A stretch of DNA of 60,945 bases from a virus: positions 1-60,945 of the IMG/VR virus record IMGVR_UViG_3300031784_000032. One strand, given 5' to 3'. Positions 1-60,945 of this stretch are shown piece by piece; the first letter of the stretch is position 1; each line of letters starts with the position of its first letter. Made by a program: the position numbers and the translations under genes. The notes under the pieces were generated by a model, which saw only the letters and a program-made list of their open reading frames with translations, was not told where the DNA came from and searched no databases.

Positions 1-2996
<2,996 letters not shown>

Positions 2997-2997
<1 letters not shown>

Positions 2998-3473
2998 TGG
3001 CAGGGCCTTTGAGCGGACTATTAGGTTCAACGCTGTACTCTGACTTTGTAGTGTTTAATGCCTCTACCACTCCGACAAATAGTGTAACTGGTGGATGGTA
3101 TAACTTCTATACCGGAGGAACTGTAAATTCTATAATGTCTACTACCTCTACAACTGTAGGCTTACGGGCTCCGTACTGGTGTGATGGAGTTTTAGAAACT
3201 AACAACAATATAAATATGATTGGTGCTAAGTTTATACAAATTCAAGTTTCAGCTTCTGGAGTAAGCCCTCCTCATTTTTATGCAAGTTTCGGTTGGGCAA
3301 GAAGTTCTGGCGGCTATGACGGATTTTCACTTGGAAACCCTAGTGATGCAAACTACAGCATAAGAACTCATACAATTCCAGTTACTGGCGCGGGTAATGG
3401 AAAAATACGACTTTATGTAACAAACTCCGATGCTGGATTTGTAACCCTTCACTCTATAGTTTTGAAGTATTAG
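2997..3473 (+). CDS. Small protein of the fibre locus, unknown function
   Basis: The ATG at 2997 overlaps the TAA of the fibre gene (TAATG), which favours it over the in-frame ATG 30 bases upstream. The 158-residue product is rich in Ser, Thr, Gly and aromatic residues and predicted to be mostly beta strand, with no signal peptide, membrane segment or catalytic motif that I can recognise. Its place between two fibre genes suggests a fibre tip, adhesin or fibre-associated chaperone. That is inferred from position only. Confidence 0.7.
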
Positions 3474-3480
3474 GAGAAAA

Positions 3481-3813
3481 ATGTCAATTTGGGCAAAGAT
3501 AGACAATGATAAATATATCTCACGGGTGGTTGAAGTAGAGGAAACCATTGAAACTCCCACTGACTGGCTTTTTAGCAATTTTGGCGATGGCCCTTGGGTG
3601 GACATTTCTAGTAGCCGAATTAGCCCAAGTTTTAGTGAAAAAGCTGGAGTGTATGACAGCGTAAATAATGTTGTTTTTTCTCCCAACGTGTACCCTTCTT
3701 GGGTTTTAGATCAAGACAGCTTAACTTGGAATCCACCAGTTGAAGAACCACAAGACGAGAATGACTATGAGTGGGATGAAGATACCACGTCATGGAAACA
3801 AACAAATCAATAG
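3481..3813 (+). CDS. Small fibre-associated virion protein, marine-phage type
   Basis: The ATG at 3481 follows a good ribosome site, AGGAGAAAA. The 110-residue acidic protein starts with a W-A-K-I-D segment and ends in a PSWVLDQDSLTWNPP...YEWDEDTTSW region. That PSW-L-x-W-x-PP-x-W-D-E-x-x-x-x-W pattern recurs in small proteins found near tail fibre genes in many aquatic phages, where the function is unproven. The residue pattern is seen directly; the family assignment is from memory and unverified. Confidence 0.65.
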   Translation: MSIWAKIDNDKYISRVVEVEETIETPTDWLFSNFGDGPWVDISSSRISPSFSEKAGVYDSVNNVVFSPNVYPSWVLDQDSLTWNPPVEEPQDENDYEWDEDTTSWKQTNQ

Positions 3814-3845
3814 AAAATAGGCACAACTAGGCCTATGTAGTCTTA

Positions 3846-3860
3846 GCCTGCCTAAGGCTG
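3846..3860. other. Short inverted repeat upstream of the second fibre gene
   Basis: AGCCT, a 5-base GCCTA loop and AGGCT form a short hairpin in the 102-base gap before the next fibre gene. It has no T-run, so I do not call it a terminator. It lies just upstream of the promoter-like TATGGTAAAATATAG element. Confidence 0.3.
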
Positions 3861-3863
3861 TCC

Positions 3864-3878
3864 TATGGTAAAATATAG
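3864..3878 (+). promoter_or_regulatory. Putative promoter, GGTAAAATA-type -10 element
   Basis: TATGGTAAAATATAG lies about 40 bases upstream of the TTG start at 3916. The same core appears in gaps upstream of three other genes (14888, and on the minus strand at 38306 and 44924). No matching -35 hexamer is obvious, so it may be an extended -10 promoter or a site for a phage factor. Confidence 0.4.
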
Positions 3879-3887
3879 CTAGATCTA

Positions 3888-5486
<1,599 letters not shown>

Positions 5487-5487
<1 letters not shown>

Positions 5488-8471
5488 TGCCACAATTTTT
5501 ATCAAATTTTGACCAAGCTTTTACTCCTTCTCAAGAGTTTACTGATCCAGTAGCAAAATTTAGGGTGTCCACCCCACAAGCTCTTATTGATACCGACTTC
5601 GAGTATGGTATTCAGGGTACCAAGTGGGAAGCGTTGGCAATGACCAACAACAGACCATTTGCATTTAACTCAGCTATCCCGATCAAAAATGTTGCCTCTA
5701 TTTCCATGCCAGCAGGGTCTAAAACTGTAACCGTAACTCTCACACCTAACACAAAAACTGTAACAGCTATAAGCTTAGCAACTCCAGCTACGGGATACGT
5801 AACTTATACAACTAGCGCTGATCATGGTTTTACTATTGGAGAATATGTCAGCATTTCAGGTGTTACTGCTGCATATACTGGTTTATATCAAATTGTAGAA
5901 GTAGGGTCTGCCACAACGTTTTCAGTAGCAAACTCTAGCGTCGTTGCTGCCGGAGATCAGAGCGGAACCGCAATCTCCGGTTACGCTCCGCCAGACGGAT
6001 CAATTATAACTATTGTAGATACTTTAGTTAAGCCAGCAGATGGAACGTACCTAATTGAAGGTGGTGGAGGAACATCTCAGTTTACATACTATGCCACTGC
6101 AGAAAACAGTACATCTATAACATCTTTAGTTGACAGCAATAAAACCTCTATTTTTATAGCTCAGCCTTTCGCTTCAGCACCAATAGGAACCAATCCAACT
6201 GTAACATATACTGGAACAAAAGTTACTGTTGTAACTAGTGTCCCACACGGTCTGTCAATTGGAAACAATATCGCACTAACCGGAACAACCGCCGATACTA
6301 ACGCACCAAACGGCTCATGGACAGTCTCAACAGTATTAAATCCAACAACTATAGTATTCTACGCAGACGCTGAGCCAACAGGAACAATAGGTGGCACTGC
6401 AAAACTTTATGTTAGGCCTCAGGGGACATTTGCCCACAGGCCTTTTGATGGTGGAGTAATATTTTCAACAAATGGAAATTCTAATAATCAGCAGGCAATT
6501 AGACAAACTAGACGTTACTTCCGTTACCAGTCAGGTAAAGGAATTCAGTATAGCTCCGGTAGCCTACTTAAGCCATCTTTTCAACTAGATGAGCTGTCCG
6601 CCGATGGTGACACAATTACAATTCAAACAAAAGAACAACACAATCTGGTTCCAGGTGTACAGATAAACATCATTAACTCAGATACTACTGACTACAACGG
6701 TACTTATTTAGTGGACTCAGTTCTTACATATAATAGATTTACAGTAAAGACAACCCTACCTCTACCACCAAACGCAACTGGACGATATTACATTACGGTA
6801 AGTCAGTGGACTGGATCTGTTGTTAGAGTTGGTCTTTTTGATGAGCAAAATGGAATATTTTTTGAATACGATGGTAAAAAATTATATGCCGTACAAAGAA
6901 GCTCCACGTATCAGATTTCTGGTAGGGTAACTGTCACTAATGGGGGAAACACCGTAGCACAGTCTGGACCAGACTTTCCGACAAGCTTTACTAATCAATT
7001 AAATCCAGGAGATTACATAGTCCTTAGAGGACAATCGTACAAAGTTTTAAGCATTGAAAGTGATACAAGTCTTACCATTTCTCCGTCCTACCGAGGACTG
7101 TCAGCTACAAATGTTATAGTTTCTAAGACAGTTAACAAGAAAATTCCTCAAGATCAGTGGAATATAGATAAAGTAGATGGCACCGGGTATTCTGGCTACA
7201 ATTTAGACTTAAACAGAATGCAAATGTTCTTTATTGACTACTCTTGGTATGGTGCTGGTGCCGTCCGCTGGGGCCTTAGAACAACCGATGGTGAAGTCAC
7301 ATATGTACACAAAGAAGCAAACAATAACGTAAATCTAGAAGCTTACATGCGTTCTGGTAACTTGCCAGGAAGATACGAAACAAACACCATACCAGTGTAT
7401 ACAAAAATATCTGCAAACTTAACTACATCAGATACTACACTTTATGTTGACTCTACTGCCGAATTCAACCAGTCAGGAACTTTGGTAGTTAGAAACGGCA
7501 CTAAAGTAGAGCTAATGAATTATGCTAACAAAACTGCAACATCATTTACTGGATTAACTCGCGTAAAGACCGGAAACCCATCAGTAGATTTAACAATTGC
7601 GGTGGGGTCATCGGTAGGAACAGTATTTGATGAAGCTGACCTAGCAAACGTTCAAATTGGACAAAGAGTAATATCTAACAGCTTCCCAGAAGGAACATTT
7701 GTAGTTGGAATATCTGGAAGCGTTATAACTTTTAGCAAGGCAGCTACTAGTTTGAATCCTCCTGCAGTAATTTTTGCCCCAATGAGCGACATACCTCAAG
7801 CATTTACGTACCTAGAGCAGTCGCCAGTAATAGTAGAAAACGCTTACCCGCAGTTCTCTCCAACAGTCTCCCACTGGGGAACGTCGGTAATTATGGACGG
7901 TGGCTATGATGATGACAAGTCCTTAGTTTTTACTTATGGACAGCGAAACAGCATAACAATTGCACCTAACATAACTAGATCATTGTTTTCAATACGAATA
8001 GCTCCATCCGTTGATAATGGTTTAATTAGCGAGTTTGGCGGCAGAGAAGTTGTCAATAGAATGCAGCTAACCCTAAGAAGCCTAGGAATATCTGCAAGAA
8101 CTAGTGGAAACTTCCTTGTACGGGCAATTCTAAATGGAGTTCCAGCAACCAGCCAGTCTTGGACTGACGCTACCGGTAATGCTGGAGCTCAGGCCAACTC
8201 CTCACTCGCACAGATTGCGGACTACAGCTCTAGGGATATACCTATTCTTGGAGGAGAAGTAGTAGCAGGATACTTTGTAGCTGGAACTGGAAGTTTGGAT
8301 TTAGATCTAGTTAGAGATTTAGGTACATCTATTCTTAGCGGCGGAGTGTCTCAAGTAAATCAACAGATTTACCCTGACGGGCCGGACGTTCTTACTATTG
8401 TGGTTACAAATACTGGAACTATTAATGCTCAGCTGCTTGGACGTATTTCCTGGACTGAAGCACAGGCATAG
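5487..8471 (+). CDS. Large tail/baseplate-associated structural protein
   Basis: The ATG at 5487 overlaps the previous TAA and has GGAG upstream; the earlier in-frame ATG at 5472 lies inside the previous gene. The 994-residue product begins [12 protein letters not shown] and contains [24 protein letters not shown] near residues 25-50. It then carries at least three copies of a small beta module of the form HG-F/L-x-x-G-x-x-V/I-x-I...NG-x-Y/W-x-V...F-V, near residues 105-150, 245-290 and 390-430. The rest is beta-rich with no catalytic motif. I judge it a baseplate-like or fibre-anchoring virion protein from position and modules. The exact role is unknown. Confidence 0.65.
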
Positions 8472-8473
8472 TA

Positions 8474-9544
8474 ATGGTTGATATAAATTTTCCAAATAGT
8501 CCAGATGTTGGAGATAAGTATATTGTCTCTGGCAAGGCTTGGATTTGGAACGGTTCCGTTTGGGATATTTTTGGAGCCATATCTGTAGGACCGCAGGGGC
8601 CTACTGGACCAACATCAACAGTCCCAGGTCCAACCGGTCCCAGCGGCCCAGTTGGATTTACAGGACCTACAGGACCTACTGGACCGAGCGGGCGAGACGG
8701 CTCTGGCGTAACAATACTTGGAACACTAGCTAATACCGGGCTTCTTCCAAGCAGCGGTAATACCATTGGCGATGCTTATGTAATTTCAGGAAACCTGCAT
8801 GTTTGGGATGGATCTGCTTGGCAGAACGTAGGACCTATTGTAGGACCAACTGGACCTACAGGACCTACAGGCGCAAGAGGTTCGGACTCAACTGTAGTTG
8901 GACCTTCTGGACCGACTGGTCCAACTGGTCCAACTGGTGCAGATGGAGTCGGATATGATGGAATAACTTTAGCAATAGCTAGCTTTGTAGGGGACACTTT
9001 AGTCGGAGACTTGAACGAAGTTGGCGCTTTAGTGAGTGGATCTACGGTTAGAATTATCTCTAATGCTAACCCTCTTGTCTACGCAGACGGAACTATATTT
9101 TCTTTAACTGGAAATGAAGTTTCTATATCTATTTTCTTTAATGAAACAGGTGGAACGCTAGCATCGTTGGTTAATCCAAAAGTTACACTCTCTGCTAGAC
9201 AAGGACCTACGGGTGCTACAGGTGCCGCCGGGAATACGGGTCCTACAGGCCCAACTGGCGCTGCTTCCACTGTTGAAGGCCCCACTGGACCTACCGGCCA
9301 AAGAGGAGAAACAGGGCCCACAGGCGCAACAGGACCAACCGGCTCTCAAGGCAACACTGGAGGCCCTGGAGTTGTTGCGGCATCGCTTCCAATTTCTTAT
9401 GATGATGCAACACAAGTTGTAAGCATGTCATCAGGTTTTGTGTACTACACTACCGGTGCTACATATAGAAAACTTTATGTTGGTCTACAACCAACTGGTC
9501 CAACGGGCACCATCCAAGTTGGAGATGTCTGGATTCAGGTATAG
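8474..9544 (+). CDS. Collagen-like tail fibre protein 3
   Basis: The ATG at 8474 lies two bases after the previous stop. The 356-residue protein opens [20 protein letters not shown] followed by WIWNGSVW, parallel to the gene at 3916. It then alternates collagen-like GPT/GAT stretches with an [19 protein letters not shown] module (about 95-115) and a 70-residue non-repetitive domain (about 155-235). The C-terminus is a short [14 protein letters not shown] segment. It is the smallest of the three collagen-like genes. Role as fibre or fibre accessory is inferred from composition and the operon. Confidence 0.8.
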
Positions 9545-9547
9545 CTT

Positions 9548-11218
9548 ATGGCCATTAGGGACGTTGGCGATTTACTTGGATCAAACAGAGTAGGGTTTAA
9601 CACAAGAACTAGAACTATCCCTGCTATCACAAACGCAACTTTAAACATAAACGGCAACAGACCAATTATGCTTTATGCTCTGCGCGCAGCTGCCAACGGA
9701 TACATAAACTCTAGAGGACTTAGACTTGCAATTTCTGGAGGAGGGCTATCCTCACAGATAGAGACCAACGTTGCATCGATCTCAGCTACAACTTCTACGC
9801 AGGGCACATTTATTCCAACTGTTCATACTCTAACTGGACTGCCAAACACAATAGTAACTAGCCCCACCGGCAACTTTACAATTACTATTTATGCTCACCT
9901 CAGTGGATCTAACACTTCTTCACTAACAAATAACGTTATAGAAACTGGGACTACAACAGACGACCTAAGAATAGGAAATACTTCATCTACCAACTACTGG
10001 GTTGGCTATGGGTACTACATGGTGCCAACAGCACCCCAGTCCCCCTCTGTTAGCTTCTCTGCTACTACTGCAACTCTTAGTTGGACAGCTCCAAGTAGTA
10101 ATGGTGATACTGCTATAACGAGCTACACAATAGAATACACTACATTCCCCGGGTTTGATGCTGGTCAAGTTTTTACAACAACAACTACTAATACATCAAT
10201 AGATATTGGTGTTGGAGCATATGCAACTTGGTACTTTAGAGTTTATGCAACTAATGCTGTAGGAAGCTCTCAAAGATCAGTCATTGTTAGTGACACAACA
10301 GACTCTCCTCCATCTTGGAACACTACATCAGTAAACGATATTGCCAGAGTAGGGTCAGCGTATAGCAGGACTTTGTCTGCCAATGATACATTTTCTACAG
10401 GATACTCCCTAGGAAGCGGGACTCTACCGGGAGGAGTACTCCTATCTTCATCTGGAGTTCTCTCAGGAGTCCCCACGGCTGGAGTGTCACAGGCATTCAC
10501 CTTTAGAGTAGATGCCACTGGTGCTGGCGGAACCACACGTTCAAATACTTTTACTATAAACAGAAAACAGCCTCTCTGTGTGTGGACAGACAATGTATTA
10601 AGTACGGATCTAAGAATTGGAGTCGCGTACTCTGATTCTGTAGCTGCAAGCAGCGCTTCAACATATACTGCCACCGGGTTGCCTCAAAACGGCATACAGC
10701 TACTAGCTGGTGGAGTAGTTAGTGGAACACCTACATCGACTTCAAGTTTTTCTTTTACAATAAACGCAGCTAACTCTGATGGAGATTTTATATCTCAAAG
10801 CTTTACGTTCACTCCTAAAGCAGCGCTAGCTGTTTGGACAGACAATACTTTAGCTACAGCAACAGTTAAAGTTGGACAGTCCTATTTAGATGGAGTTTCT
10901 GCAACTAACGCTGTAAGTTACGCGATACAAAGCGGAGCTTTACCTGATGGAGTAGAGTTAGACACCGTTTCTGGAGAAATATCTGGAACGCCTACTACCG
11001 TAGGAACTTACACTTTTACTGTTAGCGCCACTAACGCATCCAGCGAGTCTATATTTACCGGGTCTCTTGTCATAACTGTTGAGCCTGGAGGAGCTGGCAA
11101 GGTTTGGAATGGATCCACTTGGGTTCAGGCTCCGTTTAAGGTGTGGAATGGCTCCACTTGGGTAGAGGCTCCGGCAAAGGTGTGGAATGGCTCAGTATGG
11201 GCCGATCCGACAGCCTAA
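9548..11218 (+). CDS. Fibre-locus protein with FN3 and three Ig-like (He_PIG) repeats
   Basis: A 556-residue protein starting at ATG 9548, four bases after the previous gene. Residues 1-160 are an unknown beta-rich domain. Residues about 160-250 form a fibronectin type III domain (PTAPQSPSVSF...ATLSWTAPSSNGDTAITSYTIEY...WYFRVYATNAVG). Three putative Ig repeats of the He_PIG type follow, each carrying a (L/A)PxG(V/I)xL...G-x-(I/V/L)-SG-(T/V)-P core. The last 40 residues are three copies of KVWNGS(T/V)W, the same Trp motif that dots the collagen-like genes. These domains usually bind surfaces or carbohydrate, so an adhesive role in the tail tip is likely. It ends the plus-strand fibre block and is convergent with the next gene. 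Confidence 0.75.
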   Translation: MAIRDVGDLLGSNRVGFNTRTRTIPAITNATLNINGNRPIMLYALRAAANGYINSRGLRLAISGGGLSSQIETNVASISATTSTQGTFIPTVHTLTGLPNTIVTSPTGNFTITIYAHLSGSNTSSLTNNVIETGTTTDDLRIGNTSSTNYWVGYGYYMVPTAPQSPSVSFSATTATLSWTAPSSNGDTAITSYTIEYTTFPGFDAGQVFTTTTTNTSIDIGVGAYATWYFRVYATNAVGSSQRSVIVSDTTDSPPSWNTTSVNDIARVGSAYSRTLSANDTFSTGYSLGSGTLPGGVLLSSSGVLSGVPTAGVSQAFTFRVDATGAGGTTRSNTFTINRKQPLCVWTDNVLSTDLRIGVAYSDSVAASSASTYTATGLPQNGIQLLAGGVVSGTPTSTSSFSFTINAANSDGDFISQSFTFTPKAALAVWTDNTLATATVKVGQSYLDGVSATNAVSYAIQSGALPDGVELDTVSGEISGTPTTVGTYTFTVSATNASSESIFTGSLVITVEPGGAGKVWNGSTWVQAPFKVWNGSTWVEAPAKVWNGSVWADPTA

Positions 11219-11245
11219 TTAGCAGTAATTTAACTTATAAGACTA

Positions 11246-12037
11246 CTAATCTCGGTTAGCTTTAGTTATCTCACTAACACGTGAAGACAGCTCTAAAGAA
11301 TGAGAAAAACTACCAACAAATCTAAAAGATCCAGACTGTTGTACTTTCACCCATGGAGCAACCCAAACGTCTTCACCTAACGATCTCCAATTATTGCAAA
11401 AATTAAAGTCTTCAAAAATTAAAATATTTTCATCGTTTTTTGAGGTGTAGAAGTACTCACACACCTCTTCTTTGTCTTCACTAGACATTGAGCTATTTAT
11501 ATAAGAGCTACATAAAGACTTTAACTTCTCTAAAGACTCTTTTGATATGTACATCAAATTAGAAGATATTGTCTTAACTTTAAATGGGGTGTTTAAAGAA
11601 AAATTAATTTCGTCCCCCGGGAGAAACTCTAAAGAAAAAGATCCAGAATACAACTCCAAGTTGTCGCGTCCCATTAAAGCAGCGCTTCTCACTTGATCCC
11701 AATTTACATATTTAGTTGGAGAGGCTGCAGCTATGACGTTTTTACCACTTTTAATCATATCTACTACATCTTTAGGGTCAAAACTTTGGTCAGGAGAGAC
11801 TAAAAGCACTCCATGCAAATTTGGCTCCTTTAGTGCCACACTTATTAGGAAGTTTTTTGCTTTAGACGTAGAAATAGGATCCATGGAGCTAATGGTGTAC
11901 GGACTATATCCCTGTTCTTCTAGAGAAGATACAAGCTCAGTAATACTCTTCATATACTGAACATCTACACTTCCACCGGGCAGCGCAGTGCAAATAGCGA
12001 TAGACTTTCTATCTAATATTTGTGATTCTTTTTCCAT
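11246..12037 (-). CDS. Glycosyltransferase-like protein (GT-A-like fold suspected)
   Basis: The 263-residue ORF starts at ATG 12037 with AGAGGT upstream. Its N-terminal half reads IAICTALPGGSVDVQYMKSI...DPISTSKAKNFLISVAL...LHGVLLVSPDQSFDPKDVVDMIKSGKNVIAA, matching the layout of small phage proteins annotated as GT2-like transferases: A-x-P, x-x-R/K-N, then a DxD-like segment. Here the expected D-x-D is S-P-D, so catalytic competence is uncertain. The C-terminal 100 residues are unlike anything I recognise. It faces the fibre genes across a 27-base gap, which fits a role in modifying fibres or the host surface. Function is inferred. Confidence 0.5.
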   Translation of the reverse strand: MEKESQILDRKSIAICTALPGGSVDVQYMKSITELVSSLEEQGYSPYTISSMDPISTSKAKNFLISVALKEPNLHGVLLVSPDQSFDPKDVVDMIKSGKNVIAAASPTKYVNWDQVRSAALMGRDNLELYSGSFSLEFLPGDEINFSLNTPFKVKTISSNLMYISKESLEKLKSLCSSYINSSMSSEDKEEVCEYFYTSKNDENILIFEDFNFCNNWRSLGEDVWVAPWVKVQQSGSFRFVGSFSHSLELSSRVSEITKANRD

Positions 12038-12054
12038 AGTATATACCTCTTTTA

Positions 12055-14757
12055 CTAAAACGCACCGCTAGAGTGTCTAGCCATTCCAGACCAGTCAATC
12101 ACTTCAGGTTCAGCAACTAACCTAGGGAACGTCGAGTAGCCGTGAAGAGCTGCTTTAGCTCCCTGACCAACTAATCCCATGGCCCTATCGTCAATTTTAC
12201 GGTGGAACGCTATCTGAGTCATAGCTCGTTCTCCTCGTTTATCACTCCACTGTCTATAGAGACTGTATAGCTCACCCATAGGAATAGACGCACCTTCAGA
12301 CTTTTTAGTCTCTTCTTCGAAGAATAGACCAATTCTATCTTCATTTTTGCGATAAATGTCAGCAGCATCTCTTACGACAGAGCACCAGCCAAGGGGGTCT
12401 TTAGCAGAAGAATTTAGATATTTGATCGCACCATCAACTGCCCAGGCTAGGACTGCAGGCAATCCACCATCAGGATCTGATAGATATGGACGTAGCTCTG
12501 TGTCAGGATTTTCCGGGATGCTAGTTAGGGGGATTGGCCTAAGTCTTCGCCACATAGCATCGTCATTAATGATTGGCCTGTGGTTAGTTGTGATCCAGAG
12601 CTTGCCCTGAGACGTAAACTGGAATGGACGCTCTCCAGGAGATCGACCTTGAAGTGTTCCAGAACCAGTCATCTTCTTGACTTGGTTTTCCTTGAGACGC
12701 TCTGATTCTGGAAGTTCATCTACCCAAATCATACGGCGGCCCCTAAGCTCCGCCATGTGATACTCATCTGTCCTATTTGCCTGACCGTCTCCAGCAGCCA
12801 ACACGCTTGGATCTAGAGTCCAAGAATAGCCTTTGGTTCCTAGGGCATTTACTATAGTCTCAACAAATGTTGTTTTACCGGACCCTGGAGGTCCGTAAAC
12901 AAGGAACAAAGCATCTTGATTGTTTAGCCCAGTGAGCGTGTACCCCACTGCCCTCTGTAGCCAATCTTGAAACTCTTTGTCGCCTTTGGTTGCAAAGTCT
13001 AAGAACTGCTCGAAACGAACGTTCCTAAGTCCTGGATTGTAGGCAACAGGAGCTCTTCTAGTTATATACAGATCTGGTCTACCAGTTAAAAGTTCGCCAC
13101 TTCTAAGATCTACTACACCGTTGCTAACTCCAAGTAGGTGACTATCGCCGTCCCACTGTTCTACAGGAACAACAACTCGTTTGTCAGACACGGCGCTTTT
13201 AATCATGTTTGAGATACGAGTATTAGATTTTGCCTGTTTTGCCCAGTTTATAAGCTCATTTATTTTAGGGTCTTGAATGTCGTAGTTACTAACTTCTCCA
13301 GCAATAACTGGTGCAATTCTTTTGGCCATTTCTTGAAGCTTTAGGCTCTCCAGGTCAGGCTCCCAATAGTTACCATCCCAGTGGAACCAGCCTAAGCCAG
13401 GAGTATATTTAATTGCTGATTGATAGGTATCTACAAGTCTTCGGCTATTTCCAACATCAGTAAAGCTTCGGTTCCCGGGAGTACCTCCGTCTTCAGCATC
13501 TACAGCATCTTGATCTTCTGGCAGCTGCATATTTCCGCCACCTATTGCGTCAGTCACTGACATTCCACTCCGAACAAGAGCAGACATTCGATCACCAACA
13601 GAAGAAGAGTTTGTTACCTTTTTAGGAGAACTATCTGTAGGAATAAGTTCAGCTTCTATTTCTAACGGATCAGTCTCGCCCTTCTGGGTTATGGCCGGCT
13701 TAGATGCTACGCCTTCTAGCTGAGACTTTTCAGCCCAAGTCTGACCGTTAGTTTTTCTCCAATGTTCGGAAAGTCCCGCCCACTTTAAGTCAATGATTGG
13801 GTTGTCTCTAACAAAGTCAATTGCACGGTGGACGTGCATAAGCAGAGAGTTTGGACCCTCTAGATGCATTGGAGGACTAATCTTTTCAGCGTTAAGCCTG
13901 ATTAAAGTTGTCTCAATAAAGTTTCTAGATACATCATCAGTTCCGTACCTGTTGGCTAGAGCGCATGCTAGGTGGTATATCCCTACAGCTCGATTTCCCT
14001 CTTGGAAGCCCTCTTCCATAATTTTATCGATATCAACTTTTTCACCGGCATACTCTAATTCTCCAAAGGCGCTCCAGTCGCCTTTCTTAAGACGAGTAGA
14101 TCCCCCCGACGCACTTCTAAGACTTGTCTGTCTAATTACCGCGAGAAGTTCTTCTGGTGCCTCGGCGATTTCAATTTGTGCTGGAGAGTGACCTGGCTTC
14201 CACTGGTAGTTAACACCAGAAAAGTGGCGCGACGGTGCAAGAAGAATGTAGCCATTGTGCTTTACGTCGATGCCGTCAAGACCAACTTTTTTAAAGTTAG
14301 AAATAAACTTTTCATTCGGGTTGCATTTATAAATAAGGTGTCTACCGCGAACCTCACCAATACCGCGCTCACCGGCGTATAGTCCAGTAATTGCTTCTAC
14401 AGTTGGAGGAAGCTCTCCTTTAGCAAGCTCTTCAAGTTTAAGAAAAGATGTGTCCCCACCATTTCGTGGATCAACATCAATTACTAAAAATCCAGACTCT
14501 CTAGCAAAAACGCCAATATTGTAATCTGGATTAGATTCCCACCAAGAAGCAATTTTGTCTGGATCTGAAGTGGCTTCGGTGTGCCAAGCGTGTATGGCTG
14601 GGTGTTTTCCTGCATCTTTTATTTCTGGATGACTTTTACCACAAGTACATTTGCCCCCGACAACACCGTGGACTGGAAGAATTTTCCACCCTTTACTGGC
14701 GTACCAAGCGGCACCGCTACCTAATCTGCCGCCAGCAGCAGAATCTACTTCTCCCAT
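12055..14757 (-). CDS. Bifunctional primase-polymerase / SF3 helicase
   Basis: Predicted to prime and unwind phage DNA. I chose ATG 14757, giving 900 residues, because AGAGG sits 5 bases upstream; a TTG at 14826 would add 23 residues without a ribosome site and overlap the putative promoter. The N-terminal third is a prim-pol domain: GAAWYASKGWKILPV, a CTC...H metal-binding segment, VIDVDPRNGG (catalytic acidic motif), GRHLIYK and GIDVKHNGYILLAPS. A D5_N-like helical region follows (about 465-545). The helicase core has Walker A GPPGSGKTT (about residue 620), Walker B RRMIWVDE and the sensor-like LWITTNHRP. This is the P4/D5 replicase layout. The DNA polymerase gene lies 11 kb away on the same strand. 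Confidence 0.9.
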   Translation of the reverse strand: MGEVDSAAGGRLGSGAAWYASKGWKILPVHGVVGGKCTCGKSHPEIKDAGKHPAIHAWHTEATSDPDKIASWWESNPDYNIGVFARESGFLVIDVDPRNGGDTSFLKLEELAKGELPPTVEAITGLYAGERGIGEVRGRHLIYKCNPNEKFISNFKKVGLDGIDVKHNGYILLAPSRHFSGVNYQWKPGHSPAQIEIAEAPEELLAVIRQTSLRSASGGSTRLKKGDWSAFGELEYAGEKVDIDKIMEEGFQEGNRAVGIYHLACALANRYGTDDVSRNFIETTLIRLNAEKISPPMHLEGPNSLLMHVHRAIDFVRDNPIIDLKWAGLSEHWRKTNGQTWAEKSQLEGVASKPAITQKGETDPLEIEAELIPTDSSPKKVTNSSSVGDRMSALVRSGMSVTDAIGGGNMQLPEDQDAVDAEDGGTPGNRSFTDVGNSRRLVDTYQSAIKYTPGLGWFHWDGNYWEPDLESLKLQEMAKRIAPVIAGEVSNYDIQDPKINELINWAKQAKSNTRISNMIKSAVSDKRVVVPVEQWDGDSHLLGVSNGVVDLRSGELLTGRPDLYITRRAPVAYNPGLRNVRFEQFLDFATKGDKEFQDWLQRAVGYTLTGLNNQDALFLVYGPPGSGKTTFVETIVNALGTKGYSWTLDPSVLAAGDGQANRTDEYHMAELRGRRMIWVDELPESERLKENQVKKMTGSGTLQGRSPGERPFQFTSQGKLWITTNHRPIINDDAMWRRLRPIPLTSIPENPDTELRPYLSDPDGGLPAVLAWAVDGAIKYLNSSAKDPLGWCSVVRDAADIYRKNEDRIGLFFEEETKKSEGASIPMGELYSLYRQWSDKRGERAMTQIAFHRKIDDRAMGLVGQGAKAALHGYSTFPRLVAEPEVIDWSGMARHSSGAF

Positions 14758-14793
14758 AAAAACCTCTACGTCATTAAAAACACCAGTAAGAAC

Positions 14794-14821
14794 ATCATAC
14801 ACAGAATAGGTTCGAATGCAA
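14794..14821 (-). promoter_or_regulatory. Candidate sigma-70-type promoter for the primase gene
   Basis: On the minus strand TTGCAT is followed after 16 bases by TATGAT, close to the -35/-10 consensus. It lies about 40 bases before the ATG at 14757 and inside the longer reading frame that begins at 14826. A transcript from here would exclude the longer start. The evidence is sequence resemblance only. Confidence 0.35.
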
Positions 14822-14887
14822 ATCAAAACCGAAGAATTTTGCCACCAATTTAATGGCTAGCATAAGCATTTAAATAGCAGAAACCAT

Positions 14888-14926
14888 ACTAGGGTAAAAT
14901 AGTTAAAGCACAAATCTAATTGTGCT
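14888..14926 (+). promoter_or_regulatory. Putative promoter (GGTAAAATA element) with 5' UTR hairpin
   Basis: ACTAGGGTAAAATAG at 14888-14902 matches the element seen before genes at 3916, 38229 and 44806. Directly after it, AGCACAA (14907-14913) and TTGTGCT (14920-14926) form a 7-bp hairpin with a 6-base loop. Both sit in the divergent gap between the primase gene and the plus-strand gene at 14955. Confidence 0.4.
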
Positions 14927-14954
14927 CAAACCTCATAGGAATTTAGTATAGTCT

Positions 14955-15335
14955 ATGGCTACAGATATTATTCTAACAGTTGCAAGCATTTTTGGTGCCT
15001 TAACCGTAATCTTTGGTGCAGTCTTTTCATCATACAAGCTTGCTAAGCGAATAGACGCCGCTATCGGTGTAGACAAGAACGGTAGAACTATATCAGATAG
15101 ACTAGATAAAGTTGAGCATCAGCTGTGGGAAAACGGGGGCAGCTCTCTTGCCGATCGAGTCAATAACATCGAAAAGCATGTTGTAAAGGTCTCAACAGAG
15201 ATCGAGTTTATCAAGAATCTCACCCTCGGGCTACACAACTCTTCTGTACCTAATTCTGTGCCAGCAGACATCCTTCCACCTGCTGAAAAACCTCTTTTAA
15301 AAAAGCGCGTGTCTAAGTCAAAAAAAGCTAGCTAA
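14955..15335 (+). CDS. Membrane protein with coiled coil, DUF2746-like
   Basis: A 126-residue protein. Residues about 5-27 are one hydrophobic helix (ILTVASIFGALTVIFGAVF), followed by basic residues and then GRTISDRLDKVEHQLWENGGSSLADRVNNIEKHVVKVSTEIEFI, a predicted coiled coil. The tail is lysine-rich (KKRVSKSKKAS). A single N-terminal membrane helix, a GRT-x-x-DRLD segment and NGGSS-x-x-DRV match the DUF2746-type proteins of actinobacteriophages, which are often near lysis genes and have been proposed as holin-like. No lysin is present here, so a holin role is unsupported. A GG-rich ribosome site is 15 bases from the ATG, which is weak. Confidence 0.65.
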   Translation: MATDIILTVASIFGALTVIFGAVFSSYKLAKRIDAAIGVDKNGRTISDRLDKVEHQLWENGGSSLADRVNNIEKHVVKVSTEIEFIKNLTLGLHNSSVPNSVPADILPPAEKPLLKKRVSKSKKAS

Positions 15336-15386
15336 ACTACAAAACATGTAGTAGCATAAACCTAAGGTTTAACCCTAGGAGAAATT

Positions 15387-15668
15387 ATGCCATTAGCAGA
15401 CAAGCTAGCTACCGCCTCTCAGAAGTATATAAGCGACCTCACTACTTGTAAGTTCGCCTCTATCACCTCTGATCAGGGGCTATCTAAAAAAGATAGAGAC
15501 GCCCTAGCTGAAGTAATTAATCTCACTAATCGCGAAGACCATAGGTACATTCCCCATCAAACACTAGCTGACCTCCTGAGGAGTGAAGGCTATGACGTAA
15601 GTGCAAGTGCCATAAGTAGACACCGCGGGGGCAACTGCTCTTGCCGACGATTAGGAAAAATAAGTTGA
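15387..15668 (+). CDS. Small helix-turn-helix DNA-binding protein
   Basis: A 93-residue ORF with a strong ribosome site, AGGAGAAATT, before ATG 15387. Residues about 52-80 (HQTLADLLRSEGYDVSASAISRHRGG) look like a helix-turn-helix, with the recognition helix VSASAISRHR followed by a Cys-x-Cys tail (NCSCRRLG). Small proteins ending in an RHR-x-G-x-CxC motif are frequent in actinophages and are annotated as DNA-binding. It could be a transcription factor or a terminase-small-like protein. Its stop overlaps the start of the phosphoesterase gene by four bases, so the two are probably co-translated. Confidence 0.6.
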   Translation: MPLADKLATASQKYISDLTTCKFASITSDQGLSKKDRDALAEVINLTNREDHRYIPHQTLADLLRSEGYDVSASAISRHRGGNCSCRRLGKIS

Positions 15669-16864
15669 GCTTAGCTGACAAATTAGAAGAGCTACGTAAT
15701 CCTGGGACCTCGGGGTCTGACTATAAGAAGCTCGGAGTCCCCGAAGACTGGCGTCCAAGAATGGACATAGATAGCGGCAAGGGTGGCTATCTAATTTCAT
15801 CGCCTCGTGCAGAAGGCTCCAACTTCGATGCAAATGAAGTTATAAAAGATTTTGGTTTAGATCCGGCAGAGTGGGCGGTCTCTTCTCTTCGTAGAGGTAA
15901 GTGGCAAAAGTTTGATGGTGAATATTTAGAATCAGTACGAGTCAACCTAATACCATCATCTTCAGTTGGTTTAGACTCTTTAGATGTAGAGCAGCTTTTA
16001 GATGAAATGAAAAAGTGGCGTCCAGCAAAAGGTGTAAAAACATCAACTGGAAACGGTGCATTTACAGTAGTCCCAAGCGATCAACAAATAGGTAAAAAAG
16101 CAAACGGCGAGGGTACGGCTCAATCAATAGGTCGAATTCTCCAACTAACAGAATCGGCGGTGCATAGATTTGAAGCTTATAAAAAGATGGGCCTTTCTCT
16201 TGGAACAATTTGTCTGGCGTTACCGGGCGATCACGTGGAGGGAATTACCAGCCAAAACGGAAGACTCCAAGGACAAGCAGCCTCCGACCTCGGAATAACC
16301 GAACAGGTACGAGTTGCTAGAAGATTGCTTCTAGCTCAGATTAAAGCTTTAGCACCTCTAGCAGAGCACATGATTGTTCCAGTTATAAATGGAAACCACG
16401 ACGAAGCAACTAGGCAAGTTGTGACAGATCCGTCAGACGGATGGAACGTAGAAATTGCGTCCGCAGTTCAAGACATCTGCGCAGAAAATCCTGCACTGCA
16501 GCACATCGAGTTTAGGTACCCATCTGTTGGGCATCAGACACTAACTGTAGATGTTAAAGGAACTATGCTTGGACTGTTCCACGGACACCAGGCTGGACAG
16601 AACAACACACTTCGTTATATCTCTCAGCAGGCGGCAGGACAGACTGCTCTTGGTTTGGCAGACGTCTGGGTGTCAGGACACTTCCACAACTTTAGAACTA
16701 TGGACATTGGAACTCGTCTTTGGGTTCAGGCTCCAACCACAGACCCCGGAAGCGAATGGTTCCGTGATCGTGCTGGAATGGAGTCAAAGCCAGGACTTCT
16801 CACTATGGTTCTTGGCGGAGACTTTGAGCCAAGAGAATTTATAAGCGTTTTAGCTGTTAGGTAG
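15665..16864 (+). CDS. Calcineurin-like metallophosphoesterase
   Basis: I chose TTG 15665, giving 399 residues: it overlaps the previous TGA (TTGA) and has AGGA nine bases upstream. The earlier TTG 15641 lies in the preceding gene without a ribosome site. Binuclear metal motifs appear in order: VVPSDQQIGKK, GDHVEG, NGNHDE, FHGHQAG and SGHFHNF. These are the Asp/His/Asn ligands of the calcineurin-like superfamily. Phage members are usually annotated as phosphatases or exonucleases related to SbcD/Mre11. Substrate cannot be told from sequence. It lies between the HTH protein and the GT2 gene on a plus-strand island flanked by minus-strand replication genes. Confidence 0.8.
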   Translation: MSLADKLEELRNPGTSGSDYKKLGVPEDWRPRMDIDSGKGGYLISSPRAEGSNFDANEVIKDFGLDPAEWAVSSLRRGKWQKFDGEYLESVRVNLIPSSSVGLDSLDVEQLLDEMKKWRPAKGVKTSTGNGAFTVVPSDQQIGKKANGEGTAQSIGRILQLTESAVHRFEAYKKMGLSLGTICLALPGDHVEGITSQNGRLQGQAASDLGITEQVRVARRLLLAQIKALAPLAEHMIVPVINGNHDEATRQVVTDPSDGWNVEIASAVQDICAENPALQHIEFRYPSVGHQTLTVDVKGTMLGLFHGHQAGQNNTLRYISQQAAGQTALGLADVWVSGHFHNFRTMDIGTRLWVQAPTTDPGSEWFRDRAGMESKPGLLTMVLGGDFEPREFISVLAVR

Positions 16865-16866
16865 CC

Positions 16867-17934
16867 ATGAAAGTAGCAGTATACACAATTGCGTTAAACG
16901 AAGAGCAGTTTGTGCAGCCGTGGTGGGACAGTGCCAAAGAAGCAGACTATTTACTAATTGCGGACACTGGATCAACTGACAAAACCGTAGAGCTTGCTAA
17001 GTCGTTAGGCATAAATGTAATCAATGTTTTAGTTAAACCCTGGCGCTTTGATATGGCTAGGAACGCATCTTTAGCCGCAATACCGGCAGACATAGACTAC
17101 TGCATTGCTTTAGACATGGACGAAGTTCTGCTCCCTGGTTGGAGATCTCAGCTAGAAAAAGCCCTAGCTGAAAAAACCACTAGACCTAGATACCAGTACA
17201 CCTGGAACTGGAAAGATGCAGAAAAGACTATCCCCGGGCTTCAGTACGGCGGAGATAAGATTCACTCCAGATTTGGATATAAGTGGAAGCACCCAGTTCA
17301 TGAGGTGCTGGTCCCATATGGAGAAACTAAAGAGACCCAGTCCTGGGTCGGGCTCGAGATACATCACCATGCGGACGACTCTAAGCCTAGATCTCAGTAC
17401 TTACCACTACTAGCTCAGGCGGTCCAGGAGGACCCAGAAGACGATAGAAATGCCTTCTACTACGCCAGAGAGCTGTACTTTTATGGACGCTTCCAGGAGG
17501 CGCTGGAGGAGTTTAAGAGGCATTTGGAGCTTAGGAGGGCTACCTGGGCACCAGAGCGGGCAGCATCCCTAAGGTATATAGCAAAGATAGATCTAGAAGA
17601 TGCCGAAAGCTGGCTACTAAAAGCGATAGCTCAGGCACCTGGAAGACGGGAGCCTCTAGTTGAGCTAGCTCAGACCTACTACACCAAAGAGCTCTGGGAA
17701 CCGTGCTTAGAGTTTGCTAAGAAGGCTATCGAGATAGAAGAGAAGCCTCTAGACTACCTCTGCGAAGAGTTTGCCTGGGGGTCAGTCCCATACGACTTAG
17801 CTGCTATCGCTGCGTACAATTTAAAGCAATATGATGCTGCACTACAGTTTGGAGAGAAAGCTGTGGATCTGTCTCAGAGCGATCAAAGATTGCTAACTAA
17901 TCTGATTTACTATCGTGCTGCTGTTGCTTCTTAG
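16867..17934 (+). CDS. GT2 glycosyltransferase with C-terminal TPR-like repeats
   Basis: A 355-residue protein starting at ATG 16867, two bases after the previous stop. The N-terminal half is a GT-A transferase: VAVYTIALNEEQFV, DYLLIADTGSTDKTVELA (the nucleotide-binding Asp and GSTDxT), RFDMARNASL and the metal-binding DMDEVL. HPVHEVLV and a His-rich stretch (HHHAD) follow. The C-terminal half (about 185-350) is helical, with repeats such as AFYYARELYFYGRFQEALEEFKRHLEL that look like TPRs, a combination seen in transferases acting on proteins or cell-surface glycans. The last 38 bases overlap the WhiB gene tail to tail. Donor and acceptor are unknown. Confidence 0.85.
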   Translation: MKVAVYTIALNEEQFVQPWWDSAKEADYLLIADTGSTDKTVELAKSLGINVINVLVKPWRFDMARNASLAAIPADIDYCIALDMDEVLLPGWRSQLEKALAEKTTRPRYQYTWNWKDAEKTIPGLQYGGDKIHSRFGYKWKHPVHEVLVPYGETKETQSWVGLEIHHHADDSKPRSQYLPLLAQAVQEDPEDDRNAFYYARELYFYGRFQEALEEFKRHLELRRATWAPERAASLRYIAKIDLEDAESWLLKAIAQAPGRREPLVELAQTYYTKELWEPCLEFAKKAIEIEEKPLDYLCEEFAWGSVPYDLAAIAAYNLKQYDAALQFGEKAVDLSQSDQRLLTNLIYYRAAVAS

Positions 17935-18391
17935 CCTCTAAAGCAAAATAAGCGTCTACTGCATTAGCACTTGTGCGACTTTGCCAAGTAAATTTACATT
18001 TAGTGCAGGTTACTACTCTCATAGTGGACCATCGCCCTCCGTCTGGCCGATCAACTGTAGAGCTTTCTAAGTATTTTGTTTTTGCTTTGCAGCCCGGGCA
18101 TAACGGGAATCTTTTGTGACGCATTTCTTGACCCTCCCAGTTGACTGAAAGAGTTCGTCTAATGTCTTTGTAATCTAGTCCACCCCAAATACCCCAAAGC
18201 TGTTTCTCATTGAGAGCCCACTGAGCGCACTCTCGTCTGACTGGGCAAATACCACAAAGTTTTTTTGCCTGATATTGCTGTGCTGGTTTATTTGCAAAAA
18301 AATTATCTATAAATTCTGCATTTTTAGGCTTAGCGCACTCCGCGTCTTCATGCCAATCTTCTGAACTAAACAAGCTCCGGCACCTCGACAA
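17897..18391 (-). CDS. whiB-like: WhiB-like regulator with an extra zinc-ribbon-like tail
   Basis: WhiB proteins are actinobacterial iron-sulfur transcription factors, and phages use them to modify host transcription. Of 164 residues, the N-terminal 80 carry the four cluster cysteines C19, C46, C49 and C55 (C-x2-C-x5-C) and the WGIWGG turn at 66-71. Residues 98-132 add CPGC and CTKC pairs 27 residues apart, resembling a zinc ribbon, then a basic Lys/Gln tail. That extension is not part of usual WhiB proteins. The start is uncertain: TTG 18391 lacks a ribosome site and overlaps the previous gene; TTG 18373 would remove only six residues. It overlaps the GT2 gene convergently. Confidence 0.85.
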   Translation of the reverse strand: MSRCRSLFSSEDWHEDAECAKPKNAEFIDNFFANKPAQQYQAKKLCGICPVRRECAQWALNEKQLWGIWGGLDYKDIRRTLSVNWEGQEMRHKRFPLCPGCKAKTKYLESSTVDRPDGGRWSTMRVVTCTKCKFTWQSRTSANAVDAYFALEAKKQQQHDSKSD

Positions 18392-18713
18392 AAGTTACAG
18401 ATACTACTTTGTCTAAAGCAGAACCAGAGGAGTCTAGCCCGTCTTCAGCGCAAACTTCTTCGTACATTGCGCCACTAGAGGTTCCTACCCACCCCTGAGA
18501 CACAAAGCCAGCATCTATAGCTCCGTATGCCTGAGCAAGAGAGTAGACAATACCATCTCTTTGAATAGAAGAAGCCAAAGCTTTGCGTACAACTTCTTCT
18601 TCTAGATCAACGTGGTCTTCAGTGTAGTAGACGATGGCATAGGGAAGTTCAGGACGGTAGCCTTCACCCTCCCAGATGGACCAAAGGCACTCGCCGATTC
18701 TAGAATCTTTCAT
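18366..18713 (-). CDS. Hypothetical acidic protein
   Basis: A 115-residue ORF from ATG 18713, ending inside the start of the WhiB gene (26-base overlap), so the two are probably co-transcribed. The protein is acidic, begins MKDSRIGECLWSIWEGEGYRPELPYAIVYY and has no membrane segment or recognisable motif. I do not recognise a family. The ribosome site is poor. It sits between the UV-damage enzyme and WhiB, in what looks like a small early operon. Confidence 0.6.
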   Translation of the reverse strand: MKDSRIGECLWSIWEGEGYRPELPYAIVYYTEDHVDLEEEVVRKALASSIQRDGIVYSLAQAYGAIDAGFVSQGWVGTSSGAMYEEVCAEDGLDSSGSALDKVVSVTFVEVPELV

Positions 18714-18761
18714 ACTACAATTCTAGATCTGAGTGCTACATACTATACCGTATACTACAAA

Positions 18762-19250
18762 TTAAACTGGCCAGACATATTCGTAGGTTTCTGGCCTAAC
18801 CCCACAATCTTCGGGCCACTTAAACTGAGAATACCACTCGTAATCTTTATTAAGCAACGCTAACCTATGACTAGAGGCTACTTGAGAAAATAGTTCACTA
18901 GAAGATATCCACCGAGGATTGCAAGCTGTTTCAGGCAGTAGTCCTAGATTTAGAGCAGTGGACATAGTAGCTTTTGCTTTGTCGCCAATAGTAGATTTGT
19001 AGCCACGCTGTTTCCACTCTGCAACCATAGCTTGGATATATAAGTAGAGTGCGGTCTCATGACCTTTCCACATTTTTACAGCCGGGTGATTTGACCAACC
19101 CTTAGAAACCCTATGTTGCCCTTGCGGATCAAGCTGTAGTAGATTCATAAGAATTTGCCAACCCTCTAAGGCTTGCTTATTGAGGCGTTTGTTGTCTAGC
19201 ACCTTTGCTATGTCTTCAAACGAGTTAGTAACGGGAACAAATGTTTGCAT
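18762..19250 (-). CDS. Pyrimidine dimer DNA glycosylase family protein (Pyr_excise / MSMEG_6728-like)
   Basis: A 162-residue protein with MQTFVPV at the start and the family blocks VLDNKRLNKQALEGWQIL, WSNHPAVKMWKGHETALYLY, EWKQRGY and SSHRLALLNKDYEWYSQFKW. These match bacterial and phage proteins annotated as pyrimidine dimer glycosylase or MSMEG_6728 family, which are placed with T4 endonuclease V. The predicted role is repair of UV-damaged phage DNA, useful for a phage of sunlit habitats. AAGGAG lies 8 bases before the ATG and in the loop of a hairpin. A near-consensus promoter lies just upstream, so this gene probably heads its own transcript with the two genes after it. Confidence 0.75.
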   Translation of the reverse strand: MQTFVPVTNSFEDIAKVLDNKRLNKQALEGWQILMNLLQLDPQGQHRVSKGWSNHPAVKMWKGHETALYLYIQAMVAEWKQRGYKSTIGDKAKATMSTALNLGLLPETACNPRWISSSELFSQVASSHRLALLNKDYEWYSQFKWPEDCGVRPETYEYVWPV

Positions 19251-19276
19251 AAATAGCTCCTTTCAAAAAGCTATTT
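19251..19276 (-). promoter_or_regulatory. Hairpin enclosing the Shine-Dalgarno of the UV-repair gene
   Basis: AAATAGCT and AGCTATTT are perfect 8-base inverted arms separated by 10 bases. The AAGGAG ribosome site lies partly in the loop and partly in the arm next to the start codon. Such a fold could modulate translation start. The arms are AT-rich, so it would be weak. Confidence 0.45.
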
Positions 19277-19278
19277 AG

Positions 19279-19307
19279 AATATACCTAATGTCAAGAAAA
19301 AAGTCAA
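19279..19307 (-). promoter_or_regulatory. Near-consensus sigma-70-type promoter
   Basis: On the minus strand TTGACT is followed after exactly 17 bases by TATATT, each one base off the consensus hexamer. It lies about 30 bases before the ATG at 19250. This is the best promoter of the host housekeeping type that I see in the window, which suggests early expression by the host polymerase. Confidence 0.6.
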
Positions 19308-19309
19308 GT

Positions 19310-19325
19310 AAGCCTAAAAAGGCTT
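19310..19325 (-). terminator. Possible weak terminator hairpin
   Basis: On the minus strand AAGCCT-TTTT-AGGCTT forms a 6-bp hairpin overlapping the stop codon of the gene at 19314. A run of six T lies 8 bases beyond it, inside the following promoter spacer. It could separate the two transcripts. Confidence 0.35.
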
Positions 19326-19562
19326 TACAACACTCTGTTTTACTGACCCGTATACTGTGACGACAAGTTTAGGGCTATCCATATTTTCTTCAATTTCAGT
19401 TAAAGTTTTTCCCTCTGGATATGAGACTTTAAGCTCTAGACTAACTTCGTCTAAAACATCATTATCGGGTATCTCAAGAAAAGATCCTACTTCCCTAATT
19501 GCAAGTTCTTTTGCTTCAGTTATGTTTTTAGCTGCAATTTTAAGCTCAAAACTTGTTCTCAT
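19314..19562 (-). CDS. Small hypothetical protein
   Basis: An 82-residue ORF whose ATG overlaps the previous stop (TAATG at 19564-19560), implying translational coupling. The sequence MRTSFELKIAAKNITEAKELAIREVGSFL then a strand-rich second half with KLVVTVYGSV suggests a small alpha/beta fold. The shape resembles a dodecin-like or ACT-like strand-helix unit, but that is only an impression. No function can be assigned. Confidence 0.55.
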   Translation of the reverse strand: MRTSFELKIAAKNITEAKELAIREVGSFLEIPDNDVLDEVSLELKVSYPEGKTLTEIEENMDSPKLVVTVYGSVKQSVVKPF

Positions 19563-19999
19563 TAGTTAGCTTTTCTAAGTCGTTTTTCTAGCTTGTATGG
19601 GGAGTAGTGAACGCCCTTAAGTGGCGGGTTTTTGCCGTCAGTGTCGTTAAAAATTACGTCACCATATCTAACGCCAACTACTACTCCGCGTCTTCCATTG
19701 TGGATAGTGCCTAGCTTCTCTAAAAATGCATCTTGCTTGACTCTAACAATGTCTCCAACAGTAATACTTCCCGGTTGTAGATCAATCCAGTAGTAATTAT
19801 CTTCAGACTGCTCTTGAGTCAACGGCTCACCTAAAACTAGTTTTGGGAACACCTCTAAAACTTCTTTAAGGATGGCTGGAGACAGCGCTGGCAGCTCTTC
19901 CCAAGTGCTTAGCAGCTTGAGTATCGCTTTACCTGACCCGACCTTAACTTTGGCAGTCTCTAGCTGCTGTTTTATCCATTCATGGTTTAATTCTGGCAT
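19562..19999 (-). CDS. Hypothetical protein with KOW/SH3-like C-terminus
   Basis: A 145-residue ORF from ATG 19999 with AGAGGA upstream, abutting the stop of the gene before it. Residues 1-70 are helical. Residues about 75-140 (ITVGDIVRVKQDAF...RRGVVVGVRYGDVIFNDTDGKNPPLKGVHYSPYKLE) look like an SH3/KOW-type barrel, often involved in nucleic acid or protein binding. The function is unknown. Confidence 0.6.
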   Translation of the reverse strand: MPELNHEWIKQQLETAKVKVGSGKAILKLLSTWEELPALSPAILKEVLEVFPKLVLGEPLTQEQSEDNYYWIDLQPGSITVGDIVRVKQDAFLEKLGTIHNGRRGVVVGVRYGDVIFNDTDGKNPPLKGVHYSPYKLEKRLRKAN

Positions 20000-21001
20000 T
20001 TATATCCTCTCTAAGCTTAAGTCTAGTATAGCCTCTCTAAGGCTATCAATTGACTGATTTTTAGTTTTTATGGAACTACGGTATGATTCCAACTGGTTTT
20101 TTGCCACCGACAGCCTCTCTAGTGGTGACATTTCTTCAATCTGGTAAGCAAGATAGGACCAGGAAGGATCAAAGTCCCTAATAGTTGTCCAGTCTGTGAC
20201 AATTGGTGTGTTTGAGTTAAGAGCCTGTATATATCGATAGTTCCACCAAGTCCCAAGATTCCTATCCTGAGGTGGAACTAGTAGCCCTAGAGAGTCTTTT
20301 ATTGTCTTTAGTGAAGTCTCGTCGTGAACTACTGTCTGAATTAGAGGACGAAAAATAAATGGGTCCACCTTTTTAAGCCATTTTCCGTCACTAGGCACTA
20401 CAGACCAAAACGGGGCTTTCTCTGACATATCGATGGGTTCCGGGTTTATTAACATAGAGTCAAGATTTAGACCAACAAGTCTTTTTTCTAGGCTGAACCC
20501 TAAAGATCTTGCAGCAACAGCAGATTCGGTCCAAGGTAGGGCAGGATAATAAGTTATAGGCCACACACTAGAGTCAAGTTTTTCGGCTGCAACCTCTATC
20601 TTAGTGTATTTTAAAGAATCTTTTGCACGTTTGTATTCAGCTCTTTTTGAGTAAAAACGATCAAAGAGTCTAGAAACATCTTTTTTAATGTGGTTTATGC
20701 TGTTTTTATATTGCCAAATCTGTTGGCTATCAGCGACAAGACGAAGCTTCGGTGAGTCAAACATTAAACCTAAAACGTGCATAGCGCCATAGATTTTATT
20801 AGCGCTCATGGCTGTGGGTGGTATAAAACCTAAAAATATAAAGTCAAACTTCTCAAGATCGGACTTAGTCCAAGAAATCTTAGGGGTGGCCCAAGTAACT
20901 TCAGCAAACTCCCCTACAGCTTCTGCAAGAGTGCCAAAAAAACTTACATTTTCTCGTGGATGGCAGTGAGATGATGCCATCCCTGTAAATAAAACTTTCA
21001 T
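20000..21001 (-). CDS. Glycosyltransferase-like protein (GT-B type suspected)
   Basis: A 333-residue protein starting MKVLFTGMASSHCHPRENVSFFGTLAEAV, a Rossmann-like N-terminus of the kind seen in GT-B transferases and phage proteins annotated as such. Near residues 250-300 are WWNYRYIQALNSNTPIVTDW and PSWSYLAY, which resemble the C-terminal nucleotide-sugar region (G-x-R-x-x-E-A-L-x-x-x-x-P-V/I). No E-x7-E motif is clear, so the call is tentative. AAGGA lies before the ATG, and a terminator separates it from the SSB gene upstream. This would be the third putative glycosyltransferase in the window. Confidence 0.5.
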   Translation of the reverse strand: MKVLFTGMASSHCHPRENVSFFGTLAEAVGEFAEVTWATPKISWTKSDLEKFDFIFLGFIPPTAMSANKIYGAMHVLGLMFDSPKLRLVADSQQIWQYKNSINHIKKDVSRLFDRFYSKRAEYKRAKDSLKYTKIEVAAEKLDSSVWPITYYPALPWTESAVAARSLGFSLEKRLVGLNLDSMLINPEPIDMSEKAPFWSVVPSDGKWLKKVDPFIFRPLIQTVVHDETSLKTIKDSLGLLVPPQDRNLGTWWNYRYIQALNSNTPIVTDWTTIRDFDPSWSYLAYQIEEMSPLERLSVAKNQLESYRSSIKTKNQSIDSLREAILDLSLERI

Positions 21002-21018
21002 GTCAATCCTTAGCTAGC

Positions 21019-21047
21019 AAAAGCGGGGCACCAATAAGATGCCCCGC
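21019..21047 (-). terminator. Rho-independent terminator after the SSB gene
   Basis: On the minus strand GCGGGGCA, a 9-base loop and TGCCCCGC form a perfect 8-bp GC-rich stem followed at once by TTTT. Outer TAGCTAG and CTAGCTA arms could extend it. It sits 13 bases after the stop of the gene at 21060 and ends the replication/recombination transcript. Confidence 0.8.
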
Positions 21048-21059
21048 CTAGCTATTTAT

Positions 21060-21590
21060 TTAGAACGGCTCTTCAGCAGTTATTGGTGAAGATGGTGCTG
21101 GTGCTGCTGGTGGTGCTGGTGGTGGTGGTGGAACTGCAGCTCCAGCAGTTGTAGCTGAAGGAGTTGCAACAGCGCCCTGGTTTGGGAAGTAACGCTTGAT
21201 TTCGTTACTTTCTGTGCCATTGTAGGTGCGCTTTCCAAGGGTTGCACGGAAGGTTCTACCGTTTAGTGCCTGCTCAACCTGAGCATTGCTAGGGTTTGCA
21301 TCCCAGAAGGTACGTCCTAGTCCCATCGCGCTAGCCTTCATGAAGAACATGTTCATAGCCTTAGGGTTGTCGGTTGTGACAACTAGCTGATCCCAAACGC
21401 GACGCTTAGCGAACGGACCGCCTTGCACCTCGTTAGTTACCTTAAACATGACCTTGCCAGTCTTGGTCATAGTAGCTTCGGCTTGAATCACCTTCAGCTC
21501 GTAATCACCATCTGGTAGTGGTTCGTAGTTTGTGCTTCCTCCAGCATCGCCCGCTTTTTGAACGAGGTCTGCCCAGTTAATTGTACTCAT
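21060..21590 (-). CDS. Single-stranded DNA-binding protein, DUF669-like
   Basis: A 176-residue protein starting at ATG 21590 with AAGGAAG upstream. The core GDYELKVIQAEATMTKTGKVMFKVTNEVQGGPFAKRRVWDQLVV, then GLGRTFWDAN...NGRTFRATLGKRTYNGTESNEIKRYFP, matches DUF669-type phage proteins, which act as ssDNA-binding proteins. The last 40 residues are a Pro/Ala-rich linker ending in EEPF, like the acidic phenylalanine tip by which bacterial SSBs recruit partners. It is the last gene before the terminator and follows the Sak4 gene by 8 bases, a pairing common in phage recombination modules. Confidence 0.75.
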   Translation of the reverse strand: MSTINWADLVQKAGDAGGSTNYEPLPDGDYELKVIQAEATMTKTGKVMFKVTNEVQGGPFAKRRVWDQLVVTTDNPKAMNMFFMKASAMGLGRTFWDANPSNAQVEQALNGRTFRATLGKRTYNGTESNEIKRYFPNQGAVATPSATTAGAAVPPPPPAPPAAPAPSSPITAEEPF

Positions 21591-21598
21591 TTACTTCC

Positions 21599-22363
21599 TT
21601 AACTTGATTTCTTACTTGTTGTAGCCTTCGCTCCGAAGACCATGTCGAGCATGCGTTCTACGCCGAGATCGCCCTGCTCTACGATTTTCCCTAGACGACC
21701 CTGAACACGTTCTCCGGCTTCATACTCAGGTGTGCGCTCAACATACATGCGACGCACCTGATAAGGAGGCTGAAGTGGATCTGGGTTTGGCATAGTTTCT
21801 ACCGTGATAGCTCCCAGGATGTCGTAGAAATACGGGGCCTGAATTGCTAGCTGACCCTGCAGATAAGGACGGTATACGCCATCCTGACCCTTACGAGCCA
21901 TAGCAGTCAGCACTACAGCCTCAAGAGGCTGAGTTGGGTGCATTGTTAGGTCACGAAGGTCACGAAGTAGTGCACCCATGTGGCGAAGTAGCTCGCCCCA
22001 CTGCTGCATCTTCATTTGTTCGGTCCCTGCAATATTGTCCATGCACTTGACCTGCAACTCAGAGATTGAGTCGATGATCAAGGACTTGAACTGGTGCTTA
22101 CCTGACTGAAGCCACTGGAAAGCTTTAATGACTACATCGTAGTCACGGACCTGGACCACAACAGTGTCCCAAGTCCCGTCTGCCTGTGGAGGTTCTTCAG
22201 TCAAAGGGTCCCAGTACTTAACATTGATTGGTAGGAAGCGATGGCCTCCCTCAACATCAAGCATTAGGCGTGGGTATGGAGCTGTTACAGCAAAGCTGGA
22301 CTTGCCAACCTTTGATTCGCCATAAACCATAATTGTTAAACTGCGATCAACTGCATTACTCAT
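21599..22363 (-). CDS. Sak4-type RecA-like ATPase
   Basis: A 254-residue ATPase with Walker A GESKVGKSSF at about residues 15-24, DVEGGHR, and Walker B FKSLIIDSISEL. It is short like Sak4 single-strand annealing proteins, which assist homologous recombination with a phage SSB. Its ATG overlaps the stop of the nuclease gene (TAATG at 22365-22361), and the DUF669 SSB gene follows. The C-terminus is KKSS-rich. Annotators may call it an AAA or RecA-like NTPase; the Sak4 assignment rests on size and neighbourhood. Confidence 0.8.
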   Translation of the reverse strand: MSNAVDRSLTIMVYGESKVGKSSFAVTAPYPRLMLDVEGGHRFLPINVKYWDPLTEEPPQADGTWDTVVVQVRDYDVVIKAFQWLQSGKHQFKSLIIDSISELQVKCMDNIAGTEQMKMQQWGELLRHMGALLRDLRDLTMHPTQPLEAVVLTAMARKGQDGVYRPYLQGQLAIQAPYFYDILGAITVETMPNPDPLQPPYQVRRMYVERTPEYEAGERVQGRLGKIVEQGDLGVERMLDMVFGAKATTSKKSS

Positions 22364-23301
22364 TACTCACTTCCTTTCTGTTCACTTGATTGATAATAAC
22401 CGTACGGGTCGGCGACCACGAACGCATCACTAATTGCTGCTTCGGCGGCGGAACCGTCGTCGAATAGCGGGCAAGTAGCGAAGAATTGGCACTTCCACTT
22501 GCAGTCCTTACTTGGAGTAGGGTATGCATTTTTGTAGTGGCTCTCTCCAGCATCCAACGCGTCGCGGACGCGTAGCATGTCTTCGAGTGTGCCTTCTAGT
22601 TGCTCTAGAAAAGCTCTTAATGTAAATCTGTTGTGGCGTACTTCAATCTGATCGTAGAACGGTGGCTTAGCATAAGCACCGCGCTTTACTTTACGAAGCA
22701 TTGTGAAGATAGCACCGTCAGTTCTATTGCCATCTTCTGCACTCTGAACTTCGTCCAGAAGCATGTAAGTCTTGACCTGCTCATTCATGTGAGCCATAGC
22801 ACCAAAGTCAGAGAAGGATCCACCAACAGTTTTGAAGTCACGAATCATGCGAGCCCCGTCGATCTTACGACGGACGCGCATATCAATCTTTCCCTGAAGA
22901 ATAACCTTGCCATCCATCATTGGACGCTCAAGAATTTCTTCTGTAGAGATCATCTCAAGCTCAGCATCAATGCCCTCAAGCTCTACCCACTCTAGGTAGC
23001 CTTCTAGCATCACGCGTCCCAGCTCTGCTTCAGTTTCCAAGCTGCTTGTGTCACGGTACTCGTCAGTGAGTTTCTTTAGGTCTTCCTTCACTAAATCAGC
23101 GTGTGCATCCAGTAAGGGCTGGCCGGTCGAGTAATAACGATCCAGGGCTTCGTGAATGCGAGACCCCAAAGCGAGAGCACCAGTAAAGTCTTGCATCTTA
23201 GGACGCAACCGGCGGTAGTAAGTTAGCCACCAACGACGTCGGCAGTCTTTGAATGTTTGAATCTCTGAGTTAGAGATTCTGATTGGTTCTGTAGTTGTCA
23301 T
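22363..23301 (-). CDS. RecB/Cas4-like PD-(D/E)XK exonuclease
   Basis: A 312-residue nuclease. It opens RISNSEIQTFKDCRRRWW, with the first cluster cysteine C20 and the S-x-x-x-x-F-x-x-C-x-R-x-W box of this family. The catalytic core is LQGKIDMRVRRK...RMIRDFKTVG (G-x-D then D-x-K), and QVKTYMLL is the QxxxY motif. Three cysteines near the end (C-x3-C-x5-C, in KDCKWKCQFFATCP) complete a likely 4Fe-4S site. It probably resects DNA ends for the neighbouring Sak4 and SSB proteins. The ATG overlaps the helicase stop, and no cas genes or CRISPR array are nearby. Confidence 0.85.
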   Translation of the reverse strand: MTTTEPIRISNSEIQTFKDCRRRWWLTYYRRLRPKMQDFTGALALGSRIHEALDRYYSTGQPLLDAHADLVKEDLKKLTDEYRDTSSLETEAELGRVMLEGYLEWVELEGIDAELEMISTEEILERPMMDGKVILQGKIDMRVRRKIDGARMIRDFKTVGGSFSDFGAMAHMNEQVKTYMLLDEVQSAEDGNRTDGAIFTMLRKVKRGAYAKPPFYDQIEVRHNRFTLRAFLEQLEGTLEDMLRVRDALDAGESHYKNAYPTPSKDCKWKCQFFATCPLFDDGSAAEAAISDAFVVADPYGYYQSSEQKGSE

Positions 23302-25118
23302 TATGTATTCGGCATTCCGTTCTTTAGCATCTCAAGTAGTTTTGCTCTATCTTTAACTATTTCGTCGAAGTTGTCTGACTTAACATCTAGAGCTTCGATA
23401 ACTCTTTCTTCTATGCTGCCTTCTGTAACGTAATCGGTGATAATAATTGAGTCATGGATCTCAGAGCCGATTCGGTGAACTCTATCTAGAGCCTGACGAT
23501 AGTCGACAAGAGACCATGGTCTTTGAAGCATAACAAGACGACGTGCCTTTGTCAAGGTAACTCCAACACCACCCGCCTGGGCAGTGAAAAGGATCCACTT
23601 AGTCTTACCGTTCTGGAAGTCATCAATAGATTTTTGTCTCTCATCGGCGTCTTGAGCACCAGTAATAAGACCGTGGGATATCCCTTCTTTTGTTAGTCGG
23701 GCACTTAGTAGCTCGATAAGCTGCCTAGATACCGCGCAAACAGCTACAGAGTCGTCCCCAAAATCGCCATTTTCCATGTCATCCATAAGAGCATCGACTT
23801 TACAGGACGGGTCTGACAATATTACTTTTTCTTCTCCAGACTCAGAAACCTCTATCTGGGCATAGGCGCTAGCAAACTGAAGCAGACGTAACGTTTGAGT
23901 CAGTGGGTTGGGGGCAACTAAAGCATCTCCAGTAAGACCGGAGTCTTCGTCGGCTCCCAGCATGGCAATCATGTTTTCTAGCATCTGCTTATAAGCCTTG
24001 AGCTGCTTAGCGCCCATCTCGACGTCACGGCGCTCGGTCATAACCTTAGGTAGCCAAGGCAGAACCTTGGCTTTCAACATGCGACGCATACGAGGATTGA
24101 TGCCAGCATAGAACTCATCTGTCATGGCTGGCTTTAGGCCGATAACCATCATTCCGCCGAAGGCGTTTATCATGGTGTTTACGTATCGGTCAATCCACTT
24201 GGTTTTGCTCGGCCACTCTCTAGGATCTAGCCAATGAAGGATGGGCCACAAGTCAACTACGTCATTAGCAATGGGGGTTCCAGTAAGTGCATACCTAATA
24301 TCTGCGGTACCTGTTGCGGCCCAAAGCGCTCTAGTCTGCTTGCTTTTGGGGTCCTTAGATCTGTGAATCTCATCAGCAACTACGGACCTAAAGTCAATAA
24401 GGTTTAGCTCACGAGGGTGCACCTCACACCTGGCTAGGGTGACTCGTGAGTCGTGCCCACCGCAGTCTTCACATCTAGCAAGTGCTATAGACCCATAAGA
24501 AAGCAACTTAGAGTGAGTTCGCAATGACTCCCAGTTAATTACATAGACATCGGCTTTTTCCTCAAAAGCTTTTCGCCTCTGCGTGGCACTGCCCTTAACA
24601 ACAGAAACGTTTACTCCGGGCCACCACCTATCGAACTCTCGTTCCCAGTTACTCTTTAGGGTGTTTGGGCAAACAATGAGCGCAGGGAAAACTTCGTCTC
24701 CGGCATCAAACATCTTCTTTAGAGCTCGAATAGCCTGAGCGGTTTTACCTAGTCCGGGCTCATCTGCAAGGAGCGCTCTACGAGACTTAACAAGAAAATC
24801 TACACCAGCTCTCTGATGTGGGAAAAGATCGGCGTCTCCCTCAGACTGCTCTTCTATGTCCCTAAGAAGATTACTTGGGTCTATTCGAGATTCTCTCTCA
24901 CTCTTAGCCCAGGCGGCTAGCCGAGGACCAATAGTCAGCTCATCTTTAAAAGTAGATCGTAAGGCTAAGCAGCCAGTCCACGATACAGGAATACGCCAAA
25001 CTTGATCTTTAGCACTCCAAGCAGAACCAGGAAGCGCTCTACATATCTCCTTTAGTCGCCACTCAGCGTTAATTTGGATATGATCAGCGGACTCATCAAG
25101 TTCAACATAAACAGGCAC
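23301..25118 (-). CDS. SNF2-family DNA helicase with HARP-like N-terminus
   Basis: The GTG start at 25118 has GGAGG 5 bases upstream. The 605-residue protein has an N-terminal domain (1-70, INAEWRLKEICRALPGSAWSAKDQVWRIPVSW) resembling the HARP domain of SMARCAL1-type annealing helicases. The SF2 core follows: FPHQRAGVDFL, Walker A DEPGLGKTAQA, VVADEIHRSK, LTGTPIANDVVDLW, and the C-terminal RecA fold with TAQAGGVGVTLT and QALDRVHRIGS. An insert near residues 215-235 has C-x2-C...C-x-V-H and may bind zinc. It likely remodels forks or recombination intermediates. Its stop overlaps the nuclease start. Confidence 0.85.
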   Translation of the reverse strand: MPVYVELDESADHIQINAEWRLKEICRALPGSAWSAKDQVWRIPVSWTGCLALRSTFKDELTIGPRLAAWAKSERESRIDPSNLLRDIEEQSEGDADLFPHQRAGVDFLVKSRRALLADEPGLGKTAQAIRALKKMFDAGDEVFPALIVCPNTLKSNWEREFDRWWPGVNVSVVKGSATQRRKAFEEKADVYVINWESLRTHSKLLSYGSIALARCEDCGGHDSRVTLARCEVHPRELNLIDFRSVVADEIHRSKDPKSKQTRALWAATGTADIRYALTGTPIANDVVDLWPILHWLDPREWPSKTKWIDRYVNTMINAFGGMMVIGLKPAMTDEFYAGINPRMRRMLKAKVLPWLPKVMTERRDVEMGAKQLKAYKQMLENMIAMLGADEDSGLTGDALVAPNPLTQTLRLLQFASAYAQIEVSESGEEKVILSDPSCKVDALMDDMENGDFGDDSVAVCAVSRQLIELLSARLTKEGISHGLITGAQDADERQKSIDDFQNGKTKWILFTAQAGGVGVTLTKARRLVMLQRPWSLVDYRQALDRVHRIGSEIHDSIIITDYVTEGSIEERVIEALDVKSDNFDEIVKDRAKLLEMLKNGMPNT

Positions 25119-25148
25119 TAGGCCTCCATCTCGTCATTTCGTATTTAT

Positions 25149-25192
25149 ATATTATCAGAAAAAAATGTTTCGTGCAACTGTTTTTTGATAAT
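25149..25192 (-). promoter_or_regulatory. Candidate promoter inside an inverted repeat, upstream of the helicase gene
   Basis: On the minus strand TTGCAC (25177-25172) is followed after 17 bases by TAATAT (25154-25149). Arms ATTATCA (25151-25157 on plus) and TGATAAT (25186-25192) bracket the spacer, with A- and T-runs that extend the pairing. It could be a promoter with an operator, or a terminator of the upstream gene. The -35 match is only moderate. Confidence 0.35.
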
Positions 25193-25194
25193 AC

Positions 25195-25662
25195 CTATCT
25201 TTCTAGCAACTTTATTGGTTTCCAGCCAAGTTTTACAAGTCTTAGTAGAGCGTGTCGAATAGCATCTAATGCGTGACCCTCTCCTCCACGGTGCCAATAC
25301 TCTAGAAACTTTAAAGCCTCGTTCGGGAACATGGCCTTGGCATCAGCAGGAGCCTGAAAAACTATATCCTCTGGCTGCCGGCCAGCGTCTAACATGCACT
25401 GCTTTAAAATCCCTATCTGCTCTAGGCTATAGGGCGACTGAGAATTACGCAAGGTCTGGGCATTTATGGTGAAGCGCTCGCACACTATAGACAGGTTTTC
25501 AGCCATCTCCGGGTTGCTCAAAACGGCCCGTATAGGCTCTGCATATTCATGCTGTTGGAACTCCCCAGACCACTCTAAAACGGGCTCCTGGCCCGTCTGG
25601 AGGCTAAATAGGGCCATTCCAGTGGCCTTCCCAGGGTCTACGGATAGCACGTATTTAGTCAT
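25195..25662 (-). CDS. RuvC-like Holliday junction resolvase / RNase H-fold protein
   Basis: I chose ATG 25662, giving 155 residues and starting MTKYVLSVDPGKATGMALF just before the catalytic strand. TTG 25734 would add 24 non-conserved residues. The RNase H-fold acidic residues are visible as D in SVDPG, E in IVCERF, and HALDAIRHALL at the third site. This is the RuvC pattern used by phages to resolve branched DNA before packaging. It lies between the DNA polymerase and SNF2 helicase genes and is transcribed with the former. Confidence 0.75.
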   Translation of the reverse strand: MTKYVLSVDPGKATGMALFSLQTGQEPVLEWSGEFQQHEYAEPIRAVLSNPEMAENLSIVCERFTINAQTLRNSQSPYSLEQIGILKQCMLDAGRQPEDIVFQAPADAKAMFPNEALKFLEYWHRGGEGHALDAIRHALLRLVKLGWKPIKLLER

Positions 25663-25755
25663 CTTTTTGCCTGCCTCTCTAGGTAGCACTGGGGGCAATA
25701 GCTGCCAGTAAACCTGACTCGATGTCTCCTGCAAGGGTAGCCAATATTACGTTTT

Positions 25756-27582
25756 TTACGCATATTTTGAGCCCCAGTTTTCTAGAGGACCGTCAACATC
25801 AGCGGTAAGAGGGACCTTCCAAAGCTGGCCTGCCGTTGTCATGCACTGCTTAACAATCTTCTTTATCTCCTCTGCTTCACCTCTAGGAGCGTTCAGAACA
25901 ATTTCATCGTGAACAGGCACAATCAAATATTCAGTCAGATCGGCTTGGTCAAGTTTTATAAGATTTGACTTAAAGACTTCTGCAGCACCACCTTGAATCA
26001 GATAGTTAACAAGAGTATAGACACGATCGTCGTCACAGGGGATTCTTCTACCAGTCCAAGTATTGACATACCCCTGGCCTTCTGACTGAAGCTTGCGCAT
26101 CCCTTGATCTTCTATCTCGCGTTGGAATCTTTGCATCCCTGGGAATCTTTTATCAAAAGCATTAGACACCGCACGCATCTGCTCTTCCGGAACACCGGCG
26201 GTCAAAGCCTGCTTAGCAACACCAGCGCCGTAAAGACGTCCGTACACTACTCCCTTAATTAGTGCACGTCGCTTGTCTGATTTTTGCATACCTGGATCTT
26301 GGTATATCTCTCTACCAATTTCCGTAAACGGATCCGATCCAGTTGCATCTGCAAGATTAAAAAGCTGAATTAGGTTTGGATCTTTAGACAAGGATGCAAA
26401 CATTCTAAACTCAACCTGGTCAAGGTCGGAAGTTACAATTACGTGGTCATCATCTTTTGGTAGGAACGCTCTGCGCACTGTGTCGTCACCCTTAGGTAGA
26501 GTTTGCAGAGCAGGGTTTTGAATTGACATACGTCCGGTACGAGCACCCATAGTCTTTACAGATGGGTGAACAAAGCCATCTACGTTGTCATTTAAGAAGT
26601 TTAAGAAATACGTGCTTGCAAGTTTTCCAGCTTTTCTATACTTAAGTGCCGTCTCTGCAAGTTGCTTAATCTCAGGGGTGCCATTGATCACTAAGAATTT
26701 TAGCTGGTCCGCCGAAGCAGACTTTTGACCGGTCTCCGTGCGCTCCGTAATCTCAGCGCCTAACTCTTCAAACTGCTGAACTAGTTGTTGGTTACTTCCA
26801 ATAGATAGACCGTTGTAGGCAGATTTAGCCCAGTCTTTTACTTGATCTGTATAGCCAAGAAGTTCATCATATTTTTTCTGCGAATACGCTAAGTCTACGC
26901 GTGCCCCATTTAGCTCCATACGAGTAACTATTCGACGAGTATTCATTTCTAATTCGTACGGGATGCTGTAAGAAGCTCCAGGTGCAAATTTAGGCCAGAA
27001 CTTCTCCCAAAGCCGCATCGTAAGAACAGGGTCTAAAGCGCCATAGGCCCAGTAGGGCTCAAACATTACTGGAACAGATCCCCAAGTCCAACCGTTGTCC
27101 ATAAGACCCTCATCCAAAACACTTTGAAGTCGTGCAGCCTGAGGATCTATATACTGCTGAGTTAGCTTTTTCAGTGCTCCAGAACCCAGAGGGTCGAGCA
27201 GCTGAGCCATAATCATTGTGTCGTGTGCACGGTGCCAAGGTATAGACCACTCAGATTGAATGTCAAACCATCTGGCTTCGAAGGCGACATTGTGGCAGAC
27301 AATAGGGCCATCAAATTTTTCCATCGCTTCGTAGAAGACGCCCTTCCACTGATCCCAGGGGATTGACCAACCGGTCATAGCGTCGCCAACTTGAACTAGA
27401 CGCAGGCGGCCGTGCCAAGGAGAGAGCGCATGAGCGCGGGGCTTGCCAGGAAGCTCTCCGGTTTCAGTGTCAATAGCAATAGCATTATGCGGTCGACTCT
27501 GCCCCAACCAGGACAGAAACTTTTGAGCCTCATCAACGCTGTTGACTAGGTTTAGCTGAACTCCCTCTAGTCCTGATGTCAT
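25756..27582 (-). CDS. polA-like: DNA polymerase I (family A) with 3'-5' exonuclease
   Basis: A 608-residue replicative polymerase. The exonuclease domain shows AIAIDTETGELPG (DxE), IVCHNVAFEARW and AHDTMIMAQLLDP. The polymerase domain has motif A SDLDQVEFRMFAS, motif B RRALIKGVVYGRLYGAG and motif C VPVHDEIVL. No 5'-nuclease domain is present, as in many phage Pol I enzymes. The residue at the F762 position of E. coli Pol I is Tyr (VVYGRLYG), as in T7 polymerase. The ATG at 27582 has no ribosome site upstream, so start choice or translation efficiency is uncertain. The primase/helicase is encoded separately at 12055. Confidence 0.93.
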   Translation of the reverse strand: MTSGLEGVQLNLVNSVDEAQKFLSWLGQSRPHNAIAIDTETGELPGKPRAHALSPWHGRLRLVQVGDAMTGWSIPWDQWKGVFYEAMEKFDGPIVCHNVAFEARWFDIQSEWSIPWHRAHDTMIMAQLLDPLGSGALKKLTQQYIDPQAARLQSVLDEGLMDNGWTWGSVPVMFEPYWAYGALDPVLTMRLWEKFWPKFAPGASYSIPYELEMNTRRIVTRMELNGARVDLAYSQKKYDELLGYTDQVKDWAKSAYNGLSIGSNQQLVQQFEELGAEITERTETGQKSASADQLKFLVINGTPEIKQLAETALKYRKAGKLASTYFLNFLNDNVDGFVHPSVKTMGARTGRMSIQNPALQTLPKGDDTVRRAFLPKDDDHVIVTSDLDQVEFRMFASLSKDPNLIQLFNLADATGSDPFTEIGREIYQDPGMQKSDKRRALIKGVVYGRLYGAGVAKQALTAGVPEEQMRAVSNAFDKRFPGMQRFQREIEDQGMRKLQSEGQGYVNTWTGRRIPCDDDRVYTLVNYLIQGGAAEVFKSNLIKLDQADLTEYLIVPVHDEIVLNAPRGEAEEIKKIVKQCMTTAGQLWKVPLTADVDGPLENWGSKYA

Positions 27583-27613
27583 TTTTGTCGTTTCGTTCGG
27601 TGTTAGTTTGCCC

Positions 27614-28084
27614 CTAAGGGATTATCTCGTAATTGTATACGTTTGCAATGTCAGAGTCAAGTTTAGAGGCCTCTTCCAATAAGCGCTGCGCCACGGAGGT
27701 TAGGTATTTAGCATCGTTATTGTCATATTTATATAAAGCATCAAGTACAGCTTCAGGCTTTTCCGAGACCTGAGCCCAGTAGCGGTATTTTTCTGGGAAT
27801 ATCAGCTCAATACTATCGTCCGGATCACAGTCTGGGCAGGGCACTGCTTTTGGGGAAAGACTGGATGCTGACGCCTCTTGCAGACTGTATCTGTCTACCA
27901 GCGGGCAGGCAGCACCGTGAAAAACTAAGGAAACCCCTATTCTTGAAAGAATGTAGGATCCGCTTTCAGTTCTGTAAAGCTCAAACTCGATCCAACGAAG
28001 AGAATTTCTGCTTTCCGAGGTAGACTTAGCTAAAAGAACTCCATTAAATTGTAAAGTTCTATTTCTATCTTTTACCTCAAACAT
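27614..28084 (-). CDS. Hypothetical protein
   Basis: A 156-residue ORF from ATG 28084 upstream of the polymerase gene. The N-terminal half is strand-rich (LQFNGVLLAKSTS...RWIEFELYRTESGSYILSRIGVSLVFHG), and a CPDCDPDD metal-like motif lies near the middle, followed by a helical C-terminus. I recall similar small proteins near replication genes in actinophages but cannot assign a function. No strong ribosome site is visible. Confidence 0.6.
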   Translation of the reverse strand: MFEVKDRNRTLQFNGVLLAKSTSESRNSLRWIEFELYRTESGSYILSRIGVSLVFHGAACPLVDRYSLQEASASSLSPKAVPCPDCDPDDSIELIFPEKYRYWAQVSEKPEAVLDALYKYDNNDAKYLTSVAQRLLEEASKLDSDIANVYNYEIIP

Positions 28085-28094
28085 TTGATATTTA

Positions 28095-28424
28095 CTATTC
28101 GGTTACTGCCGGTGGTTGGAACGCGGGTACAGCAGAAACTGAAGCGGCATAGTTAATACCAGAAGCAAAATCAGAAAGATCTGCCTCCGTGAGGCCTAAA
28201 AAGCCTAAAGACGTGTCTACAGAAGCAACAAAATCTTCTAAATATGTTTTATATAGTTCTGCATATTCAACACCAAGCCCCGGGTTTATTGCTTGAACTT
28301 CTTCAAAGCTTACAAGTTGCCTGTGTATCTCGGTGCCGTTAATGGATACAACCCTAAAAATTCTAGGAAAGCTACGTATAGTATTAGTCGTCATTTCTAT
28401 CGTGTATACGACGTTGGGTTCCAT
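28095..28424 (-). CDS. Hypothetical protein at the virion/replication boundary
   Basis: A 109-residue ORF from ATG 28424, starting directly after the fibre gene with GGAGAT nine bases upstream. The first 40 residues are strand-like (VVYTIEMTTNTIRSFPRIFRVVSINGTEIH), the middle is helical, and the end is Ala/Pro-rich. No known motif is visible. It may be a small tail-fibre accessory or the first gene of the replication side. Confidence 0.55.
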   Translation of the reverse strand: MEPNVVYTIEMTTNTIRSFPRIFRVVSINGTEIHRQLVSFEEVQAINPGLGVEYAELYKTYLEDFVASVDTSLGFLGLTEADLSDFASGINYAASVSAVPAFQPPAVTE

Positions 28425-28426
28425 AT

Positions 28427-31312
28427 TTATTTATCTCCATCTTTTAGTAGTTTTAGTTCTAGTTCTAGGGCATCTATTTTACTAGACATCTCTTGTACTG
28501 CCTTTATAAGTACCGGTGTTAGTTGAATATAATCTAAACCTAAGAGTGGATTCTCGTCTAGCTCTCCTGCAATGTCTGGATAAGCCTTTTTAAAAGACTG
28601 TACGTCAGGTTCAGGCTGCACTATAGCAGTATCTTGATATAAGCCGCGTGACTCAAGAGACTCTTTTACGCTCTGAGCCAACAGACCATACTGATATTTT
28701 GTTCTGTGGACTTCTTGACTATTCTCTCCATCGATCCACTTAAATTTTACAGGTTTAAGATCAGAGATAAATTTTAATCCTAAATCAGAATCAGATACGT
28801 CGGTCTTTACCCTAGCATCAGAGACTCCAGTTGTACTTGTGGTTGAAGTCAAAAATCCACTAGAGTTTGCAAAAACATAAGCTTTACCAGAAGAATGAGC
28901 CAGAGAGTCTACTTCAAAGCTGGTATTAGATACAAAAGCAAAAGCACCAGTATTTGACAGACTTAGTCTTCTGGAAGAGCTGGCACTAATAAAGGTACCA
29001 TCTTCGCTACAAAGAATCCTAGCGCTGCCAATGCTGGCAAACATCTGAATACCAGTGGTACCAGTATTTTGAATACCATCAATAGACCCAACCAGGGTGG
29101 TCCCCTCATACACATCAAATCTGTTATTTGTAGAGGACATAACGACTCTCGTGCCAGAACTGGCAGTTCTGACTGTACTTCCAGTCAAAGTACCTGCAGT
29201 TACTTTATCTGCATTAATTGTTCCAGCATAAATCACCCCTACTGGAAGGTTACCGGCTCCAATTTGGCCTGCAAGAATAGTGCCGGTCCGAATTATACCG
29301 CCATCAATCTCTGTAGTGTTATTAGAAAGAGTGGCGCTGGTGCTATTTAACGCTTGTATTGCCTTGGCTTTTCGTATTCTAACTACACCGGCGCTGATTT
29401 CGGTAATGTCGTTGAGCTTTTCGTTTGCTGTGCCAGCAGCCTCCACTGCGTCGTCAGCCGTGTCTTTAGCAGTGTTAGCAGTAATTGAAATTCCGTTGGC
29501 AGTAAGGATTGTTGCATATTTTAAGTCAGCGCTAGCTATCGTTAAAAATCCCGCTGCTTCGCTTCTACCTAGATAGGCACCAATGGACACCGACCCATCA
29601 GCAGCATCGATTCTAAAAGTTTGAGCACCAGATGGGTCGTAGGCCGCAAGAAAGTCCTTAGTTAGAACAATTCCTCCATTTGTAGAAGCATTTGCACTAG
29701 TACTTATCTGTAGACCAATAATGGCTTGAGCAGTCAGTGTACCAACATCAATCATGTCAAAAGTTACGATATTTTTTAGCTGAGCCCTGATCGCCACTTG
29801 ATCGGAAGGGGGGGTTATATTTCCATAAATATCTCGAACAATGATTTTGATGTAGTAATCAGTATTGTCAACCAGCTCGGTGCCAGGAATAATTATGTAG
29901 CTTCCAGCATTTGCAGGAAACTTTCCATAATAAGTATTTTCGTCCGGGGTAAACCCATCTATATCAGAGAAATATACTTGAATTTCTTTTGCTGTACCTG
30001 CCTGCACAAGGCCAGTAGCAGTTAAGTCATCGTAGGCAATTTTTATTGTTCCAAGATAGGTTGTAGCTACTGGAGCTGCAGGTTTTGATACAGTTGGAAC
30101 CGAAATGCTAGTAGTGTGCTCTAGGTCTACTCCGGAGGATAGGAGCCCGCCACTGTCACGAGCAAAGACCTTAAAGTAGGCTTTTTTACCCTGTTGGAAT
30201 CCACCTTTACTCCAGGTGGTCTCAGACCCAGTAAAATCAGTTTTGTCCCACTCTTGGTTCGGGTACTGTTTAGACCAAATCGTATACCCTATTAAGTCAT
30301 CTAAGTTTGATCCATCAGAATTTTCAGTAGGAGCGTCCCAAGTCAGAGTCACTCTGCTTAGCCCATTAGAGCTGCCGTCTGGAGTATCGTTCTCGTCAGT
30401 AGCTGCTAAATTAGTCACCGGGTTTGGGGCAACCCCGTCTTCGGTGATAGGAGAAGAGCTGCTAAACAAAACCCATCTGATGTCTTTCCACACATACACA
30501 ACGTTGTCTGGAGAGATCCAAGTAGCACCGTCTCTAATTGCCGCCTGAGCTACGGCGTGAACGTACAACTCATCTGTCACAGAAGCTACGTTTACAGGTT
30601 CTTCTAGTGATGAAGAAAAGCTGTAAGTTATAAAGTTAGATCCAACGCTTGCTACTTTGTGTAGCCCATCGAGACCAAAAAACGGTCCATCGTCTGGTCG
30701 TACGTCTACGTATATAACATCGCCAACCTTGAAAGGATTAGTTGACGTAAAAACTATTTTTGCTGTAGTAGTGGTGGCTTCTAGTGTAGATATTCTGGCC
30801 CTATAGACTACTTCTTTTTTCACGCCATACTGGGTCCCGGAGTCTGGGTTATATAGGACTGTAGCAGCTATAGTTTCTGCATCGGGAGTGTCTCTTTGTC
30901 CACTGTATGAAGCGCGATTTTCATAGGGGGGTCTGTCAGAGTTTATTGTCCTAAAATCTCCGGATGCGGTAATAGCTACATTGTTTCCGCTATGTACTAT
31001 GTTGTGGACACCGCTCACTCTAACCGTGAGGTCGTCCTGAAGTCCTGGATCCGCCTCAAAGTAGAGCTCAATTCTTGGCTTAGAGACTCCAGTAATTTGA
31101 GAACTGTAGTAGTAGCCTCCTACAACTTTTTTGTATTGGTTAGGAGCATCTAACCCAACAACAGTGTCAGGTCCTGGATCTAAGTCATCATTTTCGCCAG
31201 GAATCTGACTAGCGGGGAGTAGGTTTATAGGACGAAGTTCGACCGCAGTAACCCTGCGCTCCATAGTGCTTAAAAGATTAGTAAGTGTCTTTCTACGACG
31301 TCTGATTGCCAA
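28427..31312 (-). CDS. Tail tip/fibre protein with FN3 domain and S74 chaperone
   Basis: The TTG start at 31312 has GGAGGTGG upstream and overlaps the preceding gene by 20 bases. The 961-residue protein has a beta-rich N-terminus, one KVGDVIYV...LDGLHKVASVGSNFITY module (about 200-245), an FN3 domain (about 300-400) and a tail-tip-like region with AQAIIGLQIST. The C-terminal 130 residues are an intramolecular chaperone of peptidase S74 type (DARVKTDV...LKPVKFKWIDG...YGLLAQSVKE) with a terminal coiled coil. Such domains trimerise fibres and then self-cleave, usually at a Ser after the beta region. It closes the tail operon. Confidence 0.85.
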   Translation of the reverse strand: MAIRRRRKTLTNLLSTMERRVTAVELRPINLLPASQIPGENDDLDPGPDTVVGLDAPNQYKKVVGGYYYSSQITGVSKPRIELYFEADPGLQDDLTVRVSGVHNIVHSGNNVAITASGDFRTINSDRPPYENRASYSGQRDTPDAETIAATVLYNPDSGTQYGVKKEVVYRARISTLEATTTTAKIVFTSTNPFKVGDVIYVDVRPDDGPFFGLDGLHKVASVGSNFITYSFSSSLEEPVNVASVTDELYVHAVAQAAIRDGATWISPDNVVYVWKDIRWVLFSSSSPITEDGVAPNPVTNLAATDENDTPDGSSNGLSRVTLTWDAPTENSDGSNLDDLIGYTIWSKQYPNQEWDKTDFTGSETTWSKGGFQQGKKAYFKVFARDSGGLLSSGVDLEHTTSISVPTVSKPAAPVATTYLGTIKIAYDDLTATGLVQAGTAKEIQVYFSDIDGFTPDENTYYGKFPANAGSYIIIPGTELVDNTDYYIKIIVRDIYGNITPPSDQVAIRAQLKNIVTFDMIDVGTLTAQAIIGLQISTSANASTNGGIVLTKDFLAAYDPSGAQTFRIDAADGSVSIGAYLGRSEAAGFLTIASADLKYATILTANGISITANTAKDTADDAVEAAGTANEKLNDITEISAGVVRIRKAKAIQALNSTSATLSNNTTEIDGGIIRTGTILAGQIGAGNLPVGVIYAGTINADKVTAGTLTGSTVRTASSGTRVVMSSTNNRFDVYEGTTLVGSIDGIQNTGTTGIQMFASIGSARILCSEDGTFISASSSRRLSLSNTGAFAFVSNTSFEVDSLAHSSGKAYVFANSSGFLTSTTSTTGVSDARVKTDVSDSDLGLKFISDLKPVKFKWIDGENSQEVHRTKYQYGLLAQSVKESLESRGLYQDTAIVQPEPDVQSFKKAYPDIAGELDENPLLGLDYIQLTPVLIKAVQEMSSKIDALELELKLLKDGDK

Positions 31313-33395
31313 ACTTGTCCACCTCCGCTTCAGTCACTAGTTGTAGTGTTACCTGCTCTGGAAATGACGGATTGTCCGGCACACTAACGTCATATGCGTC
31401 AATTTTACGCAGTAGCACTTCTCGTCCAGTTCCGTCATTTAACTCTATGTAGCTTGATAGCCTCAATCTAACAAAGTCATCATTAATTATAATAGAGCAC
31501 CAATCACCCGGGTTGTATGACCCCAACTGTGGATTTAGTGAACCATTTACAGAAATAGAAAAGTTGCTAATTGGGGGTCTGGCCTCAGCTAGAAAACGTT
31601 CTGCGTAGGTGTGAAGCGTGTTCTCTTCAGCAACATTGTCTACTTTTTCTACCTCTTCAAGAATAGGCCAGCCTCGAAGAAGTAGTTCCACATCGGCAGC
31701 TCCAGCATACGGTTGGCTAGCTTCAGAGCTGAGAGTTGAGTCATCTCCCTGAACCCAAAAACGAGTGGCTGCGTCCTGAGCATTCTCCTCCAGACTCGCA
31801 TCGAGTATGTTGCCTGGGTACTCAAAAACAACTTGATCAGCGCCATATGCGCTAACCGGGGCAAACTCTCCGGGAGGCAATACTCCGCCCGGCAAACTAT
31901 CTATGTAGTATTTCAGGCTTGTTGGAAAAATAGGAAGAAACACAAAAGTGCGATTAAACTTATTAGTAGTTGCATTGTAGCTACAGTCAATTCGGTACTC
32001 AAAACCATCTGGAACATTAGAATACTTTTCTAAAATTTCCCCGATAGACTCTAGTTTAAATCCTCTAATTAACTCATTTTGACTAAGGGTTTGACTAGGC
32101 AAGTCTGTAGAGTAAGTTAAGCCAATGTCTCCGTTATCTGTGTACTCCCCCCATGTGGCATAGGTTATAGCCGGAGCAACAGTAGCGTTTGCTAACGGAT
32201 TTCCAGCAGAGCTAAAAGCTATTTTATTTCCAGGATTAACGATTTGAAAGTTGCTGGTAGTTGGAGTGTTTATCGTGTATATGGTGTGGTAGCCGTCTAT
32301 AGAAGAGTTAAGCTCGTCAATGTAGACGATGTCCCCAACTTCAAACCCGTGAGCAGACTCCGTTGTTATAGTAGTGATTCCATTTGTTCTTTGGAAATTG
32401 GAGATATCTACAGATCTTTCTGCAGCAGTTGTGAGGGCTACAGTGCTTCCGGTATTAGCGTATGTAAACGTATAGTTAGTCGGGGCAGAGATAACCACAG
32501 CCTCAGCGTCATCAAATCCTGAGCCGACATCAGTGATAGAGAGTTTTTGCCCAGGCACAAGCTTGTGAGGCTCTTTAGTACTAATAGATGCAACATTTCC
32601 AGATCTGGAGTAAGTTTCTATTTCATTGAAAACATCTATTCCAGGACGTATCTCATCATTAGGAAAATCAAAGTCAAATAAATCAGAAGTAAGTTCGGTT
32701 AGAAGATCACGAACATAGTTATACGTATCTTGTCTAACTTCTACAGTTGCCCTATCGCTTGTATCTTCTTCGTCTTCACCCACAGTTATGTTGGGTATAG
32801 TTTTTGTTTGGCCCTTAGCGTTAACGTATGTTGCTGACACACTAAAAGTTGATCGATCATCTCCTGTAAGCCCTGGTGCCGGAGAAGCTAGTGGAGTGTA
32901 GTATCCCGTATAAGGAACTCTGTCCGGCCCCCAGTCAATCCATACAGGTTCTCCTGGCTTGAAGTCGTATTGGGCAAAGTCTAGAGTCACATCGGCTCTT
33001 CCGCCTGAAACTACTATGCTAGCCGAGTATGCATTGCTCCAAGTTTTCCAAAGTATTCTTTTATATAGATAGCTAGTAAACTCTGAACCACTTATTTCTA
33101 AAGTTTTTTCTACAATGTTGTACGATCTGGTCCAGATAATTCCACCCCATACGCAGAGGCCATCTCTAACAACATACAGCGCAGTCTTACCAGGCAAGGT
33201 GTTCTCATAGAGACTTAAGTTGATAGTTTCCTGGGTTACTGCAATAGAGCCTGAAAAACTGCCTGCCTCGCGGAGGGATCTAGAGTAGGACACGCCTCTA
33301 AAAGGTATTTCTGCAAGCAGCTCATTGCTGAGTAGGTCGACTACGAAATATCGATAGTCTGCTACTAAATCTCTGTCTTGAAAAGTTGGTGTCAT
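31293..33395 (-). CDS. Minor tail protein (tail-tip hub type)
   Basis: A 700-residue protein from ATG 33395. The N-terminus (YFVVDLLSNELLAEIPFRGVSYSRSLREAGSFSGSIAV) has the pattern of actinophage minor tail proteins encoded after Dit, resembling the hub that attaches the tail fibre. The middle (about 275-390) carries two copies of a small beta module, PHKLVPGQKLSI and AHGFEVGDIVYID, each ending F-x-x-x-N-x-G. The C-terminal part (GWPILEEVEKVDN...NPQLGSYNPGDWCSIII) is typical of the hub protein's second half. It overlaps the next gene, so the two are co-translated. Confidence 0.75.
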   Translation of the reverse strand: MTPTFQDRDLVADYRYFVVDLLSNELLAEIPFRGVSYSRSLREAGSFSGSIAVTQETINLSLYENTLPGKTALYVVRDGLCVWGGIIWTRSYNIVEKTLEISGSEFTSYLYKRILWKTWSNAYSASIVVSGGRADVTLDFAQYDFKPGEPVWIDWGPDRVPYTGYYTPLASPAPGLTGDDRSTFSVSATYVNAKGQTKTIPNITVGEDEEDTSDRATVEVRQDTYNYVRDLLTELTSDLFDFDFPNDEIRPGIDVFNEIETYSRSGNVASISTKEPHKLVPGQKLSITDVGSGFDDAEAVVISAPTNYTFTYANTGSTVALTTAAERSVDISNFQRTNGITTITTESAHGFEVGDIVYIDELNSSIDGYHTIYTINTPTTSNFQIVNPGNKIAFSSAGNPLANATVAPAITYATWGEYTDNGDIGLTYSTDLPSQTLSQNELIRGFKLESIGEILEKYSNVPDGFEYRIDCSYNATTNKFNRTFVFLPIFPTSLKYYIDSLPGGVLPPGEFAPVSAYGADQVVFEYPGNILDASLEENAQDAATRFWVQGDDSTLSSEASQPYAGAADVELLLRGWPILEEVEKVDNVAEENTLHTYAERFLAEARPPISNFSISVNGSLNPQLGSYNPGDWCSIIINDDFVRLRLSSYIELNDGTGREVLLRKIDAYDVSVPDNPSFPEQVTLQLVTEAEVDKFGNQTS

Positions 33396-33426
33396 TGTTG
33401 ATTATATGTCTTTCGTTAGTCTAAGT

Positions 33427-34647
33427 CTAACCTATCCAGCCGGATCTATAGTAGATCTTACAAATGCTGCTGGCTGGGAAATTAGTTAATTCTATATTAT
33501 TAGTTCCGGGCTCTAGATATATCCAATCAATAAGAATAGAAACTTTAGCTCTACCGTTTTCAACGTTAACAACTTGATCAGCCAAATACTCCACTTCTAA
33601 AACTTCTCTATTGTACGTGTCTATTTCTAATTGATTAGTAGAGGAAGTTCCATCAATAATAGTTATAGCTTGGTCACTGGTGGAGTTTGTGATAGTGGCT
33701 TGATTTGGGCCAGACGAAGCAGAGATAGAGGCACCACTGCCCGCCGGAGCGATAGGTATGTTAGCTCCAGGGCTAGTTATTTGTAATACATCACCATCAA
33801 CCACGTTAACTACCTGATAGCCATCCATAGTTGGGTGTACGTCATCCAAGTAAACGGTATCCCCTTCGTTAAATGGGGGAGCAGAGGCAAATTGTAGTGT
33901 AATTGCGCCTTCGGTTCTTTGATAAAACTCAATAGGAATAAGGGTTGCTCCCGCATCCGGGCCAGGAGTTGAAACATTGAATCCCTTAGATAGCTCAATA
34001 ATAATTGGAACAGCTATGTTTCCAGCATTTGTTATTGTTGCACTGGCATCACCGTTCGAATCTGCGGTTAGTGTGACAATATTGTAGCCATCAGAGTTTT
34101 CTTCGATGTACTCATACTTTATAGGGTCAGCTGCTTTTAGACCGATAGAGAAGTTAGTTCTACCTCTAGCGCTCACCGTGTCAATTTCAGGCCTACCGCT
34201 AAGTCGAACAAACGTGCCTTTTGTGACTGGAGTTTCGTTGACTACTAGCCAGTCTCCTCGATAGACCAGAGAAATAGCATCTAAGAGTTTTGCTCTAGCT
34301 GCTTCAACTTGATCCGGGTCTTGGGTTAAAAAGCTTCCGTTTAGTGTCAAAATCCTACTTGCCCAGCGGCCCTTGGCATCGTATGAGCCGTCACCCCAAC
34401 CGCGTGGCAGATCAGGGAGTTCTGGATCCGGGAGAGTCCACCATCCTTGGATGTCAGTACAAACCCAAACAACACCAGTTTCTTCATCTATGGTGTTTAA
34501 AACTAAACTTCCAATTTTAATGTCTGCTTTTAGTTTTAGTCCAGAAAAATGAGGAATTGGAAGTTTGGTTAGAGCTTTATTTACAAGCTTATTCTCTTCA
34601 GATTGAGCTACCGGATTTAAGTTGATACTTGAGTCATACTCTGACAT
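33427..34647 (-). CDS. Distal tail (Dit-like) protein
   Basis: A 406-residue protein whose ATG overlaps the tape-measure stop. WWTLPDPELPDLPRGWGDGSYDAKGRWASRILTLNGSFL is the N-terminal belt domain of siphovirus Dit proteins in actinophages (strand, G-D-x-x-Y-D-x-x-G-x-x-x-x-R). The C-terminal region includes one APPFNEGDTVYLDDVHPTMDGYQVV beta module. The order tape measure, Dit, hub, fibre is canonical. It forms the ring under the tail tube. Confidence 0.8.
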   Translation of the reverse strand: MSEYDSSINLNPVAQSEENKLVNKALTKLPIPHFSGLKLKADIKIGSLVLNTIDEETGVVWVCTDIQGWWTLPDPELPDLPRGWGDGSYDAKGRWASRILTLNGSFLTQDPDQVEAARAKLLDAISLVYRGDWLVVNETPVTKGTFVRLSGRPEIDTVSARGRTNFSIGLKAADPIKYEYIEENSDGYNIVTLTADSNGDASATITNAGNIAVPIIIELSKGFNVSTPGPDAGATLIPIEFYQRTEGAITLQFASAPPFNEGDTVYLDDVHPTMDGYQVVNVVDGDVLQITSPGANIPIAPAGSGASISASSGPNQATITNSTSDQAITIIDGTSSTNQLEIDTYNREVLEVEYLADQVVNVENGRAKVSILIDWIYLEPGTNNIELTNFPASSICKIYYRSGWIG

Positions 34648-37490
34648 TAGAAGGCTCCTTTACGAATCTCAAAAGCAAGCCTACGAGAGACCAGCTCTGA
34701 CAGCTCTCTCTCATCCATGCCTGGGGATGGGTAGACATTTATTGTGGCTCCGGCTCCCTTACCACTTAGAGCAGCTATTAAAGCTTTGTCTCGAAGAGAT
34801 AGCCCATTTGCATCTAGAGGTTCAATTCTTTCTGGTCTTCCAGCTTCTGCAACCATAGCTAAAGTTCCGCCCTGGCTTGCCTGAACAACTCCTCCATCAG
34901 CAAATGCAGGAACTACAATTTTCCCAAATCTTGGTATCTGAGGTGGGTTGGATTTCAGGTTTATTGTTCCACCGCTGAAAGTTTTAATGAGGTCAGCTAG
35001 TCCTCCACCGATGCCGTTAAAGAATGATCTAACAAGCCAGTTTAGGAAGTCAACGAGTGCATTACCGGCACCCACAAGAAGATCAGCCAGTCCTTGGACA
35101 ATCTTCCTGAGAACGTCCATAAATATTTTACCGAACGAACTCCAGTCGCCTGTTATAAGAGCTTTTGCAAACTCTCCAACAAGCCTGATTAGTTGCATAA
35201 AGATGTCAATTATTGGCATTAAAATATCAACTAACGCCATAATTATTGGCATGACAGTTTCTACCGCGGCAACCAAAACTTTACCAACAAAAGTAGCAAA
35301 AAGCCCTAGACCAGCGATTATAGCCTCCAATATTGGCTGAAGACCTTCCATTAAGCTAGGAAGTAGCTGATTCACTACAACATCAATTAAAGGCTGAATT
35401 GCTTCCATAATTTTATTGAAGGATTCGCCAAGAGAGTCCAGTACGCCTTTGAGGGTGGTGTCTATAAACTGTCTAAATGAATCGCTGGTGTTGTATAAGT
35501 ATACAAAAGCAGCTATAAGTAGTCCTATTGCAATTAAAATAGGGCTCTTCATTAAGAATGATCCGACTCTACCAAACGCACTTGCAAAGGCGTTATTTGA
35601 GTAAGTTAAGAATGCAAAATACTGCTTAGTTTTTGTAAGTAGTGTCCCAAGTGGCCCCAAAACGGATTGGAATACTCCATTGACTACGGACCCAAAGAAT
35701 TGAGCAGTAGACAGTGCCAAACCTAGAGCCGAGAAGAACGCAAAAATTTGTCCAGTAACAGCTAGAATTTTTTGAACGGTTTCGTTGCCTAGAGCTTTTT
35801 CAATTACAGTAGCTATACCATTTAAAACGTTAAAAAATGTTTCTATCGATTTTGTGTCAGTCAGCGAGTTTGAAATGTTTGTAAGAGTTACAACAAGCCT
35901 TGCAAAAGACGGACCAGCTGCTATGTACTTACCTAGAATTTCTCCTAAAGGAGCAGCGCCTTCCTTGAGAATATCAAACGTCTCTTTAATTGCTGGATCA
36001 TCAGCAAGTTTGAATATCTCACCTAGAAGCGTTCCGACAGAATCTATTACAGCCTTAGCATTTTCAGCGGCTCCAGCAAAAAACTCTCTTAGCGGCTTGC
36101 CATCTATTTCCTCTAAGTTTTTGAAGCTTGCCGTTGCCTCTTTCAGGTAGTCGATTAGAATTTGACCGCCAGATCCAGGGCCAATATTAGCTTTAATTAT
36201 CTTCCCAAAGCCACCAAAAATATTTCCAAATATATCTGCAAAGTCGGTAGCTAGTTGGCTTACAGTTGCAAAAAATCCTTCAATTTCTGCCTTATTTTCT
36301 GGCGCATTCATAAAGTCGCTAAACTTAGTTAAGTTTCTATCTAAGAAAGCTACAAACTGCTTAACTAGTGGATCAGCGAACACTAGAACGGAGAGGAAGC
36401 CGTCAAAAACTTTACCTAGAATAGTCCCGAAGGCTTCAATAGTTGGCTTAGAGTTGGCAAAAACGGTGTCTAACTTGTCTAAGTTAATTTGCTTAACTAA
36501 AAAGTCAGTAAAGTTTCTTGCAGCAATACCTAAAGAGTCCGCGACACCAGCAAGGCCCTTCTTTATAGTGTCAAAGAACGGGCCATTTGCCAATCTTTCT
36601 AGCTGCTCACCGAGTAGCGGTAAGAATCCTTTAGCTACTGCTTCTCTGAGCTCATCTAGCTTGGGCTTAAGTCTTACTAGTAGTTGAGCAAACTCTTTTT
36701 GACTCTTTGTTAGGCCAGCGTACGGATCAACGCCGGCAGTGGCCATCAGGCCTTCTTTGCCCTTAGAGAGTTCGTCGTTAAGGTCTTTGCTACGCTCTTT
36801 AGCCTGACGGTAGTTTAGCTCGGCTTCCTCAAGAGCAAGCTCTGCCTCTCGACGTGCCATATTGTTTGGCGGCAGGTCTTGCATTCTAAGAAGGTTATTG
36901 CGTGCTTTTTCAAGCTCGAGGCCGGCACGCTTTTCGCTCATAGCAGCGGACTCAGCGCTACGTCTAAGCTCTTTAAACTGCTTATTTACTTCAGCTAAAG
37001 TTTGTCCCATACCAGACTGAGCGCTGGTTGCCCTACCTACAGCAGCACTGATTCCTTTTAAGGCAAAGGATGCCGCAAACATACCTATTCGGAGGCTGAC
37101 AAAAGCACCCACTAGTCCCACAATAGATACCGAAGCTGCAGCACCAGCTCCGACTAGGGAGAACAATCCGCTAACTACGGCAGCAATTCCACCTACAACG
37201 CTAGAAATAGCCGTTCCCAGTGTGTATCCAGTTCGTACTAACGACTGAAACCTTCGTCTAGCACCTTCTGCAGCCGGTGCCATGTTATTCAGGCCTTCAG
37301 TTATTCTAGAAAATATGTTTCCATTTACATTAGAGTTGAATCCTCTAGAAAAAGCAGCTCCTAGGCTTTCACCGCTTCTTCGAGCAGAGCCACCCTCACC
37401 GGAAAGACCTCGGAACGCGCGCTGGATGTCTCGGTTAACACCGGTAGTAATAGCGCGTACGAGTATGTGCGCTTCGCCTACTACTGCCAC
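34647..37490 (-). CDS. Tape measure protein
   Basis: A 947-residue protein starting at GTG 37490 with AGAGGTGA upstream. It sets tail length and has the expected makeup: long helices, several hydrophobic segments (near 95-145, 600-635 and 690-715 by eye), a coiled-coil stretch KRAGLELEKARNNLLRMQDLPPN...LEEAELNYRQAKERSKD and Gly/Ala-rich ends. A SQGGTLAMVAEAGRPERI block near residue 890 is a well-known C-terminal tape-measure motif. By the usual 0.15 nm per residue rule it implies a tail of about 140 nm. It follows the assembly chaperones and precedes Dit. Confidence 0.9.
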   Translation of the reverse strand: MAVVGEAHILVRAITTGVNRDIQRAFRGLSGEGGSARRSGESLGAAFSRGFNSNVNGNIFSRITEGLNNMAPAAEGARRRFQSLVRTGYTLGTAISSVVGGIAAVVSGLFSLVGAGAAASVSIVGLVGAFVSLRIGMFAASFALKGISAAVGRATSAQSGMGQTLAEVNKQFKELRRSAESAAMSEKRAGLELEKARNNLLRMQDLPPNNMARREAELALEEAELNYRQAKERSKDLNDELSKGKEGLMATAGVDPYAGLTKSQKEFAQLLVRLKPKLDELREAVAKGFLPLLGEQLERLANGPFFDTIKKGLAGVADSLGIAARNFTDFLVKQINLDKLDTVFANSKPTIEAFGTILGKVFDGFLSVLVFADPLVKQFVAFLDRNLTKFSDFMNAPENKAEIEGFFATVSQLATDFADIFGNIFGGFGKIIKANIGPGSGGQILIDYLKEATASFKNLEEIDGKPLREFFAGAAENAKAVIDSVGTLLGEIFKLADDPAIKETFDILKEGAAPLGEILGKYIAAGPSFARLVVTLTNISNSLTDTKSIETFFNVLNGIATVIEKALGNETVQKILAVTGQIFAFFSALGLALSTAQFFGSVVNGVFQSVLGPLGTLLTKTKQYFAFLTYSNNAFASAFGRVGSFLMKSPILIAIGLLIAAFVYLYNTSDSFRQFIDTTLKGVLDSLGESFNKIMEAIQPLIDVVVNQLLPSLMEGLQPILEAIIAGLGLFATFVGKVLVAAVETVMPIIMALVDILMPIIDIFMQLIRLVGEFAKALITGDWSSFGKIFMDVLRKIVQGLADLLVGAGNALVDFLNWLVRSFFNGIGGGLADLIKTFSGGTINLKSNPPQIPRFGKIVVPAFADGGVVQASQGGTLAMVAEAGRPERIEPLDANGLSLRDKALIAALSGKGAGATINVYPSPGMDERELSELVSRRLAFEIRKGAF

Positions 37491-37507
37491 GGTGTCACCT
37501 CTTTAAC

Positions 37508-37945
37508 TTATCCGAGTGGTGCGTCTAAGACTGATCCAAACGGATTAGCCGATTCTGGGTTGAACTTTGTTGGTGCAACGTATGGCTTACGTGCATCAAC
37601 GGGGCTTGGGTCAAACTCATCCACTCCTCCAGCAGGAACATATGTTCTGCCTCCATAAGTGGTGCCTGCACTACTGTCAGAGCCATACTTATACTCTTTG
37701 CCGTAAAGCCGGTAAAAGTTTGTCCTAAACTTGCTCTGGGCTTGAACCTCTTCTGCTGTGGAATATCTCATGTCGTCCTCAAACATGAAATGAATGATGT
37801 CCAGCATTTCAGCTGCATCCATGTCTTGTAGCCTGAGGCCATTAAAGAGAGCTTTACCATTTACATAAGGCCAGAGATCAATCGCCCAACTTAGGAGACC
37901 TCTGGCTGCGCTTCCGGGCGTCCAGAGTACTCCTCTAGTAGCCAA
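37508..37945 (-). CDS. Tail assembly chaperone 2 (-1 frame, probably made by frameshift)
   Basis: This 145-codon ORF overlaps the end of chaperone 1 by 55 bases in the -1 frame and begins only with a TTG inside that gene, without a ribosome site. Residues 30-70 (NGKALFNGLRLQDMDAAEMLDIIHFMFEDDMRYSTAEEVQAQ) fit the downstream part of tail assembly chaperones. The rest is Gly/Pro/Tyr-rich. As in most long-tailed phages, it is expected as a C-terminal extension of chaperone 1 through programmed frameshifting, directly upstream of the tape measure gene. Confidence 0.7.
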   Translation of the reverse strand: MATRGVLWTPGSAARGLLSWAIDLWPYVNGKALFNGLRLQDMDAAEMLDIIHFMFEDDMRYSTAEEVQAQSKFRTNFYRLYGKEYKYGSDSSAGTTYGGRTYVPAGGVDEFDPSPVDARKPYVAPTKFNPESANPFGSVLDAPLG

Positions 37946-38229
37946 CCGACAATCTCTCCTAGAGTTTCGGTTGTTACAATTCTGTCTTTGTCAAGAGTAA
38001 GAGCATTAAAACGCTCTAGGCTCTCGTCAGTCAATGCTTGATTGAAAAAGTTATCAATTGTTTCAGCGGCAACCGCTGGGTTTTCGCTCGCAGAGTCTTT
38101 AACTAGGGATAACATAACTCGACCCTGTAGACTTGGAACGCAGAAGAACTCTTCTTCGTAAAGTTTAAACGAGATAGCTTCAGTATTTTCTGGAGATTTT
38201 CCAGCACCAAAATCTTTAAATTTTGCCAT
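37891..38229 (-). CDS. Tail assembly chaperone 1
   Basis: A 112-residue protein from ATG 38229, preceded by an A/G-rich ribosome region (AGAAGATATAAAA). The fold is helical, with a short beta N-terminus (AISFKLYEEEFFC) typical of actinophage chaperones that coat the tape measure. It ends 17 codons into the overlap with chaperone 2. A GGTAAAATA promoter-like element lies about 65 bases upstream, so tail genes may have their own transcript. Confidence 0.75.
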   Translation of the reverse strand: MAKFKDFGAGKSPENTEAISFKLYEEEFFCVPSLQGRVMLSLVKDSASENPAVAAETIDNFFNQALTDESLERFNALTLDKDRIVTTETLGEIVGWLLEEYSGRPEAQPEVS

Positions 38230-38291
38230 TTTTATATCTTCTTTCTTTCTTTTTTTCTTTAGTCATTTATAAGCAACATAGCTTACTGTTA

Positions 38292-38306
38292 CTATTTTAC
38301 CCTATT
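38292..38306 (-). promoter_or_regulatory. Putative promoter, GGTAAAATA-type, before tail chaperone genes
   Basis: The minus strand reads AATAGGGTAAAATAG, sharing 12 contiguous bases (TAGGGTAAAATAG without its first base) with the site at 14888. It lies in an 87-base gap before the tail chaperone gene. No -35 hexamer is clear. Confidence 0.45.
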
Positions 38307-38316
38307 GTTTGTAGGC

Positions 38317-38835
38317 TTATCGGAACGCAAAGTGGCGAAGCTGCGCTGAAAGGTATGGATTAGGTCTAGTGCCTGGATGCATTACTGGCCCCGGAGTAAC
38401 TACAAGTCTCCCTTTACTCGAAAATCTAAGTACTTTTCCTCCAGCTTTAGGAGAGATTAAATGAGGACGAGTACCCTGGTGGTGCATATATGCGTAGTTG
38501 ACTTGAGACCCAATCCAAAGATATTGACCGGTAGCATTTCCAGTATGCCGCATGTGAATAGAGGCCCTAAGCCTGCCGGTTTTTACACCAACCATGCGCT
38601 TAGCACCCTTTACAGCTTTGTTACCCCGAATTTCTAGTGTCTTCCATAGACCACCAGAGCTAGTGTTAAGTTCTTTGTGGAGCGCAGCTTTGTAGATTAC
38701 TACACCACCCACTGCAAAAGTAAAAGCAGTCCCCGGAGAGCCGACAGCCCCTTTGCCATACTTTCTTACGTGATTATTAAATTTGTTGGCGTAATAAATC
38801 CAGGGACTGTCTGGTATGAAGCCGCCTAGTGGCAT
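38317..38835 (-). CDS. HK97 gp10-like tail-component protein
   Basis: A 172-residue protein from ATG 38835. VGVKTGRLRASIHMRHTGN, NYAYMHHQGTRPHLISP, LRFSSKGRLVV and HPGTRPNPYL follow the HK97 gp10 pattern (V-x-x-G-x-L-R-x-S, then Y-A-x-x-x-E/H-x-G-T, then G-x-x-P-x-P-F/Y-L). Members sit at the head-tail interface or assist tail completion. It follows the tail terminator gene by one base. Confidence 0.78.
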   Translation of the reverse strand: MPLGGFIPDSPWIYYANKFNNHVRKYGKGAVGSPGTAFTFAVGGVVIYKAALHKELNTSSGGLWKTLEIRGNKAVKGAKRMVGVKTGRLRASIHMRHTGNATGQYLWIGSQVNYAYMHHQGTRPHLISPKAGGKVLRFSSKGRLVVTPGPVMHPGTRPNPYLSAQLRHFAFR

Positions 38836-38836
38836 T

Positions 38837-39340
38837 TTATGGAACCGCCAAAGTTAAGTTCATGTTTACTGTCTGAAAACCACCCTCGGGAGGAGTTATA
38901 TCTACAGTTGCAATAACACCAACACCATAACCACTGCCGTCCCACATATCAAAAAGTCTTACGGCATCCATAAGAACCCAGGCATCAATCGCTGATACAG
39001 CAGAAGCTTCTTGTATTTTTTCAGGAGATGGCGGACGACCGTTTGGTCCAACTATAGGCACGGCTCTGGCGATAGATATAGTGACAACAGCGCTTCTAGG
39101 TACGTTACATCTCTGCGGAGAGCTTGCTTCATCTCCAGGTGCACCTAAGTACATTTGAATAAACGAAACTACAACTTGTTCGCAGTCAATCGCAGGCTGT
39201 CCGATAGTCCAGTATCGACGGTTCGGTAGGTTAACGTTGTATGACTGGAACACAGTCTCCACACGCTCAACTATGCCGTCCATCATGTCTCTGAGGTTTG
39301 TTGCATCCTCTAAGACACCGGAACCATCGATATAGGTCAT
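38837..39340 (-). CDS. Tail terminator / head-tail connector protein
   Basis: A 167-residue protein from ATG 39340. NLPNRRYWTIGQPAIDCEQVVVSFIQMYLGAPG, a conserved CNVPRSAVVTISIARAVP segment and DAWVLMDAVRLF match actinophage tail terminators (R-R-Y, G-x-P-A-x-D-C, C-x-x-P-R). Position between head-tail adaptor and gp10 agrees. The exact neck role could be the neighbouring connector instead. Confidence 0.68.
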   Translation of the reverse strand: MTYIDGSGVLEDATNLRDMMDGIVERVETVFQSYNVNLPNRRYWTIGQPAIDCEQVVVSFIQMYLGAPGDEASSPQRCNVPRSAVVTISIARAVPIVGPNGRPPSPEKIQEASAVSAIDAWVLMDAVRLFDMWDGSGYGVGVIATVDITPPEGGFQTVNMNLTLAVP

Positions 39341-39344
39341 TAGA

Positions 39345-39512
39345 TTACTCCTCTACTGGAGCAGACTCTTCTACTACTGGAGCCTCTACAACAGTTTCTT
39401 CTACTACAGGTGCTTCAACCTTAGGAGCCTTTGCTCTAGGAGCTGGAGCTGCCTTCTTAACATTAGCGCCAGGCATATCTGCGGCGGTAAAGTTTGTCAT
39501 CATCTGTGCCAT
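39345..39512 (-). CDS. Small Ala/Pro/Glu-rich protein
   Basis: I chose ATG 39512, giving 55 residues, because it follows the adaptor stop by 13 bases and has an A/G-rich site; the longer ORF to 39569 would lie inside the adaptor gene. The protein has an N-terminal MTNFTAADMPGA segment and a low-complexity VVEETVVEAPVVEES tail with charged repeats. It may be a small neck or capsid decoration protein. No family is recognised. Confidence 0.55.
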   Translation of the reverse strand: MAQMMTNFTAADMPGANVKKAAPAPRAKAPKVEAPVVEETVVEAPVVEESAPVEE

Positions 39513-39525
39513 TATTTGCTCTTTC

Positions 39526-40644
39526 TTACTCAGTTGGATACATCTTGATCTGAAGGTTTCCAGACGCAAGTTCTATTATATTTGGGACATTGCTTATTGT
39601 TTTAGTTGCGTATAGGGTCCAGGTTCCAGGATCTACCATCCCAAGAGCCCTAAGCGCTTTGTCGTATGGGACTGTAAACGTTATTGTCTGAGCTCCAGAA
39701 TTCAAACTAAAATCTGAATTATCTAAGTCAACTGCTCTGGATCCAGAGTAGCTTCTTAGTGTTATCACAGGGGTCCATCCAGTGTCCGGGAAGAAGTTGT
39801 CAAGGTCAACAGCTGTGAGACCAACGGAAGACCAAGTAGCTGGTTCACCTTTTACTAAAGTCAAGTCATACTGGGCGCTTGGTGTCATAACAACAGTTTT
39901 CGGTGTGTACCTTCTTGCACGTGGTGTGTCGACAGAGAATACCTTGGACTTGCGGCGAGCGTTGTCTGGGTTAGCAACCTTAAGGAATAAGTCAATTTCG
40001 TATAGCCCTGTGCGGAGCTCGTCAATAAACTCTTGGTTGTCGAGGATTGTGTAAGAAACGCCCTGGCGTGATACAGAGGTTACACGCTGAGGAAGCTCAC
40101 AAGCCTCATCGCCTGACCAAAGTCTGGCAAACTCGATAGCAAGTTTACGGGCAGCCATCTTTCCAGCAATTGGCACAGGAGTTCCGTAGGAGTATGTAAC
40201 CTCGGTGTTACATGGGGTCCAAGGGGTTCCGGCCTTGATGTGAATGGTTGAGTGGTCTACAAGGTAGTAGCTTGACGGATCTAAAATGTCCCCAAGCCTG
40301 TTTCTTATAGCGTGAATTTTAGTTACTGGACGACCACGAAGTTTGATTCGTGAGTCAGGGGACATGCCGTCAGAAGTCAGCTCTGAATACTCATCGTAGT
40401 CGCCAGAGGGAATATTGTAAACGTCTCCACCAAAAAGAACTGGAGAGTTGGTCTTAGTTGATGGGCCCATACGGTTATTGCGTAGGGTACAGGTATAACG
40501 CTCGGTTACAGTAGTTTCGCCAGTATACTTACGGCCTGACATTGCCCAAAGCAGGTATGACGCGGTCTTAGCAGCCTCTAACGTATACTCAGTATACGAA
40601 TAGTCGCCCATCTCTTCGGGCTGAATCCACAAGTTGTTGGTCAT
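39526..40644 (-). CDS. Head-to-tail adaptor with extra C-terminal beta domain
   Basis: A 372-residue protein from ATG 40644. The first 250 residues fit the actinophage head-tail adaptor: AAKTASYLLWAMSGRKYTGETTVTERY, SDGMSPDSRIKLRGRPVTKIHAIRNRLGDILDPSSYYLVDHSTIHIKAG, PCNTEVTYSYGTPVPIAGKMAARKLAIEF. The last 100 residues are an additional strand-rich domain (LTLVKGEPATWSSVGL...TPVITLRSYSGS...WTLYATKTISNVPNIIELASG) that looks Ig-like. A hairpin separates it from the major tail gene upstream. Confidence 0.75.
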   Translation of the reverse strand: MTNNLWIQPEEMGDYSYTEYTLEAAKTASYLLWAMSGRKYTGETTVTERYTCTLRNNRMGPSTKTNSPVLFGGDVYNIPSGDYDEYSELTSDGMSPDSRIKLRGRPVTKIHAIRNRLGDILDPSSYYLVDHSTIHIKAGTPWTPCNTEVTYSYGTPVPIAGKMAARKLAIEFARLWSGDEACELPQRVTSVSRQGVSYTILDNQEFIDELRTGLYEIDLFLKVANPDNARRKSKVFSVDTPRARRYTPKTVVMTPSAQYDLTLVKGEPATWSSVGLTAVDLDNFFPDTGWTPVITLRSYSGSRAVDLDNSDFSLNSGAQTITFTVPYDKALRALGMVDPGTWTLYATKTISNVPNIIELASGNLQIKMYPTE

Positions 40645-40661
40645 CTTTACCTCTTAGATAA

Positions 40662-40716
40662 GTTTAACGGGCGGTAGCCTAAGCTAGTTGCTCAAGCTAC
40701 CACCCGTCTTTAAACT
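40662..40716 (-). terminator. Strong hairpin between major tail and adaptor genes
   Basis: On the minus strand ACGGGTGGTAGC and GCTACCGCCCGT pair over 12 bases with one G-T pair around a 17-base loop, and outer GTTTAA/TTAAAC arms extend it. It starts right after the tail-gene stop. The trailing T content is modest, so it may partly terminate or stabilise the abundant upstream mRNA. Confidence 0.6.
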
Positions 40717-40718
40717 AT

Positions 40719-41825
40719 TTAGTTCTCGTTCGAAGCGATGATGTTGTCGATCGCTACGTCAGCGTTGTAGTTGACGTTACCTGGAACGTTGAAGGTGTTT
40801 CCACCAGTACCAATTTGAGCGGTAGTAGTTGGAGTAGGTGCTGGGTAGGTCTCGGTGACACTGTCAGATACAGTTACACGAGCTCCAGAACCGACTACAC
40901 CAGTAGTATCTGCGGTGACGGCAGCGTTCACAAAGCTAACCGATGATCCAGAGATGCTTGCAACTGTCCAAGTACCGTTGAATAGAGTACCTAGGTTCTG
41001 AACGTAAATCTCATCTCCAACTGCGATACCAGGGGCAGCGCTGAAGGTAATGGTTGACTTAGTGTCAGTTACTGTTGTAGCTGCTGAATCAATAGTGATC
41101 GCTGTAGGCTGCTTAGCTGTAGCTGAAGTGAATACAACAGGTCCAGTTCCATCAGTCCAGCTGTAGAAGCCGTTTAGACCAGTAGGTGCCCACTCAGAAC
41201 GTGCATAAGCGTATGGACGCTCTGCAGCAACTGGGAACTCCCAACGGCCGTCAATGCCTGCCTGGAATGAAGAGTTTCCTAGACCGTAACCTTCGAAGGT
41301 GTTAGCTAGTAGACCGTTTTCGATGACGCGGTCACCAGACTGACGCATCTTCACGTATGGGAAGATCCAGTGGAAGTAAGGAAGAACGCCTGCGCGCTTT
41401 CCGTCCTTAACTGCGTGAGACCAAGCTTCGATGGCAACACCGTTACCAGCAGGGTCGTCACCAACACCAGGAGCAGCCCAACCAATTGACTTGTGGTTAG
41501 GAGATCCAGCGCTTCCTAGATCCTTGCGAAGAAGTAGACCACCAGAGATCAGAGCGGATAGCTCTGGGTCTGGCTCACAAATAGCAAGTTCCATGGTGAT
41601 ACGCTTTAGGGTGTCTGGAGCCTTGTAGGTTACGCAAACAACGCCATTAGCGCCTTTTTCGGTGATCTCGTCGCCTTCTTCGTACTCAGGTGTAAACGAG
41701 ATACGCATGAAAGCAGAGGTTGTGTAACTGTCAGCTGGACCAGTTAGTAGGTTGCCGGCAGAATCTAGGCGGGTGACACGGATTGACACACCCTGAATGC
41801 TGGCAGCATATTCTTGAGTAGCCAT
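40719..41825 (-). CDS. Major tail protein
   Basis: A 368-residue tail-tube protein from ATG 41825 with AAGGAG upstream. VSIRVTRLDSAGNLLTGPADSYTTSAFMRISFTPEYEEGDEITEKGANGVVCVTYKAPDTLKRITMELAICEPDPEL is the standard start of actinophage major tail proteins. Residues about 255-305 form a small added module (APGIAVGDEIYVQNLGTLFNGTWTVASISGSSVSFV) of the kind repeated in other structural genes here. The hairpin after it and the good ribosome site fit high expression. Its place directly after capsid genes and before the adaptor is not the most common order. Confidence 0.8.
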   Translation of the reverse strand: MATQEYAASIQGVSIRVTRLDSAGNLLTGPADSYTTSAFMRISFTPEYEEGDEITEKGANGVVCVTYKAPDTLKRITMELAICEPDPELSALISGGLLLRKDLGSAGSPNHKSIGWAAPGVGDDPAGNGVAIEAWSHAVKDGKRAGVLPYFHWIFPYVKMRQSGDRVIENGLLANTFEGYGLGNSSFQAGIDGRWEFPVAAERPYAYARSEWAPTGLNGFYSWTDGTGPVVFTSATAKQPTAITIDSAATTVTDTKSTITFSAAPGIAVGDEIYVQNLGTLFNGTWTVASISGSSVSFVNAAVTADTTGVVGSGARVTVSDSVTETYPAPTPTTTAQIGTGGNTFNVPGNVNYNADVAIDNIIASNEN

Positions 41826-41847
41826 TTAGCTATTCTCCTTATGTTTC

Positions 41848-42723
41848 TTAGGCTGTTAGATCGACTCGAACAGCGAGGTGGATGGATGTGTCAAAGTAAA
41901 CCGCAGCTGGGCGGATTGCCTTGAGACGCATGTCATTTTGATTTCCCGACACATCATATGCTTGCGCTAGATTGTCGTTTACTACATCGACATCGCCCAC
42001 GTAAGTGCGAACGGTGCCGGTGGCGTAAATCCATTTGTTGGTGGCTGACGCGCTTGCGCCAGTTGCACCGTCTGGTCCAGTACCTGTGTAACCAGAACCA
42101 ACGATAACTGGAGTGCCACCCATAGTCTGCAGGTGGTCTACTTCAGTCTCGTGGAAAATCATGTTTGAGTTACTAGAAAGCAGTGCTGCAACGTCACGAG
42201 TTACGTGAATCACTCCCTGCTCACCGCCGTCTGAAGCCTGACCGATTGAGTACTCTAAAAGAGCAAGTGCACGGCGAGGTGAAAGTGCGGTTCCGCCATT
42301 AAGAATAGTGGCAGATGCATCCGAAAGAGCTAAGTTTGCGTGGCTCTCTCCCTTGCGGACAGCACCATCCCAAAGCTCTACTTCCATAGCGTGCTGGGTG
42401 ACGCCTTCGATCTGTCTCTTTAGACGCTCGATACGGTCAAGGCCGTTAAATCCTAGAGTTGAGCGGAGCTCTTCTGCTTCAATGAAGAAAGGCTTGATCT
42501 CTGTGTAGTAAGTTGGTGTTCCAGCAGCTACTACTTCACCATCGGAAGAGTCAGAGTCGTCCCAGTTAGTTGCTGAATAAAGTGTTGTTTCCCATTCCTG
42601 GGAGAATCCTCGGATCCACTGATCCTCATTAGGACCATTTTCTGGCTTAACTACGGCGAGTAGGCCAAAAGCCGATGGCACAATCTTCGGTGCTGTTACA
42701 ACACCAGTCTTTGTGAAAGCCAT
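41848..42723 (-). CDS. Second capsid protein, possible pentamer subunit
   Basis: A 291-residue protein from ATG 42723 with AAAGGA upstream. PSAFGLLAVVKPENGPNEDQWIRGFSQEWE, then LNGGTALSPRRALALLEYSIG, GVIHVTRDVAALLSSN, TMGGTPVIVGSGYTGTGPDG and an ATGTVRTYVGDV end look like an HK97-fold capsid protein. It lies immediately after the major capsid gene. Some actinophages encode separate hexamer and pentamer capsid proteins in this order, so it may be the pentamer. The alternative is a head minor protein. Confidence 0.55.
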   Translation of the reverse strand: MAFTKTGVVTAPKIVPSAFGLLAVVKPENGPNEDQWIRGFSQEWETTLYSATNWDDSDSSDGEVVAAGTPTYYTEIKPFFIEAEELRSTLGFNGLDRIERLKRQIEGVTQHAMEVELWDGAVRKGESHANLALSDASATILNGGTALSPRRALALLEYSIGQASDGGEQGVIHVTRDVAALLSSNSNMIFHETEVDHLQTMGGTPVIVGSGYTGTGPDGATGASASATNKWIYATGTVRTYVGDVDVVNDNLAQAYDVSGNQNDMRLKAIRPAAVYFDTSIHLAVRVDLTA

Positions 42724-42762
42724 TTAAAATCCTTTAAGTTAAGTCTTATATTTTTCTGTATT

Positions 42763-42788
42763 GGGGGAGGCCATTGCTGACCTCCCCC
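42763..42788 (-). terminator. GC-rich hairpin after the major capsid gene
   Basis: On the minus strand GGGGGAGG, a 10-base loop and CCTCCCCC form a perfect 8-bp stem in the 88-base gap before the second capsid gene. Neither side has a T-run. It may be a partial terminator or a 3' end stabiliser that sets the ratio of the two capsid proteins. Confidence 0.5.
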
Positions 42789-42811
42789 GCTACGAGATTT
42801 GCTATCGGGGT

Positions 42812-44806
42812 TTAGACCTCGATTGCAGCTGCGGTTGCGCCACCAGTGGTGTCGCGTAGAGCAGCAGCCACACCGTTAACGTTAACGGTCTGGGTGACAA
42901 CAAGTGCCTCGATACCAACCTTTGCAACACCTTCGAAGGTCTCAACGAACATCTTGTAGTCGTTGGTTCCAACAAGGGAGCTGTCGCGGATGATACCTAG
43001 GTCTAGTGAACCACCGTCAAGGAACAAGAATGTTCCCTCAGCGAATAGGTACCACTTGAAGCTGTCTGGGAACTCTAGAAGTGCAGCAGTACCCTGAGAA
43101 CCGTAAACGGTCATGTCAGGTGATGCAACTAGGTTCACGTTTAGCTGTGCTAGGTAGCCCTCGATCTCGCCACGGCCAACAGACAGAGTACCGTCTCCTG
43201 GCATAGCTAGAGCTAGGTCAGCTGCCATTGCGTCGTAGATCCAGTCAGGAACAATTGCGGTCAGAGTAGTGCTCTGAGCAATGCGGTGACGGGAACGGTA
43301 AGCAACAGCTGCCTTGCGGACTGACACTAGGAAGTCGCGACCAAAACCGATTAGGGTTCCAGAAGTAACAGCGGTAGAGCCGGCCTCAATCTTGCTAATT
43401 ACGTACTGCTCAGCCTCACGTGCGTGCTGTACTAGAGCTAGCTCGTTGTGGCGAGCAATCAACTCTGGGTAAGCGCGAGTCATAAGGTTACCGAACTGTA
43501 GCTGTAGGGTTACAGCGTCAGTGGTAGCAGTAAGCTCTGCAGCAGCTGAAACAGTTAGGCTTGCCTTTACAGCAGCCTCTGGGTCAGCGTCTACAGCAGC
43601 AGTCCAAACGCCAACAGCGTCAGCATATGAACCAGCAGCAAAGCTTGGTGGGGTTACGTAACGGATACCACCGCGGTCTGCCTGGAAACGTGGCAATGAG
43701 TCACGTACTGGGCGGTTAGTGGTAGAACCGATTGCGTAGATGTCGTACTTGACCTCTAGAGGCGCTGCGTGTCCACCAGAAGCAACAAGTGCCTGGCTTG
43801 AAACAGCGTTGATCTTGATCGAGTTAGACTCTGCATCGGTTGAGAGGACGCGCTCCTCTGGGAACGAGGTGGTTACAGATGCAACAATGTGCTGCTCTCC
43901 GTCTCCTCCGTTGACACGACGAAGCGAGTGGATGCGCTTCTCCATAGCCTGGGCTACCTCGTACATGTCGTTGATTGTGCTGCCAGCGGTGTAGCCAGGA
44001 ATATCTGCGCCAGCGGTGATTGCCACTGGAGCTTCGGTTACCTGAACAACAGGCTGACGGTCAGCTGGGGCCTCGAAAGGCTGTTCGGCTGCGGCGGTCA
44101 CTGGGGCCTGCTCTTCCTGCTCTTCTACAAGAGCGATTGATGATTCGATATTTTCTTCAGTTGAAGCTTCAGAACCTTCAGCAACTTCAGTTGCTAGTTC
44201 TGCAGTTTCTACTGCGGTTTCTTCGGTTGTTGATAGTTCAGAACCGTCTTCCTGATTGGTTGATGCTTCAGCAACAACTTCTTCTGAAGTTGCAATTTCT
44301 GCAACTTCTTCTGAAGAAGCTTCTGCTTCGACTGGGCTTTCGGTAACAAGCTCGGGAGCGTCCTCAGAAATTTCAGCTGAAGCCTTCATGGCCTCATCCT
44401 CATCTTCTTTGTCTTCTTCTTTTGCCTCTACCTCGACTTCGGCCTCTGGTTCAGAAGCTGGTGCTTCCTCCATAGGGGCGTCCTCCATAGGAGTTTCGTC
44501 CTCCATAGGCTCGTCTTCGGTCATAGCCATTTCCTCTCCTGCGTCGTCAGCCTGGCCCTTAACACGAGCAACGGCTTCAGCGGCCTTTGCTGCAAGCTCT
44601 GCAGCCAATGACTCACGGCGAGAAAGCTCGCCACGAATCATGTCAAGAGAATCGGCTAGCGACGTCATAGCATCAACTGTCTCAGGAGTAGGATCTTCAC
44701 CCTCAACCAGTTCAAACTGCGAAACAACATCTGACTGAAGCTCTGCGACTTGTTCGTCGCTAAGCTCAGCGATGGTGTCCAGCTGAGTTTTAATTTGGTC
44801 GTACAC
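42812..44806 (-). CDS. Major capsid protein with N-terminal acidic scaffold-like region
   Basis: The GTG start at 44806 has a near-perfect AGGAGGT ribosome site. The 664-residue product has two parts. Residues 1-255 are helical and highly acidic (runs of E, A, S, T), resembling a built-in scaffold (delta domain). Residues about 270-664 are an HK97-fold major capsid protein: INDMYEVAQAMEKRIHSLRRV, LPRFQADRGGIRYVTPP, EYRSRHRIAQSTTLTAIVPDWI-type region, FPDSFKWYLFAEGTFLFLDGGSLDLG and YKMFVETFEGVAKVG. A long 5' leader with stem-loops and a GGTAAAATT element precedes it. The scaffold part is probably removed by the protease encoded in the gene upstream. Confidence 0.85.
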   Translation of the reverse strand: MYDQIKTQLDTIAELSDEQVAELQSDVVSQFELVEGEDPTPETVDAMTSLADSLDMIRGELSRRESLAAELAAKAAEAVARVKGQADDAGEEMAMTEDEPMEDETPMEDAPMEEAPASEPEAEVEVEAKEEDKEDEDEAMKASAEISEDAPELVTESPVEAEASSEEVAEIATSEEVVAEASTNQEDGSELSTTEETAVETAELATEVAEGSEASTEENIESSIALVEEQEEQAPVTAAAEQPFEAPADRQPVVQVTEAPVAITAGADIPGYTAGSTINDMYEVAQAMEKRIHSLRRVNGGDGEQHIVASVTTSFPEERVLSTDAESNSIKINAVSSQALVASGGHAAPLEVKYDIYAIGSTTNRPVRDSLPRFQADRGGIRYVTPPSFAAGSYADAVGVWTAAVDADPEAAVKASLTVSAAAELTATTDAVTLQLQFGNLMTRAYPELIARHNELALVQHAREAEQYVISKIEAGSTAVTSGTLIGFGRDFLVSVRKAAVAYRSRHRIAQSTTLTAIVPDWIYDAMAADLALAMPGDGTLSVGRGEIEGYLAQLNVNLVASPDMTVYGSQGTAALLEFPDSFKWYLFAEGTFLFLDGGSLDLGIIRDSSLVGTNDYKMFVETFEGVAKVGIEALVVTQTVNVNGVAAALRDTTGGATAAAIEV

Positions 44807-44909
44807 TGTACCTCCTAGGCCAGTTAGTTTTGGACGTCAGTTTAGCGTCCGTGATCATAGTCAAGGTTGAGGGACTCTTCGCATAAAGCGTGAGGCGCTC
44901 GACCCACCA

Positions 44910-44937
44910 CTAATTTTACCTTACTTTTTAGGTAAGG
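44910..44937 (-). promoter_or_regulatory. Hairpin and GGTAAAAT element ahead of the major capsid gene
   Basis: On the minus strand CCTTAC (44937-44932) and GTAAGG (44924-44919) form a 6-bp stem containing the stop codon of the 1,519-residue gene, followed by TAAAATTAG. GTAAGGTAAAATTAG (44924-44910) matches the promoter-like element. It is either a weak terminator, a promoter for the capsid gene, or both. Confidence 0.35.
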
Positions 44938-47900
44938 AGTCGGAGTAGCTTGCTCATCTCAGACTGAATTTCACCCTGGGAGTAGACATCTGCTCCAGAC
45001 ATATAGGACTGCAGGCCTTTAGTGGCGACGGCCGCGTCTTCTTTACCGATTTTGGCCTCGACCCGAGTAATCATCTTTTCGATGAGATCCTTGAGTCCAG
45101 ACGGTAAATCGCTAAATCTTAATTTTGATGATTCCTTGCCAAAAGGCAGGGGCAGGTTGGCAATAGTCTTGCCTAGCTCTGCGGCAGTTAGTCGAACGTT
45201 CTCCAAGGCCTCTGGGTTTAGCGCCTTAGTGTCCAATCTGTCAATCATGTCCAAAAGCTCTGAGCTGGCAGCAGCCGACTTGGTGTAGTTACCGGAAAAC
45301 TCTAGGTTTTCGGCTTCTTGAACCTTAAGTAGTGCCTTCTGTAGACCGGCTACTCCTAGGTTCTGCTTTAATCTAGCCAAGACCTTGCGGTACTTACCTT
45401 TAGCATCGCGAGGCTGAGTCTTTGGCGTAAATTTTGTGCGGCCATCCTCATCAAACTTATCTTCTGCAGTAGTCTTTCCAGTGCGGACGTCTTCTGCCTG
45501 CTGAATTTCTTCTTCGGTCTGCTTGTCAGCTTCTGTTTTAGCGTCCTTAAGCTTTTCTAGGTCAGCGTCAGTGATCTCGTCGACTTCAGCAAACTCAGTA
45601 AGCTTTGCGTTGACAGCTGCAATAACTGAGCGCATCTTTTCTGCGGAGCTCTGCACATCTACAATGGCAGCAGCCTTCCAGTTTTCTGGAACTAGGTCAG
45701 TTTTACCTAAAGCTTCTGCGCGCTTGCGAATGTGAGCTCTAACCGCTTTGCGATCTTCTGGATTTGATCTTCCGTAAGCCTGTATTGCATTCTTTAGATC
45801 TTCTACGTTGCGAATCGGGTATGAGCCATCTGGAAGTGCTTTGCCAGATACTGCAAGATGTTTACGCTGCAATTCGCTAATCTTTGAAAGCTCGGCTGCA
45901 GCAGCAGCAATAAGTGCCCGCTCACGCATGGTCTCAACCTTTTTAGCCGCAGCGGTTATTGCATAAGTCTTGGCTTCTTTTTTGGCTTTCTTAACTCTAG
46001 ACTTTAAGTCTGGAGTTGAAGCAGCTAGCTGAGATAGACGCTCTGCTCTAGTTACAAAGTGCTCTACGTGCTCGCTCTTCATAATTGCAAAGAAGCTAGC
46101 GCCAGCAGCAACCAAAGCCATAACCTTGCCAGATGCAACAAGTGCACGAGCAATAGGGAATCCTGGGACGTTAACTTGGCAAACTGCAACTAGCTCAAGT
46201 GAGCCGTTGATTGGTCTCCAGTCGCCTGAAGGAGCAGAAGCGCGTAGTGCACGAATCTGCATTTCGGTTGCGCCTGGGCGTAGTGAACCGCATACGTAGA
46301 TTCCGTACTCGTCTTCTCCGGCGCAAACGTCAGCAATTGCTGAAGCGGTGTCGTCGTAGTGCTTAGCAGCCTGAGATGCGCTAGCAGTTAAATCTGCGTG
46401 GCCGCCTGCAAGAGTTAGCTGTCCGACTGGAATATCCTTACCAGCGTCTGTGCGAACAACACCAGTGTGGAAGTAGGAGTACTTGCTCTTAGAGCGAGGT
46501 GGACGAGTCGAGCGAGGCATACCAATGTGGTTTACGTGCCATGCTGCAATGTGACCATAAATGCGACCGCTTGGGTCTACAGTTAGAGGGGTTGGCTTAG
46601 TTAGATTAGGGTTTTCGAACCAGTCCTGTGGTGGAACTACAGGAATCTCTGAATCTAAAAATCCTGAGGCAACTAGCGGCACGACGGTAGAGTCAATTGT
46701 CTCCTCATAGAGACCGTCGGTTAGGGGCATGTTTTCTTCCTCCTGGTAGCCTGATTCGTCAATAGAAATAGTGCATTCCTGGAATGCAGGCTTTGCTACA
46801 ATTGTAGCAGCCATTACGCGTGCCCTATTGACCGTGAGTTTGTCTTTGCCGATCTCTCCCTCGTCTTCTAGTTCCGCAGAACCTTCAGGCTTAGGCTTCT
46901 TATCTTCTTTAGCCTCAAACTGATCTAGGTCGGCGGAGACTCCACGTAGGAATCCATTCCTAACTAGACGTTCAGCTTCTTTTCCGTAAGCTCCAGTGTC
47001 AAAAACTCCATAGGCGTTGCCTAATCCGTTCTCGGTTCTCTCTATGTAGTCAATCCGACCAACAACTACAGATCCGGCGTGACCTTCTCCAGTCTTAATT
47101 TGCCATAGCAAAGGTAGCGGAAGTTCTCTAAGTGTTATTGAGTCCTTCTTGAACTTTCTTCCATCGCCAGACTCTAGCTCCTCTGGTATCAAAAGAGGGA
47201 TAGTAAACCTAGCGCCAGAGTCCATCATTGGAGTTGCTCCTGCAGTTACAGCAAATCTTTCTTTAGCGTGCGCGGCCCTAGCTACAAGCTCAGAGTGGGC
47301 TATAACTTTCTGGTTAAAATCTTCTAAGGACGAAAACATCTGGGATTCCATAGAGTTTTCTCTTCCGGGGTTTAGCCTACTGCCTGTATATACTCCCGTG
47401 GCATCCTTATGTCTGAGCTGGCAGTAACCCTTAGCTCTAGGTCCCATGTACTTAGAAAGCTGACGAACACATCTAGTCCAGTCCCCCGGGGTTCCCCAAC
47501 GGATCTTGGCTGCACCCTTACCTGAAGTCCAGTAACGGCGAAGCTCTTCCGCGTTTCCTCGGTTACGGTCTAAACCGCCAGCTGCAACAAAAGCATCAAA
47601 GATAGCATTAATATTTTTTAATGTAGAAAACTCTTCTATGCCCTTTGTTGGGGCTTTTTCGGTTTCAGACATTTGAGTAAGCACATCATTTAGAGACTCT
47701 TTGTCTAGCTCAATAACAGGCGGCTTTGTTGAAGAGCGGAGGTCAGCCATGGTCTGATCGTCGCGGACCCACTTGTCACCATCTCTAGTGTAGGCAATAG
47801 GCTCGGTAGAGGTAGCACTGGCTGGAACCAGTGCAACTAGATCTACTACGTCCTGAGGATTTTCCTCTGTAACTATTGCTAGGTATTTAGGTGGAACATC

Positions 47901-49487
47901 TGAGGTAGCTGGAGTTAGCGTCTTTTCTGTTTCCGCTGCGGCAACAATAGAGTTTTCTCCTGCAAACTTTTCAAGTCCCCAGGTCTTTTTTACTCGTTCT
48001 TTGTCTGCTGCGTCTGCTGGCTTGTAGGAACTGCGCATGTCAGATACGTACTTAGGCCAGTTGTAAAGCATGTTGTCAATGTCTCTACTGGACATCGGAG
48101 GTAGCGTTCCAGGAAGGTGAGCATTAGGCATGTTAATTGGAGTTCTAGATTCTCCAATAATTCCAGAAAGGTCTAATGGGGCTACGGTCTTAGGTACGGC
48201 TCTAGGGCCAACAAAGCCTTTTTCGCCTTCGGTGTACTTAGCGTCTACTTCAATTTCTTTTCCGCTGTCAAGTCGAACGGAAACCATTCCGGTCTTGCTG
48301 TCTACTTTTGTAATAACACCTGACCCGCGCTGGGCGTCGCCACCAACAATAACCCTAGAACCTGCAGCAGCAAATTGACCGCGTGCATCTCTAGGTTGGT
48401 TTTCTGCTTTTTCAGATAAGAAATCAGAGTCTAGTACTCCGTCACCATCTTTATCTGCCTGGGATGTCGTTGGGTCAGCTGTACCGGCTGCAACAATTAC
48501 TTGGTCTATAAAGTCCCAGTCTTCATCCTGAAGCCCTGACATAGTAAGAGCTGCTTCATCCTGGTCAAGCTCATACATAGTTACTTTGCAACCAGGATCT
48601 ACAGCCATGCGTGCTGCTATTTGCAGAGCCGACTGAGGGTCGATAATTACGTGAGTTTTTTCCTGAGTATCGTAAACATCATCTAGCATACGATCGTATG
48701 TCCACACATCACCATCGACATGTCCCATGTTGTCCCAGTTAGAGTCGTCCCACACGTAAATCGATCCGTCGATGTCAACCATGTATAGGCGATCCATTCC
48801 GGAACCGTCTAAGCAGACTCTGACTAAAAATTCAGGTCCGTAGTGCATGTCAAGATCGTTAGCGTATTTAAATGGATTTATATCTTCCGAGCTTGTTTCG
48901 AAGTTTGTCTGCCCTGGGTAGTAGCCCCCTGAAGTTACAGGCTTTTTGTTTTCACGCTCTACAATTGTGCGTGCCCAGCGCCATGCTGCATCTCCACCCC
49001 AGAGTGCCCACGCGATGCGTCCGTTAGATGGATAGTTTTCTTGGCCAGGCTTCCAGCCCTTGCCTTTTTTGTCTACCTCATGACGAGGGAAGTATTTTGC
49101 AATGTGGCGAATCTTACGAATGCCAATCTGACCGCCTTTTGCAAGAGTGCGAGCAGTGTTAAGACCTACAGGAGTTCCCCCACGGTTCTCTTCTTTGCGC
49201 CACTCTAAAGCTTTCTTAGCTTCAGCCTGTACAGTTTTCGGAATTGTGTACATTCTGTCGGCGGCAGCAACAATAGCTTTTTCTTCAAGAGCGCTCAAGG
49301 CTTTTTCAGCTAATAGAATTTCAGCTTTAGCCCCCGGATCAGTCGGAAGATCCCAGCTCTCAAGGAAGTAAACGTCAGAAGCAGCACCACTAGCAACAAC
49401 TGCTCCGATGGAGGAGTCAATAATCACTCCATGCTCGTTATTAGCATAGAGAGACAAGCTGCCAGAGCGGCCAATTAGGTTATTCAT
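44928..49487 (-). CDS. Capsid maturation protease polyprotein (multidomain)
   Basis: A 1,519-residue protein from ATG 49487 (AGGA 7 bases upstream). Residues about 105-180 form a KGGQIGIRKIRHIAKYFPRH...SNGRIAWALWGG domain. Near 375-440 is QPRDARGQFA followed by a barrel-like segment (GVITKVDSKTGMVSVRLDSG). About 770-910 is a prohead protease: GEGHAGSVVVGRIDYIE with the catalytic His near 802, and NGFLRGVSADLDQFEA with the Ser near 850. About 1215-1270 (YPIRNVEDLKNAIQAYGRSNPEDRKAVRAHIRKRAEALG) is a module common in actinophage capsid-region proteins. QPRDAKGKYR appears near 1375, then a helical end. Most phage proteases are 200-300 residues, so this is a large fused form that may process itself. 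Confidence 0.75.
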   Translation of the reverse strand: MNNLIGRSGSLSLYANNEHGVIIDSSIGAVVASGAASDVYFLESWDLPTDPGAKAEILLAEKALSALEEKAIVAAADRMYTIPKTVQAEAKKALEWRKEENRGGTPVGLNTARTLAKGGQIGIRKIRHIAKYFPRHEVDKKGKGWKPGQENYPSNGRIAWALWGGDAAWRWARTIVERENKKPVTSGGYYPGQTNFETSSEDINPFKYANDLDMHYGPEFLVRVCLDGSGMDRLYMVDIDGSIYVWDDSNWDNMGHVDGDVWTYDRMLDDVYDTQEKTHVIIDPQSALQIAARMAVDPGCKVTMYELDQDEAALTMSGLQDEDWDFIDQVIVAAGTADPTTSQADKDGDGVLDSDFLSEKAENQPRDARGQFAAAGSRVIVGGDAQRGSGVITKVDSKTGMVSVRLDSGKEIEVDAKYTEGEKGFVGPRAVPKTVAPLDLSGIIGESRTPINMPNAHLPGTLPPMSSRDIDNMLYNWPKYVSDMRSSYKPADAADKERVKKTWGLEKFAGENSIVAAAETEKTLTPATSDVPPKYLAIVTEENPQDVVDLVALVPASATSTEPIAYTRDGDKWVRDDQTMADLRSSTKPPVIELDKESLNDVLTQMSETEKAPTKGIEEFSTLKNINAIFDAFVAAGGLDRNRGNAEELRRYWTSGKGAAKIRWGTPGDWTRCVRQLSKYMGPRAKGYCQLRHKDATGVYTGSRLNPGRENSMESQMFSSLEDFNQKVIAHSELVARAAHAKERFAVTAGATPMMDSGARFTIPLLIPEELESGDGRKFKKDSITLRELPLPLLWQIKTGEGHAGSVVVGRIDYIERTENGLGNAYGVFDTGAYGKEAERLVRNGFLRGVSADLDQFEAKEDKKPKPEGSAELEDEGEIGKDKLTVNRARVMAATIVAKPAFQECTISIDESGYQEEENMPLTDGLYEETIDSTVVPLVASGFLDSEIPVVPPQDWFENPNLTKPTPLTVDPSGRIYGHIAAWHVNHIGMPRSTRPPRSKSKYSYFHTGVVRTDAGKDIPVGQLTLAGGHADLTASASQAAKHYDDTASAIADVCAGEDEYGIYVCGSLRPGATEMQIRALRASAPSGDWRPINGSLELVAVCQVNVPGFPIARALVASGKVMALVAAGASFFAIMKSEHVEHFVTRAERLSQLAASTPDLKSRVKKAKKEAKTYAITAAAKKVETMRERALIAAAAAELSKISELQRKHLAVSGKALPDGSYPIRNVEDLKNAIQAYGRSNPEDRKAVRAHIRKRAEALGKTDLVPENWKAAAIVDVQSSAEKMRSVIAAVNAKLTEFAEVDEITDADLEKLKDAKTEADKQTEEEIQQAEDVRTGKTTAEDKFDEDGRTKFTPKTQPRDAKGKYRKVLARLKQNLGVAGLQKALLKVQEAENLEFSGNYTKSAAASSELLDMIDRLDTKALNPEALENVRLTAAELGKTIANLPLPFGKESSKLRFSDLPSGLKDLIEKMITRVEAKIGKEDAAVATKGLQSYMSGADVYSQGEIQSEMSKLLRLLT

Positions 49488-49514
49488 TCAAATCCTATAG
49501 ATTGTAGACCCTAG

Positions 49515-49531
49515 GTCAATATTACCCGTTA
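49515..49531 (-). promoter_or_regulatory. Possible promoter element before the protease gene
   Basis: On the minus strand AACGGGTAATATTGACC lies about 30 bases before the ATG at 49487. GGGTAATAT resembles the GGTAAAAT element with one changed base, and a near-consensus TAATAT -10 hexamer is included. The evidence is resemblance only. Confidence 0.3.
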
Positions 49532-49545
49532 TTTTTATAAGTGAT

Positions 49546-49713
49546 TTATTCAGCGGGCTTTATGTCTTTTATGACAACGCCATTTTCGTCAACGAACTCG
49601 CTGTCGTCTTCGTACTCTGGCACAGGGTTCCCTATGATCTTTGCTAAAAGTGCCCAGTATTCTGGATCATTTTCAGTGTAACCACCTAGGATGTCTGGTT
49701 TCTTTTCACTCAT
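49546..49713 (-). CDS. Small acidic protein
   Basis: A 55-residue ORF read by eye from ATG 49713 to TAA 49546. The start overlaps the TGA of the ArdC gene, which implies translational coupling. It begins MSEKKPDILGGYTENDPEYW and ends VIKDIKPAE, with strong acidic content (DENDPE, EYEDDSEF). It is too short for domain recognition. A small protein between ArdC and the protease could be a virion component or a regulator. Confidence 0.6.
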   Translation of the reverse strand: MSEKKPDILGGYTENDPEYWALLAKIIGNPVPEYEDDSEFVDENGVVIKDIKPAE

Positions 49714-52018
49714 CTGAGTCTCCATCTTTTTTAGTAACTGTAGATTTGTAGCCTTCTATTGGACTCCAGTCTCCTAGATCCATGCCTAGTATGTAGTCTA
49801 CTACCTTCTGGGCTTCTGAGGAGGATAGGGTAACCATGTTAGGGTCATCCTTTAGGGCTGCAAGCCAGCTCTTTACGTAAGCTGCAGTGTTATCAAAGTC
49901 GCTATTGACTCCAAACATGCTCGCCAAAATAGCAGCTGCTATCTCAGCTATGAGCTCCTCTTGGCCGCGAGCGGCGCTATCAGATCCATACTTGCTGGTA
50001 AGTTCTGTCCTATCTAGGCGATCCTTGTGTCCCGTGCTGTGGGCTAGCTCGTGGGCAATAGTGTCAAACATGTCTTCTGGACTGTTGAACTGCTCCTTGG
50101 TTGGAAGTGTAATTCTATCTAGAGAAGGACTCCAGTTTGGAGAAGAAGCGTGGTTCCCGTACTCTCCAATGTAGGTGTACTCAACTTCTGGTGTCTTTAG
50201 ACCTTTAGCTTCCATAGACTTTTTGTAGCGCTCTAAAATAAATTCTTGAGCCTCTAGAGGAGTCTTTGGTTCTCCTGCCTCTTCTTTAGCAGTAGGAAGA
50301 GTAATGCCATCAATCTGAGAGACGTTAAAGACTGTTCCGGTTCCAAATCTTATAAAGCTACCGGTAACTACTTCTTGTCCAGTTGCAGAATCTTTCTCTT
50401 TGCGAACCTGCTTGAAAGGTATAAGAATTGGAACACCCTTCTCGCCTTTTCTAACGTTTCCACCGAGATCCTGAGCTTGCTTGTATGTCATCCAACGAGG
50501 GTCGTCATATCCAGAAAGCTGCTGGTTTAGTCTTAGAACCATCGCGTTTATGCCATTGTAGATATGCTTTGATGCTGGGTTTCTAGGTAAGTCTGCTCCT
50601 GCAAAGTTTGATCCTTCTTTAAACGGTTTACGCCAAGGAGTCTTACCTTCTTTAATTTTTTCTAACAGGCTAGACAGAACTTTTTCTTTGGCGTCTTTGC
50701 TGTTTGATATTGACTTACCCTGGTCGACTGACTCCTCTCCTACTGCCTGATCAAAGCCAGCTAACTGGGCATCAACAAAGTCAGGAGTTGGGTCTGGGTT
50801 TAAGCTTGAAGCTTTTGGAGTAGTGACATCTAATCTTTCAGACTGTATGGTTGGGAAGACCTTAGTCTTTAGTGGGTCCCACTGAGGCAAAACATCATTC
50901 CCCAGTAAGTACTCAACCGCAACCTGTGCTCTAGACACTGCAGCGGTTACAGCGTTGTTGCGATCTTGCTCTTTAACATTTTTTAAGTGGTTAAGTAAGT
51001 ATGCTGTAGAGTTTTTAGAATCAGAACCTATTCCAAACATTCGACTTAAAATCATGGCACCTAGCTCTGCAGTAAGCTCTTCCTCCGCCCTACTTGAGTC
51101 ATCACCTTCAAAAGCTTTATCTAGTTCTTTTCTATCAAGTCGGTTAAGTTTACCCGTAGAGTGGATAAGTTCGTGAGCTAGAGTGTTAAACCACTCTTCG
51201 TCATCCTCAAAATTTGCTCTAAGCGGTAGTCGTATTTTTTCAGGCTGAAAAGAACCGTAGTTTGGCATCCATCGAGGATTTTGATCTTCATCAAGCTGAA
51301 TCCCAAATACATTTGGTTGTCCGGTGTCTCTGATCTCAGAGGCTTCGCGTAGGCGGTCTAAAAGAATATTCGCAGCTTCTTCTGGAGTATATGATTTGTT
51401 GTCATCTTGGTTATATGACGGGATTCCATCGACCTGGTCGCCATTAAAAACAGTAACCTTCATAAACTCATACAGCTCTACAACTTTGCCTTTGACATCA
51501 GTAACCAAAACCTGAGGGACTAGGATTTGTGTACCTTTGGTACCGCTAGGAACTGACCCACCCATATTTAGTATTTGCTGAGCGGTCATCCAACGAGGGT
51601 CGCTAAATCCGTTCTTAGCCGCTGCCTCTTCTAAAGCAAACACGTTGGGACCTTTGTAGTAGGCTCCAGTACCAGGGTTTACTGGTATAGGCCTAGTAGC
51701 GTTGCGGTCCCATTTTCTTCGCCAAAATGCGAATTTTTTAACATTATCAAAAGCGTCATATAGTTCAGAAAGAACTGAAATTGAAGCAGCTAGGTTGGTT
51801 TTAGTGACCTGTGTAGTTTTTTCTTGTAGCTGCTCGTCATCTAGCTTGAGTGGGTTAGCTTTAGATCCTGGCTCGCCCACTGCTACCGCAGGACGTACAG
51901 AGTTGCTTGGCGCTGGCTCAGGGCGATACTTAGCTAGAACCTTGTTAATTCTGTCAATAGCCGCGGCATCTTGATCTAGACCAACACCACTGTCAGCCCC
52001 CTCGCTGGGGGCTACGCT
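49706..52018 (-). CDS. ardC-like: Tandem ArdC antirestriction/metallopeptidase protein, predicted -1 frameshift product
   Basis: The -1 frame is open from the slippery site at 52024-52018 through to TGA 49706. The only start-like codon is GTG 51880, which has no ribosome site and would give 724 residues. Two full ArdC units follow each other: an N-terminal ssDNA-binding domain (YYKGPNVFAL...DPRWMTAQQILNMGGSVPSGTKG; second copy IYNGINAMVL...DPRWMTYKQAQDLGGNVRKGEKG) and a zinc peptidase domain (HELIHSTG with EELTAELGA near 51150; HELAHSTG with EELIAEIAA near 50040). A GFDQAVG linker lies between them and GLDQDA lies upstream of GTG. ArdC of plasmid pSa protects incoming DNA from restriction; here it would be part of a virion polyprotein. 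The protein is followed by a coupled small gene. Confidence 0.75.
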   Translation of the reverse strand, partial: SVAPSEGADSGVGLDQDAAAIDRINKVLAKYRPEPAPSNSVRPAVAVGEPGSKANPLKLDDEQLQEKTTQVTKTNLAASISVLSELYDAFDNVKKFAFWRRKWDRNATRPIPVNPGTGAYYKGPNVFALEEAAAKNGFSDPRWMTAQQILNMGGSVPSGTKGTQILVPQVLVTDVKGKVVELYEFMKVTVFNGDQVDGIPSYNQDDNKSYTPEEAANILLDRLREASEIRDTGQPNVFGIQLDEDQNPRWMPNYGSFQPEKIRLPLRANFEDDEEWFNTLAHELIHSTGKLNRLDRKELDKAFEGDDSSRAEEELTAELGAMILSRMFGIGSDSKNSTAYLLNHLKNVKEQDRNNAVTAAVSRAQVAVEYLLGNDVLPQWDPLKTKVFPTIQSERLDVTTPKASSLNPDPTPDFVDAQLAGFDQAVGEESVDQGKSISNSKDAKEKVLSSLLEKIKEGKTPWRKPFKEGSNFAGADLPRNPASKHIYNGINAMVLRLNQQLSGYDDPRWMTYKQAQDLGGNVRKGEKGVPILIPFKQVRKEKDSATGQEVVTGSFIRFGTGTVFNVSQIDGITLPTAKEEAGEPKTPLEAQEFILERYKKSMEAKGLKTPEVEYTYIGEYGNHASSPNWSPSLDRITLPTKEQFNSPEDMFDTIAHELAHSTGHKDRLDRTELTSKYGSDSAARGQEELIAEIAAAILASMFGVNSDFDNTAAYVKSWLAALKDDPNMVTLSSSEAQKVVDYILGMDLGDWSPIEGYKSTVTKKDGDSDE

Positions 52019-52024
52019 TTTGGG
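51995..52024 (-). promoter_or_regulatory. Programmed -1 frameshift signal: slippery heptamer plus hairpin
   Basis: On the minus strand the last codons are GCC CCA AAA GCG TAG. The heptamer C CCA AAA (52024-52018) allows tRNA-Pro and tRNA-Lys to slip back to CCC and AAA. After 4 bases AGCCCCC and GGGGGCT pair with a 5-base loop (52013-51995), a 7-bp GC-rich stem. The stop codon overlaps the stem's 5' arm. All three standard parts are present at the usual spacing. Confidence 0.8.
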
Positions 52025-55000
52025 GCAGAGTCTCCAAGAAGGTTTTCTAGTCGATCTACGTATTCTAGGATTCCCCTAGCTACGTCTTCTCCGTCGCCTC
52101 TACGGGTTCCTCGGAACCACTCAGCTATGTCGTTCAGCTTAGAGATTAGCGCCTGAGGGTTGTCAGCATAAGTCGAGAAGATTTGTCCACTCAAAAACTC
52201 ATCTAATTCTGATGGCAAAAGCTCGTTATTATTAGACTCTAAGTTTTCTGCTGCCCAGCGAGCCGCGTCTTCTTGGTTGTCAAAACTTCTTTGCTCGTTT
52301 TGGCTGTCGTTTTCGGGAGAGGTTAAGGTTGCAACCCAAGTTTCCTCTTCTTCATCTTCGTCTAGAGCAACTCGTGCTTCCCAGCCGCCGCCTCTGTTGT
52401 CTCCAACATTGCTGTTTCCTGGCTCATTTAGCTGGTCAAAAGCGATACCTTCTGAGGGGTAGTAGAACTCAACAAGATCGTTAGCTCTTCTAGAAGTGCG
52501 ATCAAACTCTAATTCGCTTCCGATATCATCGCTGTCGCGCTTAGCGGACTCAACTGGGCCAAGCCTAGACTGGATGCTGCTGAGTAGTTTTTCAGCAAAC
52601 TGCTCTAGCTTCTGTCTTAAGCTGCCCTCTCCAACATTGCCGATAGCATCGTCTAACTCGACATACATGCTAGCCGCATCTCCGATGTCTTCAGGGTCAA
52701 AATCCTTAAGAGAGTCTGTTGGCAAGAAGGTGCTACCAATTTCACCAGCGTCTTCAGCCGCTTTTATCTCGTCTAGTAGGTTCGAAGCTTCGTCCCTGTC
52801 ATAGAGAGGTCCTGAAGCCGGAGCTGAAGGAGCAGCCTGATCTAGTCCAGGAGTGTTTCCGGCCTCGACATCAGCTATAGCTTTGTCTAATACAGAGAAG
52901 GAGTCTTCATTTCTAACGTCAGCTCTTAGTCTCTTAAGTGCCTCAAGATCTCCATCTTCAACTAAAGACTTGATGTAGTTGTCGAGACCTCCAGGAACGT
53001 TTGGCATCTCCTTGAGCTGGCTTATGATGCTTGAGACATCAGCCTTAGACAAGCTGTCAAGATCTTTTAAAATCTCGTTTCTGTCTTCTTCGGAAAGTCC
53101 CTTAGCGTAGACGTCGCGATTAACCGAGTCAATCATCTTTTGAGAAGGCTTGCCGTACTGACCAAGATTTTCTTTGTCATCTAGAACACGGAGCTTGCCA
53201 ATAAGAGCACCGGCCTGAGCCTTGCTTAGGTTCTTGTTAGTAGCTGCTTCAGCAACAGCGGCGGCAGTGTCAGCGTCTACATTCATCTTGGATTCAACAA
53301 GACTCTGTAGGTAGTTGTACTGAGCGTCAGAAGCTGGCTCTAGCTGCTTTTCGGTGAGAGGCTTGGTTGGAGCGTCTTGGTCTAATCCCTCATCCTCTTC
53401 GTTTTCTTCGTCAAATAGTGAAGCTCTATCTCTTTCCTCATCGCGGAAACTCTGCGAGTTCCATGCTTCTAGAACATCGTTGTACGCTTCGTTGAACTCT
53501 CCGGTCTCCCAAAGATAATCGTAGTAGCGTCTACGGGCAGCCCACTGGAACTGCTCCAAGCCCTGCTCTAGCTCATCCCGCTGGGACTCTGCCTCTTCCG
53601 GAGTTATCTCTCCGTCTTCTTCTTTTGCATTTATTTCGTCAAATAGGCGCTCGTGATCGCTACGGGCGCGCTCAATAGCGTCTTCAATTTCTTGCTTAAT
53701 GTCATCATCAGCACCTACTGCTGAGTCAGGCATAGTGGGGTCAATCTTGGAGTTAACATCTTGGTCAAGGCCAGCTGCGTCAGCGTTATCTGGCTTACGA
53801 CGTAGCTTGTTTGTCAAGGCCTCGATGCCAGGGCGGTCTAGTCCTGCCTCAAGCTGACTGAGGATGTCGTCTAGCTCTTCTGGAGAAATCTGCTTTGTAG
53901 TCAGGTAGCCCTGTAGAGAGTTCAACATTCTGTCGGTTGGCTTAGTGGAGTCTACTCCTGGCTTGAACGGCTTCTTCTGAAGATCGCCAAATAGGGCAGA
54001 AATCTGAGACTTAGAAAGGTTGCGGTTGTCTAGAGCATCTTTGATGGCGTCAGAAGTTAGAGAATCAATCTCGTCGCGCTCGTCAAAAAGTTCCTGCAGT
54101 AGGTCATACTGCTTAGAGGTAGCTGGCTCGAGCTGCTTTGGAGATAGCCCGCCATTTTCTTTCTTAAACGCAGCTAATTTAGAGTCGTCTACTTTTTTCT
54201 GTAGCCAAGCAGCAGCTTTATCTTCTGCTTTAAACTTTCTGGTGGAGACTTCTCCCTCAGCGTCTGTGAAGGAGCCTTCCCAGGTGCCGGAGCCGTCGGA
54301 CTTTATAGATCCAGTAGATCCATCTGGTCCTTTGTAGGAAGCATTTCCGCCTTCTGTGGCCTCGATCTCTCCTGATCCAGGAGCCTGCTCAAAGTACTTT
54401 GAGTTGAGCTCATCGTAAACATCACGGACTTCGTCGTGAGCATCCTTGTACTTAGGGTTCTGCAGGAAGCTAGCCATCTCATCTAGGTCTTGACGTTCTA
54501 ATACACCTTCCGCAACCTGAGAGTTGTCAAACCCTTTACCAAATCCGTTAGCTACCCACTCGAAGGCTTCCTCGGGGCTGTTGAAGTCTTGCTCAAGTTC
54601 AAGGGTATCCTGGCCACTGCCATCCCTATCTCCATAGAAGATAGTTGCTACCCATTTACCTGGAGCATATTCAGACAGGTTAACTACTGCCGAACCAAAG
54701 TCGTAGAAGTCACCGTCTGCTTCAAACTCGTTCGAGTTTACTGAACGCTCATACTGCTTGGTGTTCGAATTGTAAACTATTTCTACACGAGGAGTGATGT
54801 TGTATCCGTCAGCAAGCTGCTTTACGGTATCTGTCGTAGATCCGCCTGCTTGGTCAAAGCCGTAGTCGTAGTCTCTGTCTGCCCAGTCATCGTTTAGGAA
54901 TTTGGAGAATTTGTCGTCATCGTTAAGAATCTGAGCAAACTCTTCAGCGAAAGCTCTTGCGTCATCTAAGGAGTCAAACTTTTTTTGCTCAAAGAAAGAG

Positions 55001-57453
55001 TGCTCAACGTTCTCATCAATAAGGTCGCGAGCTTCTTTAGTTACTTCCCACTGGAGTTTCTTAGTGTTTGGGTCGTACTTTTTAGAGATAGAAACTGTGC
55101 CAAGACCGCTCTCTCGCTCGAAGCCGTAATTTCCAAAATCATCAAATTTTATTAAATCGTTAGGATTAAAATTAGCTTCAGCTAAAGTACGGCTAAGGGC
55201 GTCTGCAACTTCTCCTGGAGACGTGAGGTCGCGCTCGGTTGCCTTAAAGCTGCCAACAGATTGACCATCGTACTCAACAGTAATTCCGGAGGCGTCTACA
55301 AGTCCACCCTCACCGTCCGAGTCGCCGTCTGGTTCAAAAGTTAGTTTTAGTTTTCCGTCTGGTGAGGTGTACTCTCTGGAGCCTCCGCCTAGGTCTTTCC
55401 AGCTATCCTGATTGTCTATGGCATCAAAGTCAATAGCGTCTTCAAACCAGTTAGGGTTTTTGGCATCCTGGTCTAGGCCATCTGCTTGGCCATCAAACCA
55501 GTCGTTATACATAAAGTCGTAGAAGTCAGAAGACTTACCTAAATCAATCCACTTTTGTGCTTCAGCTATGGCTTCTTGCTCGGAGTCAAACATCTTAGTG
55601 TCTTCATACTGGTAGACACCGCGTGGGTGCTGTTCAATATCCTCAAACCCGCTCTTGACGAGCTGCCACTTGTCTCCAACTTTAGAGATGTCAGCACCAG
55701 CAGTGTCAGAGTAGTACTCTAAATCTCCGCTGTCAGTTCTCTCTAGGTCTGGACCGATGTCAACAGCGGAGTCTTCTGGCTCATTTAAGCTTCGAGGAGC
55801 ATCTTGGTCGAGGCCCGGTGCAGCTTCTTCTGCGTACTTTTTTGCTGCCCATGAAATTGCAGCGCCGACTTCTTGGTACCAATTGTCTAATTCCCAGTCC
55901 TCAGGGTCGCCCTCTTGCGTTTTAGCTAGTGGCCTATCATTACGAGCTTCGACAACTGCTGGGTCACTAAAAATCTTTTCTATAAGGTCCTTAGTAGTTT
56001 TGTCGTACTCAGCATTCCAGTTCAGATTCTTATCGTCAGGTCCATACGCGTCTATTGATGGCTGCTCTGAGTCAAGCCAAGAGCCATCTCTCCGCTCCAT
56101 GCGCTCAAATTCTCTTCTTGCTTCAGCAGAGTCAAGGTTGGATACTAAATCTTCTATTGCAGCTGCTCTAGGGTCTTCCGGTTTTCCAATGGCTGTAGGA
56201 TCCTCTTGATCAGAGGCAGGAGCGTCTTGGTCGAGACCTGGCTCTTCTGGTTCTGGCTTGCTGTCTTCTTCAAAAGCATCGTAGGTAAGTGCAATTTTGT
56301 TTGCGCCGGCCCAGTCCTGAGCAACACCGATTATTTCGCCGTCTCTGTCAGTTAACTCAAAGAACGGTTCGTTAGGATCTTCGGCACCACTTTCGCCAGC
56401 ACCTTCAAACATGTAGTCACCTTCAGGGCGAGTGTCTACCTGACGTAGTGTCTGACCTGTCTTAGATGTAAAAGATCCATCTTCGTTCTTAGTCCAACCC
56501 TCTGGTGCATCTTTTTTAGTTTTTATAAACTCGTCTAGAGGAATAGCAGCGTCTCGCTCTGCCTGAGTCGGCACTGCAATACTGCGCTTTCCTTTAACGC
56601 CTTTCAGTGCGCGCTTAGATAGAACAGCTTTAACGGAATCTGTCTTAGCTGCATCGATGGTGTAGATACCATCTGGAATCTCGTCGGATCCGCTGAACTC
56701 TACCTCAAAGTTGTTGGTCCCACGCTCAGCGCCAACAATTCTTCCGTTTTCAGAGAAAATGCTTCCGTCTCCACGGCTAAAGAATCCCTTTAGACGTCCA
56801 AACTCTTCAGCGAATCTACCATCGCGGTGGCGACGACGTACAGCAGCAAGTGCCTTAGACATTGCGGAGCGCATTGCAAAGCTCATTCTGAACGCTGCAG
56901 TGATCGGAAGACTAATGTCTTCTGGAACATAACCTGCTGCAACTAGTGCTGAAAGTTTATACGCTGCGTAGTCTGCTTCAACTGATCCTGGCTGGCTTGC
57001 GTATGCTTTGTATGTGTCGTATCTAGCTTCGTCAGAAGCAATGCGAGGGTCTGCAGCAGTCCAAAGCGCGGTGGCCTGGTTTAGTGCAGAGGCGGTCATA
57101 GCCCCGCGGTTAGTTCTTGACGGGTGACCTACTGGTAAAAAGTCTGTAAAGTCTGAAAGACCAGAAGCTAGTACACCGCGCTGTGAGTAGTTAATTACGT
57201 TGTCTACGGCATTTGCTGCGAAGAGCATCCACTCGCTTGGGTCTGCAGTTATGTGCTTATTAATTGTTAGGTCAATAATTTTTTGTACTGAATTATTGGA
57301 AAGTTGACGAGCCGAAGCTACTAGAGCATTCTGAGTCGAAGCGTATTCGGAGATAGCGATGCGAGACAGGTGCTCGGCGTCTTGAACGGTGTAATCCGCG
57401 TCAGAGTAGTAGTTCTCGATCTTAGCGAGTAGGGAATCGAACGCTTGGCTCAC
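52012..57453 (-). CDS. Giant low-complexity virion-operon protein with tandem repeats
   Basis: A 1,813-residue acidic protein starting at GTG 57453 (AAAGG upstream). Residues about 1-230 are helical, ending RRRHRDGRFAEEFG. Then come repeated units separated by G(L/F)DQ(D/A) motifs (56222, 55799, 55462, 54844, 53755, 53372, 52833 in plus coordinates). One repeat type is a W-x-V/A-x-L/I strand pair followed by F-x-(S/N)-x-x-(E/D)-A-x-x-(W/F)-A. The other is a helical LEPA(T/S)xxQYxxLQxL...NxNLSKxQxxALxxxL unit, present twice and echoed by further P-x-x-(R/K)-M-(L/I)-(N/D)-S-(L/V) units, resembling DUF3072. It ends in a -1 frameshift signal. The next gene in frame -1 encodes two ArdC domains. 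Function is unknown; it may be an internal virion protein. Confidence 0.7.
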   Translation of the reverse strand: MSQAFDSLLAKIENYYSDADYTVQDAEHLSRIAISEYASTQNALVASARQLSNNSVQKIIDLTINKHITADPSEWMLFAANAVDNVINYSQRGVLASGLSDFTDFLPVGHPSRTNRGAMTASALNQATALWTAADPRIASDEARYDTYKAYASQPGSVEADYAAYKLSALVAAGYVPEDISLPITAAFRMSFAMRSAMSKALAAVRRRHRDGRFAEEFGRLKGFFSRGDGSIFSENGRIVGAERGTNNFEVEFSGSDEIPDGIYTIDAAKTDSVKAVLSKRALKGVKGKRSIAVPTQAERDAAIPLDEFIKTKKDAPEGWTKNEDGSFTSKTGQTLRQVDTRPEGDYMFEGAGESGAEDPNEPFFELTDRDGEIIGVAQDWAGANKIALTYDAFEEDSKPEPEEPGLDQDAPASDQEDPTAIGKPEDPRAAAIEDLVSNLDSAEARREFERMERRDGSWLDSEQPSIDAYGPDDKNLNWNAEYDKTTKDLIEKIFSDPAVVEARNDRPLAKTQEGDPEDWELDNWYQEVGAAISWAAKKYAEEAAPGLDQDAPRSLNEPEDSAVDIGPDLERTDSGDLEYYSDTAGADISKVGDKWQLVKSGFEDIEQHPRGVYQYEDTKMFDSEQEAIAEAQKWIDLGKSSDFYDFMYNDWFDGQADGLDQDAKNPNWFEDAIDFDAIDNQDSWKDLGGGSREYTSPDGKLKLTFEPDGDSDGEGGLVDASGITVEYDGQSVGSFKATERDLTSPGEVADALSRTLAEANFNPNDLIKFDDFGNYGFERESGLGTVSISKKYDPNTKKLQWEVTKEARDLIDENVEHSFFEQKKFDSLDDARAFAEEFAQILNDDDKFSKFLNDDWADRDYDYGFDQAGGSTTDTVKQLADGYNITPRVEIVYNSNTKQYERSVNSNEFEADGDFYDFGSAVVNLSEYAPGKWVATIFYGDRDGSGQDTLELEQDFNSPEEAFEWVANGFGKGFDNSQVAEGVLERQDLDEMASFLQNPKYKDAHDEVRDVYDELNSKYFEQAPGSGEIEATEGGNASYKGPDGSTGSIKSDGSGTWEGSFTDAEGEVSTRKFKAEDKAAAWLQKKVDDSKLAAFKKENGGLSPKQLEPATSKQYDLLQELFDERDEIDSLTSDAIKDALDNRNLSKSQISALFGDLQKKPFKPGVDSTKPTDRMLNSLQGYLTTKQISPEELDDILSQLEAGLDRPGIEALTNKLRRKPDNADAAGLDQDVNSKIDPTMPDSAVGADDDIKQEIEDAIERARSDHERLFDEINAKEEDGEITPEEAESQRDELEQGLEQFQWAARRRYYDYLWETGEFNEAYNDVLEAWNSQSFRDEERDRASLFDEENEEDEGLDQDAPTKPLTEKQLEPASDAQYNYLQSLVESKMNVDADTAAAVAEAATNKNLSKAQAGALIGKLRVLDDKENLGQYGKPSQKMIDSVNRDVYAKGLSEEDRNEILKDLDSLSKADVSSIISQLKEMPNVPGGLDNYIKSLVEDGDLEALKRLRADVRNEDSFSVLDKAIADVEAGNTPGLDQAAPSAPASGPLYDRDEASNLLDEIKAAEDAGEIGSTFLPTDSLKDFDPEDIGDAASMYVELDDAIGNVGEGSLRQKLEQFAEKLLSSIQSRLGPVESAKRDSDDIGSELEFDRTSRRANDLVEFYYPSEGIAFDQLNEPGNSNVGDNRGGGWEARVALDEDEEEETWVATLTSPENDSQNEQRSFDNQEDAARWAAENLESNNNELLPSELDEFLSGQIFSTYADNPQALISKLNDIAEWFRGTRRGDGEDVARGILEYVDRLENLLGDSAPKA

Positions 57454-57507
57454 GTGGGTGCCTTTCTGAGCAAAGGAGTATTTGCTAAAAGTATATTACT
57501 AGAAGTT

Positions 57508-57524
57508 TACCGCATTATGCGGTA
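57508..57524. other. Palindromic hairpin TACCGCA-TTA-TGCGGTA
   Basis: A perfect 7-bp inverted repeat in the 73-base gap before the giant gene. On the plus strand it is followed by TTTTATTTC, on the minus strand by AAACTTCT. The minus-strand genes on both sides would gain no clear terminator from it. It could act as an operator or weak mRNA hairpin. Confidence 0.4.
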
Positions 57525-57526
57525 TT

Positions 57527-58219
57527 TTATTTCTTTGTTGACTTTGGGTGACCCTTTGGTAGCAGGTCATTATCTGTTGTGTACTTTGAGTTTTTAGGAG
57601 ATCCGGTTTTTAGTAAGTGCAGGTATGCGTTCACTCTGGCCATAGCCCAAGAGTTGCGATTCTGGTCAGGCCTGTGAGATGTAGAGAAAGCTCCAGCACC
57701 CCTGCGGTATACAGCTTTTAGAGTTGGAAGAGTTGCTTTTCTGCCAGCTTCTGCCTTTTCGTTGTGGCTTTCTACCTTGTTCTTGAGGGACGTAATTATG
57801 GTTTCGTTGAAAGTTACGCTCTTGCCATCGTCGGCCGAACCTTTAGGGTTCTTTTTAGATCCTTTGATTTGATCTTTTTTCGGAGCAGGCTTTGAGCCAG
57901 CTGTAGCAGTGACTGCGCCATCTGGCAATACAGCAAGACGGCATAGGCCGTTCTCCTCCACTGCTTCAGCTAGGATCTGGCAGGCATTTCCGCCCATGAA
58001 GAAGACACAGTTGCCACACTTAACGCCAATCTGAGCGTTCTCCTCATTCTCTGAGGCAGGAGTGTACCCAACCCAAACACCGCTGTTGTCGTCGTTAAAC
58101 TTTCCGTACTTTTTGGCAACCTTTAGGATTGCGTCAGCAAACTCTTGCTCTTCTGGGACTAAAGAGTATCCCGAGATATTTGAGTTTCCACCAAAAGCAG
58201 ACTCTAAATACGAAGACAT
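57527..58219 (-). CDS. Virion-operon protein with Cys motif and conserved C-terminus
   Basis: A 230-residue ORF whose ATG overlaps the upstream TAA. IGVKCGNCVFFMGGNACQILAEAVEENGLCRL (C-x2-C-x8-C-x12-C) near residues 65-95 resembles a metal or cluster site like that of small ferredoxin/HiPIP-type folds. A basic linker (PAPKKDQIKGSKKNPKG) follows. The C-terminal 90 residues (LKAVYRRGAGAFSTSHRPDQNRNSWAMARVNAYLHLL...YTTDNDLLPKGHP) match a C-terminal block I recall from many phage capsid-region proteins of unknown function. It is next to the Dps-like gene, so iron chemistry is a possibility. Confidence 0.6.
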   Translation of the reverse strand: MSSYLESAFGGNSNISGYSLVPEEQEFADAILKVAKKYGKFNDDNSGVWVGYTPASENEENAQIGVKCGNCVFFMGGNACQILAEAVEENGLCRLAVLPDGAVTATAGSKPAPKKDQIKGSKKNPKGSADDGKSVTFNETIITSLKNKVESHNEKAEAGRKATLPTLKAVYRRGAGAFSTSHRPDQNRNSWAMARVNAYLHLLKTGSPKNSKYTTDNDLLPKGHPKSTKK

Positions 58220-58674
58220 TATCTAATCCCTAAAGTTGACTCTAACTGCCACTGCCACTTCTGGTGCATCTCATGTCTTCCAGCAAGGAAGTCTGCAATG
58301 CCTGGTTGGTTGCAGTTTTCTGCAAGCTCAAAAGCATCTGCGTAGCAGTTAGTTACAATACTGTTTGCACTAACTAAAGAATTAATAGACTCAATGGCGT
58401 CTCCGTCAATTCGTTCTTGGTTGATGCAGGTCATCTCGGAAAAGTCAGTTAGAAGATAGGGGGCATTGAATCCTAGCTTTCTAATGTTTTCTGCAAGAGG
58501 ATCAATCGCTGAAGAAGTGTCTTCGTATATTTCTGCAAAGAACGCGTGGAACTGATAAAAGTTAAAACCTTTAATGTTCCAGTGGTGCCCCTGAGAAATA
58601 AAAGACAGAGAAACTACGTCAGACAGTAGATGAGCAAGTTTCTTTGCAAGATCTACGCTAGATGGCTGGTCCAC
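58219..58674 (-). CDS. Dps-like ferritin protein
   Basis: A 151-residue helical protein of typical Dps length. The ferroxidase-type residues H31 (in HHWNIKG), H43, D58 and E62 (IDPLAENIRKLG) match E. coli Dps H51, H63, D78 and E82. The residue at the D67 position is Ala47 with Glu48 next to it. Dps proteins bind DNA and detoxify iron and peroxide. Finding one inside a virion operon between portal and capsid genes suggests packaging with, or protection of, phage DNA. It overlaps the next gene by one base (TAATG-type). The Dps call is by pattern; a general ferritin-like protein is the alternative. Confidence 0.75.
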   Translation of the reverse strand: MDQPSSVDLAKKLAHLLSDVVSLSFISQGHHWNIKGFNFYQFHAFFAEIYEDTSSAIDPLAENIRKLGFNAPYLLTDFSEMTCINQERIDGDAIESINSLVSANSIVTNCYADAFELAENCNQPGIADFLAGRHEMHQKWQWQLESTLGIR

Positions 58675-58676
58675 TA

Positions 58677-60428
58677 TTACTGCCCTTCTTGAGGAGCTAC
58701 TGGTTCTGCAAGACCCGGGGCTTCTGCTGCAGGCTCTTCGGTAGGTGCCTCTGCTCCAGGAGCCACTGGCTGTCCAGCTAGCAATTGCTCAATCTCTGGT
58801 GGCATAGGAGCTACAGAGCTGGCTTGACTTGCTGCGTTAATAAGATCTTTAAGTTCAGGCGCAACCGCTTCTAGCATGCTTTGAGTTAGCTCAGGGGTGA
58901 TCATACCCTTCTCAATTACAAGGCGTAGTGCAAGTTCTGCTGGGCTAGGTGCGTCTGCATCTGAGAATCCGTGCGCGCGTCTCCATGTGTTGTAGGAGAC
59001 TGCCATCTTGTCGAATCCGCTGTCTGCGTCGGTAGCTCTGTCATTTCTGGTTGCTACCTGACTTGGGTCATACCAAACCTGAATCTTGGCTACAGCTTCT
59101 TCGTCATAGCCGTTTGCAATTAGGTATGGACGCAAGTAAACAACAGTCAAAGCGTCAACAATAAGAAGCATTAGAGGTTCGATGTGAGCCTTGTAGAGTG
59201 CTTCGTCAATCTGTAGAGCGTTTGAATACTTAACATTTGCAAGACCTGTTACAACATCCTTAGGGACGTCTAGACCCTGCATGATTCTCTCAAGGACTCG
59301 GTCAGCACGCTGCACAAGGCTGGCGTCAAACGAACGCTCGAACTTAAACTGCTTGATCTTGTCGCCAAGTTCTGCAGGTCCACGAATGATAAGTGGGACA
59401 ACGGCGCTCGCGGAGTCTTCGTCCTTAATCGGAGTGGTCATCGCGTCGATTAGTTGATCTTCGAAGTCGTCAGCAGCTTCCTCGGCGTTATACTGCTCGT
59501 TGTATTCGCCATCTTCATCGTATGGGTAGTCTGGATCCGGAGAAGATGCTACTGACAGTCCGTCTGGCAAGTAGAGAGCACCAGCGTTCAAGCGTGAACG
59601 TGCAGTTGCACGGAAGGTGCGGTTAAGAAGTAGAAGTTCAGCGCAAAGATCGAGTAGACCGCGCAGCGATGAGTCTGACTCTAGTGAGTAACGAGGGTGA
59701 GACTTCCAAATGCGTCCAATAAACGCGTCCTTAGGAAGTTTTATCGCACTTTTTGAAGTTTGGTTGGAAGAAGATCCTGAAACATCGCGAATTGGGCTAA
59801 TGACATAGTTTCCTCTGGAGTCTAGCTGTAGTTCATCTACAGATCTCATGTCCCAGCTCTCTGGAAGACCAGTGCCAACACGTTCTGGAACCTGAACTAG
59901 GTAGCACTCTCCAGTAACCTGAAGATTTAGAGCAGCGTCTTTCAAAAGACCTGCCTGACCACCGTATGCTGAGTTAAGTCTTGCCAATGCGCGCTCAGCG
60001 GCTCTTGCTAGCTGAGGATCTATGTTCGCTGAGATATTTACAGGAACAGGAGCCTCGGCTGGGTTGTCTACAGATGCTGCGTAGATTCGAATACGGGATA
60101 CAACTGCAGCAACAAGATTAAAAGCGTACTTAATTTCGCCAATCGCGTCGTAGTACTCCCAAGCTTCTGTCTGCCAGGACGAAGAAGCGGACTGTCTACG
60201 AGCTTTAAACTGCTCTGCCTCTGTTTTGTCACCAATTTTTATCTGGGCTGCTGCTGCAGTTAAAGCTCTAGGGGTGTTGTAGGCCGCGGGCTCTGCATAA
60301 ACCAAACCGAAAGAATCTACAGAGATGCCTGGAGCAACAGGGGTCGCAGTGCGAGGCACCGAAGCCCTAAAGCGACTGTTAGTAGATTCTCTACGTGTGT
60401 TTTTGCTGTTCTTATTGAAAATTCCCAA
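58677..60428 (-). CDS. Portal protein
   Basis: A 583-residue protein starting at TTG 60428 with GGGAGA close upstream. The conserved portal features are AWEYYDAIGEIKYAFNLVAAVVSRIRIYAA, RFRATARSRLNAGALYLPDG, RVLERIMQGLDVPKDVVTGLANVKYSNALQIDEALYKAHIEPL and an RATDADSGFDKMAVSYNTWR region. These match actinophage portals of the HK97/SPP1 type. The C-terminus is Pro/Ala/Glu-rich. It is the first recognised virion gene at the right side; terminase should lie just beyond the window. Confidence 0.88.
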   Translation of the reverse strand: MGIFNKNSKNTRRESTNSRFRASVPRTATPVAPGISVDSFGLVYAEPAAYNTPRALTAAAAQIKIGDKTEAEQFKARRQSASSSWQTEAWEYYDAIGEIKYAFNLVAAVVSRIRIYAASVDNPAEAPVPVNISANIDPQLARAAERALARLNSAYGGQAGLLKDAALNLQVTGECYLVQVPERVGTGLPESWDMRSVDELQLDSRGNYVISPIRDVSGSSSNQTSKSAIKLPKDAFIGRIWKSHPRYSLESDSSLRGLLDLCAELLLLNRTFRATARSRLNAGALYLPDGLSVASSPDPDYPYDEDGEYNEQYNAEEAADDFEDQLIDAMTTPIKDEDSASAVVPLIIRGPAELGDKIKQFKFERSFDASLVQRADRVLERIMQGLDVPKDVVTGLANVKYSNALQIDEALYKAHIEPLMLLIVDALTVVYLRPYLIANGYDEEAVAKIQVWYDPSQVATRNDRATDADSGFDKMAVSYNTWRRAHGFSDADAPSPAELALRLVIEKGMITPELTQSMLEAVAPELKDLINAASQASSVAPMPPEIEQLLAGQPVAPGAEAPTEEPAAEAPGLAEPVAPQEGQ

Positions 60429-60440
60429 GGGGTCTCCCTG

Positions 60441-60728
60441 TTACTCAGCCTTTGAAGAAATAATACCTACTAGGGCAGATGTCGATAACACTAATGATAC
60501 CACAAACGTGGCATTAGGCACTAAAAGATGTGCCAGAATGAATGCCAAAGACACCCAAAATCCGGTACACCAATTACAGCTTATTAGATAGCCTATCTTA
60601 GTTCCCGGGTCTTGTCTACTCCAGACCCAGTTGCGGAAGCCTTCCAAAATAGTATCTGTTGTAATCAATCGGGTGACTCGGTAGGCAGCCAAAACTAAGA
60701 TAACGTAGGTTAGAATGTCAAGTGTCAT
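60441..60728 (-). CDS. DUF1360 membrane protein
   Basis: A 95-residue protein with two hydrophobic helices: YVILVLAAYRVTRLIT near the start and FWVSLAFILAHLL...FVVSLVLSTSALVGII near the end. The DUF1360 signature AAYRVTRLITTDTI...FR...YLISCNWCTGFWVSL is visible. Family members are small membrane proteins in Bacillus and actinophages, function unknown. The ATG overlaps the TGA of the gene upstream (ATGA), so the two are co-translated. Confidence 0.85.
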   Translation of the reverse strand: MTLDILTYVILVLAAYRVTRLITTDTILEGFRNWVWSRQDPGTKIGYLISCNWCTGFWVSLAFILAHLLVPNATFVVSLVLSTSALVGIISSKAE

Positions 60729-60945
60729 ATCGAATCCTTTATTGAAGAGATAGTTTTATACGCGTTCCAACCCCGAAGGCGGGATCCGCAGCCGCAGTTG
60801 GTGTCTTTTTGAAATGCTAGCATTTTTCCAGACTTAGTTATGATTCTATAGTCGCTTTTTGCGTCTGCTGCTTTTAGGAATAGGTCATATCTCTCTTGAA
60901 ATATGATCTGAGCACCGCTTGGACCATCCTGAGCAACAAATACCG
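60725..60945 (-). CDS. Hypothetical conserved actinophage protein (5' end outside window)
   Basis: Reading the minus strand from the window edge gives an open frame of 72 complete codons that ends in the TGA at 60727-60725, overlapping the DUF1360 start. Visible residues include VFVAQDGPSGAQIIFQERYD, LFLKAADAKSDYRIITKSGK and TNCGCGSRLRGWNAY. The CGCGSRLRGWN ending is familiar from small conserved actinophage proteins upstream of DUF1360 genes. No function is known. The start lies beyond 60945. Confidence 0.7.
   Translation of the reverse strand, partial: VFVAQDGPSGAQIIFQERYDLFLKAADAKSDYRIITKSGKMLAFQKDTNCGCGSRLRGWNAYKTISSIKDSI

What the first reader, a model, noticed from the sequence alone, without database searches (positions are those of the whole stretch)
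49706..57453. Predicted -1 frameshift fuses a 1,813-residue virion-operon protein to a tandem ArdC antirestriction protein
Seen directly: at the end of the 1,813-residue ORF the codons are GCC CCA AAA GCG TAG. This contains a canonical X XXY YYZ heptamer (C CCA AAA, 52024-52018), a 4-nt spacer and a perfect 7-bp GC hairpin. The -1 frame has no stop for 46 codons before its first start-like codon (GTG 51880, no ribosome site) and then continues for 724 codons. Those 46 codons include GLDQDA, the linker repeated through the 1,813-residue protein. The predicted fusion is 1812+46+724 = 2,582 residues. Known: ArdC proteins protect incoming DNA from restriction, and phages such as P1 and T4 inject protective proteins. 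Inferred: a minor fraction of the giant protein carries ArdC into the particle and the next host. I know of no described frameshift-tethered ArdC.
Basis: partly seen in the sequence, partly recalled or inferred. Interest (0 to 1): 0.93.

Follow-up and report, generated by a model that had tools for sequence, protein, structure and literature searches.

The report
Frameshift adds antirestriction arm to giant phage protein
In this actinobacterial-type phage, a conserved ribosomal frameshift signal decides whether a giant protein made beside the DNA-entry portal carries a tandem ArdC antirestriction module, and relatives keep the same signal but reverse which of the two products needs the shift, so the two-product outcome itself seems to be under selection.

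Summary
The 1,813-codon ORF ends CCA AAA GCG TAG. The -1 frame stays open for 770 codons encoding tandem ArdC-N/zincin domains, with no start codon for 48 codons. This is a conserved programmed -1 frameshift, not a sequencing error. Eleven related phages keep it or its reversed form, some with C CCA AAA changed to A AAA AAA and with compensatory stem changes. The -1 frame is under purifying selection from the first codon.

There the 0 frame is the long product and slipping stops after one codon. All 37 pattern hits in viral contigs lie in register inside open frames, including portal|MuF and portal|ADP-ribosyltransferase genes. The site repeatedly separates a head-module part from a C-terminal effector part (ArdC, ADP-ribosyltransferase, NUDIX, AAA+, MuF).

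Best reading: a frameshift switch that makes armed and unarmed forms of 'polyvalent' virion proteins. The polarity reversals argue for a substantial (dnaX-like) ratio rather than the 'minor fraction' proposed. Packaging and delivery remain inferred. Frameshifting and polyvalent proteins are both known; their union was not found in the papers searched.

The parts
52012..57453 (-). 0-frame ORF of 1813 aa: conserved ~420-aa N-terminal domain, then repeats joined by GLDQDA linkers; the short (unarmed) product
52018..52024 (-). slippery heptamer C CCA AAA (0-frame codons CCA AAA)
52012..52014 (-). 0-frame stop TAG, second codon after the slip site; it overlaps the 5' arm of the hairpin
51995..52013 (-). 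stimulatory hairpin AGCCCCC-AGCGA-GGGGGCT; three of seven pairs show compensatory changes across 12 sequences
49706..52024 (-). -1 frame open from the slip site: 770 residues after the slip with tandem ArdC-N and MPTase-PolyVal domains; no start codon until GTG 51880
51026..51691 (-). first ArdC-like unit (phrog_23459 match, HELIHSTG zincin motif)
49829..50698 (-). second ArdC unit: ArdcN (PF08401) and MPTase-PolyVal (PF18818, HELAHSTG)
58677..60428 (-). portal protein (phrog_776), upstream in the same operon
57527..58219 (-). DUF5824 protein, immediately upstream of the giant ORF
44928..49487 (-). 1519-aa protein with head maturation protease/portal-fusion matches, downstream
42812..44806 (-). 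major head protein (phrog_777): places the giant protein inside the head operon

Best explanation
The site is a programmed -1 ribosomal frameshift cassette: slippery C CCA AAA, a 4-nt spacer, a 0-frame stop and a GC-rich hairpin. Ribosomes that do not slip release the 1,813-residue portal-adjacent protein. Ribosomes that slip continue for 770 codons and release a 2,582-residue form ending in two ArdC-N/zincin units. Shown by sequence: the cassette, its conservation, purifying selection on the -1 frame, and collinear in-frame fusions in relatives. Inferred: (a) a substantial ratio, because related phages keep the cassette but reverse which product needs the shift; (b) the protein is a polyvalent virion protein packaged with the DNA; (c) the ArdC arm enters the next cell and shields the incoming DNA from restriction, while the unarmed form fills the structural or spacing role.
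For: Conserved site in relatives with changes that keep the slip class (CCCAAAA or AAAAAAA). Fourfold-degenerate sites in the 12 codons after the junction are 100% conserved (n=90 comparisons), against 22-78% elsewhere. dN/dS about 0.03-0.6 in the first 46 codons of the -1 frame, before any likely start. Compensatory stem changes in clade A, 0 of 500 shuffles as good. Collinear single-ORF homologues L107/L109 (4,801 aa), 65-76% identical on both sides of the L108 junction; single-ORF fusion also in L128. Reverse polarity at the homologous point in L107/L109 and at comparable structural|effector boundaries in clade B. The pattern finds 37 viral stretches, all in register, against 6 in 257 Gb of genome contigs. 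Portal-giant-protease/capsid synteny. Domains are those of polyvalent proteins (PMC5512222).
Against: No direct detection of either product. The spacer is short (4-5 nt). Hairpin energy in wider context is not exceptional (z -0.9), and within clade B the stem covariation does not exceed shuffles. The N-terminal domain has no structural match, so its place in the virion is unproven. L128 has the fusion without the cassette, and many relatives with the N-terminal domain lack the cassette, so two products are not universally required. The ratio argument is indirect.
Confidence: 0.82

Rival explanations
1. A sequencing or assembly error of one base in the CCCCAAAA run splits one plain ORF.
For: The run is short and homopolymeric; in-frame fusions exist in relatives.
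Against: The same frame relation, heptamer class, stop and hairpin occur in many other assemblies that differ by up to ~57% in protein sequence, with different heptamers and different stop codons. Fourfold sites are frozen only at the cassette.
Confidence: 0.01
2. ArdC is a separate gene translated by re-initiation or from an internal start.
For: A GTG at 51880 is available.
Against: Start-like codons lie at different places in each relative, 66 to 399 nt in, without evident ribosome sites. The -1 frame is under purifying selection and includes the family's GLDQDA linker before those starts. This does not explain the heptamer or the reversed polarity.
Confidence: 0.03
3. The shift happens by transcriptional slippage rather than on the ribosome.
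For: Three relatives have A7 runs (L102, L105, L106).
Against: CCCAAAA has only four A residues and is the commoner form. A conserved downstream hairpin at fixed spacing and codon register fits ribosomal slippage.
Confidence: 0.03
4. Real frameshift, but both forms act only inside the infected cell (for example as assembly or scaffold factors, or cleaved off by the zincin) and ArdC is not delivered.
For: Lambda gpG/gpGT, the classic phage frameshift pair, is absent from virions (PMC5009743). The zincin domains could cleave the protein.
Against: Domain set (ArdC, ART, NUDIX, MPTase) and head-operon position match polyvalent proteins predicted or known to be packaged (PMC5512222). ArdC is useful mainly on entry.
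Confidence: 0.2
5. The hairpin is an mRNA terminator or processing site, and the frame relation is accidental.
For: GC-rich perfect stem directly after a stop codon.
Against: No U-tract follows. In reverse-polarity giants the same cassette sits inside an open ORF with roughly 500-2,600 further codons. All 37 pattern hits are in the one register that gives slippage.
Confidence: 0.02

Closest known systems
Phage and plasmid polyvalent proteins (Iyer et al. 2017, PMC5512222)
   Same: Large multidomain protein in the virion operon with ArdC-N and MPTase domains; relatives carry ART, NUDIX and MuF parts.
   Different: That paper does not mention frameshifting, recoding or isoforms. Here the effector part is made optional by a frameshift.
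Bacterial dnaX tau/gamma frameshift (reviewed in PMC5009743)
   Same: Slippery site plus downstream hairpin, two products sharing an N-terminus. In reverse-polarity phages the -1 frame stops after one codon as for gamma. A reversed layout is also mentioned for a few dnaX genes.
   Different: Unrelated protein. C CCA AAA heptamer instead of A AAA AAG (own knowledge for dnaX). Reversal is seen here between sister phage genes.
Phage lambda gpG/gpGT and other tail-chaperone frameshifts
   Same: -1 frameshift in a phage morphogenesis gene giving a C-terminal extension.
   Different: Here in a giant protein between portal and protease/capsid genes; not homologous. The window's own tail-chaperone-like pair is elsewhere (37508-38229).
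T7 gene 10A/10B and phage A2 major head protein frameshifts
   Same: Frameshift gives a longer form of a head protein.
   Different: Those extensions lack known antirestriction or enzyme domains (own knowledge); here the extension is a 770-residue ArdC module.
VIP2 ART / MuF-like frameshift predictions in PRFect (PMC10885494)
   Same: Notes possible frameshifting between MuF-like and VIP2 ART genes in actinophages.
   Different: A one-sentence mention of putative positives; no cassette, conservation, ArdC or polarity reversal.

Membership tests
Programmed -1 ribosomal frameshift site | X XXY YYZ heptamer in the 0-frame register | tested here: met
   C CCA AAA in register in the window and relatives; A AAA AAA in three
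Programmed -1 ribosomal frameshift site | stable RNA structure a few nt downstream, conserved | tested here: met
   stem at 3-6 nt in all on-target sites versus ~3% of off-target CCCAAAA; compensatory changes
Programmed -1 ribosomal frameshift site | -1 frame translated directly after the site | tested here: met
   dN/dS mostly 0.1-0.3 in the first 46 codons; in-frame homologues
Programmed -1 ribosomal frameshift site | trans-frame product observed | not testable with these tools
   needs a reporter assay or proteomics
Polyvalent protein | several conflict-related domains in one polypeptide | tested here: met
   ArdcN x2 and MPTase-PolyVal x2; ART, NUDIX in relatives
Polyvalent protein | encoded among virion genes | tested here: met
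   between portal and protease/major head protein, same in relatives
Polyvalent protein | packaged and delivered with DNA | not testable with these tools
   no virion proteomics available
ArdC antirestriction protein | ArdC-N ssDNA-binding domain plus zincin HExxH domain | tested here: met
   PF08401 E 2e-47, PF18818 E 8.5e-49; HELIHSTG and HELAHSTG
ArdC antirestriction protein | protects DNA from restriction | not testable with these tools
   needs a restriction assay
dnaX-type truncating frameshift | 0 frame gives the long product; -1 slip meets a stop at once | tested here: not met
   not met in the window (0-frame stop); met in L107/L109 and clade B
Lambda-type tail assembly chaperone frameshift | located just upstream of the tape measure gene | tested here: not met
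   located between portal and protease/capsid genes; tape measure is at 34647-37490

The most novel reading that the evidence does not exclude
A transferable C CCA AAA-hairpin frameshift cassette is a general stoichiometry switch for arming virion proteins in actinobacterial phages. Placed at the boundary between a head-module part and an injected effector (ArdC, ADP-ribosyltransferase, NUDIX, AAA+, MuF), it makes armed and unarmed forms in comparable amounts, and small spacer changes flip which form needs the shift without changing the outcome.
Probability: 0.55. Interest if true: 0.87.

Novelty: new variant of a known kind. Interest (0 to 1): 0.76.

Why it matters
It offers an answer to how phages set the number of effector-bearing copies of a virion protein: translational recoding at the structural|effector boundary. 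Polarity reversal between sister genes is a natural experiment on frameshift efficiency. The cultured Arthrobacter phages Sonali and Mufasa8 carry an unannotated candidate of the same kind in their portal-MuF fusion gene, so the idea can be tested by virion mass spectrometry now. It also warns that automated annotation splits such proteins (window) or hides the second product (single-ORF giants).

Tried and rejected
Structure of the N-terminal domain: AlphaFold model pLDDT 79 but no PDB match at E below 0.2 and only one weak BFVD match, so no structural function assigned. Folding z-scores: mixed, not used as evidence. Covariation inside clade B: not above shuffles. Weak-hairpin scan of remaining N-terminal relatives: no convincing further sites, except A AAA AAA GCTGA with a weak stem in L160/L202. 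Microbacterium phage Magritte gp17: no cassette. A DNA search with the bare cassette in annotated phages found nothing useful. Genome-contig search with the N-terminal alignment was not possible. Of the direct-polarity pattern hits, L009, L016, L020 and L023 are non-coding or unconvincing matches.

Full report
CHECK OF THE OBSERVATION. Read directly from the window, the - strand around 52,020 is GAC TCT GCC CCA AAA GCG TAG CCCCCAGCGAGGGGGCTGAC. The heptamer C CCA AAA, the 4-nt spacer, the TAG stop, the 7-bp stem with 5-nt loop and the two ORFs are as described. The -1 frame has no stop for 770 codons and no start-like codon until GTG 51880, which lacks a ribosome site. A scan of both strands of the window for slippery heptamers close to the end of an ORF of at least 80 codons with at least 60 open -1 codons returns this site alone.

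WHAT THE TWO PARTS ARE. The 0-frame protein has a conserved ~420-residue N-terminal domain followed by repeats separated by GLDQDA-type linkers; Pfam finds nothing above its cut-offs in it. The -1 part is two ArdC-N + MPTase-PolyVal units (PF08401 E 2e-47; PF18818 E 8.5e-49; phrog_7245 anti-restriction E 4e-121). The gene lies in the head operon: portal (58677-60428), ferritin-like protein, DUF5824 protein, this gene, a protease/portal-fusion protein (44928-49487), major head protein (42812-44806), tape measure (34647-37490).

CONSERVATION, SAME POLARITY. Relatives found with the ArdC part or with the cassette carry the junction: CCCAAAA GCNTAG CCCCC-N5-GGGGG in L098-L101, L103 and L104; CCCAAAA GCGTAA CCCCCGAAAAGGGGG in L108 (and near copies); AAAAAAA GCGTAA or GACTAA CCCCC-N5-GGGGG in L102, L105 and L106. 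The heptamer thus changes class-consistently, the stop codon changes, and the stem shows compensatory changes at three of seven pairs when L107 is included (0 of 500 shuffles as good; sliding the partner destroys it). In the seven closest members the 12 codons after the slip have 100% identity at fourfold-degenerate sites (n=90 comparisons) against 22-78% in other windows. The first 46 codons of the -1 frame, before any likely start, have dN/dS mostly 0.1-0.3. In L101 an extra ~160-residue module is inserted just after the site.

IN-FRAME HOMOLOGUES AND REVERSED POLARITY. Two independent contigs (L107/G010, L109/G014) encode one 4,801-residue ORF whose parts are 65-76% identical to both sides of the L108 junction. 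At the homologous point they read CGC CCA AAA GGT AGA CCCGGC-GATAA-GCCGGG. The slip heptamer is in register and a hairpin with a different stem follows, but the stop is in the -1 frame (CCC AAA AGG TAG). The default product is therefore the long one and slipping truncates it, as in E. coli dnaX. The same layout (CCCAAAA GNTGA + GC stem) occurs in DSL-LC01 (a complete metagenome-assembled phage with predicted Actinomycetia host, PMC10611076) and in L144, L146, L157, L164, L168 and L192. A tree of the N-terminal domain puts the direct-polarity phages and L107 in one clade (100/98) and the other reverse-polarity phages in another (99/96); in it L107 (listed as L130, reverse) is sister to L108 (listed as L132, direct). 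L128 has an in-frame N-terminal-to-ArdC ORF without the cassette.

BREADTH. The pattern CCCAAAAGNTGANNCCCC(N3-6)GGGG was scanned in the public collections: 37 viral stretches (24 distinct site sequences by my count), all 37 in the register where CCA AAA are 0-frame codons of an open frame and the -1 frame stops at the TGA; only 6 stretches in 257 Gb of genome contigs. These hits were chosen for the stem, so they test register and context, not the stem. They include portal|MuF (L237), NUDIX|MuF (L244, Streptomyces), Mu-type portal|ADP-ribosyltransferase (L216), a giant with AAA+ (L209) and giants with ADP-ribosyltransferase and NUDIX downstream (L200). Arthrobacter phages Sonali and Mufasa8 (cultured; one ORF annotated as portal or portal-MuF) have their only CCCAAAA in the region examined at the portal/MuF boundary, in register, with a CCCTCC/GGAGGG stem and a -1 stop just after it.

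NULL. In loci fetched without reference to a hairpin, 207 distinct CCCAAAA contexts exist. All 16 on-target ones carry a stem of at least 5 GC pairs at 3-8 nt, against about 5 of 191 others, one of which lies inside an on-target hairpin; other heptamers give about 0-2%.

MECHANISM. Shown: cassette, conservation, -1 coding selection, fused homologues. Inferred from established knowledge: tandem slippage of tRNA-Pro and tRNA-Lys. Inferred: comparable product amounts. The Atkins review states that role reversal by a small change is possible when efficiency is near 50%, with dnaX as the example, and not for low-efficiency gag-pol type sites (PMC5009743). Inferred: packaging and delivery, from head-operon position and the polyvalent-protein domain set (PMC5512222). 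ArdC-N in that paper is proposed to protect the incoming genome.

RELATION TO THE KNOWN. Polyvalent proteins and -1 frameshifting are each known. The polyvalent-protein paper contains no mention of frameshifting or isoforms. Literature searches for ArdC with frameshifting and for CCCAAAA with phage frameshifting gave nothing relevant. PRFect mentions MuF/VIP2 ART genes among possible frameshift cases in one sentence. Only open-licence PMC papers could be searched. I classify this as a new variant of a known kind.

LIMITS. No product has been observed. Host assignment rests on relatives. Clade B stem covariation is not significant. The N-terminal domain has no known fold match.

Noticed in passing
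L241 (NZ_JADKPO010000008.1, Nocardioides agariphilus), cassette at 4483-4508: The same cassette, in register, lies between the EIIB and EIIA domains of a bacterial PTS EIICBA-type gene. It may produce an EIICB form without EIIA; one genome only.
   Followed up: partly
L247 position 3633 (Arthrobacter phage Sonali), L248 position 3621 (Mufasa8): Unannotated candidate -1 frameshift between portal/NUDIX and MuF parts in cultured phages; the -1 frame stops just after the hairpin with a similar short tail in both.
   Followed up: partly
L019 (IMGVR_UViG_3300014745_000003), minus strand: GGGAAAA GCGTAACCCCCGCAAAGTCGGGGG joins a 558+ codon ORF of unknown family to an 80-codon -1 extension.
   Followed up: partly
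L203 (IMGVR_UViG_3300042291_000667): A single open frame of about 6,546 codons (3943 + 2603 around the cassette), among the longest phage ORFs seen here.
   Followed up: no
L101 3407-7858 (L005 contig): The 0-frame ORF of this relative is broken by an in-frame TGA after 902 codons; contig error or a second recoding event.
   Followed up: no
window 58219-58674: Ferritin/Dps-like gene inside the head operon between portal and the giant protein.
   Followed up: no
window 37508-38229: Overlapping pair upstream of the tape measure gene looks like tail-assembly chaperones, but has no canonical slippery heptamer in the overlap.
   Followed up: partly
window 44928-49487, L097, L102, L107, L108, L216: A short motif R-D-x-x-G-[RQK]-[FY] recurs in head-operon proteins (giant protein, protease fusion, portal); possibly a head-targeting or protease-related signal.
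   Followed up: no
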